Shown piece by piece: positions 1 through 39,707 of a stretch of 39,707 nucleotides of DNA; position 1 is the stretch's first letter, and the number at the start of each line of letters is the position of its first letter. The position numbers and the translations under genes were made by a program. Origin of the DNA: Chitinimonas sp. BJB300 (GTDB lineage Bacteria; Pseudomonadota; Gammaproteobacteria; Burkholderiales; Chitinimonadaceae); NCBI RefSeq assembly GCF_002735695.1, contig NZ_PDZH01000034.1, forward strand, positions 1 through 39,707. Direction: 5' to 3'. Under the pieces are notes generated by a model that worked only from the letters and a program-made list of their open reading frames with translations, ran no database searches and was not told where the DNA came from.

Positions 1-249
1 GAAGAAGAACTTCAAACCACAGATCGCAGCGTTCAGCGACGCCGGCGACGTTCCGTGGTCGACCAGATGCAGTTGGTAATTTCGTAGTTCCTCAACGCTG
101 GCTGTCTCGGGAGATCGACCAAGGTACTTGGCAAATTGCCGGACTGCGCGAACGTACTGGGTTTGCGTCTTCTCGCCAAATTTCCGCATCCGCATGTCCT
201 CGATCATGCGCTGGCGTAACGGGCTGATACTCGGATTCCGGGTTTCCAT
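1..249 (-). CDS. tyrosine recombinase/integrase, N-terminal part (cut by window edge)
   Basis: Reading leftwards from an ATG at 249, an 83-codon open frame runs to the window edge without a stop. It begins METRNPSISPLRQRMIEDM and continues with a Gln/Tyr-Val-Arg core (TQTQYVRAVRQFAKYLG) and a YQLHLVDHGTSPASLNAA segment. This is the SAM-like, core-DNA-binding N-terminal domain of phage-type tyrosine recombinases; the Arg-His-Arg-Tyr catalytic half lies outside the window. The sequence resembles the integrase that accompanies IS91-type transposases in many proteobacterial mobile elements, which is recalled family knowledge and not testable here. GGAGCCAGCC just upstream supplies a plausible ribosome site. 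Confidence 0.8.
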   Translation of the reverse strand, partial: METRNPSISPLRQRMIEDMRMRKFGEKTQTQYVRAVRQFAKYLGRSPETASVEELRNYQLHLVDHGTSPASLNAAICGLKFFF

Positions 250-423
250 GGCTGGCTCCTGTCAGAACGAGGCGGGAATGCCTCATTTCCAACATCGGCA
301 ATTGCCAGCACGATACGAACCCCTTGCCTGCCAGAGCTGCGCGCTGCGGTTGAGCACGACCCCTACCGCGCGAGCGGTTTAGTCCTAGGGTTGTTTGCTG
401 CCTGCCAAATTTAGCCACAGACT

Positions 424-508
424 GTACGAAAAAGGCGTACCTATTTAGCATGGTGTCCCAAACACCAAAATGCTAGTTCTCGTACATGCTTGCTTATAGT
501 TGTACGAA
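424..508. repeat. hairpin cluster at presumed end of the integrase-bearing element
   Basis: A two-step hairpin pairs TAGCAT (446-451) and GGTGT (452-456) with ACACC (462-466) and ATGCTA (470-475). It is surrounded by three or four copies of GTACG/CGTAC (424-428, 436-440, near 481 and near 502). It lies between the recombinase start and the unrelated gene at 519. Subterminal hairpins are typical of the ends of IS91-like rolling-circle elements, so this may be the element boundary. That assignment is inference; the hairpin itself is direct. Confidence 0.4.
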
Positions 509-518
509 ACCGTTCCAT

Positions 519-2732
519 TTATGACCAAGTATAATTACTTCTAGCCACGCCAAGTTCTTTAAGAGCTTGCATCACAATATCAACACTAAATGTCTTATCT
601 TCCGCATAACGATCTGCAAACGTCCACGGTAGGCAACCAGTTCCTGAAAATTGGCCTGAAGCTATTAAAATATCTTCCCTATATTTTTCAATAAATTTAT
701 CGACGTTACTTTTAAATTTTGCTCTGCTTATTTTCTTCAGAGATAAAAACTTTCGCTCCGCAAAACTGGTTTCCGCAACATCATGACCTCCGTTACCTCC
801 AACGTAGGAATTTTGGGATTGAGATTTAATGGGTGTATGAGTAGCCTGCACTGACTTACTGATCGTTTGATTTTTTTCGCTTCGAAGATAAATAATTGCA
901 GGTTCAAGGACTGGAAAAAGTATTAATAGCAGTCGATCATAAACAACAGGCCAGGTATAAGGTCCTTTTTCTCTTTTTCTAAATCCTTCTCTAACAATAT
1001 TAGAAAAATTATTGAATTGAATCTGCTGCCTGTCAGTAAGCATAGGAGGGTATTTTTTTAGCGCCAACAAATAAAGTGGGTGAAAACATTTCGATTCCGC
1101 TATTTCATCCGAGCAGATATTCATAACCAACTGCCCCAACTTAGGTAAGCTTTGTCTCCCAGATTTGTGAAGTTTTACTATCTCAGTGAGTCGCAATAAA
1201 AGGCTACGTCCATTGAAAGTTCTAGAGAGATCAAGGGGGATATCTTTAATGAGCATCGCTTGTTGCCAACTTCGCTGCTCTTCACTCACTCCTCCATCAG
1301 CATATTGTTCTTCGTACCAGCACTTAAACCAGCTTCTTACCACTTTAGTTTCTGTCATGAACGAGACTTTTAACTTCCACTCAGCCTCTTCAATTTTCCT
1401 GGTTTCGTATGCTGCCAGCTTATCAAGTTGCTGATGATGGATTGCAACTTTCTGTAGGACTTGTGCTGTGGCCAAAGTCTCTAAATCAACCAGATCTGGG
1501 TGATACAACCAACATTTACCGGCATCATCTTCGCTCAGTAGCTTCTCCATATCGGCTACTGTCACTCGCCCGGAAAATTGGCTGAGATTAATCTCCATGC
1601 ATGCTTGATCAACTTCCCGGATGCGAGCCAAGCGCTCAGGAGTAATTTTATTACTTACAGTAATCTCAACGAGTAAGGTTTGTACTGGCCACGGATTCAT
1701 AGGTAAAGTTGTCCCTATCAAATCAGGGCGGATTTGACCCAGCTTCTTTTCAAGTTGGACATCCATTAACTGCAAGGTGGCAGCGTTCCTAGTTGCTGTA
1801 CTGTTATGAACAATGCCTTCTCGGTCGATCATTTCTGCACTATAAGTAAGCTCGGGGACACGAATAAGCTTGATACGAGCCAATATACTTTTTGCCATGC
1901 GATGCAAAAGTGTTTCGCCACGCATCTCTGCCGGAAGAAATTCGAGCTCCTTATCCTCATGCCACCAATCGTAAGATTCGTCTGCTTGAGTAATAGCTGA
2001 AAGCTTTGCCTCCTCAATTTCATCAGACCAACATTTATTCCACTCTGCCTTACTTAAAAGGATGTTGATATGTTTACGTAGCTCTTCTGGTGCTAGCGAT
2101 GCCAACTTTGGATCATCAATCCTCAAAGTGATAATTGCTCGTTTTCCATGCTCATCTGGCTCCACCTCTTCAGCAACCAAATAAACTAGTAACTCACGAC
2201 CATCATCCAGCGTGAGTAATGCGCGGGTAATATCGATTGACTGGACTTTTTGAATCCTGACTCTTTCAGAATTTCGATTCGCTCTTCCCTCGTATTTGTA
2301 ACCTGATACGCCCTTCATCGAAGCTAAGGCGGTACGTTTTGGTAATTCAATAACACCTTGTTCATACCACAAAGCAATTGACGCCTGACGAGCTGAAACC
2401 ACCAGACAACTATCTTTTTCGGTGTTTTCTGGATGCCGAAAGTGGGGGCGTATTCTGCGTTCGTCACAACTTCGTGCCGCATTGATAGATTTTAGAGGTG
2501 CTTTGCAGAAACAACAGATACAACGCGAAGCTGCACCGCGGCGATCAGGTGTTAACTCGCCGACATGGATAGGCATATCGGTATCTAAATCTTTCGCCCA
2601 GACCATACGTTTGTCAGTAGAGTCAAAGCTGTAAAGGTTGCTGTCATTCTCGACTTGCCAATTGCTGGTCATCTGAGCGCTTTCATTTACACGGAAAAGC
2701 TGATGAAAACGCAATCCTATCCCGATTGTCAC
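519..2732 (-). CDS. CoiA-like predicted nuclease (737 aa)
   Basis: The protein has the layout of CoiA-like nucleases. An N-terminal Cys cluster (C71, C73, C74, C76) followed by HFRH at 97-100 looks like a metal-binding knuckle. Residues about 272-360 form a restriction-endonuclease-like fold: Glu-Thr-Leu-Leu-His-Arg-Met-Ala-Lys helix, Asp337 in IRPDL, and Glu356-Ile-Thr358 in LLVEITVSNK, which is the D...ExK signature with Thr in place of Lys. The long C-terminal half is not recognised. CoiA itself aids natural transformation in Gram-positives, but large CoiA-like proteins on mobile elements are of unknown role and could be defence nucleases. The GTG at 2732 follows GAGGTGG; an ATG at residue 21 is an alternative. 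The gene is clearly more AT-rich than its neighbours and stands alone, suggesting separate acquisition. Confidence 0.6.
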   Translation of the reverse strand: MTIGIGLRFHQLFRVNESAQMTSNWQVENDSNLYSFDSTDKRMVWAKDLDTDMPIHVGELTPDRRGAASRCICCFCKAPLKSINAARSCDERRIRPHFRHPENTEKDSCLVVSARQASIALWYEQGVIELPKRTALASMKGVSGYKYEGRANRNSERVRIQKVQSIDITRALLTLDDGRELLVYLVAEEVEPDEHGKRAIITLRIDDPKLASLAPEELRKHINILLSKAEWNKCWSDEIEEAKLSAITQADESYDWWHEDKELEFLPAEMRGETLLHRMAKSILARIKLIRVPELTYSAEMIDREGIVHNSTATRNAATLQLMDVQLEKKLGQIRPDLIGTTLPMNPWPVQTLLVEITVSNKITPERLARIREVDQACMEINLSQFSGRVTVADMEKLLSEDDAGKCWLYHPDLVDLETLATAQVLQKVAIHHQQLDKLAAYETRKIEEAEWKLKVSFMTETKVVRSWFKCWYEEQYADGGVSEEQRSWQQAMLIKDIPLDLSRTFNGRSLLLRLTEIVKLHKSGRQSLPKLGQLVMNICSDEIAESKCFHPLYLLALKKYPPMLTDRQQIQFNNFSNIVREGFRKREKGPYTWPVVYDRLLLILFPVLEPAIIYLRSEKNQTISKSVQATHTPIKSQSQNSYVGGNGGHDVAETSFAERKFLSLKKISRAKFKSNVDKFIEKYREDILIASGQFSGTGCLPWTFADRYAEDKTFSVDIVMQALKELGVARSNYTWS

Positions 2733-2754
2733 TTACCACCTCTAGCCATCAAAA

Positions 2755-2790
2755 GATATATAAACCTGGCCTTACATGTAGCTAGATCAC
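2755..2790 (-). promoter_or_regulatory. possible promoter of the CoiA-like gene
   Basis: On the minus strand the 60 bp upstream of the GTG start contain a TTTATATATC stretch that could serve as a -10 region, in an AT-rich patch not seen elsewhere nearby. No convincing -35 partner was found, so this is weak. Confidence 0.25.
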
Positions 2791-2799
2791 ATCAATCAA

Positions 2800-3248
<449 letters not shown>

Positions 3249-3255
3249 TTGCCCT

Positions 3256-3288
3256 GCATTTCAAACTGGTCTGACCAGTTTGAAATGC
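3256..3288. repeat. 33-bp near-perfect palindrome
   Basis: GCATTTCAAACTGGTC (3256-3271) is followed after a single T by its exact reverse complement (3273-3288). It lies just after the TPR remnant. The stem is not GC-rich and no T-run follows, so it is not a standard terminator. It could be an operator, a recombination site or the junction scar of an inverted duplication. Confidence 0.7.
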
Positions 3289-3439
3289 TGGTCACTACAT
3301 CTACGGCTGCTCCAATTGCTACCGGCTGGAGCGAAAGTTGCCGGGCGGGGTTCGCACCCGCTGAAAGTCCGTGGCTTTGCACTGCGCACAACACAAAGTA
3401 CGTTAAGCTTGCGTCCTGGACTGGAAACGGAGCGCAAGC

Positions 3440-4081
3440 ATGCTGGAGTATGAACTCACGCTACATCACACTGGCTTGACCCTGTGGGGTGACCGTGCAG
3501 CGCTGGAGCGCCTATATGGCTTCGTTGGCCATGTGGTGGATGAGAGCCATATCATCGAGGACAAGGAAGGCTTCGTCCTTGGCCTCTGCTATGACCTCCG
3601 CAAAGCTTTTGAAGGGCACCGCGAGAACCGTTGGCGTTTTGAGGGCACCGAGGACCAATGCCGCATCTACGGCGTCAAAATACTGTGGCCAGTGCTGCTG
3701 ATCCAGATGTCTTTGCTGCGTCGTGCCATGGGGAGCATACCAACCAACCGGCACGATCAAGCGATCATGTACGAACTTGAGCATGTGGTGGAATCCGCGT
3801 TACGCGCCGCGACACCGGCCATGGCCGACGACGTGTTACATGCGTCGTTCCGGGCTGGCACCGCGTCCTATACCCACATTGAAACCCTGCTGGACAGCCG
3901 TTGTTACTACTTCATCAAGTTGCCCGCTAAGGAACGGCAGCACCTGCTTGCAAAACTGATGGAGACGTTCGATCCGGTTTACCAGTCGCTTGCCGAGGTC
4001 GGCGCGATCCTGCGGCCCGGCATTATTCCACCCAGTGCTTTTCAGGGAGGCCGTCAGGAATGGCCAGACTTCGAATGGTAG
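3440..4081 (+). CDS. DUF6904-like protein (213 aa)
   Basis: The N-terminus (MLEYELTLHHTGLTLWGD) followed by an acidic region and YDLRKAFEGHRE resembles the DUF6904 family, whose function is unknown; this is recalled resemblance, not a search result. The body is alpha-helical and soluble with no signal peptide or membrane segment. GGAGCGCAAGC directly precedes the ATG, giving a good ribosome site. The gene stands alone between degenerate DNA and the convergent KilA-N gene. The upstream 150 bp hold no gene. Confidence 0.6.
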   Translation: MLEYELTLHHTGLTLWGDRAALERLYGFVGHVVDESHIIEDKEGFVLGLCYDLRKAFEGHRENRWRFEGTEDQCRIYGVKILWPVLLIQMSLLRRAMGSIPTNRHDQAIMYELEHVVESALRAATPAMADDVLHASFRAGTASYTHIETLLDSRCYYFIKLPAKERQHLLAKLMETFDPVYQSLAEVGAILRPGIIPPSAFQGGRQEWPDFEW

Positions 4082-4351
4082 TGGGCGCCCAGGCTCCACC
4101 GTTTGCTCGTCTCGTTCAGTGGAATGAATGCCCTCCGCGAAAGGCACAGCGAAGCCGCACCATCAGGACGCACTGGGCGGGCGACAGGGCTACTCCCAAA
4201 CTAGCCCCAAAACTCATAATTGTGTGCCTTTACACGTGTCAAAACCGACCCACACCAGCCGCTCCACTATGCGAACGCACCAAACTTAAAAGTTGTTCCC
4301 AACTTACTCTTTTAATTCGCTTGAATTCTTGATGGTTAAAGCATCAGTTGG
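4082..4351. other. intergenic region, nothing recognised
   Basis: About 270 bp between the convergent 3' ends of the DUF6904-like and KilA-N genes. Short open frames here have no start context or recognisable content. I found no hairpin with a T-run. Confidence 0.4.
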
Positions 4352-5170
4352 CTATGGATTACCCAGTCGCTTGACGGTGCTCATTTCCACCAATGAGCGC
4401 ATTTGCGTGATGGCGGTTCCATTCAGTTGTAACAGACGCTCTGGTGCAGGCAGACCCTGATGGATCAATACGGCGTTGATGCTCTCCAAGTTTGAAAGCA
4501 CGACAAGTTGTTCCAGCGTAGCGGTATCTCGTATGTTACCGGGCTGATCTGGGTTGGCTTGTCGCCACTGCGCTGCTGTCATGCCGAACAACGCGACATT
4601 GAGCAGGTCTGCTTCGCTGGCGTAGACGACGACTGACTGCTTTTTGTTCAATACAGAAGGAATCAAACGCTCCTTGATCGCATCGGTATGGATGCGATAG
4701 TTGACCTTGGCAAGCGTACGCTGAAAGTTCCATTCCAGAGATGTTGTGAGCGCTTCTTCGTTCTTGAGCCGCTGAAATTCCCTAATCAGGTACAGTTTGA
4801 ACTCAGGACTGAGCCATGAGCCAAACTCGAACGCAATGTCCTTGTGGGCAAACGTGCCGCCGCCACGACCGGCCTTTGCATATATGCCGATGGCGTCTGT
4901 TGCCTCTATCCACTTCTTCGGTGACAGGGAAAAGCTGTTTAGTCCAGCCTGGTTCTTAAACCTCTCGAATTCGAGAGGTTTAAATGCTGGGTTGTAAAGT
5001 TGTTCCCAAATGCCCAGGAATTCGATGGTATTGCGGTTGCGCAACCAACCATACAGGATGCTTTCATCGCCGAAGCGCTTCACCATGTCGGTGAGTGAAA
5101 TATAGTCCTGCTCGTTACGACTCGTGATGGTCACGTCGGCGCCGTGCACGGTGATGGTACGGTTCTTCAT
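4352..5170 (-). CDS. KilA-N domain protein (272 aa)
   Basis: From the ATG at 5170 the protein begins MKNRTITVHGADVTI and then shows the KilA-N pattern: YISLTDMVKRFGDESILYGWLRNRNTIEFLG, a PKKWIEATDAIGIYAKAGRGGGTFAH block, and DIAFEFGSWLSPEFKLYLIREFQRLK. KilA-N is a DNA-binding fold common in phages and mobile elements. The C-terminal ~120 residues (LAKVNYRIHTDAIKERLIP...) are typical of the bacterial version. A longer frame starting at 5242 exists, but the conserved domain begins right after Met25 of that frame. No strong Shine-Dalgarno is present before either start. It may regulate element genes; its partner is unknown. Confidence 0.85.
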   Translation of the reverse strand: MKNRTITVHGADVTITSRNEQDYISLTDMVKRFGDESILYGWLRNRNTIEFLGIWEQLYNPAFKPLEFERFKNQAGLNSFSLSPKKWIEATDAIGIYAKAGRGGGTFAHKDIAFEFGSWLSPEFKLYLIREFQRLKNEEALTTSLEWNFQRTLAKVNYRIHTDAIKERLIPSVLNKKQSVVVYASEADLLNVALFGMTAAQWRQANPDQPGNIRDTATLEQLVVLSNLESINAVLIHQGLPAPERLLQLNGTAITQMRSLVEMSTVKRLGNP

Positions 5171-5321
5171 TTGGGTCCAGTGGTGTCGGGAGAAGCGGAT
5201 GTTTTCCTGCGCAAATCTGCCGCTGGCAAAATCACCCAGCATTCATCGCTATAAAAGAGAAATCATCGGATACGTAACATGGTGGTATGGGCCACCCGCC
5301 TGAGTTGCCAGAGGTTGGATC

Positions 5322-8081
5322 TCACTGCAACCTGTAATGGGTATCCTTGTACTTCAGGTCCAATGCAGCTTCCTTATTGGTGATACAGGCGATCGCTTTC
5401 GGCAGGTCCTTGATACTGTCCGTATAAATGCTTACTTGGTCCGTTGCCCTTGAGATGGCCACATAGAAGTTTTCACGGCTGGTGGTAAGACTTCGGGTGT
5501 TGATATCGACCAGAATGCCGTGTTTCGTCAAGCCCTGTGAACTATGTACGGTACTTACATAGGCATGTTCAGCGTGGAGCGGCTTGCTGCCATCCAGGAT
5601 GATGGCGTGACCATTATCGAGCAGGATGTGGACCTGATCGCCGTCCACCATTTGGACTTTGCCCCGGTCACCATTGGCGATGTCCATGGCGGCATCATTG
5701 CGTGTAATGCGTACCAGGTCTCCGTGTGCTAACTCGATGCGTGATTGCTCGTAAACCGACAATTCGGCATGTTGTCTGGGGTTGATAAGATATTCACGGC
5801 CATCCTCTGAGGTGATGCGCAACTGATTGTGTTTTTCTATTTCCTGGACAATATAGTGTTGTCCCCGCTCCAACCCACTTTGGCGGTAATCACGTTCTGG
5901 CTGGATGACATTGCCCATCCGGAAGTGATGGGCGAGTTTTCGCTGGGCCTGCGTCATGTCTCGACGTCCAAGGGACCTGAAATCCCTGCCATAGCCTTCT
6001 AAACCCAGTTCTACACGTATCGCTTTATTGATGGCGATCCGATCGCTGTTAGTCCCGGTGACGACGAGCGTGTGTTCGCGTTTTTCCTTGGACAAGGAAG
6101 CATAATCCTTGGCAATCCGAGCATGGCGATCTCTCTCGTCTTCTATTTCCTGGACTTCGTTTTTGAGCTTTGCAATGCTCTCGTAAGTCTTTCCAACTGC
6201 CGCAAAATCCACCGCCTCTTTGAACAAGGGATTGTTCCGCTGACGCATGTTTTCTGTCACGAAAGCTGTCTGCATGCCTGCTTCCTGCAGCTGTTCGAAA
6301 GGACGGCCAGCCTCGATGGCCTTGAGTTGCATGACGTCACCCGACAGCACGATTTGGGCTTCATACTTCTCCACGACTTCCAACAAAGCTTCCATCTGAC
6401 GCGCTGGCACCAAGCCAGCCTCGTCAAGCACGATGACCGATTTGTCTGACAGGGTTTTCTTCTCCGAGGCCAGGAAGCTGGCCAAGGTCTTGGCATTCAA
6501 CCCATCCGCCTGTAGCCGCTTTGCCTGGGTAGAATAGGGCGCCAACAGAACAACCTGATAACCCGCCTTTTCGATTTCAGCGGTGGTTTGACGCATCAGA
6601 TGGCTCTTCCCAACGCCAGCAGACCCTTGTATCCCGGTAATCCTATTTCGGGTTGTTAGCACCATGGTTGCAGCAGCACGCTGCCCTTCGTTCATGTCTG
6701 ACTTGCGCAAGCGTTTCTCCGCTTTGGCTGCCGACAGGATGGGCAGCAGCGTGTTCCGGCCCTTGAACTCATGGGCCAGAATACGGCACTCTATTTGTAC
6801 GGCTTTATCTGTCGTGTAGCGGGGTTCGGCCTGGACGAGTGTTCCCTTGGCAATGGCATTCGACACGTATGCTTGCGCTTTTTCTGCTTGCATGGTTTTC
6901 TGCTCAACCAGCCAAGCGACCCATTCATCCTCAGATTTCAGTTCAGGGGTTCTGCGCGCCTCAATGGCCATACTGTATTGCGTTTGCTCTCGTTTAAGCA
7001 CGCCTGCCCGTACCGCTGCTTCGAGCTCCTCGCCGATCTCTACTTGGCTGGTATTGCCTACACCCCGCCGTAGGGCAGTAGTCAGCAACAAACTCTCGGT
7101 CATGATCGCCTGCCTTTCGGTTAAATGCTCAATGGCAAACTGCAGTGCTTCCTGCGCGCCAAGGTGCCTTCCTGCGGGTACATTTTGCATGCCATGCCGA
7201 GGGTCGTCGTAGTTGATCCCAGCTTTGGCACTCATCTCCTTCCAGCTTTGCTGAAGGACCAATCGATCCTCAACGGTCAACTTAACTTTGGCGTGGCGTG
7301 TTGCCAGCGCAATCACTTGCTTCTCCAAGCTACTGGCATCTGCCCGCGTCTTGTTACGCGATTCAAGTACTGCCTCTACCTCATTCGATCTTGTAGAAAA
7401 GACCTTCAGTTGGTCACGTGAAATGTGCGCGAGCTCAAAACCTCCTTCGGCATCAGTAGCTCGCAGCTGATAACCCATGGCGGTCAGCTTCACAGCCAAG
7501 GCTGACCGGTACATGGCGCCCATCACCTTGATGTTGTTGACCATGAGCTCGTTGGCGATGGCTCGCCATTTGCCATCCTTGCGCTTGGTCATATTGAACA
7601 CAACCATGTGGGAATGCAGCTGCGGGTCCTTCTCCCTGCTTAACTGATGGTCATAGATCGCCATCACCATATTGTTGGTCTTCTCTCGAAGAATTTTCCC
7701 GCTTTGCTTGGTACGCGCGACGACCAGCGTCTCCAAATAATCAGCCACCTCGCATACAGCCTGTCGGTGGGCTTCCAATATCGCGGTATCACCGCCAATC
7801 AACGCCTGCATGCTGACACTCTTGGGAGCAGACAGCGTGAAATCCAGGCCAGGGCGATGCTCGACTGCGCCACCGAGTTTTTTGGGGATACTCTGTCCAT
7901 TGGGTAACTCACCTTCGAGCAGACGTTGTGCAGTTGCCTGGATCACTTCTCCAGATAACCCAAGATCAGCAGCCCCCTTGCCGTACCACTGACCTACGCC
8001 CTCGGCGCTGTAGTAGTCATCCTCACCGGAGTAATAATGGGCCGCCTTCGTCGGATCGATGATATCGCCACAGCTCATCAT
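5322..8081 (-). CDS. mobF: MobF-family conjugative relaxase/helicase (TrwC/TraI-like, 919 aa)
   Basis: This nicks oriT, stays bound to the 5' end of the transferred strand and unwinds DNA. The N-terminal relaxase domain has the catalytic Tyr pairs (Y16-Y17 and Y23-Y24 in HYYSGEDDYYSAEG), the GKGAADLGL motif, DFTLSAPKSVS at about 80-90 and the metal-binding His triad (H145, H156, H158 in QLHSHMVV). The helicase half has Walker A GSAGVGKS (486-493), Walker B VLDEAG (551-556) and a C-terminal STVHSSQGLTKHG motif as in RecD/TraI helicases. Length is close to R388 TrwC (966 aa). The ATG pair at 8081/8078 is preceded by GTGGAAG. It follows the coupling-protein gene by 16 bp, so the two are co-transcribed. 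Confidence 0.95.
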   Translation of the reverse strand: MMSCGDIIDPTKAAHYYSGEDDYYSAEGVGQWYGKGAADLGLSGEVIQATAQRLLEGELPNGQSIPKKLGGAVEHRPGLDFTLSAPKSVSMQALIGGDTAILEAHRQAVCEVADYLETLVVARTKQSGKILREKTNNMVMAIYDHQLSREKDPQLHSHMVVFNMTKRKDGKWRAIANELMVNNIKVMGAMYRSALAVKLTAMGYQLRATDAEGGFELAHISRDQLKVFSTRSNEVEAVLESRNKTRADASSLEKQVIALATRHAKVKLTVEDRLVLQQSWKEMSAKAGINYDDPRHGMQNVPAGRHLGAQEALQFAIEHLTERQAIMTESLLLTTALRRGVGNTSQVEIGEELEAAVRAGVLKREQTQYSMAIEARRTPELKSEDEWVAWLVEQKTMQAEKAQAYVSNAIAKGTLVQAEPRYTTDKAVQIECRILAHEFKGRNTLLPILSAAKAEKRLRKSDMNEGQRAAATMVLTTRNRITGIQGSAGVGKSHLMRQTTAEIEKAGYQVVLLAPYSTQAKRLQADGLNAKTLASFLASEKKTLSDKSVIVLDEAGLVPARQMEALLEVVEKYEAQIVLSGDVMQLKAIEAGRPFEQLQEAGMQTAFVTENMRQRNNPLFKEAVDFAAVGKTYESIAKLKNEVQEIEDERDRHARIAKDYASLSKEKREHTLVVTGTNSDRIAINKAIRVELGLEGYGRDFRSLGRRDMTQAQRKLAHHFRMGNVIQPERDYRQSGLERGQHYIVQEIEKHNQLRITSEDGREYLINPRQHAELSVYEQSRIELAHGDLVRITRNDAAMDIANGDRGKVQMVDGDQVHILLDNGHAIILDGSKPLHAEHAYVSTVHSSQGLTKHGILVDINTRSLTTSRENFYVAISRATDQVSIYTDSIKDLPKAIACITNKEAALDLKYKDTHYRLQ

Positions 8082-8097
8082 GGTGGTGCTTCCACAG

Positions 8098-9663
8098 CTA
8101 ACTGAGTTTGACTGATGGCCTCAGTACCAGCGCCGGTACCCGTTCTGGCAAAGACAACGGCGTGAGCTTGACCCTGGAAATCGGAAACTCGCCAGCAAGT
8201 GCGAGGTAACCTTGCAAATCAGGCAAGCCTTGGATTTCCGAGGGCATCACGATATCGTCCGGTTTCGTATTCTGCGACGATGAACGCCCAGTCCCGCCTT
8301 TTTCAGACTGACTTAGTGTTTCCCGTCGCCGATTCACTTCATGCTGACCGAGCGCCATACTCATGTCCTTCGCGGTCTGGCCGTCTGCACGGGCGCCACC
8401 AAGGACCAGTAGCGAACGAAAAACCGATCGGATGGTTTGGGCTTTTTCCCGCCCGTAGTTGTCGGCAAGCTGTGAAGTCGATTGCACACAGCCGACTATA
8501 CGCAGACCGCGCTTACGACCCTTGGTTGCAGCAGGTTCCAGAGAAGGCAGTGCATCCAGCGATCCCAATTCATCCAGGTCCAGCCAGATTGATCGCTTTT
8601 CATCTTCTGGCAGGCTCAACACCGACGTACAAATGATGTCTGCCCAGGTCGAAATCAGTGGCTTCAACGCCTCTCGCATATCCTCCTGCCAGGTGATCCA
8701 CAGGTTCCCGGCATTGGGGTCTGCCAGCCAATCACGAATGGAGAAGGGTCCCGGTTGCAGATGAAAATGTGGCTTGAGGTGATGTCCGATAATGAAACGG
8801 GCTGATCCAATGGCATCCACGGGTCCACTGAATACCCCTTCTGCGGGCGTCCCCTTCAACCAACCTGCTAAGTCTTCCAATTTCGCTACCGTCAGCCAGT
8901 TATGCATCTCCCGAAAGGAAGGATTGGACGGATTGGTTTGCATGACCTTTAACATGCCGCCTGCCAGCAACTGACGGGCGAATTCATTCCAACGCTGTGA
9001 AGCCGCATCCGGCGAATCGGGAATCACACTGGTCGCATAGCGCTCGCAGTCGTATTCGTTCTGGATTTCATTGAAGATGGACCAGCCCTGGCCACGGACA
9101 TCGAAGGGATTAAGCAGCTTGTCACCAGGCAGCCAGAACTGCGACATCAGCTTGCCATCAGGATCAATCGCTGCAATGCGATCCTTATGTTCAGATCGCT
9201 GTATTTTCTTCGAGCGAAGCAAAACGCCATGCATCAACTCGGTGAGCGCCGTAGATTTACCCGTCCCCACCGCCCCTTGAATCAGCAGGTTCCTGTTCTC
9301 TAAGTGGGTAGGGAAGGGTACATCCGCGACAGTCACTTGCATGTCACCGGGTTCTTTCGTCAGTTTGGCCAATCTTCGCTGCTGCGCCATGGCAGAACCG
9401 CGTAGAAAACGACTGTACGCAGCGCCTTTGAAACCGGTGTTCATGATCAGATCAAGCTGGTTGGCCAACCACCAGCAAACAGGGATAGCTATGGCTGTGG
9501 GTATCCAAAGCCACGGATCATCAGGTGTGATATCGACTGCGTAATTCAATCCAACGAGAAATGGCTGACCGATCTCATACTGCAGTACGACAGCGCCCAG
9601 CCAAATAAAGATTGGCCCACCGAATCGAAGTAACAAACTTAGCCAGGCAAATTCCGAGTTCAT
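8098..9663 (-). CDS. traD: type IV coupling protein (TrwB/TraD family, 521 aa)
   Basis: This hexameric ATPase links the relaxosome to the type IV secretion channel. Two hydrophobic segments near the N-terminus (about 8-30 and 50-65) match the membrane anchor of TrwB-type proteins. Walker A is GAVGTGKST (130-138) and Walker B is in SIWLDLDELGSL. The QSTSQLADNYG motif near residue 395 fits the family. Size matches R388 TrwB (507 aa). Its ATG overlaps the stop of the upstream relaxosome gene by 4 bp (ATGA), indicating translational coupling, and it lies directly before the relaxase gene. Confidence 0.92.
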   Translation of the reverse strand: MNSEFAWLSLLLRFGGPIFIWLGAVVLQYEIGQPFLVGLNYAVDITPDDPWLWIPTAIAIPVCWWLANQLDLIMNTGFKGAAYSRFLRGSAMAQQRRLAKLTKEPGDMQVTVADVPFPTHLENRNLLIQGAVGTGKSTALTELMHGVLLRSKKIQRSEHKDRIAAIDPDGKLMSQFWLPGDKLLNPFDVRGQGWSIFNEIQNEYDCERYATSVIPDSPDAASQRWNEFARQLLAGGMLKVMQTNPSNPSFREMHNWLTVAKLEDLAGWLKGTPAEGVFSGPVDAIGSARFIIGHHLKPHFHLQPGPFSIRDWLADPNAGNLWITWQEDMREALKPLISTWADIICTSVLSLPEDEKRSIWLDLDELGSLDALPSLEPAATKGRKRGLRIVGCVQSTSQLADNYGREKAQTIRSVFRSLLVLGGARADGQTAKDMSMALGQHEVNRRRETLSQSEKGGTGRSSSQNTKPDDIVMPSEIQGLPDLQGYLALAGEFPISRVKLTPLSLPERVPALVLRPSVKLS

Positions 9664-10070
9664 AGATACCCGAACTCCTTCAATACTTCTTGAAAAGTTT
9701 TACGACTTTGGGGCGAGATTGATTTTTTGAACAAGGCTTCATCGAGTGCTTCCCAATCCAATTTGCCGGGTCTGTTTGGGGGTGAGGACTGACTCACTAC
9801 TGGCGCAACAGCAGGTAGCCTTGCCACCTGCTCAATCAATCGTTCCACCTGTTGTGCCGTAGACAGATTGACAATGCCTCTGTTCAACAGACGCAGTTCT
9901 TCTGTCTGTTGATCCAGCCTTTCGTGTAGGGGCAATCTGCCAGGAACGTTTCCGCCAGAGATCAAATACCTTAGATAGTCTGCGTAATGAGTAAACCCTG
10001 CCCTACTCATATCCAGCAAAAAATCATCCTCAACTTGTCCAGACAACCTTAACGAATAAACTTTTGACAT
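9660..10070 (-). CDS. TrwA-like relaxosome accessory / autoregulatory protein (136 aa)
   Basis: Its position and size match TrwA of R388 (121 aa): first gene of a three-gene transfer operon, next to the oriT candidate. The N-terminus (MSKVYSLRLSGQVEDDFLLDM then ADYLRYLISGG) fits a ribbon-helix-helix DNA-binding fold: one strand followed by two helices. The C-terminal half has Pro-rich and helical segments that may mediate oligomerisation. It probably binds the short repeats just upstream, both to repress the operon and to assist the relaxase at oriT; this is by analogy. No clear Shine-Dalgarno precedes the ATG at 10070. Confidence 0.7.
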   Translation of the reverse strand: MSKVYSLRLSGQVEDDFLLDMSRAGFTHYADYLRYLISGGNVPGRLPLHERLDQQTEELRLLNRGIVNLSTAQQVERLIEQVARLPAVAPVVSQSSPPNRPGKLDWEALDEALFKKSISPQSRKTFQEVLKEFGYL

Positions 10071-10152
10071 GGTGTATACGATGTAGACATTTAAACCAGT
10101 TAATAATCAATGTCTTATATATAAAATGTAGACAATGTAGACAGGTGTATAC
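10071..10152 (-). promoter_or_regulatory. operator/promoter of the transfer operon
   Basis: ATGTAGACA occurs three times (10081-10089, 10126-10134 and 10135-10143, the last two in tandem). GGTGTATAC occurs twice, at the outer edges (10071-10079 and 10144-10152). Between them lies an AT-rich stretch (TATATATAAAA) suited to a -10 box reading toward the relaxosome gene. The symmetric outer pair around inner repeats is what is expected for an RHH protein that represses its own operon. The repeats are directly visible; the binding protein is inferred. Confidence 0.6.
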
Positions 10153-10179
10153 AGGTATATCCTTTTAATTCAGTGACTT

Positions 10180-10320
10180 ACAGCCCGCGAAGCGGTGCGT
10201 GTGGTGTGGGTGCAAAATGGCACGAGTTAAGGGCACACAATTCGGGCATTTTGGGGCCGTTTTGGTGGGCGTCAGAGACGCCTACCAAGTGCGTCCATCT
10301 AGCGCGGCTTCGCCGTGCAA
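10180..10320 (+). other. candidate origin of transfer (oriT) with leading-region hairpins
   Basis: A CCGC-GAA-GCGG hairpin (about 10189-10199) is directly followed by GTGCGTGTGGTGTGGGTGC. R388 has a GGTGCG hairpin arm directly followed by its nic sequence, and the F nic region contains GGTGTGGTGC, so the hairpin-then-nic layout of MobF origins is present. Polarity also fits: hairpin toward the tra genes, nic-like sequence on the far side, so the tra operon would enter last. Two more hairpins follow: TTGGTGGGCGTC/GACGCCTACCAA (10262-10273/10277-10288, one wobble) and GCGCGGC/GCCGTGC (10302-10308/10312-10318, one mismatch). The exact nic position cannot be read off. Confidence 0.5.
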
Positions 10321-10397
10321 CCGGCGGAGGATGGTGCAAGATTTGAGTCCCCAAAACTAAGTTCGAGGACGATATCGCATTAGACCTGCTCTACAAG

Positions 10398-11069
10398 TTA
10401 ATCTGCACGACGCATCAATGGGCCAAGGTCAATTTCTGGATCTTTGTTAATAAACTTTCCTGCGCCTACATACTGGGCAATGGCGCTAACTTCATGAATT
10501 GCAACCCCATATTCAAATTTGACAGTAAAACCTACATACCATGTACCTAGTTTGGGTCCATCAAGGATGAGGTCTTTAAATAATTCCGGGTAGCCCTCTA
10601 CTAGCTCATCCACTACTGGGTAAATCTCTAAAAACCCATCTTCTACTGGCTCAATCTTTTCAAAATCGTCCTCTTCTAATCCATATTCTTCTGGCGTCAT
10701 AATGGCACCACATGCTCCGCACTCATCATATCCCGCACATGTATGCAGATAATTGCATCCTCTCGGGCATGCAAGCATTCGGGGGGTAGGTGAAGGCGGA
10801 TACCTGCGGGCTAATTCTTCAACTACTTCTTGTAATGTCTCCGTCTGCATACGTTCGTCCAATGCGTAACGATAGACACCCTCCAATCCGACACCGGCAA
10901 GCAAGGGACTGACTGTGTCATGCGCGGGCAATTGGTTAACCAAATCAATGACTGCCTCCGAAATTACATGGCACGCTTCATCCATTGCCATCCCGTCAAT
11001 GTGGGTCTCCCCGATTTCCAAATACACCTTACGTCGGGCTTCCAGTACTGCAATTTCTAGCAAGTTCAT
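10398..11069 (-). CDS. hypothetical protein with a putative Cys-rich metal knuckle (223 aa)
   Basis: Not recognised. Residues about 100-123 contain CPRGCNYLHTCAGYDECGACG, which could bind zinc. The N-terminal part is helical (LLEIAVLEARRKVYLEIGET), and the C-terminal half is acidic and strand-rich. AGGTGA lies a few bases before the ATG at 11069. The gene is more AT-rich than the flanking transfer genes. It lies in the leading region beside the oriT candidate, where anti-restriction and establishment genes are often found, but nothing in the sequence shows such a role. Confidence 0.65.
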   Translation of the reverse strand: MNLLEIAVLEARRKVYLEIGETHIDGMAMDEACHVISEAVIDLVNQLPAHDTVSPLLAGVGLEGVYRYALDERMQTETLQEVVEELARRYPPSPTPRMLACPRGCNYLHTCAGYDECGACGAIMTPEEYGLEEDDFEKIEPVEDGFLEIYPVVDELVEGYPELFKDLILDGPKLGTWYVGFTVKFEYGVAIHEVSAIAQYVGAGKFINKDPEIDLGPLMRRAD

Positions 11070-11190
11070 GGCATCACCTATGTAATTAGCCGATTAACAT
11101 ATTATACATATGTACCATATATATGCAATACATTTACAAACTATATTCGGAGTCATTACCTAAAATTCACCCTCCTCCTGTAGACCAATT

Positions 11191-11425
11191 GGGCCGCTTG
11201 CGGCCCTGCTGTTCGCCCCGTTCACTGACCTGTTTCGGGTCAGTGCCGATACCGGCCGCTTGGCCTAGCTGACTGGATTCGAAGAAATGGGGCGAACTGC
11301 CCTTTATCGCTTGCGCCCCTAGGGCGCTATACCCGACGCACGGAACGGTTACGCGGGCCGCGTAGGCCGGAAGATGGGGGAGCGGCGGCTTGCCGACGCT
11401 GGGGAAACCAGGAACAGGTTTCCCC
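11191..11425. other. dense hairpin cluster in non-coding DNA
   Basis: Several perfect inverted repeats lie in 235 bp: GGGCCGC-TT-GCGGCCC (11191-11206); an outer pair GTTCGCCCC/GGGGCGAAC (11211-11219/11289-11297) enclosing CACTGACC-7nt-GGTCAGTG (11223-11245) and a GGCC-GCTT-GGCC hairpin; GCGCCC-CTA-GGGCGC (11313-11327); and GGGGAAACC-7nt-GGTTTCCCC (11401-11425). The 87-nt outer pair with internal arms has a cloverleaf-like form. No open frame with a start context covers it. It could be a structured RNA, a single-strand initiation region or an origin. Confidence 0.6.
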
Positions 11426-11636
11426 TCTCAGGTTTGCGCCATTGCCTAGTTCAAGTTGTGAAGGAATGTACGAGTGAAGCCAGAGTGGGAATAGGCACAA
11501 GCGTTTGCGTAGTTGCCACTAGTCACCGAGGCTGAGTTGGTGGAAGCAAAGTAGGAGACCCACATAGCACTATCGCTACATGCCATCTACGGGTGGATCC
11601 AACTGTGTGTCGCCCGCATGGTTTGTGCTGCCCGCC
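11426..11636. other. non-coding stretch before the palindrome array
   Basis: About 210 bp with no gene, no long repeat and no terminator that I can see. Open frames entering it come from the palindrome array and lack start context. Confidence 0.4.
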
Positions 11637-12854
11637 ATTTTCCCATGGGAAAATTTCCAGACCGTCATCCCGACACAGAGCGTTCGACGATCTTGGTGAG
11701 CAGGTGCTTCACGTATTTTCCCCAACAACCGCTTGTCTATTGATCCAAGCTGCCACTCGATTGCCGGCGGCATCCCGCTGGGCATCGCCAGCCCCGATTG
11801 AGAAGACAGCCATTTTCCCATGGGAAAATCTGCGGCCCCTTTCCGCAAAGTAAGGGGGTTCGATGTTATGGAAATGTGGAAGCACCACGAGCATGCAGCT
11901 CCACGATTTTCCCATGGGAAAATTTTCAGACCATCATCCCGACAGAGAGCATTCGATGATCTTGGTGAGCAGGTGCTTCACGTATTTTCCCCAACAACCG
12001 CTTGCCTATTGATCCAAGCTGCCATTCGATTGCCGGCGGCATCCCGCTGGACATCGCCAGCCCCGATTGAATAGACAGCCATTTTCCCAAGGGAAAATCT
12101 TCATCCCCTTTCCTCAAAGCAAGGAGGTTCGATGTTATGGAAATGCGGACACTTCACGAGCGTGTAGCCCGACGATTTATCCATGGGAAAATTATTAGAT
12201 GGCTCCAGTTAGAAGAGGACAACGATCTTGGTACGGAGAGGCTTCACCACGTGTACCTAACAGTTGCAGACTCGTTGAGCCACGCGCTCACTTGTTTGCC
12301 AGCTGATCCCGTAGGACGCCACCCGCCACGTTCGGGCACCCCGCCATTTTCCCATGGGAAAATCTTCAACCCCTTTCCTCAAAGCAAGGGGGTTCGATGG
12401 TCTGGAAATGCGGAAGCACCACGAGCATGTAGCCCCACGATTTTCCCATGGGAAAATTTTTAGATGGCTCCAGTTAAAAGGGGACAACGATCTTGGTACG
12501 GAGAGGCTTCACCACGTGTACCTAACAGTTGCAGACTCGTTGAGCCACGCGCTCACTTGTTTGCCAGCTGATCCCGTAGGACGCCACCCGCCACGTTCGG
12601 GCACCCCGCCATTTTCCCATGGGAAAATCTTCATCCCCTTTCCTCAAAGCAAGGGGGTTCGATGGTCTGGAAATGAGGAAGCACCACGAACATGCAGCCC
12701 CACGATTTTCCCATGGGAAAATTTTCAGCCTACGCCATCGACAAGGAAGGGTTTGATGGCCTGGCCAAGTGGATGCATCTACGATTACACAAGGATCCCG
12801 CTGCCGGTTACACGCACCACGTTGGGGTACCCCACCATTTTCCCATGGGAAAAT
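11637..12854. repeat. array of ten 18-bp palindromes with alternating spacing
   Basis: ATTTTCCCATGGGAAAAT, perfectly palindromic, starts at 11637, 11812, 11906, 12346, 12440, 12611, 12705 and 12837. Variants start at 12081 (centre CCCAAGGG) and 12175 (ATTTATCC left arm). Start-to-start distances are 175, 94, 175, 94, 171, 94, 171, 94 and 132 bp. Composite units of 269 bp (twice) and 265 bp (twice) are therefore tandemly repeated. Spacers are homologous, not unique; nearly all carry a core like TTCGAYGRTCTKG 28-30 bp after the preceding palindrome. Unit lengths are not multiples of three, so the array is not a protein repeat. The palindrome resembles ParB/Noc-type sites in size and symmetry. 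Confidence 0.9.
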
Positions 12855-12874
12855 TTATCAGCGTTTCGCCAAAC

Positions 12875-13303
12875 TTAAACCCGATGCTGGGTTGTCCGTA
12901 GGAAGGGTAAATCGGCCAGCGGCTTGTCGAAGTGCATCCTCACACTGGTACTTTGCTGCCGTTCCAATAACCGATAACGTTGGATTTGCGTCTCCAACTC
13001 GTGCCAAAGCCGACCGATCTCACCGCGGACCACATTGCTGTAGAGCGGTACTGGCATGTCTTCCAGCATGCTTTCTAACTCAATCACGAGTTTATTCAGT
13101 TGCCACAGCAGATCCAGGCCGGCCTCGCATCGCCCTACCTGCTCTCGTGTTGGGCGATACATCCTTGGTGGTTCCCAGGCAGGCGTCACGGGTTCCGGTG
13201 CTACGGCCTTAGCGCGTAGCTCCAACATGGTCAGAATGTGCGCACAGGTCGACTTTGCGACTGCTTGGCCCACACGCTTGTGTTCAACAGTATGTTGTTG
13301 CAT
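12875..13303 (-). CDS. hypothetical protein (142 aa)
   Basis: Unrecognised, but well supported as a gene: ATG at 13303 is preceded by GAGAGGAGCGCGTG, a strong ribosome site. The product is mostly helical (ILTMLELRAKAV, LDLLWQLNKLVIELESMLEDM, GEIGRLWHELETQIQRYRLLERQQ) with one Pro-rich linker and no membrane segment. Its start overlaps the end of the small leader frame at 13284-13493, implying translational coupling. Its 3' end abuts the palindrome array. Confidence 0.65.
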   Translation of the reverse strand: MQQHTVEHKRVGQAVAKSTCAHILTMLELRAKAVAPEPVTPAWEPPRMYRPTREQVGRCEAGLDLLWQLNKLVIELESMLEDMPVPLYSNVVRGEIGRLWHELETQIQRYRLLERQQSTSVRMHFDKPLADLPFLRTTQHRV

Positions 13304-13493
13304 CACGCGCTCCTCTCACCCTACTTGGTACCCTACCTGTTGCATTTGGTTGCGATAACGAAAGGCAGTGCCACGTCCACGCTCGCGAGCGCCTGCTCAG
13401 CGTGGCAACCCATCCTCTTGCTGGTGGGTGAGCCTCTGGGGTACAGGGGCAACGCCCCGTGGTGTTACTGCGCTGGTGGTGCTTGGTGATCAT
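13284..13493 (-). CDS. small ORF with the conserved proline-rich leader (69 aa)
   Basis: From the ATG at 13493 (AAAGGACACTTCC upstream, a good ribosome site) the frame reads MITKHHQRSNTTGRCPCTPEAHPPARGW. Its DNA aligns with the first ~30 codons of the genes at 34280 and 35808: all three show a short GC hairpin (here GGGGC-GTT-GCCCC) followed by CCCCAGAGGCTCACC or a close variant. The rest is basic and unrecognised. It overlaps the start of the next gene by 20 nt and may act as a translated leader for it rather than as a functional protein. Confidence 0.45.
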   Translation of the reverse strand: MITKHHQRSNTTGRCPCTPEAHPPARGWVATLSRRSRAWTWHCLSLSQPNATGRVPSRVRGARDATTYC

Positions 13494-13511
13494 GGAAGTG
13501 TCCTTTCTCTT

Positions 13512-13725
13512 TGTCCTGTCTACCTGCTGGTTGGAGCCGCCTCGGCGCATGAGAAGTGGCAACCGAAGAGAGGGGATGGGCGAGACCGGAGGCCGCAGTG
13601 GAGCGGAACCACAGGTGAGCACCGAACGGGAGAGGATCACGGCGAAGCGAACGCTTCCCCTGTCCGCAGTTGTCGCTATGCGTCGGGAAGAGGCGGGCCA
13701 ACGAGCTGGTAGACGTGCCAGGACA
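13512..13725 (-). ncRNA. structured leader element, copy 1 (diverged)
   Basis: Nested stems: TGTCCTG/CAGGACA (13512-13518/13719-13725), GTCTACC/GGTAGAC (13518-13524/13708-13714; G13518 can pair in only one of these two stems), CCGCCTC/GAGGCGG (13537-13543/13690-13696) and GGCGCAT/ATGCGTC (13544-13550/13678-13684). The core contains GAGCACCGAACGGG. The CCGCCTC stem and the core match the copies near 34.4 and 35.9 kb. The neighbouring stems differ in sequence but stay paired (GTCTACC/GGTAGAC here against CTGCTCT/AGAGCAG there). It is upstream of a minus-strand gene, so it would be a 5' untranslated leader if transcribed with it. Strand is inferred from that position. Confidence 0.55.
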
Positions 13726-13799
13726 GGAAACACTGCCGAGCACACGGCATGGTTACCAGGCAGTCATTTCACGGCGTACTCGCAGGACTGAGTAAGGAA

Positions 13800-13950
13800 T
13801 GCGAATGTGCGGTTTGACACCCAACGCTACAGGCGCGACGCGGTAGCCGAGCGCAGCGAGGGAAAGATTGAAGCCCGAAGGGGCGAGACACGGCGTAGCC
13901 GGGGCTCGACGCGCAGCGCGAAAGCTCGACCCGACCAGGGGGAGGGGACC
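13800..13950. other. GC-rich non-coding region with short hairpins
   Basis: Short complementary runs such as GCCCGAAGGGGC, ACGGCGTAGCCG and GACGCGCAGCGCG are packed here. Open frames exist on both strands but show no start context or recognisable content. Such DNA is common between plasmid backbone modules. Function unknown. Confidence 0.4.
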
Positions 13951-14052
13951 GCCCAATTTATACGACAGGTAGAAATTTCAGGTGAGATGAAGGATTTGCC
14001 AGCAGTACTTCGCACGCCGATCGGTACGTGTTTTGAAGACAATTTCCCATTA

Positions 14053-14178
14053 CAAGGTCTAGGGACTTAATACACCCCGCACAATACCCCCCGCTGTCCG
14101 CGCTTAAAACCCAAAGCAAGACCAAAAAAAACAGACTGGGCAAGCCCACTATTCAAGGTCTAGGGACTTAATACACCC
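14053..14178. repeat. pair of 25-bp direct repeats, 101 bp apart
   Basis: Identical 25-bp copies (starting CAAGGTCTAGGGACTTAATA and ending CACCC) lie at 14053-14077 and 14154-14178. They are just downstream of the replication gene and next to its iterons, so they may belong to the origin of replication. Attachment-site repeats or a local duplication are alternatives. Confidence 0.7.
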
Positions 14179-14186
14179 AATTCTGC

Positions 14187-14230
14187 GTCAATTGATTGTC
14201 AATAGAACATCAATTGAACGTCAATTCAGC
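14187..14230. repeat. four tandem 11-bp iterons (candidate oriV)
   Basis: GTCAATTGATT, GTCAATAGAAC, ATCAATTGAAC and GTCAATTCAGC follow one another without gaps. The 11-bp period equals one DNA turn, as expected for sites bound side by side on one face by an initiator. They overlap the 3' end of the replication gene. Together with the 25-bp repeats they make 14050-14230 the best origin candidate in the window. Confidence 0.6.
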
Positions 14231-15564
14231 GTTTTTAAATAGTGTTGCACAGACCCGATCGAGCAATTCAGCGTCGCTGCAATGCCGCGAACGCTCATGC
14301 CCTGGGCTTTTAAGGTCAGTGCTTCCCGACGATTCTTGTCTGCATTGGCAAGGTAGACCGATCGTTCTACAGCCCCCGCAGCGCGGCGACGGCGTTCGTC
14401 ATCCTTGCGTTTAGAGGCGAGACGGCGCTCGGTGGCCAGCTCATCAGGGATGATGGCGCGTAAATCGGGGAGCAGACTCGATGGGATCACCGGGGAAAGC
14501 TGCGTCCACAGCGTAGACCGGTAGTATTTGTAACGGAGTTCGATACCCTTTGCGCTCGTATCGCGGGCCCGGTTAAAGATGCTGGTGCAGTAACTGCGTA
14601 CCTCTTCCGGAGTAAAGGTGGGAGTTACCTGCTGTGCTACATGCAGTATCTCGTCTTGCAGCGACGCCGACCGCGTGAACCAGGACAGCGCATTCGTCAG
14701 ATGAAACAGCATCGTATCTCGGTGCCCAGGTTCGATGCCCTTGTTTTGCCAGTTCGCTTCGATGATCTTGTGCAGATCCTGGTAAACCAGGAACCAGCGG
14801 CAGTAAATGGAACCCTGTTGCGGCAGCGCTTGTATGGCCGGTGCGATGTCATCGAGCCGACGCGCAGCCCGTGCTGCGCGTAGATCGCGGATTTCAGACC
14901 GCGTCATTGGCATGATCTGGTCGTGCAGCCAGTCAAAGTCGTGTCTGGCCGGCGACAACAACTCCGCTTTCACTTTGGCATGGTCTGCGCGGCTGTTGCG
15001 CGTGCCGATCACCCGCAACACGCGCGTCATGTCCGCACTCATGCGGTCACCCTTACAGATCTCCACCAAGCGGCGCTGGCAACCCTGCCACCTGGGCAAC
15101 ACGTTGGCACTGGTTCGATTGATCAGCCAGTATAAGTGCACGCCCCGACCGGTATAGATAATGGCATTGGGACTGGGTATGCGTGCGTAGTCAATAGCGG
15201 ATAAGGCCGCTGTTGCGGCATACATGACATCACGGCCATCATGGGCATCAATGTCCACATACAAGGCATTGATGGCTGCGCCGTTTTTTATACGCCGCCA
15301 GTGGAAAAACTCGTTTGGGGTGACATAGATGTCTGGTTGTTCCACATACCCTGCCAAGCGCTCCCGCGCCGTCTCTGCATTCAGTACATGCCACTTCCGA
15401 TTCGCCGAAAGGGGCGTGTAGAGCACGAGCTCGCGCTGTTGCTGGGGCGTGATGAGGTCGTAATGGTCTGCCGGGGAACGCAGGTCCAGAGAATACTGAC
15501 GCGCGCCTAATGCCATATACCCGTCGCATATCTGGCGACGAGCAGCGTGCAAAAGAGTTTGCAC
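14221..15564 (-). CDS. plasmid replication protein with primase-like domain and C-terminal HTH (447 aa)
   Basis: The N-terminal half shows a RepB/AEP-primase pattern: NALYVDIDAHDG with an Asp-x-Asp metal site, then AIIYTGRGVHLYWLI, then DMTRVLRVIGTRNS, the usual D..RvLR..GT.N motif. The C-terminus (REALTLKAQGMSVRGIAATLNCSIGSVQHYLKTL) is a resolvase-type helix-turn-helix suited to binding iterons. The product probably primes or initiates replication of the element. The long frame starts with GTG at 15564 without a clear ribosome site; an ATG at 15516 (MALGARQYSLDL) is an equally good start and loses no recognised motif. Iterons at its 3' end support the initiator role. Confidence 0.75.
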   Translation of the reverse strand: MQTLLHAARRQICDGYMALGARQYSLDLRSPADHYDLITPQQQRELVLYTPLSANRKWHVLNAETARERLAGYVEQPDIYVTPNEFFHWRRIKNGAAINALYVDIDAHDGRDVMYAATAALSAIDYARIPSPNAIIYTGRGVHLYWLINRTSANVLPRWQGCQRRLVEICKGDRMSADMTRVLRVIGTRNSRADHAKVKAELLSPARHDFDWLHDQIMPMTRSEIRDLRAARAARRLDDIAPAIQALPQQGSIYCRWFLVYQDLHKIIEANWQNKGIEPGHRDTMLFHLTNALSWFTRSASLQDEILHVAQQVTPTFTPEEVRSYCTSIFNRARDTSAKGIELRYKYYRSTLWTQLSPVIPSSLLPDLRAIIPDELATERRLASKRKDDERRRRAAGAVERSVYLANADKNRREALTLKAQGMSVRGIAATLNCSIGSVQHYLKTLN

Positions 15565-15645
15565 GTCATACTGTTATGTATCATAATGATTCTGACAGTT
15601 CGATTCGTGTCGGTCGCCAAACAGAGCGCGAATCGGATTATCCAG

Positions 15646-15668
15646 AAGCCGCTGCAAAGCGGCTTTTC
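15646..15668 (+). terminator. hairpin with short T-run
   Basis: AAGCCGCT-GCAA-AGCGGCTT followed by TTCC, in the plus direction, lying upstream of the replication gene on the opposite strand. It may stop transcription entering from the left or be an operator. Moderate hairpin, short T-run. Confidence 0.4.
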
Positions 15669-15816
15669 CTATTGGGTAATCGCAAACCGATCAGGAAAGC
15701 CATCCCTTAACAGGAATGCGATACATTTGTCAAAAATGCTAGCACGGATTGTCGTTTTTTTGCAAAGACCCGGTCCGCATTATTCAGACAGCGATAATCA
15801 GTCTTAATTGCTGAAC

Positions 15817-15923
15817 CAGACAGTCAGCTGCCGATCCTTTATAATTCGAAGGTCTTTTCAGCCCTGCTGAGTGGAACGTTGAACTGAATGCCGACACAAA
15901 CAAGTGTCGGCATTTATTTTTTT
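15817..15923 (+). ncRNA. candidate small RNA with own promoter and terminator
   Basis: A perfect -10 TATAAT (15840-15845) sits 17 bp after CAGACA (15817-15822, 4 of 6 matches to TTGACA). About 40 bp downstream is a strong intrinsic terminator, ATGCCGACAC-AAACAA-GTGTCGGCAT with TTATTTTTTT (15888-15923). No start codon with a useful frame lies between. The predicted RNA is ~70-75 nt, starting near 15852. It runs between the replication gene and the ParB unit, converging on the latter. It might control copy number or be a stability RNA; this is inference. Confidence 0.55.
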
Positions 15924-15945
15924 GAGCCGTTAATGGAGACCCGGC

Positions 15946-16341
15946 TTATTGATTGGCTTCCCAGTGCAAGATGTCTTTTCGAACCTGGCCTGCCATTTCG
16001 ACGGGAACCTGCATAGCCACACGGCCTGGTTCACTTTCCAAGTCCAGTATCTCCTGGACGATGTCCCAGCGGTGCTTGACGATGCGCAGCACTTGGTAAA
16101 ACTGATTGGCAGCTGCTTTTTTTCGCTCCCCGTCTTCATCAACATCGCCAGTTGTTTCCAGATCCCAGGCGTAGCACTCCACCGCGGGTAGGCCATCCAC
16201 CAGGAATAGCCTGGTCCTTTCCAGCTGAATCTCATCAATCGGTTTGAACCGGGTGCACATTACCAAGAGTTGATCCCACTGTTTTTTGGATAAACGCAGG
16301 TCACTTACTTTTTTGCGGAGGTCGGCTTTATGCTTGTTCAT
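15946..16341 (-). CDS. hypothetical protein downstream of parB-like gene (131 aa)
   Basis: Not recognised. A basic N-terminus (MNKHKADLRKKVSDLRLSKKQWDQLL) is followed by an acidic middle (DLETTGDVDEDGERKK) and a helical C-terminus (FYQVLRIVKHRWDIVQEILDLE). It follows the ParB-domain gene by 39 bp in the same direction, with a hairpin between them, so it is probably the second gene of a maintenance operon. No signal or membrane segment. Ribosome site weak (GAGAATTTTAG). Confidence 0.65.
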   Translation of the reverse strand: MNKHKADLRKKVSDLRLSKKQWDQLLVMCTRFKPIDEIQLERTRLFLVDGLPAVECYAWDLETTGDVDEDGERKKAAANQFYQVLRIVKHRWDIVQEILDLESEPGRVAMQVPVEMAGQVRKDILHWEANQ

Positions 16342-16358
16342 CTAAAATTCTCGATGGC

Positions 16359-16377
16359 ACTGGCTCAAGGAGCCAGT
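16359..16377 (-). repeat. intercistronic hairpin after the ParB-domain gene
   Basis: ACTGGCTC-AAG-GAGCCAGT lies immediately beyond the stop codon at 16381 and before the next start at 16341. No T-run follows on the minus strand, so it more likely tunes processing or partial termination between the two genes. Confidence 0.5.
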
Positions 16378-16380
16378 TGC

Positions 16381-17670
16381 TTATTGGATGATCTTGTCAG
16401 CACTCAACGGGGCATTCAGGGCACCTAGCATGAACGACCTGAAATCGAACCATTTTTCGTTATCGGTAGAAAACCCGCCCAGCTGAAACCCATTGGCAAT
16501 GGAATCCATGGCGGAATCCGGACTGCGGCCTACCGCTGTCGATCCCCGTTGCCATAGTCCTTGCCAGCGGTCCATCAACGCCTGCTGCAATTCGGGGTCA
16601 AAGGCAGAGAATTGATCGGCAGCGGTGCCGCGGGTCTTCAGGGCCAGGAACAGGGCGCGTAAGGCTGCCTGTTCCGACATGCCCGGGCGGGCAGCAGCCG
16701 TATCGCTGCCCGACGTCGACGTGGGCAGCCTGACGGCTTCTTTCGCCTGGATGGGTACTGCCTCCTGGGCAATACGGGTGGGTAGGGGCGTCAACAGGTC
16801 CTTCGGCCACTCCTGCGCCGCCTGTGCCTGTCTTGTCGGCTTGGTGGCAATGGCGCGGGGCAGAATCTTGCCGTCCCCGCCCGCCTTGATGTCCGCTTTG
16901 ACCTCGCGGAGGGTATCAGACACCACGTCACGCACCTTGAAACTGTCGTCATGGGTTTCCATCGCGGTACTGACTGCGGTGGCCACCGCCGCGGCGGTAT
17001 CCGGGGAGAGCTCGGACAGGCCGAGCAGCTGGTACACGACATTCAGGTCCTTGCTGAAATTGTCTTCCAGCAACACCGTCACATTAGACGGTATGCTTGC
17101 CGGCGTATCGCGTAGCCTGCGGGCGATATTGAGGTTCTTGCTAACCCAGGCTCTATTTTCTTGCCATAGATCCATGACCGCATCCAGGGTGCCGAGGCGT
17201 TCATAATCTTCAAGGACAGCAAAAGCATCATCTAGCAGATCCACATCGACCCGCCGCCGGTTCTCGGAGATTTGATAGCGGCGGGCAGTGACATCATCCA
17301 CATCGAGAAATACCGCCCACAATTTACCGATCGGCTTATCCGGATCCGTTAAGTCCGCAGCGGGGGCGCCACGTTTAATCCACCATTGTTTCCGCAGATC
17401 CTGTGCTCTTTTTCGGTATTCCCCGCTAATCAGCTCGTAAGTAAAGGGCGGTTCTTTCGAACGTCGAAGAATGGCCGGCTCCAACTGGCGGGAAGTATCA
17501 ATATCCTTCGCCAGCTCCAGGACTTTTTCGGGTCTGAATCGACGTCGTATCTGGGGCTTAACCTGGATATCCCCCAGATCAGCAAAAAAAGACAGGCCCT
17601 CTTCGACCAGTTTGGTAGCCTGCTTCTTTAGGTCGGTATTGATCGACTGGGACTTTAAATCGCTATTCAT
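16381..17670 (-). CDS. ParB N-terminal-domain protein (429 aa)
   Basis: Residues about 35-130 match the ParB/Srx-like nuclease domain: a GDIQVKPQIRRRF opening, LAKDIDTSRQLEPAILRR, and SGEYRKRAQDL in place of the usual GERRxRAxxL. A helical segment (about 150-200) could be the HTH part. The C-terminal third is Ala/Thr-rich linker and an unrecognised ending. ParB proteins bind centromere-like sites and spread as CTP clamps, but no ParA partner is visible, so a regulatory role is also possible. AGGTG lies 6 bp before the ATG at 17670; a GTG three codons earlier is less likely. A palindrome of the 11.6-12.9 kb type lies 360 bp upstream. Confidence 0.75.
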   Translation of the reverse strand: MNSDLKSQSINTDLKKQATKLVEEGLSFFADLGDIQVKPQIRRRFRPEKVLELAKDIDTSRQLEPAILRRSKEPPFTYELISGEYRKRAQDLRKQWWIKRGAPAADLTDPDKPIGKLWAVFLDVDDVTARRYQISENRRRVDVDLLDDAFAVLEDYERLGTLDAVMDLWQENRAWVSKNLNIARRLRDTPASIPSNVTVLLEDNFSKDLNVVYQLLGLSELSPDTAAAVATAVSTAMETHDDSFKVRDVVSDTLREVKADIKAGGDGKILPRAIATKPTRQAQAAQEWPKDLLTPLPTRIAQEAVPIQAKEAVRLPTSTSGSDTAAARPGMSEQAALRALFLALKTRGTAADQFSAFDPELQQALMDRWQGLWQRGSTAVGRSPDSAMDSIANGFQLGGFSTDNEKWFDFRSFMLGALNAPLSADKIIQ

Positions 17671-17718
17671 CAAAAGCACCTAACTGGTTATTCGTTCTCT
17701 TCAATTTGGCAACCTTGC

Positions 17719-17862
17719 TTACTGCAACTTCCCTACTCGGCTAAGCATTTCCTGTACTACCTGCCTTTTGACTTGATCCATGAAGCGGGTAATGAATGGC
17801 TGACTTTCCAAATTCAGCTGGCTGGATTGCCTAATAGCAAAGGTGCGCGCTCGACGCTGACA
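17719..17862 (-). pseudogene. possible 3' remnant of a gene upstream of the ParB-like gene
   Basis: The frame ending at 17719 reads RTFAIRQSSQLNLESQPFIT then RFMDQVKRQVVQEMLSRVGK, which looks like a real protein C-terminus. It is cut on its 5' side by a 23-bp tandem duplication and then by unrelated sequence. If it once encoded ParA, the missing partner would be explained, but the fragment has no ParA motif. Confidence 0.3.
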
Positions 17863-17863
17863 C

Positions 17864-17909
17864 ACCTTGCGCCAGGCAATCTTTCGACCTTGCGCCAGGC
17901 AATCTTTCG
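17864..17909. repeat. 23-bp tandem duplication
   Basis: ACCTTGCGCCAGGCAATCTT followed by TCG is repeated twice without a gap (17864-17886 and 17887-17909). 23 is not a multiple of three, so any frame through it is shifted. It marks the broken 5' end of the fragment at 17719-17862. Confidence 0.75.
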
Positions 17910-18030
17910 AAAGTGTTGACGTTGATGGCGGCAATCGGAGGCGGCAGCCAGCCCCATCGACATGTTAGCAGAATACAGCAAACAATTATATACATAAGAA
18001 CACTATTATTGGTGGCAAGGTTCTGGCGGC

Positions 18031-18048
18031 ATTTTCCCATGGGAAAAT
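18031..18048. repeat. isolated copy of the 18-bp palindrome
   Basis: ATTTTCCCATGGGAAAAT, identical to the array at 11.6-12.9 kb, lies between the ParB-like gene and the pilus operon, about 555 bp before pilL. It may be a secondary binding site of the same protein. Confidence 0.8.
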
Positions 18049-18065
18049 TTGACCCTGTCGCTTGG

Positions 18066-18347
18066 GGTTTGGCTGGGACGCAGGTCGCGTTGCACTGGGA
18101 CTGAGTGAGGACTCATCAGCAGGGAAGGGCGGCGGGTCACCGGTTGCTGTCACCCAGTACCACCGCGGGATGTCGTTCCCGGCATAGCGAGCAAAGGCAC
18201 ACCACCGTGCATACACAGGCACATCGGCACCATGCTGCGCTCATACGCATCGCGAAGACCTTGCTGCGCACGCTGGTTTTCTCGGTCAAGCAAGTCGGTT
18301 CGAAAGTATGCAATCTTGCCGATCAGCACTTTGGGGTTATCAACCAC
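18066..18347 (-). pseudogene. frameshifted gene remnant
   Basis: From a GTG at 18347, one minus frame reads VDNPKVLIGKIAYFRTDL then LDRENQRAQQGLRDAYERSM then VPMCLCMHGGV. Near 18200 the sense continues in another frame as AFARYAGNDIPRWYWVTATGD. The joined sequence has the AY...P.CLC...GV layout of DUF1173-like plasmid proteins, a weak resemblance. It seems to be a decayed gene with a frameshift; the remainder runs into the palindrome at 18031. Confidence 0.35.
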
Positions 18348-18420
18348 CGTCGCCTCGCCAATTCGTCATTCCGGCTTCAGTAGAACTTGTCCCGGAAAAT
18401 ACCGTCAGTTGCTCTATTAA

Positions 18421-18586
18421 ATCAGCGTTTCATTATATTTAATTTTCGTATATCGGGTGCAAATTGATTGATACCCCATAACTCACCGCCGACGCTGCGT
18501 ACCTCAGTCTCATTCACTTAAATCGCGCATGAAATAGCCACCCATGAAACGCATCCAATTCGCCACGCTATCCGGAGAATGACGAC
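18421..18586 (+). promoter_or_regulatory. region expected to hold the pilus-operon promoter
   Basis: This AT-rich 165-bp stretch separates the remnant at 18066-18347 from the first pil gene. It contains TTTCATTATATTTAATTTTCGTATATC, but I could not fix a -35/-10 pair. CCGGAGAATGACGAC immediately before the ATG at 18587 is a clear ribosome site. Confidence 0.35.
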
Positions 18587-19591
18587 ATGCAGCGGGTCTT
18601 TCGCGTAGGGATGGCCAAGGTGCTTGCCGGCATCATGATGACTGCTGCCTCAATGGCGGGTTCGACGGGCTTCTCGTTTGACTACAAGGTAGAAGGGACG
18701 CACGTTATTCAAGCCTTCGATGATGGCGTGAAGACTTACATCCAGATGCGTTCCGACCACCTGCCCGTGGTGTCAGATGGCATGGATCCCGCCTTGCCGG
18801 TTGCACGTACCGGGCTTTACTACACCGTCCCCTTGCTGGCCAACGTACTGACCGTATCTGCCGGTGGCAGCACGGCAACCATTCACTACACGGGCAAGCA
18901 GATCCGTCCCCGGCGAGCCACCCCTGTCAGCCAGGCAACGCGCCAACCCCTCGCATCCCCCCATCGCCAGCCATTGACCGATCCGTCACCCTCCCCGGCG
19001 AGCCTCGCTGCCAGTCCCTCAGCGCCCCTACCAGATCCAGACCAAGTCAAACCGGTGCTGCTGACGGTAGAAGATGAAGCCGCGCTGACAACGACCCGCA
19101 CCAACCTGTTCCGGTTGGTCGACGAGGGCAGCCTCGCGGCAGAAGGCGCCAATCTGGCCCTGGATGCGCACCGCACAAAATTACTGTCACGGCGTGCCCA
19201 GTTGATTGCCGATGCGGAACGCGCGGCCAAGGAAGCCGCGGCGCAGCGTCTACAGGCCGAACGCGATGCACAACGTGTGGCCGCGCTGAAGACGAACAGC
19301 GCAACGACGGTGATGGCGCTCGACGCCCACCCCGACACGCCTTGTTTTGATGTCTTGCCCAGCGATGTGTACCTGTCTGTGGCGATGAGCCGGTGGGCAA
19401 AGCAGGCCGGATGGCAAGGCCCGTTCTGGGAAGCCAGTGATCCCGTCGTAGAACGCAGCGCGCGGATTTGCGGTGATGTCTTCGTGGCCATCAATCAGGT
19501 GCTGTCTGCCTATGCCCAAACGACCCATTCCATCCGTCTCGTCTTCCATGAAGGCAATAACACGCCGCAATTTGTGACCGGAGCCAAGTAA
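18587..19591 (+). CDS. pilL: PilL-like protein with TcpQ domain (334 aa)
   Basis: First gene of a type IVb (thin) pilus operon. An N-terminal signal-like segment (about 1-30) is followed by a strand-rich region, FDYKVEGTHVIQAFDDGVKT then YIQMRSDHLPVV, which resembles the N-terminal domain of VirB9/TrbG proteins. Then come a Pro/Ser-rich linker (about 105-155), an Ala-rich coiled coil (about 165-240) and a C-terminal TcpQ-type domain (FDVLPSDVYLSVAMSRWAKQ, with VFVAINQVLSAYAQT and IRLVFHEGNN). TcpQ-type domains help the secretin assemble in the outer membrane. The stop overlaps the next start by one base (TAATG). Confidence 0.8.
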   Translation: MQRVFRVGMAKVLAGIMMTAASMAGSTGFSFDYKVEGTHVIQAFDDGVKTYIQMRSDHLPVVSDGMDPALPVARTGLYYTVPLLANVLTVSAGGSTATIHYTGKQIRPRRATPVSQATRQPLASPHRQPLTDPSPSPASLAASPSAPLPDPDQVKPVLLTVEDEAALTTTRTNLFRLVDEGSLAAEGANLALDAHRTKLLSRRAQLIADAERAAKEAAAQRLQAERDAQRVAALKTNSATTVMALDAHPDTPCFDVLPSDVYLSVAMSRWAKQAGWQGPFWEASDPVVERSARICGDVFVAINQVLSAYAQTTHSIRLVFHEGNNTPQFVTGAK

Positions 19592-21228
19592 TGAACAAGG
19601 CCATCTCGCTGACCATCGCCGCTGTCGTGGCGGGCTGTGCCACGCATAAAGGGGCAGAGGTCCAGCAACGTGTCGAGAAAAAAGTCTCTCCCGATGCGGC
19701 CAACTTCCCGAAGCCGGATACGAGCCTTAACCTGAAGCTGGTCGAAGTGCGCAAAGGGTCGGTCTACCTGGGCGGTAAAGCGCTCTCCACCCGGCCCACC
19801 GACAATCTGCCACCCATTTTTGATGATGCCAAAGCCATCAAGGCGCTCGTCTACGAACGCCATGCACTGAATATCCTGGAACTCGCAGAAAAGATCACCC
19901 GACAATACCGGATCCCTGTCGAGATCAGCCAGAACGTTTACCTGGCTTCACAGACCTTGCCAACCCAAGGCACCGGCGCACAAGCCAACAAAGCGTCGGA
20001 AGCTGCCAGCGACAAAAAGGATCAGGTGCTGAATTTTGCCTATGTCGGCGACCGCATGATCGTGCTCAACGACTACGACACGCTGCGCTTGATCCTGGAC
20101 CGGGTGGCAGCGCGCATCGGTATTTCCTGGGAATACCACGATGGCCGGATTCATTTCTACCGATTCAAGACCCGTTCGTTCGACGTCGTGCTCAATGCGG
20201 GCATGCTCACCGACAAGATGACCTTCAACTCTGCCGGTACGCAGACGACAGGGGGTGCTGGCCAGCAAGGGAGCACGACCAGCCAGGTGACGTTGAATCT
20301 TGAGCGCGGTGGCCAAACCGATCCCTGGAAAGACTTTCTCGCCGAAGTCACCAGCTTTCGGAGCGCTGGCGGCAATGTCGTGGCCAACCCCACTGCCGGC
20401 ACCGTCACGGTCACCGATACCCCGACGGTCCTTGCGCGGGTCGACGATTTCATCAAGCACTTCAATCGCAAGGCCAATCGCGAAGTGGTGTTGCAGATCG
20501 ATCTCTACTCACTCAAGAAGGTCCGCGCCAACCAATTTGGTTTGGAAGCCAGCGCCGTGTTTACCAGTCCGGGCGGCAAGATCCGTACCTTTGCAAAATC
20601 ACCGATGTCCCTGCTCACCAATGAAGCCAGCGCGCTCAGCAATTTTGCCCTGTCGGGTACAAGCGCGGCACCCACCGTCAAGAATCCCGGTACGACCGGG
20701 GATGGCTTTGTCGGCAAAGAGGGGAGCTTCATTGGCTTGAGTGGGCTAGCCCAGTGGGATGACGTTACCCGCATCAACAGCATCTCCATGCGTACCCGCA
20801 ACCAGGTGCCCGTCTCCCTGACGGATTCCTTCTTCCAGGAATACCCGCGCTCCATCTCGACGTCGCAAGGCAACAGCTCCACCGAGGTGAGCATCCAGCA
20901 GGGCACGGTGACCACCGGGTATACGGCGTATTTCAATCCGCGCATCACTGACGATAACCGCGTGCTGCTGCATTTTGCGTTTGACCTGTCTGACCCCGGC
21001 AAATTCAAACCCACGACGGTTGGTGGCACCTCGATTCAATCCGCCCAGATCTCGCGCAAGGCGCCGGTATTGGATCTGTCCGTGGTCCCTGGCCGCCCGG
21101 TCGCCGTGATGCAGCTGACGCGACAGAATGTCTACAAAAGGACGAACGCCGGGTTTGGCGGCAGCACGGCGGATGGTGACACGGACGAAGATCTGCTGCT
21201 GGTGGTGACGGCAACCTTGGTGAGCTGA
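19591..21228 (+). CDS. pilN: PilN-family outer-membrane secretin lipoprotein (545 aa)
   Basis: Forms the outer-membrane pore for the thin pilus. The N-terminus MNKAISLTIAAVVAGCATHK contains a lipobox (VAGC, Cys16), so it is probably a lipoprotein like R64 PilN. N-domains follow (ALNILELAEKITRQYRIPVE; DYDTLRLILDRVAARIGISW), then a NVVANPTAGTVTVTDTPTVL motif before the beta-barrel. The C-terminal secretin domain includes REVVLQIDLYSLKKVRANQF and VPGRPVAVMQLTRQNVYKR. Length is usual for the family. Confidence 0.92.
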   Translation: MNKAISLTIAAVVAGCATHKGAEVQQRVEKKVSPDAANFPKPDTSLNLKLVEVRKGSVYLGGKALSTRPTDNLPPIFDDAKAIKALVYERHALNILELAEKITRQYRIPVEISQNVYLASQTLPTQGTGAQANKASEAASDKKDQVLNFAYVGDRMIVLNDYDTLRLILDRVAARIGISWEYHDGRIHFYRFKTRSFDVVLNAGMLTDKMTFNSAGTQTTGGAGQQGSTTSQVTLNLERGGQTDPWKDFLAEVTSFRSAGGNVVANPTAGTVTVTDTPTVLARVDDFIKHFNRKANREVVLQIDLYSLKKVRANQFGLEASAVFTSPGGKIRTFAKSPMSLLTNEASALSNFALSGTSAAPTVKNPGTTGDGFVGKEGSFIGLSGLAQWDDVTRINSISMRTRNQVPVSLTDSFFQEYPRSISTSQGNSSTEVSIQQGTVTTGYTAYFNPRITDDNRVLLHFAFDLSDPGKFKPTTVGGTSIQSAQISRKAPVLDLSVVPGRPVAVMQLTRQNVYKRTNAGFGGSTADGDTDEDLLLVVTATLVS

Positions 21229-21232
21229 AGCC

Positions 21233-22471
21233 ATGGAAATGTGCATCAAAGGCAACGCGATCCTATTAGGTGCCGCGTGGCGTCCTAAAGGCAACAGGGT
21301 CCGCAACAAGCCGACAGCGACCCACGAACAATGCATCGGGCTGACCATCGGCTCGGCGTGTTCCACGAACAGGGTGCTGCGATTTGCTGCCGCAGCGGTC
21401 GCCGCTGCGCTGGGTGGCGATGGCATGGCCATGATGCGACTCCCTGATGATCGCTGGTGGGCGTGTGCCATTGTTGGCGGTTCGGTCTTACTGGACTCCG
21501 ACCAGTTTGTCTCGCTCGACCATGCGTGCCGTATGGCACGAAATACCCTCGCCGTTTCGCCTGCTGCTTCGCTCATCAGCAATGATCCGGTATCGCTCGC
21601 GGCGTGCGGACTGACGTGCAGTGCCGTATCTATGACGGACTGCCTTGCACATCCCTGCGCGCCCGCGAAACGCCTATTGCCCCCGAAAGCACGCCATGCC
21701 CTTGTCGGCACCGCGATTGGCCTGGCACTGGCTGCTGGGTCAGGTGGGTATGTCTTGTTCGTCCAATTGGAGGCACAGAGAAAGGCTGCTGAAGCCGCCG
21801 CCGCTAAAGCGCTGGCGGAGGCTGAACGTGCAAAACGACCCTCGCCCGAGGTGGCAGCCGCCATGGCCATCGGTCAGTGGCTCAAGCTTCAGCAGTTGCC
21901 CTCAGCGCCTTCGCTACTCACCGAGATCGTTCAACGCCAGTCGGCACTGCCCCTGGATGTCAATGGCTGGCGCTTTGACCGATTAAGCTGCGCACGCGGC
22001 TCGACCGCGCAGCCTGACCCATTTGCTTGTGCCTTCTCCTATCAGCGGAACGCCTTTGCGGGCGATTTCACGCTGCCTTTGTCGGCTGTCGGCCTCGGGC
22101 ATGCGGCGGTCAGCTTTATCCCGACCAGTGCCACCTTGCCGGTGTTGAACCACGAATCCGCCGCTGCCTTCTTGCAAGCAGGCCATGCTGAGTTGCTGAC
22201 CCTATTGGCCTATGCGAAGGACGCGGGGGCAACCGCCGTGATGAGTGACATGTCGGCGCCGGTAAAGGGTCTGCTGCTGCCGGTCAATGCCCCCTATTCG
22301 GTCGTGCAGCAAGCGTTTTCGCTCAGTGGGCCGACCCATCTTCGCGACATTCTCCGCCGCATGCCGCGCAACGTCCTGGTGCAGGCATTCAGTGCTGACC
22401 TGGGGAGTCATGGCCAGTTCACCTTCAGCGGCGTATTGATCCACCGTGCTGAAACACTAGGAAACCTGTGA
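21233..22471 (+). CDS. pilO: type IVb pilus inner-membrane protein PilO (412 aa)
   Basis: Position between the secretin and pilP, and the layout, identify it: a cytoplasmic N-terminal domain (about 1-150), a single membrane helix (about 157-177, LVGTAIGLALAAGSGGYVLF), an Ala/Glu-rich coiled coil (VQLEAQRKAAEAAAAKALAE), and a periplasmic domain. It would join the ATPase complex to the periplasmic part of the machine. The ribosome site is weak, so it may depend on coupling to pilN, whose stop is 4 bp upstream. Confidence 0.82.
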   Translation: MEMCIKGNAILLGAAWRPKGNRVRNKPTATHEQCIGLTIGSACSTNRVLRFAAAAVAAALGGDGMAMMRLPDDRWWACAIVGGSVLLDSDQFVSLDHACRMARNTLAVSPAASLISNDPVSLAACGLTCSAVSMTDCLAHPCAPAKRLLPPKARHALVGTAIGLALAAGSGGYVLFVQLEAQRKAAEAAAAKALAEAERAKRPSPEVAAAMAIGQWLKLQQLPSAPSLLTEIVQRQSALPLDVNGWRFDRLSCARGSTAQPDPFACAFSYQRNAFAGDFTLPLSAVGLGHAAVSFIPTSATLPVLNHESAAAFLQAGHAELLTLLAYAKDAGATAVMSDMSAPVKGLLLPVNAPYSVVQQAFSLSGPTHLRDILRRMPRNVLVQAFSADLGSHGQFTFSGVLIHRAETLGNL

Positions 22472-23049
22472 TGAAAGCCTGCTTGCTGATGATGCTGTCT
22501 GGCGCTGTCGTGGCGGCCGATCCCGTCACCCCGACTACCGTGCCGACCATTGAAGATTTGCATCGGGCGCGTTTGGCCCACGCTTATTACGAAGAACTGA
22601 ACAAAGTGCAGTCAGCCACCTTGTTCGGCGGTACGGGGCCGATAGGACTCGTTGATCGATCTACCGTTGGCGGCCCGGTCATGGGCGCGATTTCGCCACC
22701 GAGTCGTCAGGTGAAGCAAGGGGAGACCCATCCTGCCAAGCCGGTGAAGCCCGATCCCGTGTTGGTGATTGAGAGTGCCTGGGGCGATGACCTAGGCGGC
22801 ATCTTCCCCGTCGTGACCTATGGCGACGACACGCGGGAATTGGCGAAAGGCAACTACATTGGTCCGTGGCAATTAGATCGCATCGACCCGCCCACCCGTT
22901 GTTTCTACTTCACCAAGACGAGCTACACACCCGCAAAGGGCAAAAAGCGATCAGCGCCATTTACCGAAGCGCAAGTCCGTTGCGCCAATCGCGCGACAGC
23001 GATTGCCTCCCACGCCGGCGAGGATAGGGCGAAGGCGTCGACACCATGA
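22468..23049 (+). CDS. pilP: type IV pilus biogenesis protein PilP (193 aa)
   Basis: A signal peptide (MMKACLLMMLSGAVVAADP, cleavage likely after AVVAA) leads to a periplasmic protein. TIEDLHRARLAHAYYEELNK then VQSATLFGG resembles the helical start of PilP from R64-type systems. The ATG overlaps the pilO stop by 4 bp (ATGA), and its own stop overlaps pilQ by 4 bp. PilP is thought to bridge inner-membrane proteins and the secretin. Confidence 0.82.
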   Translation: MMKACLLMMLSGAVVAADPVTPTTVPTIEDLHRARLAHAYYEELNKVQSATLFGGTGPIGLVDRSTVGGPVMGAISPPSRQVKQGETHPAKPVKPDPVLVIESAWGDDLGGIFPVVTYGDDTRELAKGNYIGPWQLDRIDPPTRCFYFTKTSYTPAKGKKRSAPFTEAQVRCANRATAIASHAGEDRAKASTP

Positions 23050-24782
23050 ACTTCCACCTCCCATTCAGCAAGCAACGCGACCGCCGCGCCCAGCGTCCAG
23101 CGGTCAAACCGCCACCGACCGTGACCGTGGTAGAGGACATAGGCCGACCGCTCGACACCCTTCGATTTGCCTATTCGTCATTGATGGATAAGCACACCAG
23201 CATGGCGGTGCTGCTTGACGATAAAACAGGCGGGCCGGGCCTCCTGTTGCTGGCACCGATATCGGCAACCGACGAAATGGCCATTCGAACCCTATTGGTC
23301 TACCTGTCTGCCGATGCCAGGTACACGGGGGTTGAAGCTTTGCGGGTAACCCCCTCCGTGCTGGCCTTTGTTTCGGAAAAACTGAAGCACGCCAACCAGC
23401 TCGCCACGCCGGAAGCCGACAAAGAAGCCTTCAACGCCTTTCGGGAGATCGTGCAACGCGCATTCGATAGCGGAGCTTCGGACCTACGTTTTTCAGTCGT
23501 GGGGCATAACGTCAAAGTGCTGGTGCGCATCGATGGCGAGATACGGCGGTTTCCGGATTCGCTGACGCGGGACCGTGCGGAACAATTGCTCCGGGCCGCC
23601 TTTGCAAAATCAGAAGACAACGCCAACTCCGGTTCCCAGCTTGAATTCAATCAATACATGAACACGGCAGTCAGTGTGAATGTGCAGGAAGGGCCACACC
23701 CGCGGCGCATCCAACTGCGGATGCAAAGTAGCCCCCAGCGCGGCGGTCATCTCAATGCGTGCCGCCTGCTTGCCCAACAGGAGCGCAGTCGCGATCTGCA
23801 CAAGCCGCTTGCCGAGACCCTGGTGGAAATCGGTTTCATGCCGGATCAAGCCTACGAAATTGCACTGCGTTCCCTGCAAGGCAGCGGTGCCGGCCTGTCC
23901 GTCGGTGAAACGGGATCGGGCAAGACCAACACGATGTACAGCATCTGTTCGGCGCTCGCTGTGCCAGGCAAGGCAGGGCATTCGGTCGAAGATCCCGTTG
24001 AAGGCACCATTTTCGGGATGAACCAGCACACCATCCAGGTGCGGGAAGGCCAGACGCGACGACAGGCTTATGAGGAAGCGTTTACTGCCCTGTTGCGTTC
24101 GGACCCGGATTTTATCCTGATCGGTGAAATTCGTGATGACGCTGCTGGCCAAGCCTTTCTGGACAGCTCCGATGCCGGGCACTACACCCTGTCGACGTTG
24201 CATGCCGAATCCGCTGTGGGTGCCTATCGCCGTCTGACCAGTCGACTGATCGGCCTACCCATCGAGGTCATCACTGCCCCAGGGTTTATTGCCTGGGTGG
24301 CGCACCACAAGCTGCTGCAGCGCCTGTGTACGCATTGCAAGCTGCCCTTACTCCGCTGCAAGCGCCAGTTTGCCGATCCTGCCTTTGGTTTCGGACGCAC
24401 AGAGTTACGACTCCTCGGGCTCCTGGGGGAGCCCGAGTCGGTATTTATGCGGAATCCCGAGGGTTGTGCACATTGCCGCCAACGTACGCCCGGTGTCCAA
24501 GGCCGTACGCTGGCCGCTGGACTCTTCCTGCCCGATGACGAAACGCTTGAGCTCATCCAGGCGCAGCGGTACGCCAGTGTCCAACAGGTGTTGCGCAGCC
24601 GTTGGCTGTTTGATCGCAAATGCTTGAAGGCAGCGCTGGCTGCCGACAAGGCCTTATATAAAAGCGGCATGGAGGTCGGTATCTGGAAGATGCTGCAAGG
24701 CGAGATCGACCCCCGAGAGGTGATCAGTGCCTTTCGCCATTTTGGGCCTTACTTGCAAGCGCTGGGCGTCGAATATGGGTAG
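23046..24782 (+). CDS. pilQ: type IVb pilus assembly ATPase PilQ (GspE/PilB family, 578 aa)
   Basis: Powers pilus extension. Walker A is GETGSGKT (287-294); the Asp box and Walker B are in LLRSDPDFILIGEIRDD (about 349-365); the His box is STLHAES (about 383-389). The metal-binding Cys pairs are CTHC (428-431) and CAHC (474-477), here widely separated. The N-terminal 130 residues have no motif I recognise. Overlaps pilP by 4 bp and pilR by 8 bp, so the block is tightly coupled. Confidence 0.95.
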   Translation: MNFHLPFSKQRDRRAQRPAVKPPPTVTVVEDIGRPLDTLRFAYSSLMDKHTSMAVLLDDKTGGPGLLLLAPISATDEMAIRTLLVYLSADARYTGVEALRVTPSVLAFVSEKLKHANQLATPEADKEAFNAFREIVQRAFDSGASDLRFSVVGHNVKVLVRIDGEIRRFPDSLTRDRAEQLLRAAFAKSEDNANSGSQLEFNQYMNTAVSVNVQEGPHPRRIQLRMQSSPQRGGHLNACRLLAQQERSRDLHKPLAETLVEIGFMPDQAYEIALRSLQGSGAGLSVGETGSGKTNTMYSICSALAVPGKAGHSVEDPVEGTIFGMNQHTIQVREGQTRRQAYEEAFTALLRSDPDFILIGEIRDDAAGQAFLDSSDAGHYTLSTLHAESAVGAYRRLTSRLIGLPIEVITAPGFIAWVAHHKLLQRLCTHCKLPLLRCKRQFADPAFGFGRTELRLLGLLGEPESVFMRNPEGCAHCRQRTPGVQGRTLAAGLFLPDDETLELIQAQRYASVQQVLRSRWLFDRKCLKAALAADKALYKSGMEVGIWKMLQGEIDPREVISAFRHFGPYLQALGVEYG

Positions 24783-25914
24783 ATGGTTGACGCACTGGTA
24801 TAACGCGCTCGATCAGCGGAACGACTACCCCTCGCTGTTCTCTAATCCCAGTGTGGCCGGTTGGTTGATCGGTGGCGAGCTGGTCGATCTCTACGCTGAC
24901 CTGGTACGCGTATTCGATAAGCGCAAGTCGCTGATTGCCTACTTTGGCAAACGGGCAGCGCAGACCAGGCGACGCGGCTCACTGCGGTATATCGCCTATC
25001 ACCTGATGCTGGACCGCGCCCGGGAAGGCTGCAAGCTATCGGACATTCTCGATGGCTTGGTGCCCACATCCCATATATTGCTCCTTGCTACAGGTGAACG
25101 TGCCAAGGACACGGCGGGCGGTATTCGACGGATTCTGCGGGTCGCGGAAACAGAAAAGCGCATCATGGTCACCATTGCCAAAAATGTGGGTCCTGCCGTC
25201 ATTGCCATGTTGATGGCCGGTTTGATTCTGATTTCTACCTACGGGGCCAAGATCGTTCCCCCGATGGCCAAGATCATCGGCAGCCTGGAACCGATCGGCC
25301 CGGCCCTGACAACCTGCTTTTACATTGCAGAATGGTTCAAGGGCGATTGGGTGGAACTCAGCCTGATGGCCGGCCTCGCTGCGGGCTATGGCATCTATCG
25401 CTCGCTGGGAAGCTGGACAGGCAGAACGCGCGCCCTTGCCGAGTCTCCCTTCTTATTCCCGCTCTCCCTGATTTATAAAATTTATCGCATTCGCGAAATG
25501 GCAATCCAGTTAATGGTCCTTTCCGCCGTGTTACGGGCGAAAGAGACACCGGCCAGGGCGTGCGAATTGATGGCTGCACGTGCCAATCCGTTCACCGCTG
25601 AGCACTTGCTGACGATGCGCGATCGCTTTGCCAACGGCGAAGCGCCCGCAGTCGCGCTGGATACCGGTTTTTTTGACCAGACCATCGTCGAGCGGGTGGA
25701 AATCGGGCAGGACGACGGGGAATTCAACGTGGTGATGGAAGCGTTGAGCACCACGTATTTTGACGACACGCTGAAGATCGTCCACCGCACCAGCCTGATG
25801 ATCGGCGGCATGATTTTCCTGGCGACCGTGGCGTTTATCACCGGCGTGATTCTCGATTATTTCACTTTGCAGGATGCCGTTCAAAGCGCCATCGACGCCA
25901 AAACCCGCATTTAA
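24775..25914 (+). CDS. pilR: type IVb pilus inner-membrane platform protein PilR (GspF family, 379 aa)
   Basis: Two GspF-type helical domains with membrane segments: the first after IMVTIAKNVGPAVIAMLMAG, a second near VELSLMAGLAAGYGIY, and a C-terminal one (MIGGMIFLATVAFITGVILD). SILDGLVP.. and ANGEAPAVALDTGFFDQTIV fit the repeated GspF motif. I chose the ATG at 24775 (MGRWLTHWYN), which overlaps the pilQ stop in ATGGGTAG; an upstream ATG at 24727 would overlap pilQ more and adds no conserved sequence. The protein acts with PilQ in the inner membrane. Confidence 0.9.
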   Translation: MGRWLTHWYNALDQRNDYPSLFSNPSVAGWLIGGELVDLYADLVRVFDKRKSLIAYFGKRAAQTRRRGSLRYIAYHLMLDRAREGCKLSDILDGLVPTSHILLLATGERAKDTAGGIRRILRVAETEKRIMVTIAKNVGPAVIAMLMAGLILISTYGAKIVPPMAKIIGSLEPIGPALTTCFYIAEWFKGDWVELSLMAGLAAGYGIYRSLGSWTGRTRALAESPFLFPLSLIYKIYRIREMAIQLMVLSAVLRAKETPARACELMAARANPFTAEHLLTMRDRFANGEAPAVALDTGFFDQTIVERVEIGQDDGEFNVVMEALSTTYFDDTLKIVHRTSLMIGGMIFLATVAFITGVILDYFTLQDAVQSAIDAKTRI

Positions 25915-25949
25915 CCCCCCGCTTCCAACCCATCAATTGGAGTCATGCT

Positions 25950-26486
25950 ATGAAAGTACCCTCTCTCAACCGTTCACAACACGGCTACACCCTCCTTGAA
26001 TTCATGGTGGTGCTTGCCCTGGGTGGTTTACTGCTGTTCTCCATCATTCGGCGTTTCGGTGGCCAGGAAGAAGCCACGAAGCTGCAGAATTTCGCGCCCA
26101 ACGTGATCGAACTCATCAATGAGGTCAATGCCTGGTCTGCAACCCAATTCGATACCAGCCGAGCCAGCAACCCGACCTTGCTTTCTATCGTGCCGGATCG
26201 GATGCGGGTGGGCGGCGAGGTACGTCATGATCTCGGCGGCATCGTCACGATGGCACCCTCGACCTTATCGGCTGCCAATGACGCCATTGCCTTGACGTTC
26301 AGCAACCTGCCACGCGACGCCTGCCGCAAAGAACTCGGCAAGGTGCAACAACGTGCCGCCGTGATTACCTCCAATGGGACCGTCGTAAAGTCTGCGACCG
26401 TGGCGGCACTCGACGACGATGCATTAAGAAGCGCCTGTACCGACGACAACGCCAATACGGTGATGTTCACGGTTCGCAAGGCATGA
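25950..26486 (+). CDS. pilS: type IVb major prepilin PilS (178 aa)
   Basis: Leader peptide MKVPSLNRSQHG ends in Gly12, cleaved before Tyr13; Glu17 is at +5 of the mature protein, followed by a hydrophobic helix (FMVVLALGGLLLF). The globular part has two Cys (in RDACRK and RSACTD) that could form the C-terminal disulfide loop typical of pilins. TTGGAGTCATGCT precedes the ATG. No prepilin peptidase (PilU) gene lies in this operon, so maturation must use one encoded elsewhere. Confidence 0.9.
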   Translation: MKVPSLNRSQHGYTLLEFMVVLALGGLLLFSIIRRFGGQEEATKLQNFAPNVIELINEVNAWSATQFDTSRASNPTLLSIVPDRMRVGGEVRHDLGGIVTMAPSTLSAANDAIALTFSNLPRDACRKELGKVQQRAAVITSNGTVVKSATVAALDDDALRSACTDDNANTVMFTVRKA

Positions 26487-26546
26487 TTCAGCGTTCCCTC
26501 CGCTTACCGAACCCCGTCGGCGGCGATGCCTTTACAAGGAGGCACT

Positions 26547-27851
26547 ATGTGCAATCGGACTCTCAACACGTTGCATCCACACCATCAACAAGGCGGGTGG
26601 ATGTTGATCTCGGTCATTATCGGGATTGCGTTGGCAGGTGTGACTTTTTACTACCAAGCACAACGAGAGTTGGCCGCCAGGGTTGACCAACTCGCGCGCG
26701 CGGAAGCGGATACCTCAAAGACGGCGGGCAACATTGCCAATGCCTATCTGGCCCGCTTCAATTTGCAACTTGCCAGTAATCCGCCGGCGGCCATACCTGG
26801 CGTCGCCAATCCCTATGAACCGAGCTGGACTGAATTGCAAACCGTCGGCGTCAATACGTTGGGCAAAGTAGTGTCAGGCCTGGGGGGTGGCGACTACCGC
26901 ATCCTCCTTCAGCGCAATCCGGCAGGGTGTACCACTGCCTGCAACGTCACCGGCGTGGTGGCCACGCAGTCGCCGGTCATGAATCCTGCAACCGGCAGGA
27001 TCGATCCCAATCTGGCTTCGCGTGTCGCTTACTATGCCGGTTCCGATGGCGGGGCCGTTTTGGCGGACGGGACGTTACAGGGACGGTCTGGTGCTTGGAC
27101 AACGACACTAGCGGATTCACAACCTGGTCAGGTCGTGCATCGCGTGGGATTTAATTCGTCCGCCTGGGCCAGCTTCTGCGCGAAAGGCAGTGATTGTAAC
27201 TATCGGACGGTGACCGCAACGACCGGCAACATCGGTGCCATTAATGGCACCACGCTGAACTATGCCGCAGGCAACTTTGGTGGCAACGCGGCGACGGCAG
27301 ATAACGCGACCCATGCTCAACAAGCGGAACACGCCAGACAGGCGCAGCTGGCTGAGCAGGCAACCAACGCTCTGCATGCACAAAATGCCGTGCTGGCGCA
27401 ATCCGCCAACCATGCGGTGCAAGCCAAATTCGCCAAAACAGCTGGTCGCGCATCGGCGGCTGACTATGCCACGGCAGCGCAAAGCGCGAATTTTGCCAGC
27501 TCTGCGCAAAATGCGGGTTATGCCACTGCGGCAGGGAGTGCTGCCACTTCAGGTCGAGCTGACAGTGCAGACAAGGCAGAAATAGCAGAGTTTGCTAACC
27601 GATCTGGCGCAGCAGAATCATGCCCTGGCTGCTCAATTGATGGAGGAGGTGACACCGACAGCCCTACTTCGGGCAAGTCTTGTCGGCTCTGGGGATACGA
27701 TAACCCAGGCAAACCCCGTACTTGGGACATCCCAGCAGGATCTTCTGCTATGGTCCATTGCCAAAACAGCGCTGGTGATGAGTGGAATTTTAGTTCCTAT
27801 TATTGTGATGGTAAAACGGGTAGAGCCATCCGAACTTCTGGACCCTGCTAA
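26547..27851 (+). CDS. pilV: minor pilin / tip adhesin PilV (434 aa)
   Basis: I chose the ATG at 26547 because AAGGAGGCACT directly precedes it; an in-frame ATG 7 codons earlier lacks this. The N-terminus has a prepilin-like GG-W cleavage site before WMLISVIIGIALAG; position +5 is Ser, not Glu. A conserved middle domain (about 50-235) includes a Cys pair near CTTACNV. From about 27285 to 27610 it becomes a three-residue A-x-x repeat (ADNATHAQQAEHARQAQLAE and onward), then a compact Cys-containing C-terminal domain of different base composition. In R64 the PilV tip chooses recipient cells and its end is switched by a shufflon; no shufflon repeats or rci gene are seen here. Confidence 0.85.
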   Translation: MCNRTLNTLHPHHQQGGWMLISVIIGIALAGVTFYYQAQRELAARVDQLARAEADTSKTAGNIANAYLARFNLQLASNPPAAIPGVANPYEPSWTELQTVGVNTLGKVVSGLGGGDYRILLQRNPAGCTTACNVTGVVATQSPVMNPATGRIDPNLASRVAYYAGSDGGAVLADGTLQGRSGAWTTTLADSQPGQVVHRVGFNSSAWASFCAKGSDCNYRTVTATTGNIGAINGTTLNYAAGNFGGNAATADNATHAQQAEHARQAQLAEQATNALHAQNAVLAQSANHAVQAKFAKTAGRASAADYATAAQSANFASSAQNAGYATAAGSAATSGRADSADKAEIAEFANRSGAAESCPGCSIDGGGDTDSPTSGKSCRLWGYDNPGKPRTWDIPAGSSAMVHCQNSAGDEWNFSSYYCDGKTGRAIRTSGPC

Positions 27852-27895
27852 TCAGCCCCACCATAAGGCATGCCAGAACAATAGGGACCGGTTTT

Positions 27896-28120
27896 TTAGG
27901 CAGGTTGATTGAACGCTATATCGATCCGATTAACCATGTCGTAAAGGGTCGCATGCCAATTTCCCGGTCCCCTCTCACGCGAACAGCCTGATTGAGTTTC
28001 AGGCATAGACGCCGCAGATAACACCTTCACGCCAAACTCGACGTTTACTTTCTCAGCGGCACCTGCATTGACCTGCGGGGGATTAATAGAAAACACCGCC
28101 AGGGCGTTATTTTCTACCAC
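27896..28120 (-). CDS. small hypothetical protein downstream of the XRE gene (74 aa)
   Basis: The frame starts 14 bp inside the 3' end of the XRE gene, suggesting coupling. The sequence MVENNALAVFSINPPQVNAG followed by AAEKVNVEFGVKVLSAA has a feel of the Trypco1 (trypsin-co-occurring) domain, where a VEVEFGVKL motif is common; this is a weak resemblance. The final part (GNWHATLYDMVNRIDIAF) would correspond to the end strand. No clear ribosome site. It could be the trimmed tail of a larger gene. Confidence 0.4.
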   Translation of the reverse strand: MVENNALAVFSINPPQVNAGAAEKVNVEFGVKVLSAASMPETQSGCSRERGPGNWHATLYDMVNRIDIAFNQPA

Positions 28121-28547
28121 GTTCTTTTGTGGTGGCAGTGGCGGGTGCGGTCTCTTCAGTTGGATACAGGCTTTTCACCAACAATACGGCACCATCAATG
28201 AAACCAGATGGAATAGGTCGATTCGCATGAACCTCAAAATAGGCTTCAAACAGACGAAGTAGTTCGTCGGGCATTGACACGAGCGTATAGCCAGGAATGA
28301 CGTCTGCGAGTAATGGGGGATCTGTTGGAATCCTGGGACCGCGATTAGCGATGAGCCAGAGCGGATTCACACCCAATGCCGCGGCTACCTTCAGCAGGTT
28401 TTCCCCATCGATCGATTTGTTTTTCCCAGTGGTCAAGCCATTCACTGCTTGTGGCGTCAGTCCAACCATTCGAGCCAATTGCGATTGGCCCATATTTTTT
28501 TTCTTGAGAGCGTCAATTAAACGTTCTGCGAGTGTCGGTAGCTCCAT
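28107..28547 (-). CDS. XRE-family transcriptional regulator (146 aa)
   Basis: An N-terminal helix-turn-helix of the Cro/CI type: LAERLIDALKKKNMGQSQLA then RMVGLTPQAVNGLTTGKNK and LLKVAAALGVNPLWLIANRG. The C-terminal ~75 residues are short and lack the Ser/Lys protease of LexA-like repressors, so it is not self-cleaving. It is divergent from the gene at 28744 and the intervening region holds two palindromes, so it probably represses one or both genes. No Shine-Dalgarno is visible before the ATG at 28547; the mRNA may be nearly leaderless. Confidence 0.85.
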   Translation of the reverse strand: MELPTLAERLIDALKKKNMGQSQLARMVGLTPQAVNGLTTGKNKSIDGENLLKVAAALGVNPLWLIANRGPRIPTDPPLLADVIPGYTLVSMPDELLRLFEAYFEVHANRPIPSGFIDGAVLLVKSLYPTEETAPATATTKERGRK

Positions 28548-28574
28548 CTAAGCAAGTCTAAAGGCCGTGATAAC

Positions 28575-28613
28575 AACCATGGTTTCAAAACATCGACCAC
28601 TGTGGTGTAATAT
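28575..28613. promoter_or_regulatory. operator pair and -10 box between divergent genes
   Basis: AACCATGGTT (28575-28584) and ACCAC-T-GTGGT (28596-28606) are related palindromes with centres ~21.5 bp apart, two DNA turns. The second directly abuts TAATAT (28608-28613), a good -10 box for the plus-strand gene, and lies within its promoter spacer. This is the arrangement expected for a Cro/CI-type repressor. Confidence 0.55.
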
Positions 28614-28743
28614 CAACACGCAGCCGATAGAATGGATTGCTCAACTTCACCCAAACGCCCCAACACTTCTTTCACAGATTAATTTTCTGCGCCATTGAGT
28701 GCCAAGGGGGACGGCTTACCTAGCTAAATGAAAGGAATCTCCG

Positions 28744-29166
28744 ATGAAAACCGCTGTTCCCTTGTTCTCCGCCATGGCTGCCTATGAAAACGAACCGCGG
28801 CTCATAAATGCAATTCGTAAGCTACTCCGCGAAATGAATGCGCAGGGAAAAATCACGCCAGCCTATAAAGAGGCGGTGATCACGATTCAACACGTGATGA
28901 ACACCCGGCAGATCAATGCAAACTACGCCGTGTTGGAAGAACCCATTCAGGTCGACAACGGTCAGGTGGCAGCCTGCATGACAATCACTGACGTCTCGTC
29001 CATTGAGGTTTTTCCAATTGAATACCTGACACATCGATGCGGGGAAGCCATTGCGCAACAGGCCATCACGGTGGGGCGAGTCGAAGGGGAATTGATCAAA
29101 ATCAATGCCAACCGCGTCATCGCAGATCGTATCGCCCTGGGGGAAAACTTTGAGCAACTGTCCTAG
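28744..29166 (+). CDS. hypothetical protein (140 aa), divergent from the XRE gene
   Basis: Unrecognised. AAAGGAATCTCCG gives a good ribosome site before the ATG. The product looks soluble and helical at first (LINAIRKLLREMNAQGKITPAYKEAV), with a strand-rich middle (EEPIQVDNGQVAACMTITDV). No Cys cluster, signal or membrane segment. Its promoter overlaps the palindromes that the XRE protein probably binds. Confidence 0.65.
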   Translation: MKTAVPLFSAMAAYENEPRLINAIRKLLREMNAQGKITPAYKEAVITIQHVMNTRQINANYAVLEEPIQVDNGQVAACMTITDVSSIEVFPIEYLTHRCGEAIAQQAITVGRVEGELIKINANRVIADRIALGENFEQLS

Positions 29167-29449
29167 GCGGTCGAGTTGTGTTGGGGTGAAGCCTAGGGAT
29201 CAACCCAGAGCCAGAGATACCCCTGCCTGAGTTGCTATTTTCCCAAGGGAAACTGGGTTTACAACAGCAGCGCCTCACTACTCAGAACAGCACATTATCT
29301 TCCGCAGCAGAAGGTAGTAAAAGGCGCCGTAGGCGCAAGCGCGCGTCAGCGCTAAAGACTTGGAAAGGGGTAGGGGAGGGCCCACCCATGACCGGCCCAA
29401 TGCCGGGCAGGGGTGGATGTTCAGTTGGAAAGCGGGAGGGGAAAAATAC
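29167..29449. other. intergenic region with a palindrome variant and short hairpins
   Basis: Contains ATTTTCCCAAGGGAAA (29237-29252), a decayed copy of the 18-bp palindrome with the same AA-centre variant as the array copy at 12081. It also has CCGGC-CCAAT-GCCGG (29392-29406) and a GCGC-rich run near 29320-29350. No gene seen. Confidence 0.5.
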
Positions 29450-30535
29450 TCACCGCATCAGTCTGAACGTGGTTCGCGCATCCAGCGCGTTGTCAGCCTG
29501 ACGCAACTGTGCTGCCATGGCGATGAAGCGCGGCGCATCGGCACGTCGGACGCGGTATGCATCATCCACCACCCCTTGGATTCGCGCCCATTGGTTCCAC
29601 GCGAAACTGCGGCCAAGCCCGACACTGGTCGCCGAGCTGGGGAAACGATCAGCCGTGCGAACTATTTCCTCCCAACTTGCGCCCCATTCCGCTGCATCAA
29701 AGCGAGAATGCCGCCCGGTCAGCGCGCGTCGCTCAAGCTGAAGCGACTGTTCCAACAAATCGGGGTGATAGGCTGCCAACCAAAATAACTCCCAGGGACG
29801 GCTGGCCGGGCAGAAAAAGTATGCCGATTTGATCGGCACATAGTCTGGGCCAAGTACTGCCTCGATGGCGGCAATACAATCGCTGCGCGTCCAGCCCAGC
29901 AACTGCAAGGGATAGGCGTAATCGAAATGCGCATCTGCCCTGGGCGCTTTTTTAATACGGCGCAGGTCAGCGGGTCCCGCATCGTAGCCAATCAGTTTGA
30001 CGATTCGCTCACCACATGCCTGTGCAGCCAACCAAACGGGATGCGGCGGGCAGGCATTGGGCCCACGTTTCGCGCCCAAGATGAAATAGTCTTGTGGGTC
30101 TTGCTTCCACTTTATGGAGCATCCCCCGCTACCGAACGCAAGGCTGGGCAAGGTTTCATTTTTCCAGCAGTTATCGAACAGCGAGTGATAGCCAGTGCTG
30201 GCCAAGGTACGTTTGGTACACACCGCAATGGCTGGCCAACCCCAACTGGCCAGCACCTCGTCCATCCGCCCCAGATGGTCCATCGTACTTGGCTTCTCGC
30301 CAAGGGTATTCGCAAAGCTAACGATGTCTGGACGTAAACCGGCAACATGAAGCGCGACCATCATCGCAGTCGAGTCCACACCCGCACCGAAACACAGCGC
30401 CAGTTTTCGTCCACTCAACGCGGCCTGCAACGTCTGTATTTGTGCTGCCGACAACAGCGTCTGCTGCCGTCTCCCGCTGGTCGTCATTGGCTCGAAGCCA
30501 GTGTCGGCCAGTACTCCGCTTTTCTCAAGCAACAT
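29450..30535 (-). CDS. PAPS-reductase/adenine-nucleotide alpha-hydrolase-like protein (361 aa)
   Basis: The PP-loop is LALCFGAGVDSTAMMVAL, a variant of the SGGxDS nucleotide-binding motif with Phe-Gly-Ala-Gly. Later, SGGCSIKWKQDPQDYFI matches the C..KWK..P motif of PAPS reductases and of IbrA/DndC-like members. It probably activates a substrate with ATP; the substrate is unknown. I chose the ATG at 30535 because AAAGGAACGCC precedes it. It follows a large ParB-like gene. PAPS-reductase-like and ParB-like genes are paired in the IbrA/IbrB systems of E. coli prophages, so the pair may work together. Confidence 0.75.
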   Translation of the reverse strand: MLLEKSGVLADTGFEPMTTSGRRQQTLLSAAQIQTLQAALSGRKLALCFGAGVDSTAMMVALHVAGLRPDIVSFANTLGEKPSTMDHLGRMDEVLASWGWPAIAVCTKRTLASTGYHSLFDNCWKNETLPSLAFGSGGCSIKWKQDPQDYFILGAKRGPNACPPHPVWLAAQACGERIVKLIGYDAGPADLRRIKKAPRADAHFDYAYPLQLLGWTRSDCIAAIEAVLGPDYVPIKSAYFFCPASRPWELFWLAAYHPDLLEQSLQLERRALTGRHSRFDAAEWGASWEEIVRTADRFPSSATSVGLGRSFAWNQWARIQGVVDDAYRVRRADAPRFIAMAAQLRQADNALDARTTFRLMR

Positions 30536-30609
30536 GGCGTTCCTTTGGCGCACACAGTCCCCAGGCAGGGCAGGGCTCGCCTTGAAATTTCAATGGGTAG
30601 AGATCGATG

Positions 30610-30629
30610 GCCCGCTAGAACAAGCGGGC
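30610..30629 (-). repeat. intercistronic hairpin
   Basis: GCCCGCT (30610-30616) pairs with AGCGGGC (30623-30629) between the ParB-like gene and the PAPS-reductase-like gene. No T-run follows on the minus strand. Confidence 0.5.
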
Positions 30630-30637
30630 CTCGGCTA

Positions 30638-32620
30638 TCAGATTGGCTGCTTCAGCATTTCAGGCAGCCAGTTTTTACCGGCCAGTTCCACCTCGGCAGC
30701 TTTGACCAGATCGGATTTTTTGCCAATTGCACTAAGGCGGGGCAGGGAGGCCGGCACGACCTCGGCGATGACGCTGAGAATGCGTTCACGTGAAACCTTG
30801 CTCAGATAATTGCTCCCGGTGACTTGCCACCATTCGGCCATGTCGCACGATGTTGCATCGGCAATGGCATCGGCGAGCGGCAAACGAATTTCGCGATCCT
30901 GCACTGCATTCAATGCCCCACTCGTTGCAAATGCCAGCAGTTCAACCAGGTCAGATTGCGGTTGTATCGCCAGCCAAGCAAACAGATCTTCCACCTCCGG
31001 CGGCAGCATTTCACGCCACTTTGCTTCTTCCGCATTGAGGAAGGCAAACGCCAGACTGTCTTCGATATCCGCTGCCTGTGCCTTGAGATAGGGAACGGTC
31101 AAACCGACGTGGAATGGTCCCGCTTCGAAGTGAGGATAAAACCGGCGCGCCACAAATTGATGCACAACGGCGACCAACGCCACTTCAGGCCGTTTAGTCA
31201 GTGATGCTTGCAGGGCTGCTGTACGATGGGCAGTCAGCGAAAGGGTCAGCTGCTTGTTGTGTACGGCCTTAGTTTTTACCGTGGCTTCTCCGGTCGAGTC
31301 ATTTTCACTTACTTGATCGGGCTCCGTTCGGGCGATCTTGACCCCATCATCATCGATTCGCTCACCTTCGCGTAGCTGGTCACGGCGCACTTCAAGGTTC
31401 CCTGAATAATCAAGTCCGATCACAACACCCAACTGTGCTTTGTCGTGCTCGATCTCTAGCTTTGCCTGCAAGTCGGAAAGCCGTTGTTCTGCCTGTTCCA
31501 GTTGCGCATACCAACCCCCTTGGTCATCCAATGCCTCTCTTTTGGCCATCACTTCGCCTTCGTCAAAGTCATCCTCGCAATCCTCCAATTCGGCATCAAG
31601 TTCATCGATACGCTGGCGAAGTGCTGAAGCAACGTCAGACTGCGCATCGATTTCGGCCTGTTCATCCGAGGATGCCTCACGATATCGACTAGGTGCAGTG
31701 CGATAACTTTGCATGCTGCGATAGTTCAAGTCGGGCACTGCTTCAACCCACGCCCACCCTTCCTCCTTTATCTTTTCGGCGATTTGGGTCAATTTCCGAT
31801 TTGCTAGGGCTTCCAGCAAAGCCGCGTCTTTGTAATACACAACATCGGAAAACAGGTCTTCGCGGATACTGCCACCTCCCGCCACATACTCTTCGGGATT
31901 GACGAAACGGCCATATCGGCTTTGATTCGTTACCTCGCCGGCCGTGATCCGTTGGCGGATGGAGGCCGCAGTACGGTTCCAATTTTGGGTGCTGTCCCAA
32001 ATGCCTTCCTGGACGACATGGTCGTCGGTCAAGGTAAACGCCATCAGAATTTCAAGGTCGATTTCATCGCGTTCACACATTGCGACCAGACGGGGCGAGA
32101 CCTTGGCTAATTCAAGTCGACGCTCCACCACTTTTGGCGTCACCCCATAATTTGCAGCCACGGTTTCAATGCTTTTGCCGGCATTTATTTGGCTGGCAAA
32201 CGCCTTGAACTGCTCTACAGGGTGCATTGCCATGCGACCGTGGTTTTCTGCAAGCGACAATTGCTCCGCCTGCGCTTCGTCCACGATCAGCACCGGCACT
32301 TCAAAATCAGCGGGCATTTTTCCCATGCTGACCAGCCATTGACAGGCACGCATACGGCGACCACCTGCCACGACGCCATACTTGCCCGTCGCCTTGCCTT
32401 TCTTATCCCGATGCACAACGACAACCAAGGTATTCAGTACTGCGCCAACCGAGTAGATCAACGCCACTAATTCGCTGAGATCGGTTTCTTTCGTGCGGAC
32501 ATTGTAGCGAGAGATTTCCAGCGCACTTACCGGCACGCTACGGCGCTCGCCGATGAGCGCAGTGATCGGGTCTTTGCCTGCAAGCATGGCGGCAACAATG
32601 GGATTCAGGGGTGCATTCAT
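30638..32620 (-). CDS. large ParB/RepB/Spo0J-family protein (660 aa)
   Basis: The N-terminal ParB domain has VPVSALEISRYNVR, the box GGRRMRACQWL, and LSLAENHGRMAMHPVEQFKA, followed by the HTH segment SIETVAANYGVTPKVVERRL. Residues about 320-400 form an acidic coiled coil (ELDAELEDCEDDFDEGEV), and the C-terminal ~200 residues are a helical domain seen in plasmid/ICE ParB proteins of this size. The DNA target is not known. The start at 32620 is supported by GGAGAAAATG; an ATG one codon earlier or a TTG at 32632 are alternatives. It lies between methylase-like and PAPS-reductase-like genes in one direction. No ParA is present. Confidence 0.85.
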   Translation of the reverse strand: MNAPLNPIVAAMLAGKDPITALIGERRSVPVSALEISRYNVRTKETDLSELVALIYSVGAVLNTLVVVVHRDKKGKATGKYGVVAGGRRMRACQWLVSMGKMPADFEVPVLIVDEAQAEQLSLAENHGRMAMHPVEQFKAFASQINAGKSIETVAANYGVTPKVVERRLELAKVSPRLVAMCERDEIDLEILMAFTLTDDHVVQEGIWDSTQNWNRTAASIRQRITAGEVTNQSRYGRFVNPEEYVAGGGSIREDLFSDVVYYKDAALLEALANRKLTQIAEKIKEEGWAWVEAVPDLNYRSMQSYRTAPSRYREASSDEQAEIDAQSDVASALRQRIDELDAELEDCEDDFDEGEVMAKREALDDQGGWYAQLEQAEQRLSDLQAKLEIEHDKAQLGVVIGLDYSGNLEVRRDQLREGERIDDDGVKIARTEPDQVSENDSTGEATVKTKAVHNKQLTLSLTAHRTAALQASLTKRPEVALVAVVHQFVARRFYPHFEAGPFHVGLTVPYLKAQAADIEDSLAFAFLNAEEAKWREMLPPEVEDLFAWLAIQPQSDLVELLAFATSGALNAVQDREIRLPLADAIADATSCDMAEWWQVTGSNYLSKVSRERILSVIAEVVPASLPRLSAIGKKSDLVKAAEVELAGKNWLPEMLKQPI

Positions 32621-32653
32621 CATTTTCTCCAAGAAGTAAGGGTATCCATCAAT

Positions 32654-32689
32654 CTCCCGCTGTCTGGCGCGCTTGCCGCGCAGCGGGAG
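32654..32689 (-). repeat. intercistronic hairpin
   Basis: CTCCCGCTG (32654-32662) pairs perfectly with CAGCGGGAG (32681-32689) in the 78-bp gap between the methylase-like and ParB-like genes. No T-run. With the hairpins at 30610 and 33586 it makes a pattern of one GC-rich hairpin per gap in this block. Confidence 0.55.
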
Positions 32690-32698
32690 ACTGCAAAT

Positions 32699-33556
32699 TC
32701 ATTGGTTGCTATCTAATGGGTCTTCGAACAAGCTCAATTGCGCAGCTTGTGAATCGGTCTTGATGACATCGATTGCCGATCGGCATTCAGTCGGGGTCAC
32801 GGTCGTATGGGGTTCGACGGATGACGGTTGCGAACAGAGATCGGTGAACGCGTCGACAAACCAGCGGATTTTTAGCTTTTCTTCCCATTTACCCAGTACA
32901 TGGGCAGGGGTAAACCAATGGCTGTAGGTTTGAGCTTCAGGACAAAGGGCATTGCCGTGAGTGACGATGGCCGGCACATGGAGCAACGCGAGCTGGATGT
33001 AGGCCATGTGACAAGCCCGCTTATCCAGGTCCGTAGCGGTAACGTGAAGCTGCTGTTGGTAGTTGATGCCATGTTTCTGTAGTACATCGGCAGTGGCGAT
33101 GACCATGCCACCCGCGCCTACACACGGTTCGTATAACCGTACAAACCCTTGTTGCTTGATCTGTTCAGCCACATCCCCATAGGTCATCATTGCCATGAGG
33201 TACGATATTTCGTAGGGGGTAAAAAACTGGCCTTTCCAACTGTCTCCCAACCCCAATTGCATGAACAAGGAACCCAGCACATCACTGAATCCGGTTTCCA
33301 GTTCCAAGACGACATGCGCCAACATCTCTGGAAAACGGTTCAATTCGTCGGTGTTGTAACGCTTTGCAATGTCGAGATAGCGGGCTTCTCGCTCATCGCG
33401 CCGCGTCCGGTCTACGGCATTGCTGATGCTGATCGCGGACATTTCGCAAAAATCACTGAACACGTCATGCATGTTGTGCTTCTGTGCGTTCTGCTTCACC
33501 AGATTGGCAAAGGCTTGTTTGTGCTCACTGCCGGTTACTCTGTTGCGCTTACCCAT
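32699..33556 (-). CDS. N6-adenine methylase-like protein lacking a visible NPPY motif (285 aa)
   Basis: GDSWKGQFFTPYEISYLMA is the FTP-type entry of N6 methylases, LYEPCVGAGGMVIA is the AdoMet-binding motif I, and VTATDLDKRACHMAYIQLAL is the acidic loop with its following helix. The catalytic NPP[FY] motif should follow, but the sequence goes on as GNALCPEAQTYSHWFTPAHV and contains none. It may be a non-catalytic AdoMet-binding protein, as in several ICE-borne relatives. The N-terminal 95 residues are helical. It sits upstream of, and in line with, the large ParB gene. Confidence 0.75.
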   Translation of the reverse strand: MGKRNRVTGSEHKQAFANLVKQNAQKHNMHDVFSDFCEMSAISISNAVDRTRRDEREARYLDIAKRYNTDELNRFPEMLAHVVLELETGFSDVLGSLFMQLGLGDSWKGQFFTPYEISYLMAMMTYGDVAEQIKQQGFVRLYEPCVGAGGMVIATADVLQKHGINYQQQLHVTATDLDKRACHMAYIQLALLHVPAIVTHGNALCPEAQTYSHWFTPAHVLGKWEEKLKIRWFVDAFTDLCSQPSSVEPHTTVTPTECRSAIDVIKTDSQAAQLSLFEDPLDSNQ

Positions 33557-33585
33557 GTTGTTTGCCCATTCGGTGGTTCATCGGT

Positions 33586-33609
33586 GCCCGGCCAAGGGTC
33601 TGGCCGGGC
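33586..33609 (-). repeat. intercistronic hairpin
   Basis: GCCCGGCC-8nt-GGCCGGGC lies between the plasmid-related gene and the methylase-like gene, with no T-run on the minus strand. It may cap or divide the mRNA. Confidence 0.5.
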
Positions 33610-33623
33610 GTGAATGGCCTGGG

Positions 33624-34280
33624 TTAGTACTCTTCAGGTAAGAACAACGTGGTAACGCTGCGGTCCGCTTCGGTGATCACCCACACTCGGGGTGCACTTC
33701 GGCGGTGGTCATCGGTCAGGTAGTAGGCACTGAAAATTCGGCCACCAAGTTTTATGCTGTCGACGTTCATCTGGGCGTCTTCAGCGGGTAATTCTGACCA
33801 GTCGCCCAAGCGGTGGCGCTCGATGAAATCCGTAGCGTTAAGACCGTGTTCGGCCAACAGATCGAGCGCAGCAGGTGTAGCCAACACTTGACCAAGCGGG
33901 AACAGGGATATGCGGGGACAGAAGGGCAGCGATACGTCGGATATAACGTCGATATCCATATAAAATTCGCCGTCGTCCAAGCGGTGTGCATCACAGCCGA
34001 AGTAGGCCTGGATGCCCTCCATCAATATGATGGTCTGCCCAACCAACACGGGGTCAGACCAGCCACTCAGACGGTCTAGCAGGTCAGACAGGCTGAAGCC
34101 TGCGAGCGACAAAGCTTTCAATGCCGCGAAGGAGATATAAACCCGTCCTGATAGATAGTGCTTTTTCAGTTCAGATTTGGGGATTTCCACCCACCCTGCT
34201 CGATGGTGAGCCTCGGGGGGTGCGGGGGGAACGCCCGCGTTGTTGGTGTCAATGCTGGGCTGGGTGTTCTTTGCGTTCAT
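33624..34280 (-). CDS. plasmid-related protein with shared N-terminal leader (218 aa)
   Basis: From the ATG at 34280 (AAGGAAGG upstream, 8 bp away) the first ~28 residues, NTQPSIDTNNAGVPPAPPEA and flanks, match the leader of the gene at 35808 but not the rest of that protein. The body ends LLAEHGLNATDFIERHRLGD then NVDSIKLGGRIFSAY and ITEADRSVTTLFLPEEY, a pattern I recall from widespread plasmid/ICE proteins of unknown role (RH..GDW......N...l..G.RilSaY.....vWvITEADRS.TT.LlP..Y). An in-frame extension to 34433 runs through the structured leader and is not credible. Confidence 0.75.
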   Translation of the reverse strand: MNAKNTQPSIDTNNAGVPPAPPEAHHRAGWVEIPKSELKKHYLSGRVYISFAALKALSLAGFSLSDLLDRLSGWSDPVLVGQTIILMEGIQAYFGCDAHRLDDGEFYMDIDVISDVSLPFCPRISLFPLGQVLATPAALDLLAEHGLNATDFIERHRLGDWSELPAEDAQMNVDSIKLGGRIFSAYYLTDDHRRSAPRVWVITEADRSVTTLFLPEEY

Positions 34281-34564
34281 AGTGGGTGCCTTCCTTTTCG
34301 TTAAGTTGTTTCTGCTCTTTGGAGCCGCCTCGACGTGTGCAAAGCGAGCGCTGCCAAGGCAGCAAGGGCACGAAAGGAAGCCGCATGCGGCGCGCAGCCG
34401 AAGGCGAGCACCGAACGGGTGAGGGCGTGGCAAAGCGAATCCTTGCTGCCTTGGTGGCGTGAGCTACACGTCGAAAAGAGGCGGCCCGGAGAGCAGGAAA
34501 AACGGGGGATGAACGAAAGGCGTGATAGAGCGCAAAGAAAGGTTTCCCAGCCCAGCATTGACAC
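34246..34564 (-). ncRNA. structured leader element, copy 2 (~319 nt)
   Basis: Closed by a perfect 19-bp inverted repeat: 34246-34264 pairs with CCCAGCCCAGCATTGACAC at 34546-34564. Inside are CTGCTCT/AGAGCAG (34312-34318/34490-34496), CCGCCTC/GAGGCGG (34325-34331/34478-34484), GACGTGT/ACACGTC (34332-34338/34466-34472) and a perfect 14-bp stem CCAAGGCAGCAAGG (34354-34367) with 34441-34454. The core has GCCGCATGCGGC and CACC-GAAC-GGGTG. The gene start (34280) and ribosome site lie within the outer stem. On the minus strand it would be the 5' leader of the gene ending at 33624. Confidence 0.65.
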
Positions 34565-34904
34565 AGGGCGGGGCCACCAGCCCCGCCAGGCGATGGTCGC
34601 CGCGCCACAGCGACTGCTCGCGATTCGACCGGGAAGGGCGAATTGCCCAACTACGGGGTGAATTGTGGACCGCTATTTGGTTGGTCAGCGAAGCTGGGCC
34701 GCTAAACCCCGCCAGGATGGCGGTATACGAAGATGGACAGGGTGATGCGGGCAGTTGCCTAGCAACCGAAGACGGTAGTGCGAAACGATCGGACAATGGC
34801 CGACGCGCATTGGCCGTATTCTGTTTTCTTTGAATTGTAGAAGTTCAGACTTGATCTGACAGTCTCACCTTGCAAATGGTGGGATTACCCTGGGTAGCCG
34901 GAAG

Positions 34905-34937
34905 AGAAAAGCCTGCCGATCAAGGATCGTGCAGGCT
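34905..34937 (-). terminator. intrinsic terminator of the frameshifted gene
   Basis: AGCCTGC-CGATC-AAG-GATCG-T-GCAGGCT (34910-34937), followed on the minus strand by TTTTCTC. It begins 9 bp after the last gene of this unit (stop at 34946), so the unit starting near 35808 ends here and the gene at 34280 needs its own promoter. Confidence 0.7.
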
Positions 34938-34945
34938 GCGGTTAA

Positions 34946-35808
34946 TTACTTGCTGGTCATATCCGAAGTAACAGCGCTTGAATCAACGCGCACTGTCGCT
35001 GCTTTCAAGAGCCCACCGAGTTCAGTGTACTTAAGCCAACGATCTGCCGAAGGTAGCGCACCAACCACCTCTCCAACTTCGGTTTCACCTGGCCAGACCT
35101 CGATGGTTTCGCCTTTCAGGATTGCCTGTTGCAAGTACAAAATGTCCGACAGTGTATTAACGCCGTAATGATCGGCAATGCCCCGTAATGACTCTACTGA
35201 GGCAGTCAACTCCTCAAAGAACAGTCGTGCACCCTCGGGGTCAGCGATGCATTGCACTGGCGGTTTCAACACAACGAGGTCGGGGGCCAATCCGAAAGGG
35301 ATACCAAAATGTGCCGCAAGTTCAGTGACAGACTGGTTTTCGCACTCAATTGCGACATCAGTAGTTTCCCGTAAGCGCGGAAGAAGAAGTCATCTTTGGT
35401 TACGACAAGCACATTGCAATCCGTTCTCACTGAATTTTCGTCACCTGCTGCTATAGCTTCTTCCGGGTAGCACTGTGGGTCATGCTGAAAATATTCAACT
35501 CGATAATCGAAGCGTTCGACCATGTAGATGTCGTTGGCCTTTACCAATTCGGCCAACCTGACTATTTCCCGTGCACATGACGCAGTGATTTTAAAGACCG
35601 CCATGCTTGGCTCAACATCCAAATACTCGCCACCGTACACCTCGACGCGGTAGCACTTAGTTTCCCGGATTTTCGCTTGGCCATCAAAGCGAGTTCTATT
35701 TGGTGCTTGTTGTAGACCGTCTGCTAGATGGCGAGTCTCTGGGGGGGTGGGGGAAACCCCCCCGGTGTCGGTGGCAATGGTGGGCTGGGTGTTTGTTGGG
35801 TTCATCAT
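34946..35808 (-). pseudogene. leader-bearing hypothetical gene with a frameshift
   Basis: The upstream part (from ATG 35808, AAGGAAGGCTTAA before it) begins MMNPTNTQPTIATDTGGVSP, the shared leader, and continues as a soluble protein to VVTKDDFFFRA near 35390. There the frame diverges into 30 residues of poor composition and stops at 35266. A second frame continues the sense: LRETTDVAIECENQSVTELA then AHFGIPFGLAPDLVV, running to a stop at 34946. One missing base near 35385 (GC-TTACGG) would unite them into about 286 residues. The second part has no ATG at its head, so a broken single gene (or a sequencing error) is the best reading. Function unknown. Confidence 0.65.
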
Positions 35809-36087
35809 TTAAGCCTTCCTTTTCGTTAAGTTGAATCTGCGCTTTGGCGCCGCCTCGACGTGTGTCAAGCAAGCGGCGCCAGGGCAGCAAGGGCACGAAA
35901 GGAAGCCGCATGCGGCGCGCAGCCGAAGGCGAGCATCGAAAGGGTGAGGGAGTGGCGAAGCGGACCCTTGCTGGTCTGGTGACGTGAGCTACACGTCGAA
36001 AAGAGGCGGGCCGGAGAGCAGAAACAACGGGGATTATCGAAAGGCTTGATCGGGCGCAACGATGGGTTTCTCTGCCCAGCATTGCCA
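35772..36087 (-). ncRNA. structured leader element, copy 3 (~316 nt)
   Basis: Outer stem: TGGCAATG (35772-35779) with CATTGCCA (36080-36087), then a G-G mismatch and TGGGC/GCCCA. Copy 2 has TGTCAATG/CATTGACA at this point, so a T-A pair has become a G-C pair. Inside are CCGCCTC/GAGGCGG (35850-35856/36003-36009) and GACGTGT/ACACGTC (35857-35863/35991-35997); the 14-bp stem of copy 2 keeps 12 pairs here. The core (GCCGCATGCGGC, GAGCATCGAAAGGGTGAGGG) is nearly that of copy 2. The start codon at 35808 lies inside the outer stem. Confidence 0.65.
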
Positions 36088-36169
36088 TAGTGCGGGCCCT
36101 ACGTATAGGTGCATGTCATCCACGATAACAAGGATGAAGAACTGGTTTCGGACCCTTTGGCCAAGCGAC

Positions 36170-36408
36170 TTAAATTCCAGATCGTAGATCGCTATGAGCG
36201 GTTTCATAATCACAAGGAAATCGTTTTGATTCCAATCCGCTCAGTGCGGATCGGCTCGCCAGTATTGCGTTGGCTGCAATCGCCGCAAAGGCATAATGGC
36301 TGTCATACAGGACCGCCTGAACTTGTGCCGATATTACAGGATTGGTATTCGACACAGGTGGCACGGTGGTTACGCTAAGCGCGTGTAATTGTGCAATTGA
36401 AAGATTGT
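36170..36408 (-). pseudogene. 3' part of a gene split by the IS21 element
   Basis: Joined across the insertion (one ATTGT copy removed) to the 5' part at 39057-39248, it gives an uninterrupted 141-residue protein: ...SNMKELNNLSIAQLHALSVT then TVPPVSNTNPVISAQVQAVL and YDSHYAFAAIAANAILASRS to a TAA at 36170. The product is not recognised; the C-terminal part is helical and Ala-rich. The clean join shows that the insertion is what broke this gene. Confidence 0.75.
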
Positions 36409-36642
36409 TGGGTATTCCGGATGACCGTGACCGGTCATTCCGGCGGATCGTGACCGACGATTCCGGTTAATCGTGAACACTGATTCCGGACGACCGTGAC
36501 CGATTTACAGGGTTGACCGGAATGACCGGTCACGACGTCGGAACGGTCGGTCACGAGACCGGAATCGGCGCCTGCAGCGTGTGATGTTGCGCATATTTCC
36601 CTAACCCTCGGGGTAGCCTCGCCAGCTTTGCTGGAAGTAGGC

Positions 36643-38166
36643 ATGCCCGATACCCGAAGGATCAATATGCGCAAGATTCGCGACGTCCTACGTCTCAAAC
36701 TTGAAGCCCGGCTCTCCCATGAGCGAACTGCCGCCGCCCTGCACATCTCCAAAGGCGTTGTCACCAAGTACATCACCCTGGCGAACACCGCCGGTCTCGA
36801 CTGGACGCAAATCCAGACCCTGGACGACACGGCACTACACAACCGACTGCTGGGCACTCCCCAGCGAGCCAGCAGTTTCGTGCAACCCGACTATGGCTGC
36901 ATCCACCAAGCGTTGCGCCGCAAAGGCATGACGTTGATGCTGCTGTGGGAGGAACATGGTGCCCAGCACCCGGATCAGGCCATCCACCGTTACTCTCAGT
37001 TCTGCGAGAATTACCGCCGCTACGCCAAGACCCTCAAACGCTCCATGCGCCAGATCCACCGCGCCGGTGAGAAATTGTTCATCGATTACGCGGGCCCCAC
37101 GATCGCGTTGACAGACGGCAGTCGCGCCCACATCTTTGTCGCCGCATTGGGCGCATCAAGTTACACCTATGCCTGTGCCACACCGCGCGAAACCATGGCC
37201 GATTGGCTGGGTGCCACCGCCCAGGCATTGCGATTCATTGGCGGTGTGCCTCAGCTCATCGTGCCCGACAACCCCAAGGCGTTGATCGCCAATGCAGACC
37301 GGTATGAACCCCGTGCCAATGAAACGGTGCACGACTTTGCACGGCACTACGGCACCTCATTCCTGCCAGCACGCCCGTACCACCCGCAGGACAAAGGCAA
37401 GGTTGAATCCGCCGTGCAGGTGGTGGAACGCTGGATTCTGATGCGACTGCGCCACCAGAAGTTTGCAACGGTCGATGACGTCAACGAAGCCATTGCCCCA
37501 CTCTTGGCACAACTCAATGCCAAAGCGTTTCAGAAGCTGCCGGGCAGCCGCGCCAGTGCGTTTGCCCAATTGGACGCACCCGCATTGCAACCTTTGCCGG
37601 TCCATACCTGGGAGTTGGCGGTTTACAAGACCGTGCGGGTGCATATTGACCAGCACATCGAGTTTGAGGGGCATCGCTACAGCGTGCCGCAGTCGCTGGT
37701 CGGGCAAGTCCTCGAGGCCCGTGTCACGGCACGCGCGGTAGAGGTGCTGCACCGAGGGCAGCGTGTAGCGTCCCACCTGCGCTGTGCGCACAAGGGGGGC
37801 TTCACCACCGTGCCCGAACACCTGTCTGCGGCGCATCGTGCGCATATGGAGTGGACGCCAGAGCGGCTGATCCACTGGGGCAATAGCATTGGCGCGGCCA
37901 CCGGTGCGTTGGTGACGCGTCTACTGGAAACCCGCAAACACCCTGAACACGGCTACCGGGCCTGTCTGGGTTTGTTGGCATTGGCCAAGCGTTTTACCAG
38001 GCCACGGCTGGAGGCCGCCTGTGTGGTGGCACTGGAGCTGGGCACGACCAACAGCACCCATGTACGCGACATTCTGGTCAATGGGCGGGACCAGGTGCAA
38101 CCCACCCAGCCTGAGTGGACCAGTCCGCAGCACGCGCATGTACGCGGCCCCGGTTATTACCAATGA
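36643..38166 (+). CDS. istA: IS21-family transposase IstA (507 aa)
   Basis: An N-terminal HTH (MRKIRDVLRLKLEARLSHERTAAALH... in part) is followed by an rve/DDE integrase core: first Asp in KLFIDYAGP, second Asp in LIVPDNPKALI, and Glu in DKGKVESAVQVVERWIL. The C-terminal Mu-like domain includes DQHIEFEGHRYSVPQSLVGQ. I prefer the ATG at 36643 (MPDTRRINMRK); an in-frame ATG at 36628 is possible. The stop overlaps the istB start (ATGA). Confidence 0.93.
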   Translation: MPDTRRINMRKIRDVLRLKLEARLSHERTAAALHISKGVVTKYITLANTAGLDWTQIQTLDDTALHNRLLGTPQRASSFVQPDYGCIHQALRRKGMTLMLLWEEHGAQHPDQAIHRYSQFCENYRRYAKTLKRSMRQIHRAGEKLFIDYAGPTIALTDGSRAHIFVAALGASSYTYACATPRETMADWLGATAQALRFIGGVPQLIVPDNPKALIANADRYEPRANETVHDFARHYGTSFLPARPYHPQDKGKVESAVQVVERWILMRLRHQKFATVDDVNEAIAPLLAQLNAKAFQKLPGSRASAFAQLDAPALQPLPVHTWELAVYKTVRVHIDQHIEFEGHRYSVPQSLVGQVLEARVTARAVEVLHRGQRVASHLRCAHKGGFTTVPEHLSAAHRAHMEWTPERLIHWGNSIGAATGALVTRLLETRKHPEHGYRACLGLLALAKRFTRPRLEAACVVALELGTTNSTHVRDILVNGRDQVQPTQPEWTSPQHAHVRGPGYYQ

Positions 38167-38963
38167 CAACAGCAACCACAGCGACAACAGGCACCCCCAT
38201 GATGATGAATACGACGATTGAACAACTGCGCGGTCTGCGCCTGGCTGGCATGGCCTTGGGATTGGAAGAGCAACTCAGCCAGGCTGGCATGACGGCCATC
38301 AGCTTTGAAGAACGCTTGGCGCTGCTGGTGGACCGTGAAGTCCACTGGCGCAATGACAAACGCCAGACCCGACTACTTAAAGATGCCAAGCTGAAGTACA
38401 ACCAGGCCAGCATTGAGGATTGGGATACCCGTGTCGGGCGCGGTGTGGATCGCAAGGCGGTGATGAGTCTGGCTTTGGGTGACTGGATTGACAGTGGGCA
38501 CAATGTGTTGATCACCGGCCCCACGGGGGCGGGGAAGTCCTGGCTGGCCTGTGCGCTGGCCCAGTACGCCTGTCGGCGGGGGTACTCTGCGTATTACCAA
38601 CGGGTCCCCCGACTGGGTGGGGAACTGCGCATCCGTCATGGCAATGGGACGTTTAGCAAGTGGCTGGTGCAGCTGGCAAGGACGGATGTGTTGCTGCTTG
38701 ATGACTGGGGCATGGCTGGTATTGATCCCCAAACGCGTGCGGACTTGCTGGAGATTATTGATGACAGGGCTGCCAACAAAGCCACCATCATTACCAGTCA
38801 GTTACCGATTGAGCATTGGCATGCCTGGGTGGGCGACGCCACGATTGCGGATGCCATTCTGGACCGCGTGATGCAAAAGAATCACCGTTTCACCCTGACG
38901 GGCGAGTCTCTTCGGCAGAAGCCAAAATCAAGCCAGAAGGAGGTCCATCCAGACCCATCGTGA
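38163..38963 (+). CDS. istB: IS21-family helper ATPase IstB (266 aa)
   Basis: An AAA+ ATPase related to DnaC that selects target DNA for IstA. N-terminal MTTATTATTGTPMMMNTTIE leads to QLRGLRLAGMALGLEEQL; Walker A is GPTGAGKSWL; Walker B is DVLLLDDWGM; sensor region IITSQLPIEHWH. The ATG at 38163 overlaps the istA stop by 4 bp; the longer frame from 38115 is unlikely because it overlaps istA more. Confidence 0.93.
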   Translation: MTTATTATTGTPMMMNTTIEQLRGLRLAGMALGLEEQLSQAGMTAISFEERLALLVDREVHWRNDKRQTRLLKDAKLKYNQASIEDWDTRVGRGVDRKAVMSLALGDWIDSGHNVLITGPTGAGKSWLACALAQYACRRGYSAYYQRVPRLGGELRIRHGNGTFSKWLVQLARTDVLLLDDWGMAGIDPQTRADLLEIIDDRAANKATIITSQLPIEHWHAWVGDATIADAILDRVMQKNHRFTLTGESLRQKPKSSQKEVHPDPS

Positions 38964-39056
38964 CCGACACCCCTACAATGTAGATGCGCAACATCGCACG
39001 ATGCGACACCGGTCACGATCGACCGGAATCAGCGGTCACGATCGCCGGAATACGCA

Positions 39057-39248
39057 ATTGTTGAGTTCCTTCATGTTGCTATCCTTGCTGTGGCCTTTGT
39101 CTTTCAATTGGCTAAATGCTGGTTGATTCTGGCTGGAACGGCCTAGGCCTTGATCACGGCTCTGCATAGCACTCAATGCACTTACGGTGCTGTAAACCGA
39201 TTCCCCAACATTGGCCTGGGCGATTTCAGAGCGATCTAATAGCGGCAT
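39057..39248 (-). pseudogene. 5' part of the gene split by the IS21 element
   Basis: Starts at ATG 39248 with MPLLDRSEIAQANVGESVYS, then TVSALSAMQSRDQGLGRSSQ and a polar stretch to ..SNMKELNN where the IS interrupts. The ATG overlaps the end of a small upstream gene (TGCCGCTATTAG against ATGCCGCTATTAG), so the two were translated in tandem. Not recognised. The interrupted frame runs only 5 residues (CVFRRS-like tail) into the IS before stopping. Confidence 0.75.
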
Positions 39249-39367
39249 GGATTAACGCTCGTATCGTTGCTAACCGCTCGGATCGCTTGCATATTAAGAA
39301 TTCGCCATGCGCTTTGGGTACCTTTCCCAGTTATCCAGGCAAAGTCAGCGATGATGAAGTGCTGCAT
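39236..39367 (-). CDS. small protein (43 aa) upstream of the split gene
   Basis: ATG at 39367 is preceded by AAGGAAATCGAAC, a strong ribosome site. The product is MQHFIIADFAWITGKGTQSA then WRILNMQAIRAVSNDTSVNP and CRY. Its stop overlaps the start of the next gene by 13 bp, which points to translational coupling. It is likely to be a real small gene of a two-gene unit whose second member has been destroyed by the IS. Not recognised. Confidence 0.55.
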   Translation of the reverse strand: MQHFIIADFAWITGKGTQSAWRILNMQAIRAVSNDTSVNPCRY

Positions 39368-39617
39368 GTTCGATTTCCTTACTTACATCGCATTAATCAG
39401 TTCAATTTCACCAATGCATTTGATGCTAGGCAAGATATACATTAGTAATTCCTTATTGTTGTTAGTTCGACAAACTCAGCTCTTTTCCATGACATCAAAT
39501 TCAGGAAACACAGCTATGCATTTCGGGTGGTGAACCGCCCCAAACGAGAAATGGCTCACTGACATCACGGGGGGTTGAACCCAATACTGTTCGGTTAGAT
39601 GTATTTAGGAATTCGCC
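39368..39617. other. divergent intergenic region
   Basis: Lies between the start of the minus-strand small gene and the start of the plus-strand gene at 39618, so it should hold two promoters. It is AT-rich near 39440-39500 (TAGTAATTCCTTATTGTTGTTAG in part) and GC-richer near 39530-39590. No convincing promoter or operator could be fixed. Confidence 0.35.
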
Positions 39618-39707
39618 ATGATGCCGATATCGGTTTTGGTGAGACCAGCACAATGGTTAAATCAATGGGTTGATGCAGCTTTTGCCCGCGCTTGTGGCTT
39701 GCAAATG
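39618..39707 (+). CDS. start of an unidentified gene (cut by window edge)
   Basis: ATG at 39618 is preceded by TTTAGGAATTCGCC, a reasonable ribosome site. The 30 visible codons read MMPISVLVRPAQWLNQWVDA then AFARACGLQM and stay open to the edge. Too short to identify. Confidence 0.5.
   Translation, partial: MMPISVLVRPAQWLNQWVDAAFARACGLQM

Follow-up and report, generated by a model that had tools for sequence, protein, structure and literature searches.

A probable family of leading-region single-stranded-DNA promoters in plasmids of Burkholderia and relatives

The window analysed here, 39,707 nt of Chitinimonas sp. BJB300 (contig NZ_PDZH01000034.1, forward strand), carries a long structured repeat ahead of unrelated genes. 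The repeats described in an earlier note on this DNA are real: element 1 (34246..34564, + strand), a long imperfect hairpin, and element 2 (35771..36087, +), also a hairpin, are 86% identical to each other, and another contig of the same genome holds a further, 99% identical copy (C57:5570-5888), bringing the genome to four copies with three in the window. The diverged third copy likewise exists, but the limits given for it (13512-13725) were too narrow, as the fold yields a larger hairpin at 13479..13743 (+).

Each window copy precedes a minus-strand ORF, as had been claimed, and the stem does enclose the gene start, with the ATG inside the hairpin at 34280, at 35808 and, in the diverged copy, at 13493. 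The ORF starting inside element 1 (33624..34280, -; 218 aa) has the Shine-Dalgarno sequence AAGGAAGG, and its start codon lies 51 nt from the predicted start region of the element; a conserved G-rich block with a small hairpin, GAGCCTCGGGGGGTGCGGGGGGAACGCCCGC (34208..34240, +), overlies its early codons. Elements 2 and 3 contain the starts of ORFs of 180 aa (35266..35808, -) and 69 aa (13284..13493, -), respectively. Neither the 218-aa nor the 180-aa protein has a Pfam, NCBIfam or PADLOC match at E 0.01. Next downstream of the 218-aa ORF is a gene for an N6-adenine methyltransferase-like protein (32699..33556, -; 285 aa; N6_Mtase 4.2e-8), followed by one for a ParB/RepB-like protein of 664 aa (30638..32632, -), an assignment that falls below curated cut-offs.

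Relatives of the elements and the genes behind them

We analysed 52 elements, a count that takes in the four copies of the Chitinimonas genome. The relatives are mostly beta-proteobacterial, and the 52 are not independent, since 44 are distinct and two loci (L024 and L049) are the same plasmid. The core set of 37 comprises 24 elements retrieved by a pattern in which the -10 box and the bulge are fixed while the -35 box and the 5' arm are free, and 13 picked with a similar pattern from other fetched loci and the window; all 37 passed a fold test as a selection step, and 18 of them make up the non-redundant subset. The pattern scan of genome contigs gave 35 matches in 34 stretches, 11 of which failed the hairpin test. 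Ten of these, most of them from unrelated taxa, probably matched by chance, and the remaining one, in Azoarcus (L019), sits at a contig end. Viral contigs scanned with the pattern, and phages searched by BLAST with one element as query, gave no match.

More divergent relatives occur in R388, R7K, pIPO2, JS42 and Massilia, where the long hairpin, the loop core and mostly CCTTG are kept and the -10/bulge signature is not; inspection by eye identified no -10 box at the same spacing in those of R388, pIPO2, JS42 and Massilia. An older review reportedly describes IncW repeats. Within the open PMC literature the family, which belongs to plasmids of Burkholderia and relatives, appears to be undescribed so far.

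Across the family the gene start codon lies inside the hairpin, ~50 nt downstream of the predicted start region. An ORF with a Shine-Dalgarno sequence on the opposite strand stands behind 49 of the 52 elements (run-offs at contig ends included) versus 22 of 52 on the mirrored side, and ORFs of at least 80 aa stand behind 45 versus 16. An ATG or GTG within a 14-position range is frequent by chance, occurring in 39% of comparable windows. Genes directly behind elements include those for an antirestriction protein, DNA cytosine methyltransferases, ParB-like proteins and DUF3560 proteins. The ssDNA methyltransferase M.BceJIII, described from B. cenocepacia J2315 (PMC7736820), was weighed as a possible direct target and rejected, as the two elements found on pBCJ2315 precede genes other than the annotated DNA methyltransferase.

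Fold, strand and promoter-like boxes

Matched changes between copies had been taken as a sign of selection on the fold, and the larger sample upholds this. Both sides are altered in 35 of 56 pairs (17 of 18 non-redundant elements). The covariation score, which in a set of related elements chosen by a fold test is support and not a probability, is 0.365 against 0.169 (sd 0.011) in shuffles; none of 500 shuffles reaches it, and it drops to at most 0.123 once one arm is slid. The + strand around element 1 (34230-34580) folds at -201 kcal/mol with RNA parameters (z -13.2; none of 100 shuffles folds as well), giving the inferred transferred strand a stable stem-loop of the kind that characterises Frpo/ssi promoters. 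A search of Rfam, also suggested in the earlier note, returned no family at the gathering score in the window and, at a relaxed threshold (34100-36300, E<=5), sub-threshold matches only, none of them convincing on the element.

The earlier note drew no connection between the element and conjugation. The window, which belongs to a conjugative plasmid, encodes a MOBF (TrwC) relaxase (5322..8081, -) and a TrwB/TraD coupling protein (8098..9663, -), and its oriT presumably lies beyond the 5' side of the coupling-protein gene, near 10.1-10.4 kb. A query motif that we take to be R388-like, and that is present in R388, found no nic site of this type near the relaxase operon of the window. We infer that the + strand is the one transferred. 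The relaxase could be placed in eight plasmids; in all eight the hairpin is on the inferred T-strand and on the side that does not hold the relaxase operon (14 of 14 elements), a count in which oriT is placed by analogy except in pBCJ2315 and from which four Cupriavidus copies are left out, their T-strand being undecidable. The functional oriT of pBCJ2315 has been mapped upstream of ptwA (PMC4853378). All 14 elements thus occupy the position typical of Frpo/ssi, in the leading region and ahead of genes that have the inferred transferred strand as template.

The 3' arm of the hairpin contains TTGNNN-16-TANNCG in 49 of 52 elements, the commonest form of the -10-like box being TATGCG. TTG lies exactly 22 nt ahead of this box in 34 of 37 core elements, 15 of 18 non-redundant elements and 49 of all 52, and among the 18 non-redundant elements no other offset from -40 to -3 has it more than once. 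Conservation across the 16-nt spacer is low (0.12-0.78 bit per position), except at the invariant GC that ends it, which was part of the search pattern. In the fold, a 5-nt bulge follows just beyond the -10-like box in the 3' arm (36 of 37 elements), and a 4-nt bulge lies opposite the apical edge of the box (also 36 of 37). The stem therefore holds -35 and -10 boxes at promoter spacing, as Frpo/ssi elements do, with partial agreement to consensus: 5-7 of 12 bases are matched in 50 of 52 elements (mostly 6-7), nine in the other two, and six in each of the three window copies.

In element 1 the -35-like TTGCTG (34443..34448, +) lies in the 3' arm 22 nt before the -10-like TACACG (34465..34470, +), across a 16-nt spacer, and the 5-nt bulge GAAAA beyond it (34473..34477, +) is the predicted start region. 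The putative template, which is the 5' arm opposite the -10 region (34325..34339, +), has a G facing the first T of that box. Element 2 has the same TTGCTG (35968..35973, +), TACACG (35990..35995, +) and 5-nt bulge GAAAA (35998..36002, +). Element 3 is one of the three of 52 without TTG at the -35 position, having TTCCCC there (13655..13660, +), followed by TATGCG (13677..13682, +) and the 5-nt bulge GGGAA (13685..13689, +).

Read gene-ward as duplex, the elements have a spacer of 20 in 31 of 37 cases and a -12 base other than T in 33 of 37 (C in 31 of 37); a proper box pair is therefore present only in the folded strand. A sigma-70 consensus scan found no gene-ward match inside the window elements. 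The same scan also misses the 3'-arm boxes. As duplex, the 3' arm could drive transcription in the direction leading away from the gene.

Proposed function and alternatives

We propose that the element is a leading-region single-stranded-DNA promoter of the Frpo/ssi type, working like Frpo of F, with a probability of about 0.84. From structure, covariation, boxes, spacing, orientation and start-codon position we infer the following course of events. During conjugation the transferred strand, presumably + here, would enter the recipient as ssDNA and the element would fold into a long hairpin. Its 3' arm would act as the non-template strand, with -35 (TTGNNN) and -10 (TANNCG, mostly TATGCG) boxes 16 nt apart, and its 5' arm as the template. 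The bulges, one of 4 nt upstream in the template arm and one of 5 nt directly downstream in the non-template arm, would leave the -10 region partly open, and host RNA polymerase would be expected to initiate near the bulge, copying the 5' arm and then the ssDNA beyond. The resulting mRNA would have a leader of ~50 nt, in which the Shine-Dalgarno sequence and ATG would be free because the pairing arm is absent from the transcript. In this way the genes behind the element could switch on before second-strand synthesis, which the transcript may prime as well, as reported for Frpo. Completion of the second strand would abolish the hairpin and, since the duplex offers gene-ward mostly a 20-nt spacer and C for the first -10 T, the promoter would be off.

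The hairpin and its loop core might instead serve priming only, recruiting a primase or primosome for the second strand, with the boxes incidental. The loop core is indeed found without arms: pP33-1 and pAtCFBP6625c carry it on both strands, and it occurs on a 2.6-kb Salmonella plasmid whose typing gives RepL and MOBV; the promoter-like boxes are weak, and Frpo RNA is itself reported to prime as well (PMC10085688). However, priming alone would leave unexplained both the constant 22-nt distance from TTG to the -10 box across a drifting spacer and the nearly fixed start-codon distance, and we regard it as unlikely.

Translation control by an mRNA leader that hides the Shine-Dalgarno sequence and ATG, as suggested in the earlier note, is less well supported and very improbable. 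The stem encloses both signals, and read-through RNA from an upstream duplex promoter would fold so (-167 kcal/mol); the mRNA fold could be an additional off-state for such RNA. Against control by a leader, the strand opposite to the mRNA folds better in 36 of 37 elements (composition accounts for part of this), the conserved 3'-arm boxes resemble a -35/-10 pair with constant spacing, Rfam gives no match on the element above gathering, and the mismatches suit the opposite strand, with the baseline caveats that follow.

On the strand opposite the mRNA, G.T and A.C mismatches stand at 98:15, versus 67:29 in 47 other inverted repeats of the same loci (Fisher P 0.004; 0.016 without the -12 pair). 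Frpo of F, included as a positive control, has 5:3 and no signal, and arm composition would lead one to expect a G.T share of 64%. The observed share of 0.87 is below that of the letter shuffle (0.93), the G.T count of 98 exceeds all 5000 shuffles (maximum 83), and ungapped cells give 105:40 with no excess share. Given this uneven baseline in the controls, the G.T bias is evidence on the strand in a supporting role only.

An antisense or small RNA transcribed off the T-like strand and spanning the entire hairpin would favour G.U pairs on that strand equally, but is less probable still: the conserved boxes sit in the 3' arm and would yield an RNA without the hairpin, a rightward ORF is present in only 22 of 52 cases, and the T-strand position is left unexplained. 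The other suggestion of the earlier note, a MITE-like or cassette-like mobile unit, is just as improbable, for although near-identical copies stand ahead of different genes within one Cupriavidus plasmid (L005), and similarly in Aquabacterium (L040) and the window, so that the unit is copied or homogenised, its near-constant orientation to the gene, start-codon distance and inferred T-strand position are not predicted by a freely inserting repeat.

Relation to known single-stranded-DNA promoters

Single-stranded-DNA promoters have been characterised for F and ColIb-P9, with none identified for RP4 by 2020 (PMC7314908). The principle of such promoters is already known from the F plasmid, and the present family appears to be a new instance of it. 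The elements resemble Frpo (Frpo1/Frpo2, ssiD) of F and ssi2/ssi3 of ColIb-P9 in being hairpins of the (here inferred) T-strand in the leading region ahead of early genes, and resemble Frpo of F further in the -35/-10 boxes rebuilt in the stem and in the two near-identical copies that F carries (PMC9849209, PMC11541004). Frpo1/2 of F are needed for early expression in transconjugants (PMC9849209). Unlike Frpo of F, this family has its own -10/bulge signature, a gene start inside the hairpin and a beta-proteobacterial spread, and BLAST gave no match between Frpo of F and the hairpins of the family.

The Frpo' and Frpo* candidates of a 2024 leading-region survey follow the same idea and were found by structure and a -35/-10 consensus; unlike this family, the named candidates come from Enterobacterales and an insect metagenome, and the word Burkholderia is absent from the main text of that survey (PMC11541004). 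A PromA-like feature was named with no function given there (PMC4290620), and pIPO2 holds relatives of the element; for the present family, unlike that feature, the analysis defines arms, boxes, strand and gene starts. Counting against the single-stranded-DNA promoter reading, the ardC, orf7 and ssb regions of R388 have strong duplex promoters repressed by plasmid regulators (PMC3937220), and such promoters are enough to explain a burst of expression after transfer.

If the proposal is correct, the principle extends to plasmids of Burkholderia, Cupriavidus, Caballeronia, Pandoraea, Aquabacterium, Rubrivivax, Nitrosomonas and others, and there are natural variants enough to read, via covariation, what the polymerase needs on a folded single strand. 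The element would mark genes that the plasmid may express first, many of them without known function, and would therefore be a pointer to new establishment and anti-defence genes.

A broader suggestion, to which we give slightly less than an even chance, is that the ssDNA-only promoter, Shine-Dalgarno sequence, start codon and a conserved DNA block over the first ~28 codons form a portable zygotic expression cassette that spreads between leading-region genes. The similar N-terminal peptide AGVPPAPPEAHQRAG on unrelated proteins (methyltransferase, ParB-like, DUF3560 and unknown) would then be a by-product of selection at the DNA level. Taken with the upstream block also present beside Frpo of F, this would suggest that proteobacterial plasmids use a single modular ssDNA control system and exchange its parts: the arms (promoter), the loop core (possible priming site) and the upstream block.

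The upstream block itself is an 88-nt stretch beside Frpo of F that matches one Massilia copy (79.5%, E 1.6e-13), shorter parts of it matching Burkholderia, Pandoraea and Acidovorax loci (E 8e-5 to 0.14). Beside part of the family, block and hairpin stand in the same order and orientation as in F, and at a similar distance from each other. Block hits at E<=1e-3 number 24, seven of which are profile seeds; in 17 of the 24 a hairpin or loop core in the correct orientation follows 148-240 nt gene-ward, and the hairpin is found in 10 of the 17 non-seed hits. The block is detected at 10 of the 52 elements and, in the window, at 13866..13892 (-; E 3.5e-4), where the arm match of element 3 lies 152 nt away.

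Covariation and distribution of the hairpin

The element is a real, selected hairpin with a nearly constant orientation to its gene. The earlier note had claimed a repeated hairpin whose matched changes reflect selection, and covariation over 17 elements supports this: both sides have changed in 35 of 56 stem pairs, and the stem covariation score is 0.365, against 0.169 (s.d. 0.011) for shuffled and at most 0.123 for slid sequences, the rows being mutually related and chosen by a fold test. A 5-nt bulge (GAAAA, GGAAA, GGGAA and similar) follows TATGCGTC in the 3′ arm, and apical to the TATGCGTC segment the 5′ arm carries 4 extra nt, each in 36 of 37 folds; 24 of these 37 elements were found by a pattern fixing the −10 box and the bulge, the other 13 were picked from the window and other fetched loci by a similar pattern, and neither pattern contained the −35 box or the 5′ arm.

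Copies 1 (34246-34564) and 2 (35771-36087) share 86% identity, whilst copy 3 (13479-13743) has diverged. A fourth copy, 99% identical, is found on contig C57 within a 1.9-kb stretch that is 95% identical to the window. Among 10 genomes of the host family searched, the signature is present in the window's own genome only. Relatives were collected by BLAST in PLSDB, by scanning genome contigs for a sequence pattern and with profile HMMs of both arms. Copy 1 retrieved 204 PLSDB records, none spanning 80% of it; a Burkholderia glumae element without the loop core retrieved 113 (109 Burkholderia, 100 predicted conjugative). The contig scan gave 34 stretches with 35 signature matches. The hairpin test was passed by 37 of 48 signature matches (18 of these non-redundant) and by 24 of the 35 genome-contig matches; of these 24, 23 come from contigs with a beta-proteobacterial label (Burkholderia, Rubrivivax, Aquabacterium, Nitrosomonas, Denitromonas, Zoogloeaceae and others), the remaining one from a contig with the label Gammaproteobacteria. 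Adding HMM matches and later plasmids brought the set analysed to 52 elements, the genome's own four counted in; these comprise 44 distinct hairpin sequences, L024 and L049 being one plasmid. A Cupriavidus plasmid (L005, 18067-24871) carries four near-identical elements before different genes, one encoding an antirestriction protein. These copies seem, from their sequences, to have been homogenised or duplicated, since their identity extends over ~480 nt, beyond the hairpin, in two pairwise comparisons.

Plasmid setting and strand

The window belongs to a conjugative plasmid or a related element. A TrwC-type MOBF relaxase (5322-8081, minus) and a TrwB-type coupling protein (8098-9663, minus) are followed by a small gene (9660-10070); ParB-like genes and type IV pilus-type genes (TcpQ, secretin, PilO, T2SSE and T2SSF matches, some under cut-off) are also present. 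Gene order and strands resemble those of trwA-B-C in R388, where the leading region is on the far side of oriT from these genes and the nic motif sits on the + strand. By this analogy of layout, the transferred strand of the window would be the + strand and its leading region would lie rightward of ~10 kb; a search for the window's oriT did not locate it. Between the relaxase operon and element 3 sits a direct-repeat array (11590-12854; 265/269 nt spacing), most copies of which hold the palindrome ATTTTCCCATGGGAAAAT, and an IS21-type transposase pair (36628-38963) adjoins element 2.

The hairpin folds better on the T-like (inferred transferred) strand in 36 of 37 elements, composition accounting for part of this asymmetry in shuffles of copy 1. 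Arm mismatches on that strand are 98 G.T against 15 A.C in a strand-neutral alignment, compared with 67:29 in 47 control repeats (Fisher P 0.004; 0.016 without the −12 pair). Ungapped cells give 105:40, with no excess share, arm composition alone predicts 64% G.T, and relative to letter shuffles the observed G.T share is lower and the count higher. These controls weaken the G.T excess as strand evidence; position is clearer. Nine of 17 annotated replicons scanned carry 18 canonical elements. In the eight replicons with a placeable relaxase, all 14 elements lie beyond oriT and on the inferred transferred strand, oriT being assigned to the 5′ flank of the relaxase operon, the plasmids being related and non-independent, and the Cupriavidus plasmid's four copies standing outside the count. 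For pBCJ2315, PMC4853378 describes a functional oriT upstream of ptwA.

Promoter-like boxes and gene starts

Along the 3′ arm, in the direction of the hairpin base, TTG precedes TANNCG by exactly 22 nt in 34 of 37 and 49 of 52 elements, window copy 3 being an exception. The 16-nt spacer is constant in length and weakly conserved in sequence (0.12-0.78 bit); its final two bases, GC, are invariant but were contained in the genome-contig search pattern. Sigma-70 promoters likewise combine fixed spacer length with drifting spacer sequence. The boxes are weak against the consensus, with 6 of 12 bases matched in each window copy; across the 52 elements, 50 match 5-7 and two match 9. In the gene-ward duplex copy (the 5′ arm, reverse-complemented), the distance from TTG to this site is 26 nt and the −10 box begins with C, each in 31 of 37 elements; within the hairpin, the first T of the 3′-arm −10 box pairs with G. 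Because the duplex copy has this altered distance and C for T, the box pair is apparently assembled by folding. A sigma-70 consensus scan called neither a gene-ward duplex promoter within the window copies nor the 3′-arm boxes, the closest gene-ward matches being upstream of the elements at 34862-34834 and 14224-14195. The element most likely acts as a single-stranded-DNA promoter.

R388 argues the other way: it holds sequences related to the element, but strong duplex promoters drive its leading genes. According to PMC3937220, plasmid regulators, ArdK among them, repress these promoters, and the post-transfer burst is attributed there to negative feedback not yet established. Divergent relatives have in common the loop core and mostly CCTTG, without the −10/bulge signature, and the loop core, which is found by itself too, may have a separate role. 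In pP33-1, pAtCFBP6625c and pIPO2T, matches to the core alone are found repeatedly and on either strand. On a 2.6-kb Salmonella plasmid (L056, 647-731; RepL, typed MOBV) the core has a CAAGGG/CCCTTG stem and lacks the promoter signature; it is a candidate site for single-strand priming.

The single-stranded promoter proposed here would serve a gene starting inside the hairpin. An ATG or GTG ~43-54 nt (commonest 50 or 51) from the base opposite the bulge, with a Shine-Dalgarno-like run, occurs in 43 of 52 elements, the chance level of ATG or GTG being 39% of comparable windows; the remaining nine, of Rubrivivax type, have ATG at 48-49, measured from another anchor. Opposite-strand ORFs with a Shine-Dalgarno number 49/52, contig run-offs counted, against 22/52 on the mirrored side, and those of at least 80 aa number 45 against 16. 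The frame from the predicted start is short at four copies (L005 20172, L040 5448, L030 and L044). The hairpin base, together with a further conserved block, extends into the coding sequence, which makes unrelated proteins start alike; EAH of AGVPPAPPEAHQRAG is found in 32 of 52 frames. Selection seems to act on the DNA rather than the peptide, as third codon positions are almost as conserved as the rest (22 distinct sequences) and a block related to this one precedes the annotated gene in Acidovorax JS42. Just downstream of the promoter hairpin, a conserved G-rich block that contains a small hairpin (loop near GGAAC) occurs at 34208-34240, 13430-13460 and in relatives.

Relation to Frpo of F

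The Frpo repeats of F, BLASTed against all loci, gave no match within canonical hairpins. Upstream of Frpo, a block of 88 nt aligns with Massilia (79.5%, E 1.6e-13), and shorter segments align with loci of Burkholderia, Pandoraea and Acidovorax (E 8e-5 to 0.14). A profile of this block, seeded with both F copies and seven of the fetched loci, found 24 matches beyond F itself at E≤1e-3. In 17 of the 24 (7/7 seeds, 10/17 non-seeds), a hairpin or loop core in the right orientation lies 148-240 nt gene-ward; the block of F ends ~180 nt from the Frpo hairpin. The block stands beside 10 of 52 canonical elements, window copy 3 among them. Early expression in transconjugants is reported to need Frpo1 and Frpo2 (PMC9849209), and a survey by BLAST and consensus lists thousands of Frpo homologues and candidates (PMC11541004).

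Upstream of element 1 is a sub-threshold Rfam psRNA2 match (34735-34913, minus; 43.1 bits, gathering 65; E 1.4e-8), which may mark leading-region DNA or a duplex promoter region, not an sRNA. An Rfam anti-hemB (Burkholderia RNA 7) match at L028 5531-5623 (plus) lies ~470 nt upstream of an element, and this family may overlap a leading-region block.
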